In this document: positions 1 through 44,146 of the stretch, in pieces
Position numbering within the stretch: position 1 is the stretch's first letter
Layout of the letters: each line of letters begins with the position of its first letter
Origin: Paludibacteraceae bacterium
Lineage (GTDB): Bacteria; Bacteroidota; Bacteroidia; Bacteroidales; Paludibacteraceae
Assembly: GCA_024399535.1 (NCBI GenBank)
Contig: JAKSNU010000007.1
Coordinates: 1 to 44,146, forward strand
Length of the DNA stretch: 44,146 nucleotides
Direction of reading: 5' to 3'
Program-made: the position numbers and the translations under genes
The notes under the pieces: model-generated
What the model was told of the DNA's origin: nothing
What the model saw: the letters and a program-made list of their open reading frames with translations, nothing else
Database searches by the model: none

Positions 1-79
1 ATTTTTCTTAGGGTATTGTCAATTTTTATAGCAAAAGAAGACGACAAATTGCAATTTAAAAAAGTTGTTGCGTTTTTTC

Positions 80-110
80 TTTGGTATGTCAAAAAAAGTT
101 GCTATCTTTG
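80..110 (+). promoter_or_regulatory. Bacteroidota-type promoter for the DUF1232 gene
   Basis: TTTG at 80-83 and TATCTTTG at 103-110 are separated by exactly 19 bases, matching the known Bacteroidota consensus (TTTG, 19-21 bases, TAnnTTTG). The coding start lies 38 bases downstream. Seen directly in the sequence; promoter activity is inferred. Confidence 0.75.
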
Positions 111-147
111 CAAATCCAAAATTAGGTAAATTAATAACTGAAATATT

Positions 148-525
148 ATGCTTCAATTTGATCCTGAAAGTGTTGATATCACTTTGTATGAAGGCTATTT
201 CGTGGAAAATACCTTCTTGGCAAGCCTGAAGGGCGATGCAAAGAAATTAGGCGATAAAATCGTTTATGATGCCTTAAAACTTTTCTATTGCTACAAGTCC
301 CAAAATACGCCATTGATGGAAAAATCGACTATTGCTGGCGCTTTGGGATATTTGGTTTCGCCTTACGATGCTATCCCTGATTCACTGCCTCTCTATGGAA
401 CTTCGGACGACGCTGCTGTCATTTCTCTCGCTCTTGAAAAAGTCGCTTTGTATGTCGGAGACGATGTCGATAAGATGGCTAAAATGAAACTCGGCGAGTG
501 GTTCGAAAATAGCAGCATTAAATAA
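148..525 (+). CDS. DUF1232 (YkvA-like) small protein
   Basis: A 125-residue protein. Residues about 60-100 carry the DUF1232/YkvA signature: a glycine/alanine-rich hydrophobic stretch, then LVSPYDAIPDSLP, then GTSDDAAVISLAL. In this family the 'SPxDxIPDxxPxxGxxDD' core joins two short hydrophobic helices; members are thought to associate with membranes, but no biochemical role is established. The N-terminal 55 residues have no motif I recognise. ATG 148 follows a near-perfect promoter and a 526-591 terminator closes the gene, so it is an independent unit upstream of the str operon. Family call is firm; function is unknown. Confidence 0.82.
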   Translation: MLQFDPESVDITLYEGYFVENTFLASLKGDAKKLGDKIVYDALKLFYCYKSQNTPLMEKSTIAGALGYLVSPYDAIPDSLPLYGTSDDAAVISLALEKVALYVGDDVDKMAKMKLGEWFENSSIK

Positions 526-559
526 TTTCCGTATCAATAATATCGGTCGTTATTCGATT

Positions 560-595
560 GTCTTTCAGATGATTATATGCATCTGAAAGACTTTT
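560..595 (+). terminator. Intrinsic terminator after the DUF1232 gene
   Basis: A perfect 12-bp inverted repeat (GTCTTTCAGATG at 560-571, its complement at 580-591) has an 8-base loop and is followed by TTTTCGTTT. It separates the DUF1232 gene from the ribosomal promoter at 640. Confidence 0.8.
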
Positions 596-639
596 CGTTT
601 AAATAGTATGTGCAAAAATGAAAAAAAATATCATATTTC

Positions 640-670
640 TTTGTCAGTTAAAAAATTATGTGTAACTTTG
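640..670 (+). promoter_or_regulatory. Promoter of the ribosomal superoperon
   Basis: TTTG at 640-643, exactly 19 bases, then TAACTTTG at 663-670: a perfect match to the Bacteroidota sigma-A type consensus. It lies 78 bases before the rpsL start. It is the only strong match I saw upstream of the 18-kb cluster, although internal promoters cannot be excluded. Confidence 0.82.
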
Positions 671-674
671 CAAG

Positions 675-710
675 TCGAAAAATTGGGTGAATTGTGCCCT
701 TATTTTTCGA
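675..710 (+). promoter_or_regulatory. 5' UTR hairpin before rpsL
   Basis: TCGAAAAAT (675-683) pairs perfectly with ATTTTTCGA (702-710), and inside it GGG (685-687) pairs with CCC (697-699). The hairpin begins just after the predicted transcription start and ends 38 bases before the rpsL ATG. No U-run follows, so it is not an obvious terminator. Position and compactness suggest a ribosomal-protein-binding leader or an mRNA-stabilising structure; that role is inference. Confidence 0.5.
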
Positions 711-748
711 TAGTGTAGTTTGTATAAAATATTAAAAATCAAAAGAAA

Positions 749-1129
749 ATGCCTACAATTCAACAACTTGTAAGAAAGGGTAGAGTTGTGCTGGAAGACA
801 AAAGTAAGTCGCCAGCTCTCGATTCTTGTCCACAAAAACGTGGTGTTTGTGTGCGTGTTTACACCACAACTCCTAAGAAACCTAACTCGGCAATGCGTAA
901 AGTTGCCCGTGTCCGTCTGACTAATGGTAAAGAGGTCAACTCTTATATCCCAGGTGAGGGTCACAACCTTCAGGAGCACTCTATTGTTCTCGTTCGTGGC
1001 GGTCGTGTGAAGGACCTCCCAGGTGTACGTTATCATATCGTACGTGGTACTCTCGATACTGCTGGTGTCGCTAACCGTACTCAGCGTCGTTCGAAATATG
1101 GCGCAAAACGTCCAAAGGCTAAGAAATAA
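749..1129 (+). CDS. rpsL: 30S ribosomal protein S12
   Basis: A 126-residue protein, about the usual length for S12 (uS12), which sits at the decoding centre of the small subunit. The diagnostic [11 protein letters not shown] segment is at residues 41-51 and GGRVKDLPG at 84-92. Both lysines linked to streptomycin response in other bacteria (the K43 and K88 regions) are present, so a streptomycin-sensitive form is expected. Asp89, the residue methylthiolated in E. coli, is retained. It is the first gene of the cluster, 78 bases after a strong promoter, with an AAAAGAAA stretch before ATG rather than a Shine-Dalgarno sequence. Confidence 0.98.
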
Positions 1130-1282
1130 TTTTGGACACATTATATAATATAATAAAAACCTAACAAGATTGTCTAATGGTTTTTGATATTTGGTGATGA
1201 TGAAGGTTGAGTAAAGCTAATCTCGAATGGAAGCGCTTGAAGCCACAACAGCCAAAACAAAAACAAAAATTTTATTAAACAA
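1130..1282 (+). other. rpsL-rpsG gap with a weak stem
   Basis: A 153-base AT-rich spacer. AAAAACC (1155-1161) can pair with GGTTTTT (1179-1185) around a 17-base loop, and a self-complementary AAGCGCTT lies near 1232. In E. coli the rpsL-rpsG spacer is the S7 autoregulatory target; whether this gap does the same is inference. No Bacteroidota promoter or terminator is evident. Confidence 0.3.
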
Positions 1283-1759
1283 ATGAGAAAGTCAACTCCT
1301 AAAAAACGCGTGATCCTTCCAGATCCAGTTTTCGGTGAGGTTAAGGTTACGAAATTCGTTAACCACCTGATGCTTGATGGAAAGAAGTCTATATCTTTCG
1401 AAATATTCTATAAGGCTCTCGAAATAGTTAAGAGCAAACTTCCTAACGAAGAGAAAACTGCTCTTGATATTTGGAAAACTGCTCTTGAAAACGTGACTCC
1501 TCAAGTCGAGGTTAAGTCGCGTCGTATCGGTGGCGCTACTTTCCAGGTCCCTACTGAAATACGTGCAGACCGCAAAGAGTCAATCTCTATGAAAAATATT
1601 ATCATCTATGCTCGCAAACGTTCTGGCCGTTCAATGAGCGAGAAGCTCGCTGGCGAAATAGTAGATGCTTACAATAGCCAAGGCGGTGCTTTCAAACGTA
1701 AAGAGGAAATCCATCGTATGGCTGAGGCTAACCGTGCATTCGCTCACTTTAGATTCTAA
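1283..1759 (+). CDS. rpsG: 30S ribosomal protein S7
   Basis: A 158-residue uS7, a primary 16S rRNA binder that nucleates assembly of the 30S head and lines the E site. Diagnostic segments are [12 protein letters not shown] (about 24-35), the [22 protein letters not shown] stretch around residues 70-90, and the C-terminal [15 protein letters not shown]. The length matches the bacterial family. ATG 1283 follows the family N-terminus closely ([10 protein letters not shown]). It lies 153 bases after rpsL and 20 bases before fusA, as in a canonical str operon. In other bacteria S7 is the translational repressor of this operon. Confidence 0.98.
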
Positions 1760-1779
1760 TTCTCATCAATTGTACGAAA

Positions 1780-3900
1780 ATGGCTAAACACGATTTAAAT
1801 TATACTAGAAATATCGGTATCATGGCTCACATTGATGCTGGTAAGACTACTACTTCAGAGCGTATCCTTTTTTATACCGGTTTGACTCACAAAATCGGAG
1901 AGGTTCATGATGGTGCTGCTACAATGGACTGGATGGAGCAGGAGCAGGAGCGTGGTATCACAATCACATCTGCTGCAACTACTACCCGTTGGAATTGGAG
2001 CAACAAGCAATATCGTATCAACCTCATTGACACTCCAGGACACGTTGACTTCACTGCTGAGGTTGAGCGTTCGCTTCGTATCCTCGATGGTGCTGTCGCT
2101 GCTTTCTGTGCTGTAGGTGGCGTTGAACCTCAGTCTGAAACAGTTTGGCGTCAGGCTGACAAATATAATGTGCCTCGTATCGGTTATGTCAATAAGATGG
2201 ACCGTTCGGGTGCAAATTTCTTCGAGGTAGTAAGTCAGGTTAAGTCAGTGCTCGGAGCTAATCCTTGTCCTATCCAAATTCCTATCGGTGCTGAGGAAAG
2301 CTTCAAAGGTGTAGTTGACCTTATTACTATGAAGGCTCTCTATTGGCATGACGAGACAATGGGTGCTGACTATAGCATTGAGGATATCCCTGCTGAGCTT
2401 CAGGCTGAGGCAGAGGAGTGGCGCGACAAAATGCTTGAAACTCTCGCTTCTGTAGATGATGCTCTTATGGAGAAATATTTCGATGATCCTGCAAGCATAA
2501 CTGAGGCTGAAATCCGTGCAGCTGTGCGTAAAGGTACGCTCGCAATGGAGATATATCCTATGCTCTGCGGTTCTTCGTTCAAGAATAAAGGTGTACAGAC
2601 TTTGCTTGATGCTGTTTGTGCTTATCTCCCATCTCCTTTGGATAACCCAGAAATCGAAGGTCACGACCCTAAAGATACGAATGAACGTATCGTACGCAAA
2701 CCTTCAGATGAAGAGCCTACTACTGCTCTCGCTTTCAAAATCGCTACTGACCCTTATGTGGGCCGTCTCTGTTTCTTCAGAGTTTATTCTGGTAAAGTGG
2801 TTGCTGGCTCTTATGTATATAACCCACGTTCAGGAAAGAAAGAGAGAATCTCTCGTCTCTTCCAGATGCACTCTAACCACCAGAATCCTGTAGAAGAGGT
2901 TTGTGCTGGCGATATCGGTGCAGGCGTTGGTTTCAAAGATATCCGTACTGGTGATACGCTCTGCGATGAGGATAAACCAATCGTTCTCGAGTCAATCGAT
3001 TTCCCAGATCCAGTTATCGGTATAGCTGTTGAGCCTAAATCGCAGGCTGATCTTGACAAATTGGGTATTGGTCTTTCGAAACTCGCTGAAGAGGACCCTA
3101 CTTTCACGGTTCATACTGACGAACAGAGTGGTCAAACAGTTATCTCGGGTATGGGTGAGCTTCACCTCGAAATTATCATCGATCGTCTGAAACGTGAGTT
3201 TAAGGTTGAATGTAATCAAGGTCGTCCTCAAGTTTCGTATAAAGAGGCTATCACTGCTGAGGTTGATCACCGTGAGGTCTATAAGAAACAAACTGGTGGT
3301 CGTGGTAAGTTCGCTGATATCATTGTTAAGATTGGACCTGCTGACGAAGATTTCGACGGTTCACTCCAATTTATTGATGAGGTTAAGGGTGGTAACGTTC
3401 CTAAGGAATATATTCCATCTGTACAGAAGGGCTTCCAAGCTGCTATGAAGAATGGTGTGCTCGCTGGATATCCAATGGATAAACTCAAAGTTACACTTGT
3501 TGATGGTTCGTTCCATCCAGTTGACTCTGACCAGTTGTCGTTCGAACTTTGTGCTCAGTTTGCATTCAAGAGCGCTTGCGCTAAGGCGAGACCAGTGCTC
3601 ATGGAACCTGTTATGAAACTCGAAGTTGTTACTCCTGAGGAGTCGATGGGTGATGTAATCGGTGACTTGAACAAACGCCGTGGTCAAGTTGAAGGTATGG
3701 AAACAAGCCGTACTGGTGCCCGTATCGTTAAAGCAAAAGTGCCATTGAGCGAAATGTTCGGTTATGTCACTGCTTTGCGTACTATCACTTCAGGTCGTGC
3801 GACGAGTTCAATGGAGTTCTCGCACTATGCTGAACTTTCGAACACTCTTGCTCGTGGTGTAGTAGAAGAGGCTGGTGGTCATGTAGAGTTGCTTAAATAA
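1780..3900 (+). CDS. fusA: Elongation factor G
   Basis: A 706-residue translational GTPase that drives tRNA-mRNA translocation and, with RRF, ribosome recycling. GTPase motifs: AHIDAGKT at residues 16-23 (G1), RGIT at 58-61 (G2), DTPGH at 84-88 (G3, with catalytic His88) and NKMD at 138-141 (G4). All key residues are intact, so this is the active housekeeping EF-G rather than a GTPase-defective paralogue. Domains II-V follow in the usual order, ending in a normal domain IV/V region. It sits 20 bases after rpsG. No tuf gene follows; rpsJ does, which is the usual Bacteroidota arrangement. Confidence 0.98.
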
Positions 3901-3913
3901 AAGAAATAAACCC

Positions 3914-3947
3914 GTGTCGGGTTAGCGAATGACTCTTAACCCGACAC
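3914..3947 (+). promoter_or_regulatory. Perfect hairpin between fusA and rpsJ
   Basis: GTGTCGGGTTA (3914-3924) and TAACCCGACAC (3937-3947) form an 11-bp perfect stem with a 12-base loop, 14 bases after the fusA stop and 32 bases before rpsJ. The following ATTATTAATA lacks a U-run, so full termination is unlikely. It could be a processing site, a partial attenuator or a ribosomal-protein target at the str/S10 junction; the role is inference. Confidence 0.55.
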
Positions 3948-3979
3948 ATTATTAATAATATATAAATTTAGAGAGAAAG

Positions 3980-4285
3980 ATGAGTCAAAAGATTCGTATT
4001 AAATTGAAATCTTACGATCACGCATTGGTTGATAAATCAGCCGAGAAGATTGTTAAGACCGTGAAGGCTACAGGTGCTATTGTTTCTGGCCCTATTCCAT
4101 TGCCTACACACAAGCGTATTTTTACTGTAAACCGTTCGACTTTCGTTAACAAAAAGTCGAGAGAGCAGTTCCAGTTGTGCAACTTCAAGAGATTGATTGA
4201 TATTTTCAATTCAACTCCTAAGACAGTTGATGCACTGATGAAACTCGAATTGCCTTCAGGTGTTGAAGTCGAAATCAAAGTCTGA
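3980..4285 (+). CDS. rpsJ: 30S ribosomal protein S10
   Basis: A 101-residue uS10, a protein of the 30S head whose free form is also the NusE transcription antitermination factor. [20 protein letters not shown] at the N-terminus and the [17 protein letters not shown] loop are diagnostic. The length matches the family. It is the first gene of the S10 block, joined to fusA by a 79-base spacer with a strong hairpin, so the str and S10 units are probably one transcript. Confidence 0.98.
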
Positions 4286-4406
4286 TACTTTGATAAAGAA
4301 ATCAACGGTTTGAGTTTATATTAACATTATTATAAATTGTTCATGCACAGTACGCTCGCCTCGGAGCCAATGCTGAGCCTCTGAGCACAAAAAACATTAT
4401 TAAAAA
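4286..4406 (+). other. rpsJ-rplC spacer with a GC-rich patch
   Basis: A 121-base spacer. Most is AT-rich, but 4351-4386 is strikingly GC-rich and holds overlapping short complementary elements: GCTC at 4354 with GAGC at 4383, and CTCGG at 4360 with CTGAG at 4373. Several GAGCC direct repeats allow alternative folds. It could be a leader structure for rplC/rplD (L4 regulates the S10 operon in E. coli). No clear promoter was seen. Confidence 0.3.
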
Positions 4407-5024
4407 ATGCCAGGATTAATTGGTAAGAAAGTCGGAATGACTTCCGTTTTCAATGCAGAAGGCCGTGCGCTTCCTTGCACGGTCATTGAAGTAGGTCCTT
4501 GCGTTGTTACTCAGGTCAAGACAATTGAGAAAGATGGCTATGCTGCCCTCCAGCTCGGTTTCAATGACAAAAATGAGAAACACACTAACAAGGCAGAGAA
4601 GGGACACTTTGATGCAGCTAAGACAACTCCAAAGCGCAACCTTGTTGAGTTTAAGGGATTTGGCGATGAGTATCAGCTCGGTCAGTCAATCTCGGTAGAA
4701 CTTTTTGCAGAAGGTGAGTTTGTGAATGTTGTCGGGACATCTAAAGGTAAAGGTTTCCTTGGTGTAGTTGGTCGTCATGGATTTGGCGGTGTTGGTCAGA
4801 CTACTCATGGTCAGCACAATCGTCTTCGTGCTCCAGGTTCACTCGGTGGATCTTCGTACCCTTCTAAAGTGTTTAAAGGTATGCGTATGGCTGGTCGCAC
4901 AGGTGGCGAGCGTGTCACAATGCAAAACCTTCAGGTGATTAAAGTTATCGCTGAGCACAACCTTCTCCTCGTTAAGGGTAGTGTTCCAGGATGCAAAGGT
5001 TCAATCGTTTTAATTGAAAAGTAA
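4407..5024 (+). CDS. rplC: 50S ribosomal protein L3
   Basis: A 205-residue uL3, which binds 23S rRNA domain VI and sends a loop towards the peptidyl-transferase centre. It starts with the family N-terminus [12 protein letters not shown]. The central loop has the diagnostic [16 protein letters not shown] followed by [15 protein letters not shown]. The length is normal. It comes 121 bases after rpsJ, and the downstream L4 ATG starts 1 base after the L3 stop, so the two are likely translationally coupled. Confidence 0.98.
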
Positions 5025-5025
5025 A

Positions 5026-5655
5026 ATGGAATTAAGTGTATTAAACATTAATGGGCAGGAAACCGGTAGAAAAGTTACCCTGAACGATTCTATTTTCGGT
5101 ATTGAGCCTAATGATCACGCGATCTATCTTGACGTAAAACAATATCTGGCTAACCAGCGTCAGGGTACTCACAAATCGAAAGAACGTTCTGAAATTTCGG
5201 GTTCTACAAAGAAGCTCGGACGTCAGAAAGGTGGTGGTGGTGCTCGTCGTGGTGACATCAACTCTCCTGTATTGGTCGGTGGTGCACGCGTATTCGGTCC
5301 TAAACCACGCGATTATGGCTTCAAATTGAACAAAAAGCTTAAACAACTCGCCCGTAAATCTGCATTCGCTTACAAATGTCAGCAGAATGAGATTGTCGTT
5401 GTTGACGCTATCAACTTCGAAGCTCCTAAAACTAAGACATTTATCAACATGCTTAATTGTTTAAAGATTGCTGATAAAAAAGTCTTGGTTATTTTGCCAG
5501 AAGCAAATAAATTCGTATATTTGTCAGCTCGTAATCTGCAAAAGGCAAATGTCATAACAGTCTCTGAATTGAGCACTTACGCAATTATGGACTGCAATGC
5601 TGTCATTATGTCTGAAGCAACTCTTGACGGTATCGACAAACATTTTAATGCTTAA
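5026..5655 (+). CDS. rplD: 50S ribosomal protein L4
   Basis: A 209-residue uL4, an assembly initiator of the large subunit that lines the peptide exit tunnel; in E. coli it also represses the S10 operon. The conserved loop [17 protein letters not shown] and [14 protein letters not shown] lies in the middle of the protein. I chose ATG 5026 over the upstream in-frame TTG 5014, because the ATG gives the family N-terminus [17 protein letters not shown] and starts just after the L3 stop. The stop shares one base with an in-frame ATG of the next gene. Confidence 0.97.
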
Positions 5656-5656
5656 T

Positions 5657-5664
5657 GGAGGAGG
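5657..5664 (+). promoter_or_regulatory. Strong Shine-Dalgarno for rplW
   Basis: GGAGGAGG lies 8 bases before ATG 5673 and decides the L23 start against the in-frame ATG 5655, which would place this purine run inside the coding region. Strong Shine-Dalgarno sequences are rare in Bacteroidota. Confidence 0.7.
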
Positions 5665-5672
5665 AACAGATT

Positions 5673-5963
5673 ATGGCAATTATTTTGAAACCTATCGTTA
5701 CGGAGAAAATGACTCGCATTGGCGAGAAATTTAACCGTGTTGCATTTCAAGTAGCTCACGAAGCTAATAAAATTGAAATCAAGAAAGCCGTAGAGGAAAT
5801 GTATGGTGTTACTGTGCTTTCAGTTAATACCTTGAACTACCACGGTAAGAAAAAATCCCGCTATACTAAAGCAGGTATCATTAATGGTTTAACAGCAACC
5901 TATAAGAAGGCAATTGTTACGCTCAAAGAGGGAGATACAATTGATTTTTATAGCAATATCTGA
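5673..5963 (+). CDS. rplW: 50S ribosomal protein L23
   Basis: A 96-residue uL23, located at the tunnel exit, where it docks trigger factor and SRP. The N-terminus MAIILKPIVTEKM matches the family KPxxTEK motif. An in-frame ATG at 5655 would add six residues (MEEEQI) encoded by what is clearly a Shine-Dalgarno sequence, so 5673 is preferred. The C-terminal part carries the VNTLNYHGKKKSRY loop. It precedes rplB by 10 bases. Confidence 0.96.
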   Translation: MAIILKPIVTEKMTRIGEKFNRVAFQVAHEANKIEIKKAVEEMYGVTVLSVNTLNYHGKKKSRYTKAGIINGLTATYKKAIVTLKEGDTIDFYSNI

Positions 5964-5973
5964 TTTATAAGAA

Positions 5974-6801
5974 ATGGCTGTACGTAAATTAAAGCCCACT
6001 ACACCAGGGCAAAGACATAAGATTATTGGAGTGTTCGACACAATTACAAAATGCACTCCAGAAAAGTCTCTTGTTGGCGGTTTCGCCAAGACCGGTGGTC
6101 GTAACAATACTGGTAAGATGACTATGCGTTATATCGGCGGTGGTCACAAGAGAAAATACAGAGTAATTGATTTCAAACGTAGCTTCAAGGATAACGTACC
6201 TGCTACTGTCAAAGGTATCGAGTACGATCCTAACCGCTCTGCGAGAATTGCACTTCTCTATTATGCAGACGGTGAAAAGGGCTATATCCTTGCACCTAAC
6301 GGATTGCAAGTTGGTCAGGTCGTTCTTTCTGGTGAAAACGTTGCTCCAGAGATTGGTAACTCTCTCGCAATTGAGAATATTCCTCTCGGAACAATGGTTC
6401 ACAACATTGAACTCCGTCCAGGTCAGGGCGCTGCTTTAGTTCGCTCCGCAGGTACTTTCGCGCAAATCACTTCTCGTGAGGGAAAATACGTTATCGTAAA
6501 ACTCCCTTCAGGCGAAACTCGTAAGATTCTCGGAGTATGCCGCGCTACCGTAGGCGTTGTTGGCAATGCTGACCACGCTCTTGAAAAATCTGGTAAGGCT
6601 GGTCGTTCACGCTGGTTGGGCCGTCGCCCTCGCGTTCGTGGTGTTGCCATGAACCCTGTTGATCACCCAATGGGTGGTGGTGAAGGTCGCCAGTCTGGTG
6701 GTCACCCTCGCTCTCGTAAGGGTCTCCTCGCTAAGGGTAAGAAAACTCGTCACCCTAAGAAGCAGACAAGCCAGTTCATAATTGAAAGAAAGAGTAAATA
6801 A
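5974..6801 (+). CDS. rplB: 50S ribosomal protein L2
   Basis: A 275-residue uL2, essential for subunit association and close to the peptidyl-transferase centre. The C-terminal signature [16 protein letters not shown] contains the histidine implicated in peptidyl-transferase function, followed by [13 protein letters not shown]. The length and the N-terminal [14 protein letters not shown] match the family. It lies between rplW and rpsS, with gaps of 10 and 19 bases. Confidence 0.98.
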
Positions 6802-6820
6802 AAACTAAAAGAACTGAATT

Positions 6821-7087
6821 ATGAGTCGTTCATTGAAAAAAGGACCATACATCAACCTTAAGTTGGAGAAAAAAGTTCTCGATATGAATGAGAGCGGTAA
6901 GAAGAGCGTAATCAAGACTTGGGCACGTGCTTCTATGATTTCTCCTGACTTTGTTGGTCATACTATTGCAGTCCACAACGGAAACAAATTTATTCCTGTA
7001 TATATCACTGAAAACATGGTCGGTCACAAACTTGGAGAGTTCGCTCCCACTCGTACCTTCCGTGGACACAGCGGTAACAGAAAATAA
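6821..7087 (+). CDS. rpsS: 30S ribosomal protein S19
   Basis: An 88-residue uS19 of the 30S head, which forms a complex with S13 and contacts the A-site finger. [15 protein letters not shown] at the N-terminus and [17 protein letters not shown] at the C-terminus are unmistakable. The length is typical. It lies 45 bases before rplV. Confidence 0.98.
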
Positions 7088-7132
7088 TGTTAGCCGAAAT
7101 TTATTTTCATTAATTCCAAAAATTGAAAGAAA

Positions 7133-7549
7133 ATGGGTGTAAGAAAACGTAATGCTGCTAAAGCAAGAAAAGAAGCCCTCAAGACACAATACTTTGCCAA
7201 ATTGAATAATGTGCCAACTTCTCCTCGTAAGATGAGACTTTTGGCTGATATGATACGCGGTATGGAAGTGAACAAAGCTCTCGGTGCTTTGAGATTTTCC
7301 ACTAAAGAGGAGGCTTCAAATAGATTAGAGAAATTGCTTCGCTCTGCTATCTCGAACTGGGAACAAAAAACAGGTGAGAAGGCTGAAAATGGCAATTTGT
7401 ATGTAAGTCAAATTTATGTTGACTCTGCTCGCATGTTGAAAAGGTTGCGTACCGCACCTCAAGGTCGCGGATATAGAGTTCGTAAACGTTCGAATCATGT
7501 GACTATTTTTGTAGATTCAAAAGTTAATAATAACGAAAAACAAGACTAA
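7133..7549 (+). CDS. rplV: 50S ribosomal protein L22
   Basis: A 138-residue uL22, which contacts all six 23S rRNA domains and sends a beta-hairpin into the exit tunnel near the macrolide site. Diagnostic sequences are [18 protein letters not shown] and the C-terminal hairpin region [19 protein letters not shown]. It is somewhat longer than the roughly 110-residue E. coli protein because of a basic N-terminal extension ([15 protein letters not shown]), which I have seen in other Bacteroidota L22 proteins. Confidence 0.97.
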
Positions 7550-7554
7550 CCAAG

Positions 7555-8271
7555 ATGGGACAGAAAACTAATCCAATCAGTAACCGTTTAGGTTTTATCC
7601 GCGGTTGGGATTCTAATTGGTATGGCGGCGATAATTATGGAGATACTCTCCTTGAGGATAGCAAGATTCGTAAATACCTTAATGCCCGTCTTGCAAAAGC
7701 CAGCCTTTCGAGAATTGTAATTGAGCGTACACTTAAGCTCGTCACTATCACTATTTGCACTGCACGTCCAGGCGTTGTAATCGGTAAAGGTGGTCAGGAT
7801 GTTGACAAACTTAAAGAGGAACTCAAGAAAGTTACCGACAAAGATATCCAAATCAATATCTTCGAAGTAAAACGTCCTGATATGGATGCAACTATCGTTG
7901 GCAACAACATAGCTCGCCAAGTTGAAGGAAAAATAGCATATCGTCGTGCAGTTAAAATGGCTGTTGCTTCTACAATGCGCGCTGGTGCTGAAGGTATCAA
8001 GGTTCAGGTATCTGGTCGTTTGAATGGTGCCGAGATGGCTCGTTCCGAAATGTTCAAAGAGGGACGTACTCCTCTCCATACACTTCGTGCAGATATCGAC
8101 TACTGCCATACTGAGGCATTGACTAAAGTCGGACTTATCGGTATCAAAGTATGGATTTGTCGCGGCGAAATTTATGGTAAGCGTGACCTTGCTCCTCAGT
8201 TCACTGCTCAGAAAGAACAGGGCAATAGAGGAAACGACAAAGGTCGTAAACCATTTCGTAAAAAAAAGTAA
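7555..8271 (+). CDS. rpsC: 30S ribosomal protein S3
   Basis: A 238-residue uS3, which forms the mRNA entry site with S4 and S5 and has helicase-like function. It opens with [20 protein letters not shown]. The KH type-2 RNA-binding motif [14 protein letters not shown] is at about residues 65-78, and the C-terminal domain carries the [14 protein letters not shown] motif. The lysine-rich tail is normal. It starts 5 bases after rplV. Confidence 0.98.
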
Positions 8272-8293
8272 AAATCTTTTGAATTAAAGAGTT

Positions 8294-8725
8294 ATGTTAC
8301 AACCTAAGAAAACCAAATACAGAAGACCGCAAAAAGGTCGTGCCAAAGGTTTCGCTCACCGCGGAACTCAGTTGGCATATGGTTCTTTCGGAATCAAGAG
8401 CCTCGGTACGAAGTGGATTACCGGTCAGCAAATTGAGGCAGCCCGTGTAGCTGTCACTCGTTATATGCAGCGTCAGGGTCAGATTTGGATCAGAATATTC
8501 CCTGATAAACCTATCACCAAGAAGCCTGCAGATGTACGTATGGGTAAAGGTAAAGGTAGCCCAGAAGGTTATGTTGCTCCTGTTACTCCAGGTCGTATGT
8601 TGATTGAGGTGGATGGTGTTCCATTCGAGATAGCTAAAGAGGCTTTGAGACGTGGTGCTCAAAAATTGCCTATCATTACTAAATTTGTAGTTCGCCGTGA
8701 TTACGACGAAGCTCAAAATGTTTAA
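8294..8725 (+). CDS. rplP: 50S ribosomal protein L16
   Basis: A 143-residue uL16 that helps position A-site tRNA. Diagnostic segments: [18 protein letters not shown] near the N-terminus, then [19 protein letters not shown] and the [18 protein letters not shown] loop, which contains the arginine hydroxylated in E. coli. The length is family-typical. It starts 22 bases after rpsC and ends 6 bases before rpmC. Confidence 0.98.
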
Positions 8726-8731
8726 TAAGAT

Positions 8732-8929
8732 ATGAAAACAAGAGAAATTAAAGAATTGACTACAGCCGAAATCTCAGAGCGTCTCGTATCTGAGAGAGAG
8801 GGCCTTGTTCGCATGAGACTAAACCATGCAATTTCGCCTCTTGACAACCCATGTCTTATAAAAGAGGCTCGTAAAACAATCGCACGCCTCGAAACTGAGT
8901 TGCGTCAACGCGAACTTAATCAACAATAA
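8732..8929 (+). CDS. rpmC: 50S ribosomal protein L29
   Basis: A 65-residue uL29, a two-helix protein near the tunnel exit next to L23. It begins [18 protein letters not shown] and ends with the family's [13 protein letters not shown] helix. Its place between rplP and rpsQ is universal in bacterial S10 operons and confirms the call despite the short length. Confidence 0.96.
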
Positions 8930-8945
8930 TAAATTTATCCGTATT

Positions 8946-9200
8946 ATGGAAAGAAATTTAAGAAAAGAACGTATTGGTGTCGTTTCCAGCAATAAAATGG
9001 ATAAATCCATTACTGTTGCGGTTAAATGGAAGGAAAAACACCCTATCTATGGTAAGTTTGTCAACAAGACAAAGAAATACCATGTTCATGACGAGAACAA
9101 CGAGTGCAACGTTGGAGATACTGTTCGCATTATGGAGACTCGTCCTTTGAGCAAAACTATCAGATGGAGATTAGTAGAAATCATTGAAAGAGCTAAGTAA
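8946..9200 (+). CDS. rpsQ: 30S ribosomal protein S17
   Basis: An 84-residue uS17 with an OB fold, binding 16S rRNA helices in the 30S body. [19 protein letters not shown] and [19 protein letters not shown] are characteristic, as is [19 protein letters not shown]. The length is normal. It starts 16 bases after rpmC and ends 2 bases before the rplN ATG, which suggests translational coupling. Confidence 0.98.
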
Positions 9201-9202
9201 TT

Positions 9203-9568
9203 ATGATACAATCAGAAAGTAGACTTAAAGTTGCCGATAATAGCGGTGCGAAAGAGGTTCTCTGTATCCGCGTGCTTGGCGGAACTGGCAAAAGATATGC
9301 AACAGTTGGCGATATCATTGTTGTCGCTGTAAAAAGCGCTATTCCATCGGGCGAGGTTAAGAAAGGCTCAGTTTCTAAAGCTGTCATCGTACGTACTAAA
9401 AAGGAAATTAGACGTACTGATGGTTCTTACATTCGCTTTGATGATAATGCATGCGTTTTGCTTAACAATGCCGGTGAACTCCGCGGTAGCCGTATCTTCG
9501 GTCCTGTAGCTCGTGAATTGCGTGCTGCAAACATGAAAATTATTTCACTTGCACCAGAGGTGCTTTAA
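9203..9568 (+). CDS. rplN: 50S ribosomal protein L14
   Basis: A 121-residue uL14, located at the subunit interface where it forms bridge B8. [19 protein letters not shown] is the standard N-terminus, and [18 protein letters not shown] is the conserved C-terminal motif. It marks the start of the spc block; no promoter or terminator separates it from rpsQ (2-base gap). Confidence 0.98.
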
Positions 9569-9581
9569 AATTAGTTGAGCA

Positions 9582-9902
9582 ATGTCTAAATTACATATCA
9601 AAAAAGGTGATCTTGTCTTCGTAAACGCTGGTGAGGATAAAGGAAAGACTGGCCGCGTTTTGAAAGTGCTCGTTGACAAACAGCGCGCTATCGTCGAAGG
9701 CATCAATATGGTATCTAAGAGTACCAAACCTAATGCTAAAAACCCACAGGGTGGTATTGTTAAACAAGAAGCGCCAATCCATATCTCTAATCTTAATGTC
9801 GTTGACCCTAAGAGTGGAAAACCTACTCGTATCGGTCGTCGCCTGAATGATAAGGGTAAATTGGTTCGCTATGCTAAAAAATCAGGGGAGGAGATTAAAT
9901 AA
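9582..9902 (+). CDS. rplX: 50S ribosomal protein L24
   Basis: A 106-residue uL24, one of the two assembly initiators of the 50S subunit. The KOW motif [20 protein letters not shown] is at residues 7-26, and [20 protein letters not shown] is diagnostic of the second half. Its stop overlaps the rplE start by one base (TAATG), and the end of this gene contains the rplE Shine-Dalgarno sequence. Confidence 0.97.
9885..9893 (+). promoter_or_regulatory. Strong Shine-Dalgarno for rplE
   Basis: GGGGAGGAG, 8 bases upstream of ATG 9902, is embedded in the last codons of rplX. It is one of only three strong Shine-Dalgarno sites noticed in the ribosomal cluster. Confidence 0.65.
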
Positions 9903-10447
9903 TGGATACACTCAGTTTGAAAAAAGAGTATAAGGATCGCATTGTTCCTGCTCTCACTAAAGAATTTGGCTATAAAACAGTTATGCAGGTTCCAAGACTT
10001 GAGAAGATTGTTCTCAACCAAGGTCTCGGTATCGCCATTGCTGATAAGAAAATCATTGAAACTGCAGTTGACGAAATGACTGCTATTACTGGACAGAAAG
10101 CAGTTCAGACTGTATCTCGCAAAGATATCGCTAACTTCAAGGTTCGTAAAAAAATGCCTATTGGAGTTCGTGTCACTTTGAGAGACAAGAAGATGTACGA
10201 ATTTCTTGAAAGATTAATCCGCGTTGCTCTTCCTCGTATCCGTGACTTCAAGGGTATTGAGAGTAAGCTTGATGGCCGTGGCAACTATACACTCGGTATC
10301 ACTGAGCAGATTATCTTCCCTGAAATCAATATCGATAGCATTCAAAAGCTTCTCGGTATGAACATCACTTTCGTGACAACTGCTAAGACTGACGAAGAGG
10401 GATTTGCTCTCCTTCGTGAATTTGGTTTACCATTTAAGAAAAATTGA
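9902..10447 (+). CDS. rplE: 50S ribosomal protein L5
   Basis: A 181-residue uL5, which binds 5S rRNA and forms the central protuberance. The [16 protein letters not shown] segment (about 28-43), [20 protein letters not shown] and [14 protein letters not shown] are family signatures. The length is normal. The start overlaps the rplX stop by one base and has a strong Shine-Dalgarno at 9885-9893, so translation is probably both coupled and directly initiated. Confidence 0.98.
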
Positions 10448-10453
10448 TAGATT

Positions 10454-10723
10454 ATGGCTAAAGAATCAATGAAAGCCCGTGAGGTAAAGCGTGCACGTCT
10501 GGTTGCTAAATATGCTGCAAAGCGTCAGCGTATGTTGGATGAAGGCGATTACGAAGGATTGCAGACTTTGCCTAAGAATGCCTGCTACGTTCGTTTGCAC
10601 AATCGTTGCAAACTCACTGGACGTCCAAAGGGTTATATCCGCCAGTTCGGTATCTCCCGTATCCAGTTCCGTGAAATGGCTGCAGCAGGGCTTATCCCAG
10701 GTGTTAAGAAAGCCAGTTGGTAG
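10454..10723 (+). CDS. rpsN: 30S ribosomal protein S14 (zinc-independent type)
   Basis: An 89-residue uS14 of the 30S head. It is the long C-minus type: the four-cysteine zinc ribbon of the roughly 61-residue form is absent, leaving only [20 protein letters not shown]. The C-terminus [18 protein letters not shown] followed by VKKASW is the standard ending. It lies 6 bases after rplE and 141 bases before rpsH, a gap that contains three hairpins. Confidence 0.97.
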
Positions 10724-10735
10724 GCTAATATATTA

Positions 10736-10849
10736 ATGTCCTCTCGGAGTGATTGCTCTATATATGAACGTCACTCCGTACTATGGACATCATTCCTTAT
10801 GGAATCATTATTTATTAACTAAATATTGTTCCGACACGTCGGAATCAAT
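10736..10849 (+). promoter_or_regulatory. Three consecutive hairpins between rpsN and rpsH
   Basis: Hairpin 1: ATGTCC (10736-10741) pairs with GGACAT (10785-10790), enclosing CGGAGTGA (10745-10752) paired with TCACTCCG (10771-10778); both stems are perfect, with internal loops of 3 and 6 bases and an 18-base apical loop. Hairpin 2: ATTCC/GGAAT at 10792-10805. Hairpin 3: ATTGTTCCGA (10825-10834) pairs with TCGGAA-T-CAAT (10839-10849), with a CACG tetraloop and one bulge. There is no U-run. This is the best-structured gap in the cluster and lies just before rpsH (S8 is the spc repressor in E. coli), so a ribosomal-protein-binding element is the leading inference. Confidence 0.6.
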
Positions 10850-10864
10850 TTAATTAAAAGCAGT

Positions 10865-11260
10865 ATGACAGATCCAATTGCTGATTATTTAACTCGACTT
10901 CGCAATGCCATTAAGGCTAATCATCGCGTTGTTGAAGTTCCAGCCTCGAATCTCAAAAAAGAAATTACAAAAGTTCTTTTTGAGAAAGGCTACATTTTGA
11001 ACTACAAGTTCGTAGAAGAGGGTCCTCAAGGTACTATCAAAATTGCTTTGAAGTACGACCCAGTAAACAAAGTAAATGCAATCAAAAAATTGCAGAGAAT
11101 TTCTACTCCTGGTTTGCGCCGTTACACAGGTTACAAAGAGATGCCACGCGTTCTCAATGGCTTGGGTATTGCTATTTTGTCCACATCTAAGGGTGTTATG
11201 ACTGACAAAGAGGCAGCAATCGAAAAGGTTGGTGGAGAAGTATTATGTTTCGTTTATTAA
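10865..11260 (+). CDS. rpsH: 30S ribosomal protein S8
   Basis: A 131-residue uS8, a primary binder of central-domain 16S rRNA and the translational repressor of the spc operon in E. coli. ATG 10865 gives the exact family N-terminus MTDPIADYLTRLRNA. An in-frame TTG at 10826 would run through hairpin 3 and add 13 residues unlike any S8, so I rejected it. The C-terminus has STSKGVMTDKEA followed by GGEVLCFVY, as expected. Confidence 0.97.
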   Translation: MTDPIADYLTRLRNAIKANHRVVEVPASNLKKEITKVLFEKGYILNYKFVEEGPQGTIKIALKYDPVNKVNAIKKLQRISTPGLRRYTGYKEMPRVLNGLGIAILSTSKGVMTDKEAAIEKVGGEVLCFVY

Positions 11261-11263
11261 TTT

Positions 11264-11270
11264 GAGGAGG
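11264..11270 (+). promoter_or_regulatory. Strong Shine-Dalgarno for rplF
   Basis: GAGGAGG with 8-base spacing to ATG 11279, in the 18-base gap after rpsH. It is stronger than the other starts in the cluster, most of which have only A-rich leaders. Confidence 0.7.
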
Positions 11271-11278
11271 TTTATAGT

Positions 11279-11830
11279 ATGTCAAGAATAGGAAAATTGC
11301 CAATACACCTCCCAAAAGGTGTTGACATCAAGATTGATGGAAATATTATTACCGTCAAAGGCCCAAAAGGCGAATTGAAACAGGAAATCAATCCTAATAT
11401 CTCCGTTAAAGTTGATAACGGTGTTTGTACAGTGGAACGTCCTAACGACGAGCGTCAGTTACGTGCTATGCATGGTCTCTACCGCGCTCTCATCAACAAT
11501 ATGGTTGTAGGCGTGTCTGAAGGTTATAAAAAGACTCTTGAGTTAGTCGGTGTCGGTTATCGTGCTAATGCTAACGGTCAGGTTTTGGAACTCTCTTTGG
11601 GTTATACCCACGCTATTTATCTCGGTCTTGCTCCTGAAATTAAAGTGCAGACTGTATCTGAGCGTAACCAAAATCCTCTGATTATCTTGGAAAGCTGCGA
11701 CAAACAGCTTCTTGGTCAGGTTTGTGCTAAAATTCGCTCATTCCGTATGCCAGAGCCTTATAAAGGTAAGGGTGTTAAATTCCAGGGTGAATATATCCGT
11801 CGTAAAGCTGGTAAGACAGCAGGTAAGTAA
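11279..11830 (+). CDS. rplF: 50S ribosomal protein L6
   Basis: A 183-residue uL6, located near the sarcin-ricin loop and the factor-binding site. MSRIGKLPIHLPKGV is the standard N-terminus. The tandem L6 domains end in IRSFRMPEPYKGKGV followed by KFQGEYIRRKAGKTAGK. The length is normal. It has its own strong Shine-Dalgarno sequence and is 20 bases from rplR. Confidence 0.98.
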   Translation: MSRIGKLPIHLPKGVDIKIDGNIITVKGPKGELKQEINPNISVKVDNGVCTVERPNDERQLRAMHGLYRALINNMVVGVSEGYKKTLELVGVGYRANANGQVLELSLGYTHAIYLGLAPEIKVQTVSERNQNPLIILESCDKQLLGQVCAKIRSFRMPEPYKGKGVKFQGEYIRRKAGKTAGK

Positions 11831-11850
11831 TTTAGCTAAAGGTAAAAATT

Positions 11851-12195
11851 ATGGATCGCAAAATAGAAAGAAGACTCAAGATAAAGGCTCATATCCGTCA
11901 CAATGTGAACGGTACTGCCCAGAAGCCTCGTTTGTCTGTTTTCCGCAGCAATTGCCAAATTTATGCGCAAATTATTGATGATGTGGAAGGCAAAACTCTC
12001 GTTTCTGCTAACTCTCTTGCTATGAAAGAGAAAATGACTAAAACAGAGCAGGCTGCGAAAGTTGGCGAAGCTATCGCAAAGAAAGCTATTGAGGCTGGTA
12101 TTGAAACAGTGGTATTTGACCGTAATGGTTTCTTGTACCACGGACGTGTAAAACAATTGGCTGACGCTGCACGTGGTGCAGGTCTTAAATTCTAA
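11851..12195 (+). CDS. rplR: 50S ribosomal protein L18
   Basis: A 114-residue uL18, the 5S rRNA-binding partner of L5 in the central protuberance. Family features are [35 protein letters not shown] and the C-terminal [19 protein letters not shown], which precedes ARGAGLKF. The length fits. It starts 20 bases after rplF and ends 6 bases before rpsE. Confidence 0.98.
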
Positions 12196-12201
12196 TAAGA
12201 T

Positions 12202-12717
12202 ATGGCAGAAAATAATAAAAGAACAGTCGCAACTGAAAGCGAATTAGTTGATCGTTTGGTTGCAATCAATCGCGTAACTAAGGTTACGAAAGGTGGTCGT
12301 GCCTTCAGCTTTGCTGCCATCGTCGTCGTTGGAGATGGAAAAGGCTTAGTTGGATGGGGATTAGGTAAAGCTGGCGAGGTTTCTGCTGCTATTCAGAAAG
12401 GTGCTGAGGCAGCAAAGAAAAACCTTATTAAAGTTCCTGTATTCAACGGAACTATTCCTCATGAGCAAATCGCTCATTTTGGTGGCTCAGAAGTATTCCT
12501 TCATCCAGCTTCTCACGGTACCGGTGTTAAGGCCGGTGGTGCAATGCGTGCTGTATTGGAAAGTGTTGGTGTTACCGATGTGTTGGCTAAGAGTAAAGGT
12601 TCTTCGAACCCTCACAACCTCGTTAAGGCTACTTTCGCTGCTCTCGCTGAGATGCGCGATGCTTATACCGTTGCACAAAATCGTGGCGTAAGTTTGACAA
12701 AGGTATTTAAAGGTTAA
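12202..12717 (+). CDS. rpsE: 30S ribosomal protein S5
   Basis: A 171-residue uS5 that shapes the mRNA entry channel and affects decoding accuracy. The double-stranded-RNA-binding motif region [19 protein letters not shown] continues into [15 protein letters not shown]. The C-terminal [18 protein letters not shown] and [18 protein letters not shown] motifs are intact. The length is normal. Confidence 0.98.
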
Positions 12718-12741
12718 ACATTTTAAATCTCAAGAAAAACT

Positions 12742-12915
12742 ATGGCTACTATTAAAATACAACAGGTTAAGAGCAGAATTAATTGCCCTAAAAATCAGAA
12801 ACTCACTTTGGATGCTCTCGGTTTGCATAAAATGAACCAAATCGTTGAACATGAAGATACACCATCTATTCTCGGTATGGTCGAAAGAGTGAAACATCTG
12901 GTTAAGGTTTTATAA
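12742..12915 (+). CDS. rpmD: 50S ribosomal protein L30
   Basis: A 57-residue uL30, easily missed because of its length. The translation begins MATIKIQQVKSRINCPKNQK and continues with LDALGLHKMNQIVEHEDTPS, matching the family pattern (I-x-Q-x-(K/R)-S-x-I, then LGL-x-(K/R)-x-N, then D-T-P-x-(I/V)-x-GM). It ends in a GMVERVKHLVKVL-like segment and stops at 12913-12915. It sits between rpsE and rplO as in other spc operons, with gaps of 24 and 28 bases. Confidence 0.95.
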   Translation: MATIKIQQVKSRINCPKNQKLTLDALGLHKMNQIVEHEDTPSILGMVERVKHLVKVL

Positions 12916-12943
12916 TTGTTGAACCACTTATTAAATTAAAATT

Positions 12944-13390
12944 ATGAATTTGTCAAATATCACACCTGCATTTGGGTCAAACAAAGACGACAAACGTATT
13001 GGTCGTGGCCCAGGTTCTGGTAAAGGTGGCACTTCCACTCGTGGTCACAAAGGTGCTAAATCGCGTTCTGGTTACAAACGCAAAATAGGATTTGAAGGTG
13101 GTCAGATGCCTTTGCAGCGCCGCTTGCCTAAATTTGGTTTCAATCCATTGTCTCATATTGAATATAAAGCTATCAATATTGATGCACTTCAGAAATTGGC
13201 TGAAGAAAAAAATATTCAAGTTATCAACGTTGAGGTTCTGATTGAAAACGGTATGATTCGCAAGAATCAGCTTGTCAAAATCCTCGGCAATGGAGAATTG
13301 AAAACTAAACTCGAAGTAACGGCACATGCTTTCTCTAAATCAGCTGAAGCAGCTATCACTGCTGCTGGTGGAAGCGTGATTAAACTTTAA
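12944..13390 (+). CDS. rplO: 50S ribosomal protein L15
   Basis: A 148-residue uL15, a late-assembling 50S protein. The glycine/basic N-terminal part has RIGRGPGSGKGGTSTRGHKG followed by the GFEGGQMPLQRRLPKFGF motif. The C-terminal half has VTAHAFSKSAEAAITAAGG, typical of the family. The secY ATG follows 5 bases after its stop. Confidence 0.98.
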   Translation: MNLSNITPAFGSNKDDKRIGRGPGSGKGGTSTRGHKGAKSRSGYKRKIGFEGGQMPLQRRLPKFGFNPLSHIEYKAINIDALQKLAEEKNIQVINVEVLIENGMIRKNQLVKILGNGELKTKLEVTAHAFSKSAEAAITAAGGSVIKL

Positions 13391-13395
13391 ATAAA

Positions 13396-14736
13396 ATGAA
13401 ATTTATAGAGACACTGAAAAATATTTGGAAAATCCAAGAACTTCGCGAGAAATTGGGGTATACTCTTTTGTTTATTCTCATCTATCGTTTCGGTTCGTTT
13501 GTTGTTCTTCCAGGTATTGACCCTTCGGCGTTGAGCCATCTTCAAGAGCAGACAGCAGGCGGACTTATGTCATTGCTTGATATGTTCTCGGGTGGTGCGT
13601 TTTCTAATGCTTCTATCTTCGCTTTGGGTATTATGCCATATATCTCGGCATCTATTGTCATGCAGTTGTTGACAATTGCTATCCCTTATTTCAAAAAAAT
13701 GCAGATGGAAGGCGAGAGTGGTCGTAACAAAATCAATAGATATACACGTTATTTTACAGTGATTATCTTGTTGTTGCAAGCACCTTCTTACCTCGTCAAC
13801 CTTCATGTACAAATGAGATATGCGGGTGCCTCTATGCCTGCTGATGTATGGTTTAGGGTTTCGTCAACCATTATTTTGTGCGCTGGTTCAATGTTTGTCA
13901 TGTGGCTCGGTGAGCGCATGACAGATCGTGGTATTGGAAACGGTATATCAATGTTGATTATGATTGGTATCATTGCTCGTTTCCCAGGAGCATTCCTTAA
14001 GGAATTTGCTTCCCGTCTCGGTGATGCAGGTGGTGGTTTGATTATGTTGTTGGGCGAGGTGATTGTTTTGTTGCTTGTTATAGCAGCTTCTATTCTTCTC
14101 GTTCAAGGTACTCGTAAAGTTCCTGTTCAATATGCTAAGCGTATGGTTGGCAATCGTCAGTATGGCGGTGTGCGTCAGTACATTCCTCTGAAGGTTAACG
14201 CTGCTGGTGTTATGCCTATCATCTTTGCACAAGCTATTATGATGATTCCTATCATGGTAGCAGGATTCAATCCTGAAAAATATAGTGGTGGATTTATGCA
14301 GGCATTTATGGATAATACCGGAGTTTGGTACAATGTTATCTTCTTCATCCTTATCGTATTGTTTACATATTTCTATACTGCTATTACTATCAATCCTACA
14401 CAAATGGCTGAGTCTATACAGCAGAACAATGGTTTTATCCCTGGTGTGAAACCTGGTAAGGCTACTGCTCACTATATTGACGACATCATGTCTCGTATTA
14501 CACTTCCAGGTTCAATATTCCTTGCTATCGTAGCTATTATGCCTGCGTTTGCAAGCTTATTTGGCATCACTCGTGAGTTCGCACAATTCTATGGTGGAAC
14601 ATCACTATTGATCTTGGTCGGTGTTGTGCTTGACACTCTTCAGCAAATTGAGAGTTATCTCTTAATGCGCCATTGCGATGGGTTGATGCAATCAGGAAGA
14701 ATTAAAGGTCGTACGGGCTCAATGGCTGCGTATTAA
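13396..14736 (+). CDS. secY: Preprotein translocase subunit SecY
   Basis: A 446-residue integral membrane protein with the ten-helix SecY pattern; it forms the protein-conducting channel of the SecYEG translocon. ALGIMPYISASIVMQLL (about residues 75-91) is the conserved TM2 motif. The cytoplasmic loop KVPVQYAKRMVGN is followed by LPLKV-type TM7 residues (IPLKVNAAGVMPIIFAQ). The C-terminus GRIKGRTGSMAAY is typical of Bacteroidota. It is responsible for inner-membrane export of the large signal-peptide-bearing proteins encoded downstream. It lies 17 bases before map. Confidence 0.97.
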   Translation: MKFIETLKNIWKIQELREKLGYTLLFILIYRFGSFVVLPGIDPSALSHLQEQTAGGLMSLLDMFSGGAFSNASIFALGIMPYISASIVMQLLTIAIPYFKKMQMEGESGRNKINRYTRYFTVIILLLQAPSYLVNLHVQMRYAGASMPADVWFRVSSTIILCAGSMFVMWLGERMTDRGIGNGISMLIMIGIIARFPGAFLKEFASRLGDAGGGLIMLLGEVIVLLLVIAASILLVQGTRKVPVQYAKRMVGNRQYGGVRQYIPLKVNAAGVMPIIFAQAIMMIPIMVAGFNPEKYSGGFMQAFMDNTGVWYNVIFFILIVLFTYFYTAITINPTQMAESIQQNNGFIPGVKPGKATAHYIDDIMSRITLPGSIFLAIVAIMPAFASLFGITREFAQFYGGTSLLILVGVVLDTLQQIESYLLMRHCDGLMQSGRIKGRTGSMAAY

Positions 14737-14753
14737 TTAAGTTTCTGACTGAG

Positions 14754-15539
14754 ATGATATATTTGAAGACTGCCGAAGAGATTGAGTTGTTGCGCGAGAG
14801 CAATGTTTTGGTTTGCAAGACGCTTGCTGAATTGGCTAAAATCATTAAACCTGGCGTTACTACCGCTTATCTTGATCGAATCGCAGAGGAGTTTATTCGT
14901 GACAACGGAGCAACTCCCGCTTTCAAAGGTTATGGTGGATTTCCAGCATCCATCTGCACGTCTGTAAATGAGCAGGTGGTGCATGGAATACCATCTGACA
15001 ATGTTGTCCTTCAAGATGGTGATATCATATCTGTTGATTGTGGGACTTATAAAAACAAGTTTGTTGGAGATTCTGCTTATACTTTCGAAGTGGGAAATGT
15101 TTCTGACGAAGTGAAGAGACTCCTCCAGACTACCAAAGAGTCGCTTTTCAAAGGTATTGAAAAAGCTGTTGAAGGTAATCGTGTCGGGGATATCGGGAAT
15201 GCTGTCCAGACCTATTGTGAACAACGAGGCTATTCTGTAGTTCGCGAAATGGAAGGTCATGGTGTTGGTCATGTCATGCATGAAGAACCAGGTGTTCCTA
15301 ACTATGGGCGACGTGGTTCGGGAGTGATGCTTAAAAGTGGTATGACTATATGTATAGAACCGATGATCAACCTTGGCAGGAAAGAAATGGTTTTCGGGCG
15401 CGATGGTTGGACAACATGTACTCGTGACAAGAAACCTTCTGCACATTTTGAAAATGCAGTGGCTGTAGGACGTGGTAAGGCAGATATATTATCTGATTTC
15501 TCAATTATTGAGAAAGTTCTCGATGAACTTAACAAATAA
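14754..15539 (+). CDS. map: Methionine aminopeptidase, type I
   Basis: A 261-residue type Ia enzyme that removes the N-terminal Met from nascent proteins. Metal ligands align with the E. coli enzyme: Asp95 (SVDCG), Asp106 (GDSAYTF), His169 (GHGVGH), Glu202 (IEPM) and Glu233 (HFENAVAV). His77 of the substrate pocket (VVHGIP) is also present. The residues after Glu233 read N-A-V where most homologues read H-T-(V/I), a small but unusual deviation next to the last metal ligand. It sits between secY and infA; adenylate kinase, which is between secY and map in many bacteria, is absent. Confidence 0.96.
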
Positions 15540-15553
15540 TACATATTCTATAT

Positions 15554-15772
15554 ATGGCAAAACAGGCAGACATAGAGATTGATGGTACTATCGTTGAAGC
15601 ATTGTCTAACGCAATGTTTAGGGTGGAACTTGAAAATGGACATCAAATTATTGCTCACATTTCTGGTAAAATGCGTATGCACTATATTCGTATTCTTCCT
15701 GGGGATAAGGTGAGAGTTGAGATGTCCCCATACGATTTGACCAAAGGTCGAATATCTTTTAGATATAAATAA
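15554..15772 (+). CDS. infA: Translation initiation factor IF-1
   Basis: A 72-residue OB-fold protein that occupies the 30S A site during initiation and stimulates IF-2 and IF-3. The sequence [20 protein letters not shown], then FRVELENGH and [20 protein letters not shown], is the IF-1 signature across its whole length. It starts 14 bases after map and is followed by a long A-run and rpmJ. Confidence 0.98.
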
Positions 15773-15865
15773 AAAAAAAAAAGGTCTTGGTGGTTCTCTG
15801 TGCGGTATATAATCAACGACCATATCGTTTGAGATAACGCTGAGATTTATAAAAACTCTAAAAAA

Positions 15866-15982
15866 ATGAAAGTAAGAGCTTCAATTAAAAGACGTAACGA
15901 TGACTGCAAGATTGTTCGCAGGAAGGGACGTTTGTATGTTATTAACAAAAAAAATCCTAAGATGAAAATGCGTCAGGGTTAA
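15866..15982 (+). CDS. rpmJ: 50S ribosomal protein L36
   Basis: A 38-residue bL36. The translation begins [20 protein letters not shown] and ends [18 protein letters not shown]. This is the C-minus form: only one cysteine (Cys14) remains of the usual C-x2-C...C...H zinc ribbon, as in other Bacteroidales L36 proteins. Its location between infA and rpsM is the canonical one. Confidence 0.95.
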
Positions 15983-16016
15983 CCTCTCGCTTTAGGAAAA
16001 AAATTAATTTTGTACT

Positions 16017-16397
16017 ATGGCTATAAGAATTGTCGGAGTAGATTTGCCCCAAAATAAACGTGGGGAAGTCGGATTGACTTATATCTACGGAATAGGTCGT
16101 AGCAGCGCTCGCAAAATCCTTACTGAAGCAGGTGTGGATTTCGATATCAAAGTTCAGGATTGGACTGATGATCAGGCTGCAAAAATTCGTGAAATTATCG
16201 GAGCTAACTACAAGGTAGAAGGTGACCTTCGCTCTGAAACCCAGTTGAACATCAAGCGTTTGATGGATATTGGTTGTTATCGTGGCGTTCGTCATCGTCT
16301 TGGCTTGCCTCTTCGCGGTCAAAGCACCAAGAACAACGCTCGTACTCGTAAGGGTAAGAAGAAAACAGTTGCCAACAAGAAGAAGGCTACTAAGTAA
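16017..16397 (+). CDS. rpsM: 30S ribosomal protein S13
   Basis: A 126-residue uS13 of the 30S head, contacting P-site tRNA and forming bridges to L5. [20 protein letters not shown] and [14 protein letters not shown] define the N-terminal domain. [19 protein letters not shown] and a Lys/Arg-rich tail define the C-terminal part. It is the first gene of the alpha block, 34 bases after rpmJ, with no promoter match between them. Confidence 0.98.
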
Positions 16398-16423
16398 TTA
16401 ACCGATTAAAATTGTAGTTAGAA

Positions 16424-16813
16424 ATGGCAAAGAAAACAGTAACAACAAAGAAAAGAGTTGTAAAGGTTGATGGAGTAGGACAATTGCATGTTCACTCTTC
16501 TTTCAACAACGTGATTGTCACCATTGCTAATGGTGCAGGCGAAGTTATCTCTTGGTCGTCAGCTGGTAAAATGGGTTTCCGTGGTTCTAAGAAAAATACT
16601 CCATATGCAGCGCAGATGGCAGCACAGGATTGTGCGAAGGTAGCTTTCGATTTGGGATTGCGTAAAGTCAAAGCATACGTTAAGGGTCCAGGGAATGGTC
16701 GTGAATCTGCTATCCGTACCGTAAATGGTGCAGGCATCGAAGTCACAGAGATTATCGACGTTACTCCACTTCCACACAATGGATGTCGTCCAGCAAAACG
16801 TCGTCGTGTATAA
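16424..16813 (+). CDS. rpsK: 30S ribosomal protein S11
   Basis: A 129-residue uS11 located on the 30S platform next to the E site. The N-terminal [18 protein letters not shown] leads to the core [18 protein letters not shown]. The C-terminal [18 protein letters not shown] holds the Asn-Gly that becomes isoaspartate in E. coli S11. The length is standard. It lies 26 bases after rpsM and 18 before rpsD. Confidence 0.98.
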
Positions 16814-16831
16814 TTTTAAAATTACAGGAAA

Positions 16832-17437
16832 ATGGCAAGATATACCGGACCTAAATCAAGAATTGCTCGCAAATTTGGCGAGCCTATCTTCGGACCTGAC
16901 AAAGCTCAGGCAAGACGTAACTATGCTCCAGGTCAGCATGGTAATTCACGTAAACATAAAACTTCTGAGTATGGCACTCAGTTGAGAGAGAAACAGAAAG
17001 CTAAATATACTTATGGTGTTTTGGAGAAACAGTTCCGTAATCTTTTCGAGGAAGCTCAGACCAAGAAAGGTATTACTGGTGAGATTCTTCTCCAGATGCT
17101 TGAGTCTCGTTTGGACAATGTCGTTTATCGTTTGGGTATAGCTCCAACACGTGCAGCTGCTCGTCAGTTGGTTTCTCATCGTCACATTGTTGTTGATGGC
17201 GAGGTTGTAAATATCCCTTCATATCGCATCCGTCAGGGGCAATCTGTTGGTGTTCGCGAAAGAGATAAGTCAATGATAGTCATTACTGACGCTTTGGCTG
17301 GATTCAATCATAGCAAATACCCATGGATTGAGTGGAACGAGGATTCTATGACTGGTACTTTCCTTCACATCCCAGAGCGTGCAGATATTCCTGAAAATAT
17401 TAAGGAGCAGTTAATCGTTGAGTTGTACTCTAAATAA
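16832..17437 (+). CDS. rpsD: 30S ribosomal protein S4
   Basis: A 201-residue uS4, a primary 16S rRNA binder and, in E. coli, the alpha-operon translational repressor. [20 protein letters not shown] is the N-terminus and [10 protein letters not shown] the conserved loop. The S4 RNA-binding domain starts near [20 protein letters not shown] and includes [20 protein letters not shown]. The N-terminal zinc cysteines found in some S4 proteins are absent. Confidence 0.98.
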
Positions 17438-17447
17438 TAAGTGAATT

Positions 17448-18443
17448 ATGGCAATATTAGCATTTCAACAACCAGAAACGGTAATTATGGTCGAGGCGAA
17501 CGATTTCTATGGAAAATTTGAGTTCCGTCCTCTTGAACCTGGTTTTGGTATTACTATAGGTAATGCTTTGCGCCGTATTTTACTTTCCTCGCTCGAGGGT
17601 TTTGCAATTTCGTGTATTAAAATCGATGGTGTTGAACATGAGTTCGCTACTATACCTGGCGTAATCGATGATGTGACTAATATCATCTTGAATCTGAAAC
17701 AGGTACGTCTCAAACGTATCGTTGAGGATGCAACTGAGGAGAAATTCACTATCAATGTCGGTGGACGCGAGGAATTACGAGCAGGCGATTTCGATAATGC
17801 CATGACGAACTTTGAGGTTTTGAACCCAGAATTGGTGATTTGCCGTATGGATCCATCGGCATCTTTCAATATGGAACTCACAATCATCAAGGGTCGTGGC
17901 TATCTCCCAGCTGACGAGAACCCATATGTTACACCTGAAATTGGCGTTATTCCGATAGATGCAATCTTTACTCCAATACGTAATGTAAAATATGACCCAC
18001 AACCTTATCGAGTAGAGCAGAAAACTGACTACGAGAATTTGGTTATAGAAATCACTACTGATGGGTCTATCCATCCTAAAGAGGCTTTGAAAGAAGCGGC
18101 TCGTATCTTGATTCAACATTTCATGTTGTTCTCAGATGAGCGAATCTCTATCGACTTGGATGGCGGTCATGGCGTTGAAGAGTTTAACGAGGAGGTACTT
18201 CACATGCGTCAGTTGCTTAAGACTAAACTCGTCGATATGGACCTTTCCGTTCGTGCTTTGAACTGTCTAAAAGCTGCGGATATCGTGACTCTCGGCGATT
18301 TGTGTAAGATAAACCGTCAGGAATTGTTGAAATTCCGTAACTTTGGTAAGAAATCTCTTACCGAGCTGGATGCTAAGCTTGAGTCATTGAGCTTAACGTT
18401 TGGTATGGATCTTTCTAAGTATAAACTTGATAAAGACAATTAA
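17448..18443 (+). CDS. rpoA: RNA polymerase alpha subunit
   Basis: A 331-residue RpoA, the scaffold for RNA polymerase assembly. The N-terminal dimerisation domain contains the invariant [14 protein letters not shown] (residues 38-51). The C-terminal domain, roughly residues 250-325, has the helix-hairpin-helix motif [15 protein letters not shown]...[15 protein letters not shown], which binds UP-element DNA and activators. The length is typical of Bacteroidota. It is followed by rplQ after only 2 bases. Confidence 0.98.
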
Positions 18444-18445
18444 AA

Positions 18446-18922
18446 ATGAGACATAATAAGAAATTTAATCATTTGGGTCGTACTGCTGCTCATCGTCATG
18501 CCCTTTTGGCTAACATGGCAGTTTCGCTGATTATGCACAAACGCATCAGCACGACCACAGCCAAGGCTAAGGCTCTCCGCGTTTATGTTGAGCCATTGTT
18601 GACCAAGGCTAAAGAAGATACCACACATTCTCGTCGTATCGTTTTCGAGCAGTTGCAGAGCAAAGAGGCTGTTACTGAATTATTCCGCGAGATTTCGCAG
18701 AAAATTGCTAACCGTCCAGGTGGTTATACTCGTATTCTTCATACTGGCCATCGTCTTGGTGATGCTGCTGAAATGTGTATCATTGAGCTCGTTGACTATA
18801 ATGAGAATATGTTGAAGGAGAAGGCTGCTAAGAAATCTACACGTACTCGTCGTAGCAAAAAAGCCGCTGCAGCTACCACTGAGGCTGCTCCTATTGCTGA
18901 GGAAGCTCCAAAAGCAGAATAA
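18446..18922 (+). CDS. rplQ: 50S ribosomal protein L17
   Basis: A 158-residue bL17 found near the tunnel exit. The first 120 residues are canonical ([20 protein letters not shown], then [10 protein letters not shown], and [20 protein letters not shown]). The remaining roughly 38 residues form a low-complexity tail, first Lys/Arg-rich and then Ala/Glu-rich ([19 protein letters not shown]), longer than in E. coli; such tails are common in this phylum. It is the last gene of the superoperon, followed by a terminator. Confidence 0.97.
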
Positions 18923-18948
18923 ACAGAGAAAAGCTGTTATATTAAGCG

Positions 18949-18989
18949 AAAAAAAGGCACAATCGTATAAAAAGGTTGTGCTTTTTTTT
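18949..18989 (+). terminator. Intrinsic terminator of the ribosomal superoperon
   Basis: AAAAAAAGGCACAATC (18949-18964) pairs with GGTTGTGCTTTTTTTT (18974-18989), with G-U wobbles, around a 9-base loop. The right arm ends in an 8-T run. It lies 26 bases after the rplQ stop. Confidence 0.8.
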
Positions 18990-19233
18990 ATGTAATAACC
19001 ACTATTATTGTCTCTTTCTAATACTATTTATAAATTAGATAATTGATGAATAATCAGTGAATTATGTATTGTTTTTCAGTTGGTAATTATTCTATTTATT
19101 TTTTTTCTCAATTAACTTTACGAATTGAATATTTATTTGTAAATTTGCAAATTGCTATATTACACGTTGACTATGTTGCTAACCCTTGCTACATAGCTTA
19201 TTAGTTAATATATTTTTTTTAGGGTTCAGGATA
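18990..19233 (+). promoter_or_regulatory. AT-rich spacer with probable promoter of the giant-protein operon
   Basis: The first 150 bases are AT-rich with nothing I can assign. TAAATTTG at 19140-19147 matches the Bacteroidota -7 element TAnnTTTG. The TTTA at 19117-19120, 19 bases upstream, is a one-mismatch -33 element. The predicted leader (from about 19152) contains CTATGT (19171-19176) complementary to ACATAG (19191-19196), with a TTGCTA direct repeat in the loop. The promoter call is moderate; the leader stem is weak. Confidence 0.5.
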
Positions 19234-22200
19234 ATGCGAAGGTTTTTTGTGCTTATAGTTGGTTTACTCTTTTCTATTGCCATGTTTGGTGATAGATGGT
19301 CTAACTATTCTCCACTTCCAAGCAATGGAACCGAATTTTATCTAACCTATTTGTCTAATAATTCACAATCTTCAGGTGGCTCTCTATTTCTTGATATTTT
19401 TATGTCTTCTCCAGTCCCTTCGAATGTTTCTATATACGAGGGCTATTCGGGAGTGTTGATTGATTCTTTCACTTTTGTTGGTGACACTGTATGGAATCTT
19501 ACTAATCCATCTTTGGCATATCTCAACAACCCAGATATTGTTTCTGGTAAAAGTATTAAGGTTGTTTCCTCGTCTCCGTTGTCCCTTTTTATGGCAAATA
19601 GCACTACACTTGATGGTGATGCATCTTTTGTATTGCCAGCTTCCCTGCTTGGACGTGAGTATGTCGTTCAATCTTTTAGCAAGGAAAATTATGCAACCGA
19701 GTTTGCTGTTGTGGCGACAGAACCTGGCGTGACGAGTGTGACTATTGAATCGCCAATTGTTACAATGACCTCAAATGGGGCTCCTCGTGCTCCATATACT
19801 CCTTATGTGGTGTCGTTGAATCAAGGTCAAGTCTATTATGGAACATCGTATTCCCCTGAGGATCTTTCGGGTACACATATTTGTGCTGACCGTAATATTG
19901 CTGTATTTTCTGGAAACCAAAATGCGTTTTCCCGAAAAAAGACTGCTGGCACAAGTCAACTTTCTCATCAGTCTATGCCTTTGAAGTACTGGGGCAAGCG
20001 TTTCGCTCTTGGCAAAACTGCTGGGCAGAGTCACAATTATGTTGAACTAACCGCTGTTGATAGTTCAACTATAGTGTATCTCAATGGTGCTCCTGTCGAT
20101 ACTATTGATTCTTACGAGACTTCTATCATTGATTGGAACGATGTGGTTCAGACTATGTTCATTGAGACCAGTAAACCTGTGATTTGCTATCAGTATATGG
20201 TCAGTCAAGGCGATAATGCACAATTTGGTGCTCCTGCTATGGCATTGGTTTCGCCTCTTGAATTGGCATCTAACGAAATTCGGTTTATGACTTTTGGTGG
20301 GCATGATTCATCTTGCAGTTTGGTTTATCATGTCAATGTATTTGCTCCGACATCTTCCCTTTCCGACATGTTGCTTGATAGTGCTAATATTAGTAGTTAT
20401 TTCTCTCCAATGCTCGGATTGTCTGGTTATTCTTTTGCTCAGATAGCTGTATCTTCAGGCAGTCATGTCTTGAGCAATAATTCTGGACGGTTTGTCACTT
20501 TAATATATGGCGAGACTATGGACGAGTCTTGCAACGATTGGTCTTATGCTTATAATTCTGGTTCTGACTTACTTAATCTCAATGCGTATATGCTGATAGA
20601 TGGCGAACGTATTGACGAGTATTCTGTTTGCGAAAGTGCTGATGGAAAATGGCATGTTGATTTTCAATCTGTTATCAACGAGCGTTTTGATAGTGTTCGT
20701 TGGTATGATGTTTATAATGGCGAAACACGTTTGATAGGTAGCGATACTTTGTTCCAATACGCTTTTGACGATTCTCTAATGCACGATGTGATGATGGTCG
20801 TTTATCGTGAGGAACAAATCTGTCGGAATTTGGTTTCTGATACAGTGACAGCGCGTGTTTTTTGTGCCGAGACTTTTGATGTCTTTCGTGATGAGATTTT
20901 TGCTTGTTTCGGAGATACTATTTTCCTATTCAATGGTGATGATACTCTGCTTACTGATACTATGAGCACATACGTAACGTACCATTATCAAAAAAGATAC
21001 AATACATCAGAAGGTTGTGATAGTTTGGTGCACGAAACTTTATTTATTTCAAATCCTCAAGACGAACTTTTTGAGCACGAGATGTGTCAAGGTGATTCTT
21101 ACAGTTTCCATGGTAAATCTTACTATAATGCTGGACGTTATGTCGATACACTATACGAAAATGGATGTATGTATGAATCGGTCTTGGAACTTACAGTCCA
21201 TCCTCGCTACGATTATTATGATACTATCGAAATTTGTGATGTGTCTGTTCCTTATATATGGTCAATAGGTTCAGGCGAAAATTCATATGTGCTGTCTAAT
21301 TCTTGCGATACATCGAAAATGTATTCCTCTGTTTATGGTTGTGATAGTGTCTATCATCTCCATTTTATGGTGCATGACAGTTATTTCTATGACGACACAG
21401 TTGTTTTGTGTCAGTCGGGATTGCCTTATGTGTGGACTGGTCACAAATCTTTGCAGTTTGATTCTTCTGGCATTTATTTCGACTCTTGCAAGACTTCTTT
21501 TGGTTGCGACAGTATCTATCGCCTTTCGTTGGTAGTTTATGAATCTTTTTCTGACTACGATTACGATACAATCTGTTCTAATGAAACATATCGTTGGCAA
21601 GGCAACGAATATTCTGGACTTTCTGGTGGAGTTTACAATTTCCAAAAGCGTTACGTCTCTCGTGATGGTTGTGATAGTATATCCTATCTGCAACTTACTG
21701 TTTTTGACACTATTATTATTGAAACGGTTCGCAAAATATGTGAATATGATAGCATAATTTGGGATGGCGAAATTTATTCTGGCACTAAGTTCAATGGCAT
21801 TACTGACCATAGTTGTCATATTGGTGATACTATTTTCACTCATTCTTTCAGTCGGGTACGTACTGGATGCGATAGTATCCACCTCCTTCGTCTGACTGTC
21901 AGTCCTTCTTATGACAATTCGCATTACGATACTTTATGTGTTGGCGATTCTATCTTGATTGGGCGTCGCGGTTTTGTAAAATTCACCTTAGCAGGCGATT
22001 ACGACTATGTCGATTCTTTTGTGACCATTAGGGGTTGCGATAGTGTTGAGAAATTTTATGTACATGTAAATCCTATATATTCTTTCCATGAACAAGCGAC
22101 TGTCTGTGTAAATGAAAGTTATTCTTGGCGTGGCAAACTATACGAAAATTTGCGACCAGGGAAAGTGGAATTTACTGATTCTTTTTTAACTGACAATGGT

Positions 22201-25200
22201 TGTCGATGTGATAGTGTTTATTTCTTGTCTTTGACCGTTTTGGATACTGTTTCAGTCTATTTTTCGGAAAGTATTTGCGATGATGATAGTATTCTGTGGA
22301 AAGGAACTGTATATAAAGGTTCTCAATGTAAAGGTGGTTCTGATGGGGTAGTATTGCCTGTTGGAACTCACGATATTATCAATCGTTATACTTCCGAACG
22401 TACTGGTTGCGACAGTGTAGTTCACTTGTATCTATCCGTGTTGCCTAAATATGAATTTCATCGTTATGATACTACTTGTCAAGGTAGTGATTATCGGTTT
22501 AATTATTTTCCATTGATTCATTGTTCATCGATAGGCGATTATGATTACTATGATACCATTCCTAATCGCTATGGATGCGATAGTGTTGAAATACTCCATT
22601 TGCATGTCTTGCCGGTTTACTCTTTTGTGGATTCTCTCTTCCTTTGCGATGACAAATCCATTTCATGGCATGGTCAGTTCTTTAATGATATGTGGCCTGG
22701 AACATATGAGCATTTTGATTCTCTGAAAGCCATTGATGGATGCGATAGTGTTTACAAGTTGGTTTTGACTGTTGGTCGTCATTTCTTTAAATCTGAGGAA
22801 CTTTCGCTTTGTGCAAATTCATCATTGATGTGGCGCGGACGGGAGTTCAGTGGAGATGATTATTCAGTTGGTGACTATTTGATATATGACAGTCTGACGA
22901 CTCACGATGGTTGTGATAGTATCTACGAATTGTCTCTGCATGTTCATAATACTGATTATACTGACCTCGGTGATATTACTGTCTGTATGGGCGATTCTTT
23001 CAGACTTTGTACTAAGGTTTATTGGTGCGACGAACCTGGCACTTTCCATTATTGTGACACTATGCCGAACCGTTTTGGATGCGATAGTGTTGTCAAAGTG
23101 AATGTTATTGTTTATCCTACTTTCCTTTCTATTACAAGGGATACGATATGTTTTGGCGAGAATTATTCGTGGCGTGAACATTTCTATAATTCTCCTCAGG
23201 TTCCTGGGCTCGTCGAGGAGGATCGCTATATTGTCGGAGCAGGTTGTGACAGTGTTTATCGTTTGATGCTCACTGTTTTGCCAAGTTATTTCTTCCGTGA
23301 TGTTATTCATGTCTGCGAAGGCGATACAATCATTTGGCATGGGATGGAGTTGTCCTATAATCGTGATGGTATTTATGTCATAGACGATAAAATGATTACC
23401 AATTCAGGGTGTGATAGTATCTACGAACTTACACTTTTCGTTCATCCTAAATATTATATCAATGATGTGATGCATGTTTGTGAGGGCGATACTGTTCAAT
23501 ATCTTTCACATACCATTGATTATCCTGCTGGTCAGTATGTGCTTATTGACACATTATCAACTGTTTACGGTTGCGATAGTGTTGTTCAGATGATGGTTTA
23601 TGTTCATCCGTCTTATCATTTCTTGTCCGAGCCGTTATGGTGTTCTTCGTCAGGTGTTTTCAATTGGCGTGGTCGCAAAATCAATCAGTCTGGTGTCTAT
23701 TTTGACTCTCTGAAGACAGTCGGATGGGGTTGTGACAGTGTTTACGAATTGCGTATTGATATTCAACCTTCTTATTTCTTTGAGCGTTGGGATACTATTT
23801 GCGATAATAGTGGCGTTTATTTTCAAAATGAGTTCTTAAAGGATGAGGGTGACCATTATTTCAATTATCGAACAATAAATGGTTGTGATAGTGTTTATTG
23901 TCTGCATCTCAAAGTGAATCGTACTTATTGGAACGATATCTATGTTACTCTTTGTGGTGGCGATAGCATCTATTTTGCCGGTCGTTTCTTGAAAGATAGT
24001 GGTATTTATGGTGACACAACATATAGTGTTCATGGTTGCGATAGTGTTGATATTCTCCATCTTCGTGTCAATCCGTCCTACTATAGAGTTGTGATTGATA
24101 GTATTACGTGCAGTAATGATACTTTCTCGTTCAACGGCAGGAACTATACCAAGAGTGGTATTTATATAGATTCTATGAAGACCGAACTCGGTTGCGATAG
24201 TATTGTTGAACTTCGTTTGAATATGATTCCTGCCTATCGTTTCGAGACGGATACTGCTGTTTGCGATTTTAAGCCTTATGTTTGGCGTCATCGCAGTTTT
24301 ACTCAATCTGGTGTTTACTATGATTCTTTGAAGTCGAGCATCGGTTGTGATAGCGTTTATGTCCTCTATATCTCTTTTGTTGAGACACTTTACGACACTA
24401 TTTATCGTCACTCCTGCACTGGCGAGGCTTATCTTTTTGGCGGACGGCAACTGACCAAGTCTGGTATATATAACGATACCATATGTTCGCCTCGTGGCTT
24501 CGATTGTCGGGTTGTAACTCTTGTTTTGGATTTTGTTGATCCGAGTGTTTTTGCTTGGACTTCCGTGGCTGATGTTTGTGCTGATGACCTCTCTTTCACG
24601 ATTGACCATGTCTGTGGTGGTACACCTCCTCTCTCTTATAGCGTGTTGTTTACCGACGATGCTCACAATCAAGGCTTCCGTGATGTCATTGATGCTGTTT
24701 ATGATGGAAATATCGTTGTTGATATCCCTAATAGCGATAGTCATCAGTTCTATGTTCGTCCTGATAATTACGTAGTTACTGTTCGTTTGAATAATGGGAT
24801 ATGCGACCCTGCTGGAAGCGATTACCAGACCAATGTGCTCGTTAAATGGCCGAGCTGGGTGACCGAACAGAAGTGGCAGGATGTTGTTGCTGTTCTGAAT
24901 GATAAGAATAATGGTGGCTATACTTTCGACCTCTTTGAATGGTATGTCAATGGAAAACGTGTTGCCGAGACTCGTGGCTCTTATATCTATCTTCCTAATG
25001 TACTTGCTATCGGCGATGAGGTATATGTTAATCTCCGTCGCGAGGGCGAATCTTACACTATTTCTTCTTGTCCTCTGACTATAGTTGACCGTCTTCCACT
25101 TCAGGTATCTACTATTCCGTTTATGATTTATCCTTCCCATGTCCGTCGGACTGAGAATGTTACAATGCGAAGCGATGTCCCTGGTCATTATGTTCTTAGC

Positions 25201-25350
25201 GATTGTGCAGGGCACGTTTTGTCTGAAGGCGATTTTAATGATGCTGGCGAGATTGTGTTGCCTATTCCGTATGTGAGTGGTGTCTATATGGTCTCTTTCC
25301 GAACAGATGATGGCCGTTATATTGTCGAAAAGATTGTTGTTAATGAATGA
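19234..25350 (+). CDS. Giant secreted repeat protein 1 (IgGFc-binding-like domain, GCDS repeats, T9SS-type tail)
   Basis: A 2038-residue protein. Start ATG 19234 gives a signal peptide (MRRFFVLIVGLLFSIAMFG); the upstream in-frame TTG 19186 lacks support. Residues about 25-440 resemble the IgGFc-binding N-terminal domain: GTEFYLTYLS, then ICADRNIAVFSGNQ, then SIIDWNDVVQTMFIETSKPV. From about 594 to 1703 there are 21 repeats of roughly 55-66 residues, each ending GCDS(V/I)Y-x-L-x-L-x-V and carrying a second Cys (for example TICSNETYRW), which suggests one disulfide per repeat. A WPSWVTEQKWQDVV module lies near 1871. The last 80 residues (GHYVLSDCAGHVLSEGD... GVYMVSF) look like a T9SS type A sorting domain. 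Expected on the cell surface, probably adhesive (inference). First gene of the operon. Confidence 0.85.
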   Translation: MRRFFVLIVGLLFSIAMFGDRWSNYSPLPSNGTEFYLTYLSNNSQSSGGSLFLDIFMSSPVPSNVSIYEGYSGVLIDSFTFVGDTVWNLTNPSLAYLNNPDIVSGKSIKVVSSSPLSLFMANSTTLDGDASFVLPASLLGREYVVQSFSKENYATEFAVVATEPGVTSVTIESPIVTMTSNGAPRAPYTPYVVSLNQGQVYYGTSYSPEDLSGTHICADRNIAVFSGNQNAFSRKKTAGTSQLSHQSMPLKYWGKRFALGKTAGQSHNYVELTAVDSSTIVYLNGAPVDTIDSYETSIIDWNDVVQTMFIETSKPVICYQYMVSQGDNAQFGAPAMALVSPLELASNEIRFMTFGGHDSSCSLVYHVNVFAPTSSLSDMLLDSANISSYFSPMLGLSGYSFAQIAVSSGSHVLSNNSGRFVTLIYGETMDESCNDWSYAYNSGSDLLNLNAYMLIDGERIDEYSVCESADGKWHVDFQSVINERFDSVRWYDVYNGETRLIGSDTLFQYAFDDSLMHDVMMVVYREEQICRNLVSDTVTARVFCAETFDVFRDEIFACFGDTIFLFNGDDTLLTDTMSTYVTYHYQKRYNTSEGCDSLVHETLFISNPQDELFEHEMCQGDSYSFHGKSYYNAGRYVDTLYENGCMYESVLELTVHPRYDYYDTIEICDVSVPYIWSIGSGENSYVLSNSCDTSKMYSSVYGCDSVYHLHFMVHDSYFYDDTVVLCQSGLPYVWTGHKSLQFDSSGIYFDSCKTSFGCDSIYRLSLVVYESFSDYDYDTICSNETYRWQGNEYSGLSGGVYNFQKRYVSRDGCDSISYLQLTVFDTIIIETVRKICEYDSIIWDGEIYSGTKFNGITDHSCHIGDTIFTHSFSRVRTGCDSIHLLRLTVSPSYDNSHYDTLCVGDSILIGRRGFVKFTLAGDYDYVDSFVTIRGCDSVEKFYVHVNPIYSFHEQATVCVNESYSWRGKLYENLRPGKVEFTDSFLTDNGCRCDSVYFLSLTVLDTVSVYFSESICDDDSILWKGTVYKGSQCKGGSDGVVLPVGTHDIINRYTSERTGCDSVVHLYLSVLPKYEFHRYDTTCQGSDYRFNYFPLIHCSSIGDYDYYDTIPNRYGCDSVEILHLHVLPVYSFVDSLFLCDDKSISWHGQFFNDMWPGTYEHFDSLKAIDGCDSVYKLVLTVGRHFFKSEELSLCANSSLMWRGREFSGDDYSVGDYLIYDSLTTHDGCDSIYELSLHVHNTDYTDLGDITVCMGDSFRLCTKVYWCDEPGTFHYCDTMPNRFGCDSVVKVNVIVYPTFLSITRDTICFGENYSWREHFYNSPQVPGLVEEDRYIVGAGCDSVYRLMLTVLPSYFFRDVIHVCEGDTIIWHGMELSYNRDGIYVIDDKMITNSGCDSIYELTLFVHPKYYINDVMHVCEGDTVQYLSHTIDYPAGQYVLIDTLSTVYGCDSVVQMMVYVHPSYHFLSEPLWCSSSGVFNWRGRKINQSGVYFDSLKTVGWGCDSVYELRIDIQPSYFFERWDTICDNSGVYFQNEFLKDEGDHYFNYRTINGCDSVYCLHLKVNRTYWNDIYVTLCGGDSIYFAGRFLKDSGIYGDTTYSVHGCDSVDILHLRVNPSYYRVVIDSITCSNDTFSFNGRNYTKSGIYIDSMKTELGCDSIVELRLNMIPAYRFETDTAVCDFKPYVWRHRSFTQSGVYYDSLKSSIGCDSVYVLYISFVETLYDTIYRHSCTGEAYLFGGRQLTKSGIYNDTICSPRGFDCRVVTLVLDFVDPSVFAWTSVADVCADDLSFTIDHVCGGTPPLSYSVLFTDDAHNQGFRDVIDAVYDGNIVVDIPNSDSHQFYVRPDNYVVTVRLNNGICDPAGSDYQTNVLVKWPSWVTEQKWQDVVAVLNDKNNGGYTFDLFEWYVNGKRVAETRGSYIYLPNVLAIGDEVYVNLRREGESYTISSCPLTIVDRLPLQVSTIPFMIYPSHVRRTENVTMRSDVPGHYVLSDCAGHVLSEGDFNDAGEIVLPIPYVSGVYMVSFRTDDGRYIVEKIVVNE
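21550..22614 (+). repeat. Two ABC triads of GCDS repeats in giant protein 1
   Basis: Repeats fall into three subtypes in fixed order. A: ICSN-x3-W-x-G, ending LTVFDT. B: longer, with ICE-x-DSI-x-WDG, Y-x-G and RTGCDS. C: CVGDSI or CQGSDY, with GDYDY-x-D and GCDSVE. The order here is A-B-C-A-B-C over 1065 bases, about 177 residues per triad. The same triad occurs four times in giant protein 2. Confidence 0.75.
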
Positions 25351-25374
25351 TTTAAATAATACTATATATTGAAA

Positions 25375-26358
25375 ATGATACGAAAGACTTTATACATATT
25401 GTTATTGCTGTTTCTGTATATTGGTTCTGTTTTAGGGTCCGAGCCGTCTGATTTGGCTATCAATTCCAAAAAGAATGGCAAAAAGCCTGGTCTCACTGTT
25501 TGGGGCAAGAAACATCAATATGCCGAGCACTATATTTCTCTTTGGACTTCTGCGGGTTATAGTTGTTTCTTCCCTCAAGTTGCGAATTCTAAACTGAAAG
25601 GGCTTGTAGGTACTACTATAGGTGTTGGTTATGAGCGACTTGGTTATAATCGTGATTTTCTTTTCACTGCTGGTCTTGAAATGCAGTTTCTCTCTTCGTC
25701 CATGTCTATGGTCGGCTATAAATTTGACCAAACGATTGCCGATACCGAGGGCGATGAAACTTTGTGTCATTATGATATTCATGATTGGCAGGAGTATCAA
25801 TATGGACTTCAGGTTGGTATTCCACTTATGGTGGGTTATAAGCACAACCATTTCTATTTCCTTGTCGGTCCTAAGATGACTGTCGGGTTTTGGGGAGCTG
25901 GCGAAGGCAAGATGTCATACGTGACCTCTGCCACCTATCCTCGTTATATCGACGACTTCTACGACATGCAGAACCATTTCTATCATAATTATACTCGTAG
26001 CACTAAGGAGCCTATGGCCTATGGCTTTGGGGTCTCTGGTTGCTTCGAGATTGGTTACGAGATACTGAACCGTACCTTTGATGCTACCAGTCGTAAGGAG
26101 CGTTATCATTGGCGTAAAGATTATAAAGTGAAACTTTCGTTCTATGCAGAATATGGTGCATTGAATGTTAACAAGACTAAGGCACTTGGCGATATTGTCT
26201 GGTTCGAAAACGATAATGCCATTGGTCTTAATATCCGTCCGTATTATACTACCAATAATGCGCTTGGTGCAGCGATAAACCCTTTTTACGCAGGTGTTAA
26301 AGTGACTATTTTAGTCGGAGAATTTTGTAAAAACTGTCAGCGGAATCGTTCGAAATGA
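25375..26358 (+). CDS. Predicted outer-membrane beta-barrel protein
   Basis: A 327-residue protein. ATG 25375 is preferred over TTG 25369; it gives a clear signal peptide (MIRKTLYILLLLFLYIGSVLG). The mature part alternates aromatic/hydrophobic residues in strand-sized segments (HYISLWTSAGYSCFFPQ, TTIGVGYERLG, YQYGLQVGIPLMVGYKHNHF, FYFLVGPKMTVGFWG, VKLSFYAEYGAL, FYAGVKVTILVG), the pattern of a Bacteroidota outer-membrane beta-barrel. It ends in a basic CKNC-containing tail. I see no PorP/SprF signature. It lies between the two giant genes: 24 bases after the first, and its stop overlaps the second start (ATGA). Context suggests a dedicated surface partner; function unknown. Confidence 0.7.
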   Translation: MIRKTLYILLLLFLYIGSVLGSEPSDLAINSKKNGKKPGLTVWGKKHQYAEHYISLWTSAGYSCFFPQVANSKLKGLVGTTIGVGYERLGYNRDFLFTAGLEMQFLSSSMSMVGYKFDQTIADTEGDETLCHYDIHDWQEYQYGLQVGIPLMVGYKHNHFYFLVGPKMTVGFWGAGEGKMSYVTSATYPRYIDDFYDMQNHFYHNYTRSTKEPMAYGFGVSGCFEIGYEILNRTFDATSRKERYHWRKDYKVKLSFYAEYGALNVNKTKALGDIVWFENDNAIGLNIRPYYTTNNALGAAINPFYAGVKVTILVGEFCKNCQRNRSK

Positions 26359-29300
26359 AACGTATATTGACGTTTATATTAGGATTACTTGTATGTGTCG
26401 GTCTTTGGGCTGACCCTATTCCTATTAGCTTGGGTGTGGATGATAATGGCTGTCTCAATGTTGGTCGTTTGTCGTCTGATGGAACCGAGTTCTATCTCTC
26501 GTATATGTCCTGTAGTGCTCAAGCCTCTGGTATTCTACATCTTAATCTTTTTATGGCAACATCAACGCCTACCATGGTTCGCATCATGCGTGGCAATGGT
26601 GGTACGCCTATTGATTCTTTTTATCTGCAGTCTGACACTATTTGGCAGCTTCAGAACACAAATCTTGCTTATCTCAATACGCCTGATCAAGTTTCCGACA
26701 AGACGCTTCTTGTTCGTTCTGATTCTCCGATATCTCTATTCATGTCCACGAGTGTTGGGCAGGATGGTGCAGCATCGATTGTTTTGCCATCCATGATTTT
26801 GGACAAGGAGTATGTCCTTCAGACCTACCATAAGGAGCGCTATAATTCCGAATTTTGTGTCATTGCGGTTGCTCCAGGTTCGACTCATGTTGTTATTACA
26901 CCTTCTGTTCCTCTTGCCGGTAACTCAACTTCTGCTGTTGCCCGTCCTGCCGGGATGCCTTACACTATTACGCTCGGTCAAGGCGATGTTTATTACGAAA
27001 TTTCTGATGCCTCTAATAGCCTTTCTGGTACTACTATTTGTGCTGACCAGCCTGTCGCTGTCTTTAATGGCGACCAAGAAGCTCGTTCCGACGACCGTCT
27101 CGGTACCAGCCTTGCTATCCACGAGGCTGCTCCTATTCGTCTTCTTGGTTCTCATTTCGGACTTGCCAAAACTAATGGTCAGGAACATAATATAGTGCAA
27201 ATCACTGCTATCGAGGATACTACTTATGTCTATCGCAATGGTTCTGTCATTGATACACTGATGGCTTTCGAAACCAGTATAATCGACTGGAACGACGATG
27301 ATGTCTCCACTTTTGTCGAGACTTCTAAGCGTGCTGTCTGTTTCCAATATCTTGTCAGTTGGGGCGATAATGCTCGCAATGGTACTCCTGAGATGTATAT
27401 GATTGCCCCTCTTGAAATGCTTTCCGACACTGCTTCTTTCACAACCTACGACGTCTTCAGCGGAACAACGAGTATGCTGACCTATTATGTTAATATTGTA
27501 GCTCCCGACACTGCTGTTGCTGGCATTATGATTGACAATATCAATGTGAGTTCCAATTTCCAATCTCTTATAGGTACTACTGGCTATTCCTATGCACGTA
27601 TCGCTGTATCTGATGGACCTCATACTATTGTCGGCACAAATGGTGGTTTTGTTGCAACTGCATACGGCATTTCCTCATCAGCTGCTTATGCTTTTGCCAT
27701 TGGTCTCAATGGTGCCACTAATAATGCCCACATGTATGTTGATTTCAATGAGATAAAAAATTATCTTGTCTGTGAATCTCCTAAAAATCAATGGAATATT
27801 ATTTTATCTGATTTAATCAATACTGAGTTTGATAGCATTGTCTGGTACGACTCTTATCAAGGTAATGTCTCTCGTATTGGCATTGGTGATACCTTATTTC
27901 ATACGTTCCGCAATCAACCACACGACCATGTGGTCTATATGCATGTCAACCGTAAGTCGATTATTTGTGATATCCCTGTTGTGGATGTCTATTGTGTGAA
28001 TGTTTATTGTGCTGATATGTACGATGTTACTTACGATACTACGTTCGCATGCGTGGGCGATACACTACTACTTTTTGGTGGTGTTGATACCGTTGTGACT
28101 GATACTCTTCCTATTTACGAGACGCTCTCCTATACTCGTCATTTTACCACCTATTATGGTTGCGATAGTATTTTGACCGAGTTGGTCTTTGTCTCTGACC
28201 CTCAGCCTATTGATACTTTTGCTGTAATCTGTAGCGGCGAGCGTTGCTTTTTTGGTGGTAACTATTATACCGAGTCTGGAGTCTATTACGACACTCGTCA
28301 GGACCATGGCTGCGATTATATTGTCACACTTCATCTTACTGTCAATCCTGTCTATTCATTCTTTGATACTGTGTCGCTTTGCGATACCGAACTTCCGTTC
28401 ATTTGGCAGCGGGGTAGTGCTGATGCAAATCCTGATGCGATTTGGCACTCTGTTGATACCACTAAGGTCTATCATACTGTGAATGGGTGCGATAGCATTT
28501 ATCATCTACACTTTACCGTTTGGGATAGCTATCTTTTCAAGGATAGTATCGACATTTGCGATACCGACACTCCTTTCATATGGAACGGTCATTCTATGAG
28601 CTTCTCTGAATCAGGAGTTTACTATGATTCTCTTGCCTCTATTCATGGCTGCGATAGTGCCCATCGTCTCAGTCTGACTATTCATCCTTCCTATCGTTTC
28701 GATGAATACGACACTATTTGTTCCAACGTTTCCTACACCTGGCGAGGTTCCACTTATCCTAAAATGACTGGTGGCGAATACGAGAAACAGCTCCTTCTCT
28801 CCACTGTCAATGGCTGCGATAGTCTCTATGTTCTCCATCTTCTTGTGAATGACACTATTAACCTATTGACTAATAGATTTATGTCTGATGTTGATACTGT
28901 AGTGTGGGATGGTATCACCATTGGCGGTGAAAAATATGTCGGATTGGTTGATACCACTCTTTCACTTGGTGTTCATACTCTTACGCATCATTATGTCTCG
29001 TCAGTCACTGGTTGCGATAGTTTTATGACTCTTCGTCTGATTATTCTCGAATCTTTTGATATTACAATCCTTGATACTGTATGTCAGCATGATGGCTATA
29101 TTTTTGGTGGTCGTTCTGTGAGCACTGATTCTGTCGGAACATTCTTTGTTACTGATTCTCTGAAGACTGTTGCAGGCTACGATAGTATTGTGACTCTCAT
29201 TCTGACTGTCAATCCTATTTATTATTTCGAGGATTTTGCATCTATTTGTTCTAACGAAACCTTCATTTGGCATGGCTTCCAGTTCTCTTCTCTCTCTGCT

Positions 29301-32300
29301 GGCACATATTACAAGTATGATAGTCTCCGTTCCTATTATGGTTGCGATAGTGTCTATCTTCTCTCTCTTACTGTCAATGATACAGTGTCTTACGAGCGGA
29401 ATGTCGTGATTTGCGATGTCGATACCTTCCATTGGGATGGTCTGGTTTATGGTGGTCCTAAGCATTCTGGTCTGGTTGATAGTGTTATCTCTGTCGGCAA
29501 TTGGCGGCTTTGTCATCATTATCAGAAACTTTCGACTGGTTGTGATAGTCTTCTTTGGCTTAATGTGCAGGTCAATCCTACCTATCTACTCGAACTGAAC
29601 GAGAGTGTCTGTCAGGGCGATGTCTATATTTTTGGCGGACGCACTCTTCCGACTGACTCTGTGGGAACTTTCTATTATGTCGATTCTCTGCATTCTATTC
29701 ATGGTTGCGATAGTGTCGTGACTCTCACTCTGACGGTCAACCCTGTCTATCTGTTTGAATCTGAATTTGCTACGTGTGTCAATGTTCCATATATATGGCG
29801 CACTCATACTTATTCTAATCTATCTCCAGGTCTTCACAATTTCTACGATACTCTGTATTCAGTTTCTGGTTGTGATAGTATTTACCATCTCGCCCTGACG
29901 ATAAATGATACTGTTTCTGTTGTCCGTAATGTAATAATGTGTGATGTAGATACTATTGTATGGGATGGCGTTGTATGTGCTGGATCTAAATACAAAGGGG
30001 TTTCTGATATTGTCTTACCTCTTGGACGTCAAGTCATTACTCATCGTTATTCTCAAACCGGAAGTGGTTGCGATAGTGTTCTTCGTCTGTTTGTCGAAGT
30101 TCGTCCGACCTATGCTTTCATGATTGACGATTCTATCTGTGAGGGTGACGACTATTGGATTGGTCCGAACCGTTATCATTTCGATGAAGCTGGTATTTAC
30201 AATATTGCCGATACCCTTGTCTCTACTGGCGGTTGCGATAGTGTGATAGGTCTTCGTCTGATTGTAAATCCTGTTTATGAAATAGTTGAACAATATTCTA
30301 TCTGTTCCAACTCTGTCTGGGATTGGCATGGCATTCATTTCGACCATCAGCAGTCTGGCAGTTATACTTTCTACGATTCTCTCCTCTCTGCCTCTGGCTG
30401 CGATAGTGTTTATCGTCTTGAACTCAATGTCTTTGACACAATTGTGGTTAGTCGTGTCGCTGATATTTGTGCGACCGATACTATCCGTTGGGATGGTGTC
30501 GTCTATGCTGGCGAATCCCATTGGGGTCGTTCTGATGTGGTGCTGCCTGTTGGTCATTATTCTTATGTGCATCGCTATACTTCTTCTCTCACTGGGTGCG
30601 ATAGTCTGATGGTTCTTGATTTGACTATTCATCCTTATTATTTCAACGAACACTATACTTCTGTGTGTCAGGGTTCTATCTACTCTTTTAGCACTCTTTC
30701 GCCTATTCATTGTAATTCTGTTGGCGATTTTGTTTATGTTGATTCTCTCACCTCGGTATATGGTTGCGATAGTGTCGAGTTGCTTCATTTGCATGTCAAT
30801 CCTGTCTATCTGCGTGAATTTGCGATGGAGATGTGTGCCGACGATACCATAGCTTGGCGTTCTCATACATATCATAGCCTCTCTGCCGGTGTCCACATTT
30901 TCTGGGATTCTCTCACCACTTCTGCTGGCTGCGATAGCCTTTACAAGCTCATCCTCACCGTCCATCCTGTTTATCATTTTATTGACTGCGACACCATTTG
31001 TGGCAGTGGTATTTACCATTGGCGCAGTCATTATTATACTGGCTATATGTATGCTGTCGGTGGTCTCGAGCCTGGCGAGCATTCTTTCCGTGATACGTAT
31101 CGTAGCATTTATGGTTGCGATAGTATTTATGAGCTTCGTCTTATGGTTCTTCGTTCCGATTTCATCTCTCTGCCTGCCGATACTGTATGTCAGGGTGATG
31201 TCTATCGGTTCTGTGGTCGCGACATCTCTTGCAATACTGTCGGCTCTTTCATTCTTCGTGACACTCTTTCTAACTATTTCGGTTGCGATAGTATTGTTGT
31301 CGGGCGCCTTGTGGTTCATAACACCTATCTTTTCGAGGAATCTCTGACTGTTTGTAGCAGCGACACTGTCTTCTGGCGAGGTCGTTTGATTACTGCTCTC
31401 CCTGCTGGTCTGAATGTCATCGACGATTCGCTGCTCTCCGTTTATGGTTGTGATAGTATTTATAGGCTCAATCTTTTTGTAAAGCAGAGCTATCTTTTTG
31501 AATACGAATATACTATGTGCGACTACGACACCATGCTCTGGCGCGACCATCATATCGACCGTCTTCCTATTGGCGACTATTTCTATTATGATTCTCTTCT
31601 CACTTACTCTGGTTGCGATAGTGTCTATGCCATGACTCTCCATGTTTGTCCATCCTATCGTGTGCGCGACACAATATATATGTGTTCCAACGAGATTCGC
31701 TATTACCATAATCATCGTCTTATTTATAATGTTGCTGGTCGTTATACTTTAGTCGATACTCTCTCCACTATCCATGGTTGTGATAGTATTGTCGAGGTCA
31801 GTATCTATGTCAGTCAGTCTTATCATTTCACTCAGCACGAGTTGGTTTGTGGTGTGAATTCTTACGAATGGCGAGGCAGGACTATCTATTTTTCAGGTAA
31901 TTATTACGACACTCTTCGCACTGTTAATGGTTGCGACAGTATCTATCAGCTTGATGTCGTGTTCCAGGAACGCTATCGTTTTGATGCCTATCGTACTATT
32001 TGTTCGGGCGATAGCTTCTATTTCCGTGGAATGTATGTTAAGGAGGCTGGCGACCATTCTTTCACTGTCGGCTCAATTGATGGTTGCGACAGCGAATATG
32101 TCCTTCATCTCCGTGTCCTTCCTAAATTCTATCGTGAATATAATGTATCTATTTGTCTTGGCGAAACTTATACATTTGCTGGTCGCATTCTTCGTAAAAG
32201 TGGAGTCTATTGGGATTCTCTGATGACTCGTGCCGGTTGCGATAGTGTCACTAAACTCACACTCAATGTTATACCAGCATTCCATCATATCACCTACCAC

Positions 32301-33554
32301 GAGGGTCAGTGCACCGACGATACTATCTGGTTCCGTGGCAAGTCTTATACCAAGAGTGGTATCTATTACGATTCGTTAGTAAATTCCGTCGGTTGTGATA
32401 GTGTTTATGAACTCCGGTTGAAGATGAATCCGAAATACCATTTCGTCAAGGACACCATCATTTGCGACTATTCCTCTTTCCGATGGCGAGGCAAGCCGGT
32501 ACGCTCTTCTGGTGTCTATTGGGATTCGCTCGAAACTAAGATTGGTTGCGACAGTATCTATGAGCTCCGGCTCACAATCATGCCTACTCGTCGCGATACT
32601 CTTTACGATACTATTTGTCTTGGCGAGAATTATACTTTCCATGGTACGATTATTCGCAATGCTGGGGTCTATGCCGATACTGTCTGCTATGGCGATGACG
32701 AGGATTGCACGATTACCACTCTCTTCCTTACCACTGTCGAGCCTACTTATTTCAATCGCGTTTCGGTGTCCGACATCTGTGCCGACGATACAATAATGAC
32801 TATCGGGCATACTTGGCGTGGTGCTACTCCTCTGAAATTCAGTGTTCTCTTCGGCGATAGTGCCCGTAAACAGGGCTTCCGGAATATCGAGGACGAGGAC
32901 TATAAAGGTGTCATCGAAGTCCCTGTGCCTAATTATCCTGACAAATATAAGTTCATTCGTCCAGACCATTATTCATTGACTCTCCGTCTTTGGAATGGCA
33001 TTTGCGACGAGACTATGAGCGAGTTGCGTTACGACTTCCTTGTCCGCTGGCCTTCGTGGATGACCGAGCAGAAATGGCAGGACGTTGTAGCTGTCGTAAA
33101 CGACAAATTCAATGGCGGTTATACTTTCGATGATTTCGATTGGTATGTCAACGGACGAAATATTCCTTCCGAGCGTAATTCGTATATCTATCTCCCTGAG
33201 CGACTTGCGATAGGCGACGAAGTATATGTCTGCCTTACCCGTACTGGCGAGAGTTATTGTATTCCTACTTGTCCTATTATCGTTGCCGACCGTTCTGCTC
33301 TTCAGGTGTCTGACGTTCCTTTCACTCTTTTCCCTTCCCAACTTCCTGCCTCGGGAATTGCCCGTATCGAATCCTCTGTCTCAGGTCATTATCTCCTCAT
33401 TGATTGTATGGGTCATATCCTTGCCGAATCTGATATGGCTGCTGGAGCGCGTATCGACCTCCAGATGCCTTCTGTGCCTGGTGTCTATATGGTCTATTTC
33501 TACGATACTGCCGGTCGTAGCAAGGTTATTAAAGTCTTGATTAATAATAATTAA
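26355..33554 (+). CDS. Giant secreted repeat protein 2 (IgGFc-binding-like domain, GCDS repeats, T9SS-type tail)
   Basis: A 2399-residue paralogue of giant protein 1 with the same layout. Signal peptide MKRILTFILGLLVCVGLWA; IgGFc-binding-like domain to about residue 440 (DGTEFYLSYMS, TICADQPVAVFNGDQ, TSIIDWNDDDVSTFVETSK); 27 repeats from about 601 to 2063; the WPSWMTEQKWQDVV module near 2232; T9SS-type tail from about 2320 (GHYLLIDCMGHILAESD, PGVYMVYFYD). The start overlaps the barrel-gene stop by 4 bases, so translation is likely coupled. One repeat has GYDS instead of GCDS (codon TAC at 29178), losing a conserved Cys. Codons are richer in C than in giant protein 1. Surface adhesin or matrix role is inferred. 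Confidence 0.85.
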   Translation: MKRILTFILGLLVCVGLWADPIPISLGVDDNGCLNVGRLSSDGTEFYLSYMSCSAQASGILHLNLFMATSTPTMVRIMRGNGGTPIDSFYLQSDTIWQLQNTNLAYLNTPDQVSDKTLLVRSDSPISLFMSTSVGQDGAASIVLPSMILDKEYVLQTYHKERYNSEFCVIAVAPGSTHVVITPSVPLAGNSTSAVARPAGMPYTITLGQGDVYYEISDASNSLSGTTICADQPVAVFNGDQEARSDDRLGTSLAIHEAAPIRLLGSHFGLAKTNGQEHNIVQITAIEDTTYVYRNGSVIDTLMAFETSIIDWNDDDVSTFVETSKRAVCFQYLVSWGDNARNGTPEMYMIAPLEMLSDTASFTTYDVFSGTTSMLTYYVNIVAPDTAVAGIMIDNINVSSNFQSLIGTTGYSYARIAVSDGPHTIVGTNGGFVATAYGISSSAAYAFAIGLNGATNNAHMYVDFNEIKNYLVCESPKNQWNIILSDLINTEFDSIVWYDSYQGNVSRIGIGDTLFHTFRNQPHDHVVYMHVNRKSIICDIPVVDVYCVNVYCADMYDVTYDTTFACVGDTLLLFGGVDTVVTDTLPIYETLSYTRHFTTYYGCDSILTELVFVSDPQPIDTFAVICSGERCFFGGNYYTESGVYYDTRQDHGCDYIVTLHLTVNPVYSFFDTVSLCDTELPFIWQRGSADANPDAIWHSVDTTKVYHTVNGCDSIYHLHFTVWDSYLFKDSIDICDTDTPFIWNGHSMSFSESGVYYDSLASIHGCDSAHRLSLTIHPSYRFDEYDTICSNVSYTWRGSTYPKMTGGEYEKQLLLSTVNGCDSLYVLHLLVNDTINLLTNRFMSDVDTVVWDGITIGGEKYVGLVDTTLSLGVHTLTHHYVSSVTGCDSFMTLRLIILESFDITILDTVCQHDGYIFGGRSVSTDSVGTFFVTDSLKTVAGYDSIVTLILTVNPIYYFEDFASICSNETFIWHGFQFSSLSAGTYYKYDSLRSYYGCDSVYLLSLTVNDTVSYERNVVICDVDTFHWDGLVYGGPKHSGLVDSVISVGNWRLCHHYQKLSTGCDSLLWLNVQVNPTYLLELNESVCQGDVYIFGGRTLPTDSVGTFYYVDSLHSIHGCDSVVTLTLTVNPVYLFESEFATCVNVPYIWRTHTYSNLSPGLHNFYDTLYSVSGCDSIYHLALTINDTVSVVRNVIMCDVDTIVWDGVVCAGSKYKGVSDIVLPLGRQVITHRYSQTGSGCDSVLRLFVEVRPTYAFMIDDSICEGDDYWIGPNRYHFDEAGIYNIADTLVSTGGCDSVIGLRLIVNPVYEIVEQYSICSNSVWDWHGIHFDHQQSGSYTFYDSLLSASGCDSVYRLELNVFDTIVVSRVADICATDTIRWDGVVYAGESHWGRSDVVLPVGHYSYVHRYTSSLTGCDSLMVLDLTIHPYYFNEHYTSVCQGSIYSFSTLSPIHCNSVGDFVYVDSLTSVYGCDSVELLHLHVNPVYLREFAMEMCADDTIAWRSHTYHSLSAGVHIFWDSLTTSAGCDSLYKLILTVHPVYHFIDCDTICGSGIYHWRSHYYTGYMYAVGGLEPGEHSFRDTYRSIYGCDSIYELRLMVLRSDFISLPADTVCQGDVYRFCGRDISCNTVGSFILRDTLSNYFGCDSIVVGRLVVHNTYLFEESLTVCSSDTVFWRGRLITALPAGLNVIDDSLLSVYGCDSIYRLNLFVKQSYLFEYEYTMCDYDTMLWRDHHIDRLPIGDYFYYDSLLTYSGCDSVYAMTLHVCPSYRVRDTIYMCSNEIRYYHNHRLIYNVAGRYTLVDTLSTIHGCDSIVEVSIYVSQSYHFTQHELVCGVNSYEWRGRTIYFSGNYYDTLRTVNGCDSIYQLDVVFQERYRFDAYRTICSGDSFYFRGMYVKEAGDHSFTVGSIDGCDSEYVLHLRVLPKFYREYNVSICLGETYTFAGRILRKSGVYWDSLMTRAGCDSVTKLTLNVIPAFHHITYHEGQCTDDTIWFRGKSYTKSGIYYDSLVNSVGCDSVYELRLKMNPKYHFVKDTIICDYSSFRWRGKPVRSSGVYWDSLETKIGCDSIYELRLTIMPTRRDTLYDTICLGENYTFHGTIIRNAGVYADTVCYGDDEDCTITTLFLTTVEPTYFNRVSVSDICADDTIMTIGHTWRGATPLKFSVLFGDSARKQGFRNIEDEDYKGVIEVPVPNYPDKYKFIRPDHYSLTLRLWNGICDETMSELRYDFLVRWPSWMTEQKWQDVVAVVNDKFNGGYTFDDFDWYVNGRNIPSERNSYIYLPERLAIGDEVYVCLTRTGESYCIPTCPIIVADRSALQVSDVPFTLFPSQLPASGIARIESSVSGHYLLIDCMGHILAESDMAAGARIDLQMPSVPGVYMVYFYDTAGRSKVIKVLINNN
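28689..30802 (+). repeat. Four ABC triads of GCDS repeats in giant protein 2
   Basis: Twelve consecutive repeats in A-B-C order four times over 2114 bases, about 176 residues per triad. B units carry CDVDT-x2-WDG and a longer loop (Y-x-G-x-K-x2-G). C units carry SVCQGDVYIFGGR, TDSVGTF and DSL. The flanking repeats (4 before, 11 after) align one-to-one with those of giant protein 1, so triad copy number is the main difference. Confidence 0.75.
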
Positions 33555-33566
33555 AACTATATCATT

Positions 33567-34715
33567 ATGAAGAAATTTTTACTTTTTATTCTTTCTATGG
33601 TGGCGGTTTGTTCCGCTTGTAAACGTACTTCTGATATCAAAATTGAACCCGAAGGTCCGATTGTGCTTATCGACTCGACTGGTTGGCTTTGGGCTGATTC
33701 TCTTCGTGAGAACCTCACCTCGGCTGCTGCTACTGCCGAAATGTCCGAGCCTATGAAGCTCTATTTCTATGGATGGGGCGACGACGAGGATACAACTTTC
33801 CAGATTCAGATGCCTACTGGCTCTTTTGGCAAAGTCATTCTTGAATATACAATGTGTGGTTGGAACAAAGGTCCTGCCGATTGGGATATGACCACCGAGA
33901 TTCGCATAAAGAACAACAGCACGGGCGAATGGCACGAACTCCAGCGTTGCTTCACTCCGTATGGTGGCAGCTTCTCTGCCAGCTGGAACAAAAAATTCTA
34001 TATGGATGTAACCCACATGTTGCCTCTTCTCATGCAGCAGGGACCTACCGAGTTCAAGGTCTTTTATTGCGGTTGGGATGCCACCGAGACCAAGGCTCAC
34101 GCTTTCAGCATGAAGTTCTATTTCTTTGAGGGTGCAAATCGTTATGGTGCGAATATACTCTCCTGCCAGAAGGTTTACGACTCTTTCCTCAATGGCAATA
34201 ATGGTTATCGTGCTTGGGCTTATGGTGTCGAATCTGACCCTATCGAGGCTTCTGAGCGTCTCGGCGAGCGCCACATAGTCCTTCCTGAGGGCACCAAGCG
34301 TGCGCTGCTCCGTGTCTGCATCACTGGTCATGGTCAGGAGAAATCTACTGTCGATAATTATAGTGGCTATTTCCCAGGTCGCAAAAAGAAAGCTGTCAAC
34401 CCTGCCGAGTTCGACGAGAACTGGTATAAAATCAAGATTAATGGCGAAATTATGCCTCTCGTAGGCCACATTTGGGAACTCAATGGCAATGGCAAAAACT
34501 ATAAGCAGGCTGGCACTTACCAGTACAATCGTGCCGGTTGGGGTCCTGGCAAACCAGGCAATACTCAATATTGGGTTATCAACTATATCCCTGAAAATCG
34601 TGAACTTACTATCGACCTCGACCTTGATGAGTATGTTTCTGACCGTACTAAGCCTAATGATGCATACGTTGCCAACTATTATGTGATGGCTGACATATTT
34701 GCTCTGGATAAATAA
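33567..34715 (+). CDS. PNGase F-like lipoprotein
   Basis: A 382-residue protein with a probable lipoprotein signal (MKKFLLFILSMVAVCSAC, lipidated at Cys18). Both halves resemble the two jelly-roll domains of Flavobacterium-type peptide-N-glycosidase F, which cleaves N-glycans from asparagine. ADWDMTTEIRIKN-STGEW (104-121) aligns with the PNGase F segment holding catalytic Asp60 (here Asp107). AEFDENW (280-286) aligns with the Glu206 region (here Glu281). RAGWGPG (322-328) matches the conserved RAGWCPG. In the TEFKVFYCGW segment (161-170) the position of PNGase F Glu118 is Cys168. It lies 12 bases after giant gene 2 and 22 before ileS. Activity is uncertain because of the Glu118 change. Confidence 0.72.
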   Translation: MKKFLLFILSMVAVCSACKRTSDIKIEPEGPIVLIDSTGWLWADSLRENLTSAAATAEMSEPMKLYFYGWGDDEDTTFQIQMPTGSFGKVILEYTMCGWNKGPADWDMTTEIRIKNNSTGEWHELQRCFTPYGGSFSASWNKKFYMDVTHMLPLLMQQGPTEFKVFYCGWDATETKAHAFSMKFYFFEGANRYGANILSCQKVYDSFLNGNNGYRAWAYGVESDPIEASERLGERHIVLPEGTKRALLRVCITGHGQEKSTVDNYSGYFPGRKKKAVNPAEFDENWYKIKINGEIMPLVGHIWELNGNGKNYKQAGTYQYNRAGWGPGKPGNTQYWVINYIPENRELTIDLDLDEYVSDRTKPNDAYVANYYVMADIFALDK

Positions 34716-34737
34716 TAACGAAACTTTTTTTCGATAT

Positions 34738-37700
34738 ATGAAGAAATTCAATGAATATAAATCCCTTGACCTCTCTGCTCTCAATCGTGAGGTCTTGGCT
34801 GCTTGGGACAGCGAGGATTTGTTCCATCGCAGTGTTGACGAGCGCGAGGGGTGCCCCTCTTTCGTATTTTACGAGGGACCTCCTTCTGCTAACGGAATGC
34901 CTGGTATTCACCATGTTATGGCGCGTACCATAAAGGATACTTTCTGCCGTTATAAAACAATGTGTGGTTATCAGGTTCGTCGTAAGGCTGGTTGGGACAC
35001 TCACGGCCTTCCTGTCGAACTTGGAGTCGAGAAGCGTCTCGGCATCACCAAGGAGGATATCGGTTCCAAAGTCTCGGTCGATGAATACAATGCCGCTTGC
35101 CGTTCCGACGTGATGAAATATACCAAGGAGTGGACCGACCTTACCCACCGCATGGGCTATTGGGTTGACCTTGAGCATCCTTACATAACCTACGACAATA
35201 AATATATCGAGACTCTCTGGTGGCTTCTCAAACAGCTCTACAACAAGGGGTTGCTCTATAAAGGCTATACGATTCAGCCTTACTCCCCTGCTGCCGGCAC
35301 TGGACTCTCTACTCACGAGCTCAACCAGCCTGGCTGCTATCGCGATGTGAAGGACACCACCTGCACAGCCCAGTTCCGTGTCAAAGGTGCACTCAAGGCA
35401 TTCCCTGACCTAAAGGGCGATACGTTCATACTCGCTTGGACCACAACGCCTTGGACTCTCCCTTCCAACACTGCCCTTTGCGTCGGTCCTAAAATCGAAT
35501 ACGTCGTTGTCGATTCTTTCAATCCATACACTGGTATCCGTGCCAACTATGTGATTGGCAAACCGTTGTTGAACAACTATTTCAACCCTAAGGGTGCTGA
35601 ACTTTCGATGGACGACTATCGTCCGGGCGACAAGATTGTGCCTTACCGCATTCTCGGCGAATGTATGGGCCCTGACCTTGTCGGTACTGAATATCATCAA
35701 CTTATACCTTGGGTCAACCCTGGCGAAGGTGCTTTCCGTGTCATCCCTGGCGACTATGTTACGACCGATGATGGTACTGGTATTGTCCATATCGCTCCAA
35801 CTTTTGGTGCCGACGATGCTTTTGTAGCTAAGAAGGCTGGCGTTCCCGGACTTGTCATGACTACAGCCCGTGGCGAGCATCGCCCTATGGTCGATTTCGC
35901 TGGCAAGTTCTTTACAATCGACGACCTCGACCCTGAGTTCGTAAGATGCAACGTCGATGTCGCTGAATATTCCAAATGGGCGGGACGTTTTGTCAAGAAC
36001 GCTTTCGACCCTGCTTTGACCGACGATGACGAGACTCTCGATGTCTCTATCTGTCTCGATCTCAAGGCTACTAATCGTGTCTTCAAGATTGAAAAACATG
36101 TACATAACTATCCTCACTGCTGGCGTACCGACAAACCGGTTCTCTATTATCCTCTCGACAGCTGGTTCATCCGTACCACTGCCTGTCGCGACGAGATGAT
36201 GCGTCTCAACGAGACCATCAACTGGAAACCTCAATCCACTGGTACTGGCCGTTTTGGCAAGTGGCTTGAGAATCTTCAGGACTGGAACCTCAGTCGTAGC
36301 CGCTATTGGGGTACTCCGCTCCCTATCTGGCGTTCCGAGGACGGTGAGGAGAAATGTATCGGCTCGTGTGAGGAACTTATGGCGGAGATCGACAAATCCA
36401 TTAAGGCTGGTTTCATGACTTCTAACCCATGGCCTCGCTTCAAGGTTGGCGATATGAGTGATGCCAACTACGACCCTTCGGTCATCGACCTCCATCGTCC
36501 TTATGTTGACGGCATAATCCTTGTCTCCGACTCTGGCAAACCTATGCGTCGCGAGCTTGACCTCATTGATGTCTGGTTCGACTCTGGCTCAATGCCTTAT
36601 GCGCAGTGCCACTATCCTTTCGAGAACAAGGAGGCAGTCGATTCCGGAAGCGTCTTCCCTGCTGATTTCATCTCTGAGGGCGTTGACCAGACTCGTGGCT
36701 GGTTCTTCACGCTCCATGCTATTGGTACAATGGTCTTTGGTTCAGTCGCTTACCGCAATGTTATCTCTAATGGTCTTGTGCTTGACAAGTTCGGCGAGAA
36801 GATGAGCAAACGTAAAGGCAACACCGTCGATCCTTTCCAGACGATTGATAAATTCGGTTCCGACCCTCTCCGTTGGTATATGATGACCAACTCGTCGCCA
36901 TGGGAGAACCTCAAGTTCGATGTTGAGGGTGTTGACGAAGTCCGCCGTAAATTCTTCGGCACATTATATAATACATACTCCTTCTTTGCGCTCTATGCCA
37001 ATGTCGATGGCTTCTCGGCTGATGCTCCTGAGGTTGAGGTCAGTCGTCGTCCCGAGATTGACCGTTGGATTCTCTCCCTCCTCAACTCGCTTGTCCGCGA
37101 TTGCCGTGAGTTCTACGACAACTACGAGCCTACCCGTGCTGGACGTGCCATACAGGATTTCGTCGGCGAGAACCTTTCCAACTGGTATGTCCGCCTCAAC
37201 CGTAAACGCTATTGGGGTGGCGAAATGAATGATGATAAACTCTCTGCATATCAGACGCTATACACCTGTCTCTTGACTGTTTCGCATCTCATGGCACCTA
37301 TTGCGCCATTCTTTGCCGACCGTCTATATCGCGACCTCACCCGTGCTTCCGAATCTGTCCATCTCGCCTCCTTCCCTAAGGTCAACTCGGCTCTCATCGA
37401 CCGTAACCTTGAGGAGTGTATGCAGCTCGCACAGCAGTCGTCGTCTATGATACTTGCCCTTCGTCGCAAGGCTGAGAAGAAAGTGCGTCAGCCTCTTGCC
37501 AAGGTTGTCATCCCTGTCCACGACCGCAAGGTGAAAGAGCAGTTGCTCTATATAGCCGACCTCGTTCGTGGCGAGGTGAATGTCAAAGAGCTCCTTATTG
37601 TCGATGCTGCCGACTCCGAAATACGTCTTGTCAAGAAGATTAAGCCTAACTTCAAGGTTCTCGGCAAGAAGTTCGGCAAGCAGATGAAGGAGATAGCTGC

Positions 37701-38151
37701 TGCCGTTGCTGCTATGCAGCAGGCTGACATTGCTTCGTTCGAGACTTCTGGTTTGTGCGACCTTGCTCTCCCTTCCGGTGATGTCCGTCTTGAGGCATCT
37801 GATGTCGAGATTACGACTGAGGATATGCCGGGCTGGCTCGTTGCCAACGAAGGGGTGCTGACCATTGCCCTCGACGTTACCGTCACCGACGAGCTCCGTG
37901 AAGAGGGTATAGCTCGCGAACTGGTCAATCGTGTCCAGAACATTCGTAAATCTAATGGCTTCGAGATAACCGACAAGATTGACCTCCTAATCGAGCGCAA
38001 TCCTGAAATCGACTCAGCAGTAGCTCGTTTCTCCGAATATATCGCTTCGCAGGTACTCGCTCGCTCCATCGGCTCTGTCGATACTCTCCCTGACGATGCC
38101 GTCGCTCTCGACTTCGAGGATTTCACCGTCCGAGTCTCAGTCTCTAAGTAA
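34738..38151 (+). CDS. ileS: Isoleucyl-tRNA synthetase
   Basis: A 1137-residue class I synthetase charging tRNA-Ile. ATG 34738 is preferred over an upstream in-frame start at 34699 inside the previous gene. The HIGH-type signature is PSANGMPGIHHVMARTIKD (GIHH at 56-59) and KMSKR is at 688-692. Editing-domain motifs are TTTPWTLPSNTAL (about 235-247) and GTGIVHIAPTFGADD (about 346-360). The WDTHGLPVE motif and the length (about 200 residues longer than E. coli IleS) suggest the eukaryote-like IleS2 type, a group that often resists mupirocin. It lies 22 bases after a lipoprotein gene with no obvious promoter between them, so it may be co-transcribed with the surface operon. Confidence 0.95.
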   Translation: MKKFNEYKSLDLSALNREVLAAWDSEDLFHRSVDEREGCPSFVFYEGPPSANGMPGIHHVMARTIKDTFCRYKTMCGYQVRRKAGWDTHGLPVELGVEKRLGITKEDIGSKVSVDEYNAACRSDVMKYTKEWTDLTHRMGYWVDLEHPYITYDNKYIETLWWLLKQLYNKGLLYKGYTIQPYSPAAGTGLSTHELNQPGCYRDVKDTTCTAQFRVKGALKAFPDLKGDTFILAWTTTPWTLPSNTALCVGPKIEYVVVDSFNPYTGIRANYVIGKPLLNNYFNPKGAELSMDDYRPGDKIVPYRILGECMGPDLVGTEYHQLIPWVNPGEGAFRVIPGDYVTTDDGTGIVHIAPTFGADDAFVAKKAGVPGLVMTTARGEHRPMVDFAGKFFTIDDLDPEFVRCNVDVAEYSKWAGRFVKNAFDPALTDDDETLDVSICLDLKATNRVFKIEKHVHNYPHCWRTDKPVLYYPLDSWFIRTTACRDEMMRLNETINWKPQSTGTGRFGKWLENLQDWNLSRSRYWGTPLPIWRSEDGEEKCIGSCEELMAEIDKSIKAGFMTSNPWPRFKVGDMSDANYDPSVIDLHRPYVDGIILVSDSGKPMRRELDLIDVWFDSGSMPYAQCHYPFENKEAVDSGSVFPADFISEGVDQTRGWFFTLHAIGTMVFGSVAYRNVISNGLVLDKFGEKMSKRKGNTVDPFQTIDKFGSDPLRWYMMTNSSPWENLKFDVEGVDEVRRKFFGTLYNTYSFFALYANVDGFSADAPEVEVSRRPEIDRWILSLLNSLVRDCREFYDNYEPTRAGRAIQDFVGENLSNWYVRLNRKRYWGGEMNDDKLSAYQTLYTCLLTVSHLMAPIAPFFADRLYRDLTRASESVHLASFPKVNSALIDRNLEECMQLAQQSSSMILALRRKAEKKVRQPLAKVVIPVHDRKVKEQLLYIADLVRGEVNVKELLIVDAADSEIRLVKKIKPNFKVLGKKFGKQMKEIAAAVAAMQQADIASFETSGLCDLALPSGDVRLEASDVEITTEDMPGWLVANEGVLTIALDVTVTDELREEGIARELVNRVQNIRKSNGFEITDKIDLLIERNPEIDSAVARFSEYIASQVLARSIGSVDTLPDDAVALDFEDFTVRVSVSK

Positions 38152-38156
38152 AACTA

Positions 38157-38195
38157 TTTGGGCGAAAATCAATTGGTTTTCGCCCAAATTTTTTT
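38157..38195 (+). terminator. Intrinsic terminator after ileS
   Basis: A 12-bp perfect stem (TTTGGGCGAAAA at 38157-38168, complement at 38177-38188), an 8-base loop and a 7-T run, starting 6 bases after the ileS stop. A very strong rho-independent terminator that ends the giant-protein/ileS operon. Confidence 0.92.
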
Positions 38196-38265
38196 CCCTC
38201 ACCTACACATACATTATCGTGAGATTGGTTATGTCGCACCTTCAGCGTTTATTTTGAACACCATA

Positions 38266-38380
38266 ATTTTAAGGGTATTAGCGAGGACTGGAATTTGCAT
38301 TTTAAGGGTATTAGCGAGGACTGGAATTTGCATTTTAAGGGTATTAGTGAGGGTCAAAATTTGCATTTTAAGGGTATTAG
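38266..38380 (+). repeat. 33-bp tandem repeat, about 3.5 copies
   Basis: Units begin at 38266, 38299, 38332 and 38365 (the last is partial, 16 bases). The first two are identical. The third keeps ATTTTAAGGGTATTAG and ATTTGC but changes the middle (TGAGGGTCAAA instead of CGAGGACTGGA). It lies between the ileS terminator and the ATPase promoter and is not part of a recognisable gene, although the 33-bp period keeps a frame open. Confidence 0.9.
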
Positions 38381-38442
38381 GATTTTGTATAATACTGATA
38401 TATAGCCAATTATTCATAATGTGTTTTTTCTTGATATTTCAC

Positions 38443-38472
38443 TTGTTATTTGAAATTAAATTTGTACCTTTG
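38443..38472 (+). promoter_or_regulatory. Promoter of the AAA ATPase gene
   Basis: TTG at 38443-38445, exactly 19 bases, then TACCTTTG at 38465-38472, matching the Bacteroidota consensus. The ATPase ATG lies 58 bases downstream. It is just past the tandem repeat. Confidence 0.7.
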
Positions 38473-38530
38473 CAAACTGAATGGTACTTGATGAAGAATG
38501 TATAATCGTAATCAGTGAACTTATCTTTAT

Positions 38531-39814
38531 ATGGTCGATGAAATTATAATAATGAGGGTCCTTTCTGAACAGGCAGAGTATATAAGGAACTTTGACTGTA
38601 GCAAACTTGTTGATAGGATGGAAGAGTCGTTGTTTGAGTTTGATACATCTCTTGCGCAAGTTGTGATTGGTGTCCGTCGTAGTGGAAAATCGACATTATG
38701 CCTAAAGGCATTGCTCGACAGGAAAATCAGATTTGCTTATGCCAATTTGGATGATGACAGATTAGCTTACATGAATGTTGGCGAATTGAATACCCTGCTT
38801 TCATGTTTGTATCAATTGTATGGCACTGATTTTCAATACATTTTTTTAGATGAAGTTCAAAATGTAGATGGATGGCATTTTTTTGTCAACCGTCTGTTGC
38901 GTATGGGTTTACATGTGTTTGTTACGGGCAGTAATGCTAAATTACTCAGTTCTGAATTTGCATCACATCTGACAGGACGTTACAACGAAATTCGTCTTTA
39001 TCCTTTCTCGTTTTCAGAGTATTGTGTTTATAACGGAATTGATTTTTCAAGTAATACTACCAAGGCTGAGGCTGACCGGAAACGTGCTTTGATTGATTAT
39101 CTTGAAATTGGTGGATTTCCCGAACTGCAGCGAATCCAGAATCGCAGGGCGTATGTCAATAGTCTCATCGAGGCTGTGGTCTTGAAGGACATTCAGCAGA
39201 GGTATAAAATCCGGAATGCGAATGCTTTGATGGATATAGTAAATTTGCTTATCGACAACAATTGCCAACCTGTAAATGTCAATGCTGTATCTGATTTGTT
39301 GGGTTTGGAAGTCAAGACTATACGTAAATATTTGTCTTATCTTAGGCAGGCATTTATTTTTGCGTTTCTCCCTCGCCATTCTTTCAAGAGTTCTATGCGT
39401 TTGCGTAATCCGAAAGCTTATATTGTCGATATTGGAATGATATCCAACAGGGCTTCTTCTCTATCTGCTGATAATTTCGGTTGGCGTCTCGAAAATGTTG
39501 TTTATATTGAACTAATGAGAAGGGCTGCGCGCGATTTCCTGGATATCTACTACTATAAACCATCGTCAAGGACGAAGGAAGTTGATTTCGTAGTTTGCGA
39601 CCGCAACCGACCTGTTCATCTTGTGCAGGTAGCATATGATATCACTTCGCCTAAGACATTCAATCGTGAGACATCAGCACTCCTTCTTGCTTCCTCTGTG
39701 TTGCAATGTGATAATCTCACACTGATAGCCCAAACCAAGTCAAGAGACGAAACTTTCAATGGGAAAACAATCCATATTCGTTCGGCATTGGATTGGCTGA
39801 TGGGGATGCAATGA
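38531..39814 (+). CDS. AAA-family ATPase with DUF4143 C-terminal domain
   Basis: A 427-residue protein. Walker A is GVRRSGKST (47-55), Walker B is YIFLDEVQN (103-111), a sensor-like VTGSNAKLL follows (131-139), and LTGRYNEIRLYPFSFSEY (148-165) is typical of the AAA_14/DUF4143 family. The C-terminal half has LEIGGFPELQ and a nuclease-like fold region (ENVVYIELMRR, KEVDFVV, then VHLVQVAYD) in which the usual E-x-K is Q-x-A. These proteins are widespread in Bacteroidota and often sporadically distributed; no specific role is established. ATG 38552 is an alternative start. It has its own promoter and shares a convergent terminator with the minus-strand genes. Confidence 0.88.
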   Translation: MVDEIIIMRVLSEQAEYIRNFDCSKLVDRMEESLFEFDTSLAQVVIGVRRSGKSTLCLKALLDRKIRFAYANLDDDRLAYMNVGELNTLLSCLYQLYGTDFQYIFLDEVQNVDGWHFFVNRLLRMGLHVFVTGSNAKLLSSEFASHLTGRYNEIRLYPFSFSEYCVYNGIDFSSNTTKAEADRKRALIDYLEIGGFPELQRIQNRRAYVNSLIEAVVLKDIQQRYKIRNANALMDIVNLLIDNNCQPVNVNAVSDLLGLEVKTIRKYLSYLRQAFIFAFLPRHSFKSSMRLRNPKAYIVDIGMISNRASSLSADNFGWRLENVVYIELMRRAARDFLDIYYYKPSSRTKEVDFVVCDRNRPVHLVQVAYDITSPKTFNRETSALLLASSVLQCDNLTLIAQTKSRDETFNGKTIHIRSALDWLMGMQ

Positions 39815-39871
39815 AGTATAATGAAAAAGAGGCTGACTCCTTGGGGTCAGCCTCTTTTTCATTATACTTCA
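39812..39871. terminator. Bidirectional terminator with a 26-bp perfect stem
   Basis: 39812-39837 is the exact reverse complement of 39846-39871, with an 8-base loop. The left arm begins with the TGA stop of the ATPase; the right arm ends with the complement of the TGA stop of the minus-strand gene. A-runs and T-runs inside the stem give a U-tract in both directions. It is a shared terminator for two convergent genes. Confidence 0.9.
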
Positions 39872-40636
39872 ATCTTTTTTCCATTTCAGAACTGCGAGCA
39901 GGGTTACGAGCAGGGCTAACGGAATCATTCCGTCGCCCAATGGAGCCTTACCTTGTCCTGGAGTACCACCTTGTTCCTGTGCTTCGCCTGTTTCACTATT
40001 TCTACCGGCACCGAACATCCTCTCGGTAATGTCATCGCTCATTTCGAGTGATTCTGCGAGCGACTCCTCGCCGAACGTAGGAATCCTCATCTCAACGAAT
40101 TCTATCATGTCCTCGATGATGGTGTTGTTGCTGCTTCCCGAAGCGTAACGGTATTCCTGCACCTGCGACGAGCCGTAGCCAATGCCGCCCCAGCTCACGT
40201 TGTTGTACTCATTGCTCCATGGTTCGCTCGAAACCACGTTGTATGCCTGAGCCTCGGTAGCGATGTCGCCGAACGAGTAGCTATAGTCGAATGTGTAATT
40301 CACCTCGACGTTCGACATTGTGTAGTCGATTACATTTTCGGTCATTTGGTTTTCGCCCTGTTTGCGTTGTTTCGCATTGCGGTTTTTCCATTGGTCTTGG
40401 TGGCCCGAGCCGTGCGAGATACCGTTCAGCTCTGTTCCCTTGTAGTTCCATGTGCTTCCGAAGTTCGGCAAAGCCGAACTCTTGTTTGTCCAGTTTGAGA
40501 CGGTGCTCCGTCTGCCCATGTTCTGGGCAGACTTGGCTCCTCCGTCAAAACTCCTGCGGCTATTTCTGATGTCAGCGTATGCCATTGTGCTGCATACCAG
40601 TGCGATTGTCAATAATAAGCAAACTTTGTATTTCAT
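39869..40636 (-). CDS. Secreted protein with Gly-Asp-Gly/transmembrane/Lys C-terminal tail
   Basis: A 255-residue protein with an N-terminal signal peptide (MKYKVCLLLTIALVCSTMAYA). The middle is low in hydrophobicity and rich in Ser, Asn, Tyr and Gly, with no domain I recognise. The C-terminus is tripartite: a Gly/Pro/Gln-rich linker (GGTPGQGKAPLGDG), a hydrophobic helix (MIPLALLVTLLAVL) and a basic end (KWKKD). This resembles sorting-tail layouts such as GlyGly-CTERM and the 'P-(I/L)-G-(D/S)-G' tails seen on Bacteroidota surface proteins; the handling enzyme is unknown to me. It lies 19 bases after a T9SS-tail protein gene and is probably its operon partner. Confidence 0.6.
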   Translation of the reverse strand: MKYKVCLLLTIALVCSTMAYADIRNSRRSFDGGAKSAQNMGRRSTVSNWTNKSSALPNFGSTWNYKGTELNGISHGSGHQDQWKNRNAKQRKQGENQMTENVIDYTMSNVEVNYTFDYSYSFGDIATEAQAYNVVSSEPWSNEYNNVSWGGIGYGSSQVQEYRYASGSSNNTIIEDMIEFVEMRIPTFGEESLAESLEMSDDITERMFGAGRNSETGEAQEQGGTPGQGKAPLGDGMIPLALLVTLLAVLKWKKD

Positions 40637-40655
40637 AATTCTTCTGTTTTATCGA

Positions 40656-43600
40656 TTAATAAACCACTTTCACTGTGCTGACCTTTTCGCCGCGTACCGT
40701 AATCATATATACACCGCGTACTGCGAAGTCGTAGTCGATTCTGTCGCCTGTAGCCTCGGTCGTGTAGATTGTCTTGCCCGTAGCGTCGGTTATCATTATC
40801 GTTGCGCCAGCCTCAACACCATTGATTGTAGCGATACCGTTGTTGACGAATATCTCGACATTGCTGTTGTCGTCAATATCCTCGCCACCGGTTATCGTCT
40901 CATTGACGGTGATGATGAGTTCCAGACGGCCGTCCGTCCTGCCTTTTTCGAGGTGGATAGTCTCCTTCTCGCCCTCGCTGAGGGTGGTGTAGGTGTTCAG
41001 TGCCTTATCGTGGAGCACGATGTTTCCGATGCCGTAGTTTGTGAGCTCTTCGCTGAGGGCTATTGTGTAGTCGCCGGTTTCAGCCACCTTCACTCCTACT
41101 GGAACCACCTTCTTGCCCTCCTCGATGTTCATCTTGTTGAACGAGAAGTTCACTCCATAGTAAGATGTGTAGATTTCGTTGTTGCTCATGTTGCCTTTGA
41201 CGAGGTCTTCGTTCTGTATGTATCCGTCCGAAGCCATTGTCTTGTTGATGATTGTCGTGCGGTCCATCATACGGTCGTTGTCGTTCAATGTGATGGTGAT
41301 ATACTCTGGCAATACTGCTGGAGCCTGCTGAGCATTCTGGTTCTCAGGGTTGCCGATAGTCATCTGTTTTTCGCCTGCTCCGTCGTCCTGCTGTACGAAC
41401 AGAGTCTGGAATGGTCTGACTTCTGCGCTGAGAACTGGGATTTCTCCTGAATAATCTAATACTGATGCAGTTTCTCCATAGTCGTATTCTATCTGACGTA
41501 CATAGTTGTTGTAGCTATACCATCCACTATATATAGTGTTGTAGTAAGGGTTACCAACGAGGTTCCATCCGCTGAATGCATTTGTGCTTTCAAAGTTTGC
41601 TCTCGTTGTCGTAATATTTACAGGCATGCTGTTAGGAGTGATTGCGCTGTAATTATAAGATGTGAATGTAGCTGTTGCATCAACTGTCACGTTGTTGTCA
41701 GCCTGCCAGCTCTCATACGACTCCATTATGAGGATTGCGTAACCCTTGTTTGCTTCGAGAGTTTGTGCATCTCCACCGAGAGCTACATATCCGCTTGTTG
41801 TACCGTCATATTGGCTTTCATTCCATGTCAGCAGAACGTATCTATGCTCAGTATCTGCATCAGATGCAGCCTCAGCCACCGAATTGCTTCTCTGGAGTAC
41901 TGTGCCGTCACCGTCAACCACCTTGATATCGCTGATGTTGCAGTTGAATGGCAGCGAGAAGTAATAGTACTCCTTGTTGTTGAGTGTCATCTCCACATTG
42001 ACCTTGGTGCCTTCGAGTGAAATTCCTTCGCTGAAATTGCTTTCAGGATATTTCCTATCAATTGCGTTAATTTCGAATGTCAGATTCTCGCAATCCGTGA
42101 GTCCGAGCGCAGATATTTCTGCATCTTTCTCAATACGAATGCTGTTCAGACGGTGGACGTTGACCGTTGCATTGTCACCAGTGAGTTCTGCCTCAAGCTC
42201 GTTGCTGCTTGTCCCTGGAATTTCATTCCAACCTGCCACAACGACAAGTTTCGCACCTGTTTGTTTCGTAAATACATGATCTTCTAATTGTTCCTCTTCT
42301 CCGTCTGGACACGAAATCTTCAATGTCTGCTCTCCGAATGGGCGCTGGACGATTTCTGCTCCATCGCAAAGGTTAACCTTGTATGCTTTCGAAGCGTAGT
42401 ATGTATTATCATTGTTGATTATCCGGTTTTCGTCGGCGAGACTGATGATTACATTTTCATCGACCGACATACCTTCCACAACAATATTTAATGGAATGTT
42501 AACGCGTATATTATTGTATTTCTCAATGCTGTTGTCGAAGGCATTTGCTGCGATAGCAATCACTTCATATTCTGTGTTGTTTTGCTCGATGTCAATGAAC
42601 TTTTCAGGTACGTTGATTACATACTTGTAGTTGAAATAGTCGGTTACACCAGGCTCTTCATCTTCATTTTCAGCATACGTAATGTCGTAATCAACAGGGG
42701 TGAGGTCGTCTTCGTTATACGTTGCATTTATGATTGTAACCGCTCCCTGATGAATACCGCTTATGGTGTATCCCACGTTTTCGAATATGATAAACTTCTT
42801 GTCAGCCTCTGTGGTTGCTGAACCCATAAGCGTCCATCCGCTTTTGCCATCATTGTCCATTCCGAGGTCGCAGACTGCTCTTGCCCATACATAGTATGTG
42901 GTGTTCACGGTGAGTCCAGTTATTGCGTGGAATCCAAGTTCAATGTCGCTGCTTGTCACGTTTTCATTTGCTTCAGTCTCTTTTGTCGGTTCGAATCCAG
43001 CTTCAGTTGTATAGTACAATTCAACCTGCCAAGCATTTGGTGTCCAGTTAACTATAATGCTTTGTTCTGGGTTCATGTCGTTCAATTTTACTTCTCCGGT
43101 TGGAGCGTCACAATTAAACCCGGCTGTTGTGAATTCAATAGTTGACCAATTGCTCTGTTGCTCATCCGGATCATTAGGACACAATGCGCGTACATATACA
43201 TAGTATTTGGTGCTTGGCGTAAGATTGTTTAATAACACCTCTATTGTTTCATTTTCGTTTTTGAGAATGTTCAGTTTCTGATCCTGCGGTACCTGACTGA
43301 AATCGATAATCTCTTCATCGTCCCATGCGAACTCGTATTCTGTTAGGAAGTCGCCATCCGAAGCATTCCATAATATTGTTGCATTTTTGTAACTTATATA
43401 ATTTGCTTTAAGTTTAGTAACCTCTGGACATGCTTTGACCTCTTTGCAGGTAGTAAATGTTACTTTTGGAAGGTAGTTGGATTGGGCATATTGGGAAAAT
43501 TGCATTCCAGTATATGGATTAGTTCCTTCGTATTCCATGTAACCAGAGCCTTCAGCATCTATGGATGTATAATAAATTTGTGTTCCGTTTGTTCCAGGAG

Positions 43601-44146
43601 TAATGGTTCTGAATTGAATCCAGAGATTGTCAGTCCCGTTATAGTCAAATGGTGTTTGGAAATCAATTGACATATTGTCTTGTGTAGCCGAAATTGTTCC
43701 GTTATAAACTACAGTAACGTTTTCTGCATCCACAAAATCATAGCTGAATGTTGTAGTACTTTCAGTTGTACCTAAACTGATTTCAAATACGGCATTGTCC
43801 CATGCATTGGCATTACTTGCATGTGGATAGAACTTCATACCATTTATTTTGCATGCGTTTAAGTTTAATTCAGTTGATGGGTATATCATCTGTGATTTAA
43901 TTGTCATATCAGCAACTTGACTATAAATTGGAATGACGTCCATGTTAGAATTCCTACTAGCTCCATTACTGCATACATCAACAACACGACTACAATCCAT
44001 ACCCAATCCCAAAGTTGTGGTTTCTGCAACAAGTTTCCATTCTGGCGCGTCATCGCCATCGCATGTTCCTCTCATATATACATAATAATGTGTATTCCTG
44101 TCGAGACCTGTGATTGTATAAGTAGTACCTTCAATCTCTACAAATC
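40656..44146 (-). CDS. Large fibronectin type III protein with T9SS-type tail (5' end outside window)
   Basis: At least 1160 residues on the minus strand. The frame stays open to the right edge, so ATG 44075 is internal and the true start is outside the window. Fibronectin III-like units are visible from the pattern L-x-P-x-T-x-Y-Y-V-(Y/W)-(V/A)-RA-x-C: GLDRNTHYYVYMRG at the edge, LTPSTKYYVYVRALC, then LTVNTTYYVWARAVC. A long middle section has YEVIAIAANAFDN and a YYFSLPFNCNISDI/GYAILIMESYE region like the beta-rich domains preceding T9SS tails. The last 80 residues (GVEAGATIMITDATGKTIYT, then VRGVYMITVRGEKVSTVKVVY-like end) fit a type A sorting domain. Surface or secreted role inferred. Confidence 0.8.
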   Translation of the reverse strand, partial: FVEIEGTTYTITGLDRNTHYYVYMRGTCDGDDAPEWKLVAETTTLGLGMDCSRVVDVCSNGASRNSNMDVIPIYSQVADMTIKSQMIYPSTELNLNACKINGMKFYPHASNANAWDNAVFEISLGTTESTTTFSYDFVDAENVTVVYNGTISATQDNMSIDFQTPFDYNGTDNLWIQFRTITPGTNGTQIYYTSIDAEGSGYMEYEGTNPYTGMQFSQYAQSNYLPKVTFTTCKEVKACPEVTKLKANYISYKNATILWNASDGDFLTEYEFAWDDEEIIDFSQVPQDQKLNILKNENETIEVLLNNLTPSTKYYVYVRALCPNDPDEQQSNWSTIEFTTAGFNCDAPTGEVKLNDMNPEQSIIVNWTPNAWQVELYYTTEAGFEPTKETEANENVTSSDIELGFHAITGLTVNTTYYVWARAVCDLGMDNDGKSGWTLMGSATTEADKKFIIFENVGYTISGIHQGAVTIINATYNEDDLTPVDYDITYAENEDEEPGVTDYFNYKYVINVPEKFIDIEQNNTEYEVIAIAANAFDNSIEKYNNIRVNIPLNIVVEGMSVDENVIISLADENRIINNDNTYYASKAYKVNLCDGAEIVQRPFGEQTLKISCPDGEEEQLEDHVFTKQTGAKLVVVAGWNEIPGTSSNELEAELTGDNATVNVHRLNSIRIEKDAEISALGLTDCENLTFEINAIDRKYPESNFSEGISLEGTKVNVEMTLNNKEYYYFSLPFNCNISDIKVVDGDGTVLQRSNSVAEAASDADTEHRYVLLTWNESQYDGTTSGYVALGGDAQTLEANKGYAILIMESYESWQADNNVTVDATATFTSYNYSAITPNSMPVNITTTRANFESTNAFSGWNLVGNPYYNTIYSGWYSYNNYVRQIEYDYGETASVLDYSGEIPVLSAEVRPFQTLFVQQDDGAGEKQMTIGNPENQNAQQAPAVLPEYITITLNDNDRMMDRTTIINKTMASDGYIQNEDLVKGNMSNNEIYTSYYGVNFSFNKMNIEEGKKVVPVGVKVAETGDYTIALSEELTNYGIGNIVLHDKALNTYTTLSEGEKETIHLEKGRTDGRLELIITVNETITGGEDIDDNSNVEIFVNNGIATINGVEAGATIMITDATGKTIYTTEATGDRIDYDFAVRGVYMITVRGEKVSTVKVVY

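Follow-up and report, generated by a model that had tools for sequence, protein, structure and literature searches.

Cargo of the type IX secretion system (T9SS) is described as falling mostly into two groups: type A substrates, which use the general carrier PorV and are then released or joined to LPS (PMC12635249), and type B substrates, which use a dedicated PorP/SprF carrier that holds them on the surface. Two fates are reported for type B carriers, which either move or are presumed to be immobilised by a PorE-like protein (PMC12618676, PMC9143113). The C-terminal tails of SprF and PorG are reported to bond Cys343 of GldK through a CxC motif, and PorG tails are described as varying in cysteine number and spacing (PMC12635249); the same source proposes that gliding has been lost in most commensals. 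Here, we describe a locus from an uncultured gut bacterium (Paludibacteraceae) that resembles SprB-SprF of Flavobacterium johnsoniae, since in both a barrel gene comes immediately after the gene for a giant T9SS adhesin rich in repeats. Two giant surface proteins here lie on either side of a small barrel whose tail appears suited to gripping the secretion motor within the cell. This layout, read from sequence, suggests an unrecognised way to hold, and perhaps move, giant adhesins on the cell surface.

The window analysed is a contiguous stretch of 44,146 nucleotides, in which giant adhesin 1, an outer-membrane barrel, giant adhesin 2 and a PNGase F-like lipoprotein follow one another (Table 1), separated by 24 bases, an overlap of 4 bases (gap -4) and 12 bases. 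The first-pass annotation took these four genes for one tightly packed run; the gaps and open reading frames are as it gave them, but the run does not end at 34715, the last base of the lipoprotein gene, as ileS starts 22 bases further on, at 34738. Among the sites listed by a terminator scan of 18800-38700, none lies in the gaps between the genes from giant 1 to ileS, and the longest stem (15 pairs plus a T run) stands behind ileS; the scan total of 18 sites is no excess over shuffled sequences (16.0, sd 4.0). The stem-loop after rplQ has a loop of 13, beyond the limits of the scan, and is absent from its list. The Bacteroidota promoter motif has five matches in the window against 0.99 expected, none of them upstream of giant 1. 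Compared with the sister copies in genome G004, the giants have dN/dS values of 0.119 and 0.120 and the barrel one of 0.066, which indicates purifying selection on all three.

Table 1 Features of the adhesin locus and its surroundings, in window coordinates
Feature	Position	Strand	Basis
Terminator-like stem-loop with T run, behind rplQ	18957..18989	+	Read from sequence
Giant adhesin 1, 2038 aa	19234..25350	+	ORF; dN/dS 0.119 vs G004
PF17517 IgGFc_binding head, giant 1	19618..20511	+	153.9-159.1 bits, cut-off 25.6
22 GCDS-type repeats, most with two cysteines, giant 1	20881..24504	+	Repeat HMM
MID, giant 1	24469..25080	+	Models built in this analysis
T9SS type A sorting tail, giant 1	25126..25344	+	TIGR04183, genome search 25.0 bits, cut-off 23
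Outer-membrane barrel, 327 aa, candidate dedicated carrier/anchor	25375..26358	+	ORF, family profile; dN/dS 0.066
Conserved barrel stretch TYPRYIDDFYDMQNHF, candidate outer docking loop	25933..25980	+	Family alignment
Twin-cysteine C-tail CKNC, residues 318-321	26326..26337	+	Alignment, family tail count
Giant adhesin 2, 2399 aa	26355..33554	+	ORF; dN/dS 0.120 vs G004
PF17517 head, giant 2	26772..27668	+	143.7-148.4 bits, cut-off 25.6
28 repeats, GCDS type, giant 2	27987..32684	+	Repeat HMM
MID, giant 2	32670..33281	+	Models built in this analysis
T9SS sorting tail, giant 2	33327..33542	+	CTD model built in this analysis
PNGase F-like lipoprotein, 382 aa, in the run but outside the conserved module	33567..34715	+	Profile of relatives, neighbourhoods
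ileS, isoleucyl-tRNA synthetase	34738..38151	+	22 bases after lipoprotein
Terminator-like site after ileS	38156..38189	+	15 pairs, then TTTTTT

The giants had been called paralogues with an IgGFc-binding-like N-terminal domain, and both calls hold: PF17517 scores far above its gathering cut-off in each protein, and the two are 45% identical in the head, 55% in the penultimate domain and 43% in the C-terminal domain (CTD). With our repeat model (E<1e-3) the counts are 22 and 28 where 21 and 27 had been given, so that the difference of six agrees and the absolute numbers do not. Neither the PF17517 head nor a part of the giant 1 repeats has a PDB match at E<=1. Ahead of the sorting tail lies a conserved domain of about 200 residues, named MID in this analysis. 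The window copy has no match in Pfam, and its family touches eight Pfam families, each through a single member and none with a value under 0.013; the C-terminal part resembles Ig-like domains in the PDB, with phage tail protein 9c2d as best match (1.9e-8). The T9SS-type tail, also predicted previously, is present but weak. Against TIGR04183 (cut-off 23) giant 1 scores 19.9 bits as a whole protein, 25.0 in the genome search and 25.1 as tail alone, and the tail of giant 2 is absent from the genome-search list for this model and was found by our CTD model. CTD typing of 57 of the 58 MID proteins assigned a type A match (TIGR04183, E<=0.1) to 53/57 and a type B match (TIGR04131, same threshold) to 0/57. 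In this the giants differ from SprB, which has a type B CTD.

The first-pass annotation had placed the barrel as SprF is relative to SprB while noting that it does not look like PorP/SprF, and family models agree. Membership in PorP/SprF (PF11751/TIGR03519) was rejected: the sole PF11751 match in the host genome is another gene, PorP on C18, and TIGR03519 matches 0/29 members of the barrel family at E<=1. PorP/SprF are furthermore described as 14-stranded FadL-type barrels, whereas OMP_b-brl_2 is matched by 6/29 members here. The general barrel model NF049866 is weakly matched by 8/29 (best 1.8e-6), no PorV or PorQ match occurs among the NCBIfam hits of the family, and a search of the PDB with the barrel profile returned one meaningless match at 0.72. 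PorG is described as a predicted 8-stranded barrel with a C-terminal twin cysteine bonded to GldK. No PorG model appears among the NCBIfam hits at E<=1, although the library may hold no such model. It is also described as a general component that the T9SS requires and that is conserved among the Bacteroidota possessing this system, whereas the barrel family is multi-copy and cargo-linked, occurs in 34/61 genomes and has no member at E<=0.001 in 27/61, of which 25 encode PorK above its cut-off. The family is therefore probably not PorG as such, a distinction drawn from distribution and description.

We found 78 distinct barrel open reading frames and counted the 67 with E<1e-20, leaving out 11 with E>=1e-20. 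A same-strand neighbour with MID, CTD or PF17517 lies within 400 bases of 48/67 barrels, from 19 genomes; it is upstream in 41/48, with a gap of at most 88 bases in 40 of these 41. Fourteen barrels have no such neighbour and five more stand at the end of a stretch. By our models, the 48 partner genes carry a PF17517 head in 9 cases, MID in 47 (37 of them full) and a CTD in 41. The barrel is thus not tied to the PF17517 head (9/48, against 47/48 for MID), and the recurring unit in relatives is a predicted T9SS surface protein with MID and a type A tail beside a barrel outside PorP/SprF. Barrel and MID distances correlate (r 0.744) over the 37 flanked barrels whose partner has a full MID, each partner used once, a value reached in 0/2000 shuffles, also when shuffling was confined within genomes; for barrel and CTD distances r is 0.645. 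Such correlation may need no contact, because linked genes can be inherited together. The pairing is not one to one, as MID places far outnumber barrels in two genomes (among those listed, at least 23 against 2 in G001 and at least 32 against 2 in G006). At least 150 MID places were listed in all, and a count using 150 of them under a looser pairing rule gave 40/71; a separate reading of MID places in G001 and G006 covered 35 of the 55 listed, its targets including G006's own copies, which favours those copies.

For type A substrates the known route is export with PorV followed by release or joining to LPS, so that a dedicated barrel may be superfluous, which counts against a dedicated carrier. 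In ordinary type A secretion, PorV would export the giants, PorU would join them to LPS, and the co-transcribed barrel would have another, PorG-like or porin-like task. We regard this as unlikely: the type A CTDs, the many MID places listed without an adjacent barrel and the weak NF049866 matches are in its favour, and against it stand the recurrent adjacency and a co-divergence that holds pair by pair even within a genome. PorZ-PorQ is a known pair in which a type A CTD is retained, held by a barrel of its own (PMC10202324). That pair is part of the attachment complex and not an adhesin anchor, and the available text of this source makes no mention of attachment through a C-terminal tail.

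The C-terminal tails of the 67 barrels fall into 35 with a twin cysteine (20 CxC, 15 CxxC), 24 with an OmpA domain and 8 with neither. Twin cysteine and OmpA never occur together (0/24 OmpA barrels, 0/67 overall), and the twin cysteine is present in 35/43 barrels without OmpA; the Fisher p of 1e-11 for this exclusion is indicative only, because the barrels are related. The 11 weaker barrels comprise 7 with OmpA, 4 with neither and 0 with a twin cysteine. As controls, a twin cysteine was found in the last 45 residues of 11/367 other ORFs and in 0/44 PorP proteins encoded beside porK (44 of the 61 genomes); a count of 13/395 may be too low, because five candidates per genome were scored. Under the other filter of the control (barrels without OmpA, ORFs of at least 200 aa, weaker members included) the barrel figure is 32/47. 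On the barrel tree the tails have switched repeatedly, the twin-cysteine and OmpA labels requiring seven changes apiece and well-supported branches forcing at least five and at least six, with several long branches flagged as unsure. In all three OmpA-tailed forms scanned, barrel and OmpA are one polypeptide, and two of the three carry a carboxypeptidase-regulatory-like domain below its cut-off. The OmpA domain recalls PorE; PorP-PorE-PG1035 of Porphyromonas gingivalis differs from the fused form and the type A CTDs seen here.

For the inner side, the host genome encodes porP-porK-porL-porM-porN, each above its cut-off, and the PorK cysteine stands in one context in 44/44 PorK proteins. The host GldJ homologue scores 282 bits, below the cut-off of 458, so that movement of the adhesins, as opposed to attachment, is unsure. 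The tail in the window has the CxxC spacing, which is often seen at metal and redox sites, and the twin cysteine could thus form an internal disulfide or bind metal, with the barrel a mere outer-membrane docking site and the giants static. The weak GldJ and the proposed loss of gliding in most commensals (PMC12635249) would fit such an arrangement. We consider it somewhat unlikely, since the twin-cysteine tail and an OmpA wall anchor have repeatedly replaced one another and are never combined, which suits two inner attachments, and since the tail type is shared with SprF and PorG, although the tails described for SprF and F. johnsoniae PorG are CxC.

We give roughly even credence to the reading, drawn from comparative sequence data, that the barrels form a separate class of carriers and anchors dedicated to giant adhesins of type A, with the same two inner attachments as are known from type B carriers. 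As a type A substrate, a giant would be exported by way of SprA. Its MID, alone or together with the CTD, would dock to the barrel from outside and remain bound, so that loss of the CTD to PorU would not free the adhesin. Twin-cysteine barrels, that of the window included, would form a disulfide with the invariant PorK cysteine, as SprF and PorG do, and would therefore couple the adhesin to the PorK/N ring or track that the motor drives, while OmpA-tailed barrels would fix theirs to peptidoglycan in the manner of PorP-PorE. In the window, the two giants probably share one barrel. This carrier reading draws on the gene linkage, the co-divergence of barrel and MID, the exclusion and switching of tails, the analogy with the tails of SprF (likewise a twin-cysteine barrel, of a carrier type with two described inner fates) and PorG, the PorK cysteine, the two fates of type B carriers, the type A CTDs and the porPKLMN set of the host. 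Observations that count against it are the CxxC rather than CxC tail in the window, the unpaired barrels (14/67), those with neither tail (8/67), the giant 2 tail missing from the genome-search TIGR04183 list, the weak GldJ and the MID surplus in G001 and G006. More tentatively, we propose as a possibility the full form of the carrier reading, a T9SS carrier class outside PorP/SprF and with no PorV/PorQ match that would take type A giants through a docking domain adjacent to the CTD, and whose inner tail, either a cysteine hook on moving PorK/GldK or an OmpA cell-wall clamp, would have been swapped more than once. A search of the literature, mostly without subscription journals, found no description of such a pairing of type A giant and barrel.

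The lipoprotein stands apart from this module. On its own it matches the Pfam PNGase F models weakly (E 0.015), but a profile of eight relatives finds the solved PNGase F (1PGS) at 1.3e-20 over both domains, which bears out the earlier assignment. Residues D60 and E206 of the PNGase F active site (PMC12753239) correspond to D107 and E281, invariant in 8/8. Full-length copies occur in 8/9 genomes of the genus, which makes this a genus-level family; they lie beside giants in 2/8 genomes (G000 and its sister G004), beside ileS in 4/8 and among other genes in the other four. The proposal that the four genes form one system thus did not survive the synteny comparison, and the four-gene cassette is ruled out as a conserved unit. 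Models for the PF17517 head, barrel, MID, CTD and lipoprotein matched in 0/80 ileS surroundings of relatives, many of which end at contig ends. The best reading is that the lipoprotein and ileS are neighbours and not parts of the adhesin module. A glycan cassette, in which the giants bind host glycoprotein and the lipoprotein removes its N-glycans, would fit the true PF17517 heads, the true PNGase F homology and the two matched catalytic residues. We consider it very improbable: the 2/8 adjacency weakens it, the position aligned with E118, which we take to be the third active-site residue of PNGase F, is occupied by Cys or Gly in the lipoprotein family, and the literature searched, mostly without subscription journals, yielded no evidence of a ligand for PF17517 domains of bacteria. 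Mucin or IgG-Fc binding by this domain is putative and rests on the family name.

If the carrier reading is true, the T9SS has a further route, in which cargo-linked barrels pair with type A giants and show both inner attachment modes, and motor-linked adhesins may be present among gut commensals, for most of which a loss of gliding has been proposed. In its full form, the reading would also give uncultured gut Paludibacteraceae giant adhesins driven by a motor, and some of them, G001 and G006, a repertoire of adhesins in tandem pairs with a single shared carrier.

The beta-barrel protein encoded between two giant repeat proteins in the window most likely represents a dedicated carrier or anchor, of a separate family, for giants with type A sorting tails, and the window copy would be disulfide-coupled to PorK. 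Sequence data show the gene linkage, the tail types and their controls; docking, the disulfide and movement are inferred. The first-pass annotation held that this barrel is placed as SprF yet does not look like PorP/SprF, which our results bear out and which we judge its valuable part; its layout of four genes and intergenic gaps likewise agrees with the ORF coordinates.

Coordinates of the gene run and of other features
Feature	Sequence	Positions	Strand	Observation
giant1	window	19234-25350	+	
MID domain (giant1)	window	24469-25080		C-terminal part resembles Ig-like domains; best, phage tail protein 9c2d, E 1.9e-8
barrel	window	25375-26358	+	
giant2	window	26355-33554	+	
lipoprotein	window	33567-34715	+	
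ileS	window	34738-38151		
33-base tandem repeat	window	38266-38380		3.5 copies; between ileS terminator and AAA_14/DUF4143 gene
large Fn3 T9SS protein	window	40656-44144	-	runs off contig; type A tail, 24.3 bits
PNGase F-like relative	G003 (relative), L188	3607-4785		no lipobox cysteine near start
two OmpA-domain proteins	own genome, G000:C18 (L290)	8412-11063		directly after porN

Both giants have an N-terminal start that is signal-like by eye, the PF17517 (IgGFc_binding) head claimed for them earlier and recovered by Pfam search, 22 (giant1) or 28 (giant2) repeats by repeat HMM, a conserved domain of ~200 aa (MID) and a T9SS tail (CTD). The giant1 tail passes TIGR04183 at 25.1 bits alone and 25.0 in a genome search (only 19.9 for the whole protein); that of giant2 was detected by a CTD model built here and is absent among the TIGR04183 matches listed for the genome. 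Repeats of ~55, 66–69 and 56 residues alternate early in the giant1 array, and a three-repeat super-unit is possible; giant2 has six repeats more, the size of two such putative units. The order rplQ-giant-barrel-giant-lipoprotein-ileS is identical in the sister genome, where giant lengths differ by at most 2 residues, identity is 82% and dN/dS is 0.119 (giant1) and 0.120 (giant2).

The genome, 1.63 Mb in 93 contigs and 80% complete, has the window as its contig 67; the nearest named genomes by the window's ileS (77–78%) are animal-gut Paludibacteraceae and Candidatus Aphodosoma. The gene run extends beyond the lipoprotein: because ileS starts 22 bases downstream, the region's longest terminator-like stem follows ileS, and no terminator-like site among those listed lies in the gaps of the run (scan total no higher than in shuffles), spacing makes a single transcript from giant1 to ileS possible. 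Upstream, 311 bases separate rplQ from giant1, with a stem and T run near rplQ.

Among 61 genomes (own, 8 from the genus, 28 from the family and 24 from the order), 19 match PF17517, 34 the barrel profile and at least 36 the MID profile. Reading the stretches around the stronger barrels gave 67 different barrels with E<1e-20. In 48 cases an adjoining gene encodes MID, CTD or PF17517, upstream of the barrel in 41; 5 other barrels lie at a stretch end and 14 have no such neighbour. MID is found in 47 of the 48 partners (37 in full), CTD in 41 and a PF17517-type head in 9; by a model built here, this head occurs in 13 of 58 distinct MID proteins read. Since partners and MID proteins mostly have no head, the conserved unit is MID and CTD plus barrel, not the PF17517 head. 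Seven head-less MID proteins gave a single Pfam match, PKD_4, below cut-off. A phylum-wide draw of 395 genomes yielded the barrel at E<=1e-15 in at least 13, own included, a possible undercount; 11 of the 12 others belong to one genus.

The window barrel ends in CKNCQRNRSK. A twin cysteine (CxC or CxxC near the C-terminus) is present in 35 of the 67 barrels (20 CxC, 15 CxxC), an OmpA domain in 24 and neither in 8; no barrel of the 67 has both. Pfam found OmpA in all three long barrels scanned, with a carboxypeptidase-regulatory-like domain, below cut-off, in two. As controls, a twin cysteine close to the C-terminus occurs in 11 of 367 other ORFs in these stretches and in 0 of 44 PorP proteins adjoining porK (44 of 61 genomes; porK-adjacent copies only). 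In a tree built from the barrel portion without its tail, several long branches of which were flagged by the tree program, the twin-cysteine label requires 7 changes, of which starred branches force at least 5, and the OmpA label 7, of which they force at least 6; for example, a twin-cysteine barrel (L249) falls inside an OmpA group and an OmpA barrel (L235) inside a twin-cysteine group.

We propose that the giant would dock on the barrel via MID. Barrel and MID distances across 37 pairs correlate at r 0.744, against shuffle means of ~0 (free), 0.345 (within genome) and 0.431 (within genome and tail class), and under each scheme none of 2000 shuffles reaches the observed value; for barrel and CTD, r is 0.645, reached in 0 of 2000 shuffles and, with shuffling confined to genome and tail class, in 3 of 2000. 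Such co-divergence is consistent with docking by MID, and linked inheritance alone would also suffice. One-to-one pairing is spoken against by counts of MID places versus barrels in two relatives, at least 23 versus 2 in G001 and at least 32 versus 2 in G006. We read 35 of their 55 listed MID places, all from contigs on which no barrel is listed; 34 of the 35 are nearest by BLAST to a G006 tandem pair beside a twin-cysteine barrel (G006's own copies among the targets), 17 matching the first gene best and 17 the second. One carrier common to many cassettes is possible; a single orphan shuttle is reported to serve three substrates in F. johnsoniae (PMC12618676). Tandem MID-protein pairs in these genomes (L176, L305-L324) measure ~1030 and ~1150 aa, 15 of 20 stretches read hold two MID domains, tandem position is preserved in best matches, and no barrel is among those listed on the L305-L324 contigs.

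The lipoprotein is a PNGase F homologue by profile search (E 1.3e-20 to 1PGS). The counterparts of PNGase F D60 and E206 are D107 and E281, unchanged in all 8 family members, and the E118 position is Cys or Gly in the lipoprotein family. The lipoprotein gene occurs in 8 of 9 genus genomes: ileS is its neighbour in 4 of them, giants are in 2, and the other 4 have it elsewhere. It is most reasonably viewed as a genus-level gene in its own right; with giants adjoining in only 2 of the 8, the joint glycan-processing system suggested earlier is unsupported.

In F. johnsoniae, the C-tail twin cysteine of SprF and PorG is reported as bonded to GldK Cys343, itself described as invariant across GldK/PorK, and that of SprF as dispensable for export and needed for sustained SprB movement (PMC12635249). 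Our PorK alignment has a cysteine at GCFMANFKP in 44 of 44 genomes and a second in 36 of 44, 53 residues upstream in the own protein; mapped by spacing, the two would fit Cys343 and Cys285, 58 apart. The window barrel's twin cysteine may bond PorK, and the giants may move. GldJ-model matches occur in 61 of 61 genomes (some are PorK itself) and exceed the cut-off in 12 of these; the GldJ-like protein of the own genome (G000:C43, L291) scores 282 bits against a cut-off of 458.

For type B cargo in F. johnsoniae two fates are reported, movement and presumed fixation through a PorE-like protein (PMC12618676), and PorP-PorE is described as holding PG1035 (PMC9143113). Among 57 CTDs of the barrel family's cargo, 53 match TIGR04183 (type A), 10 also match the type C model and none matches the type B model. 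Both options recur in the barrel family, as twin-cysteine and OmpA tails carried by the barrel gene itself, but the family's cargo is type A.
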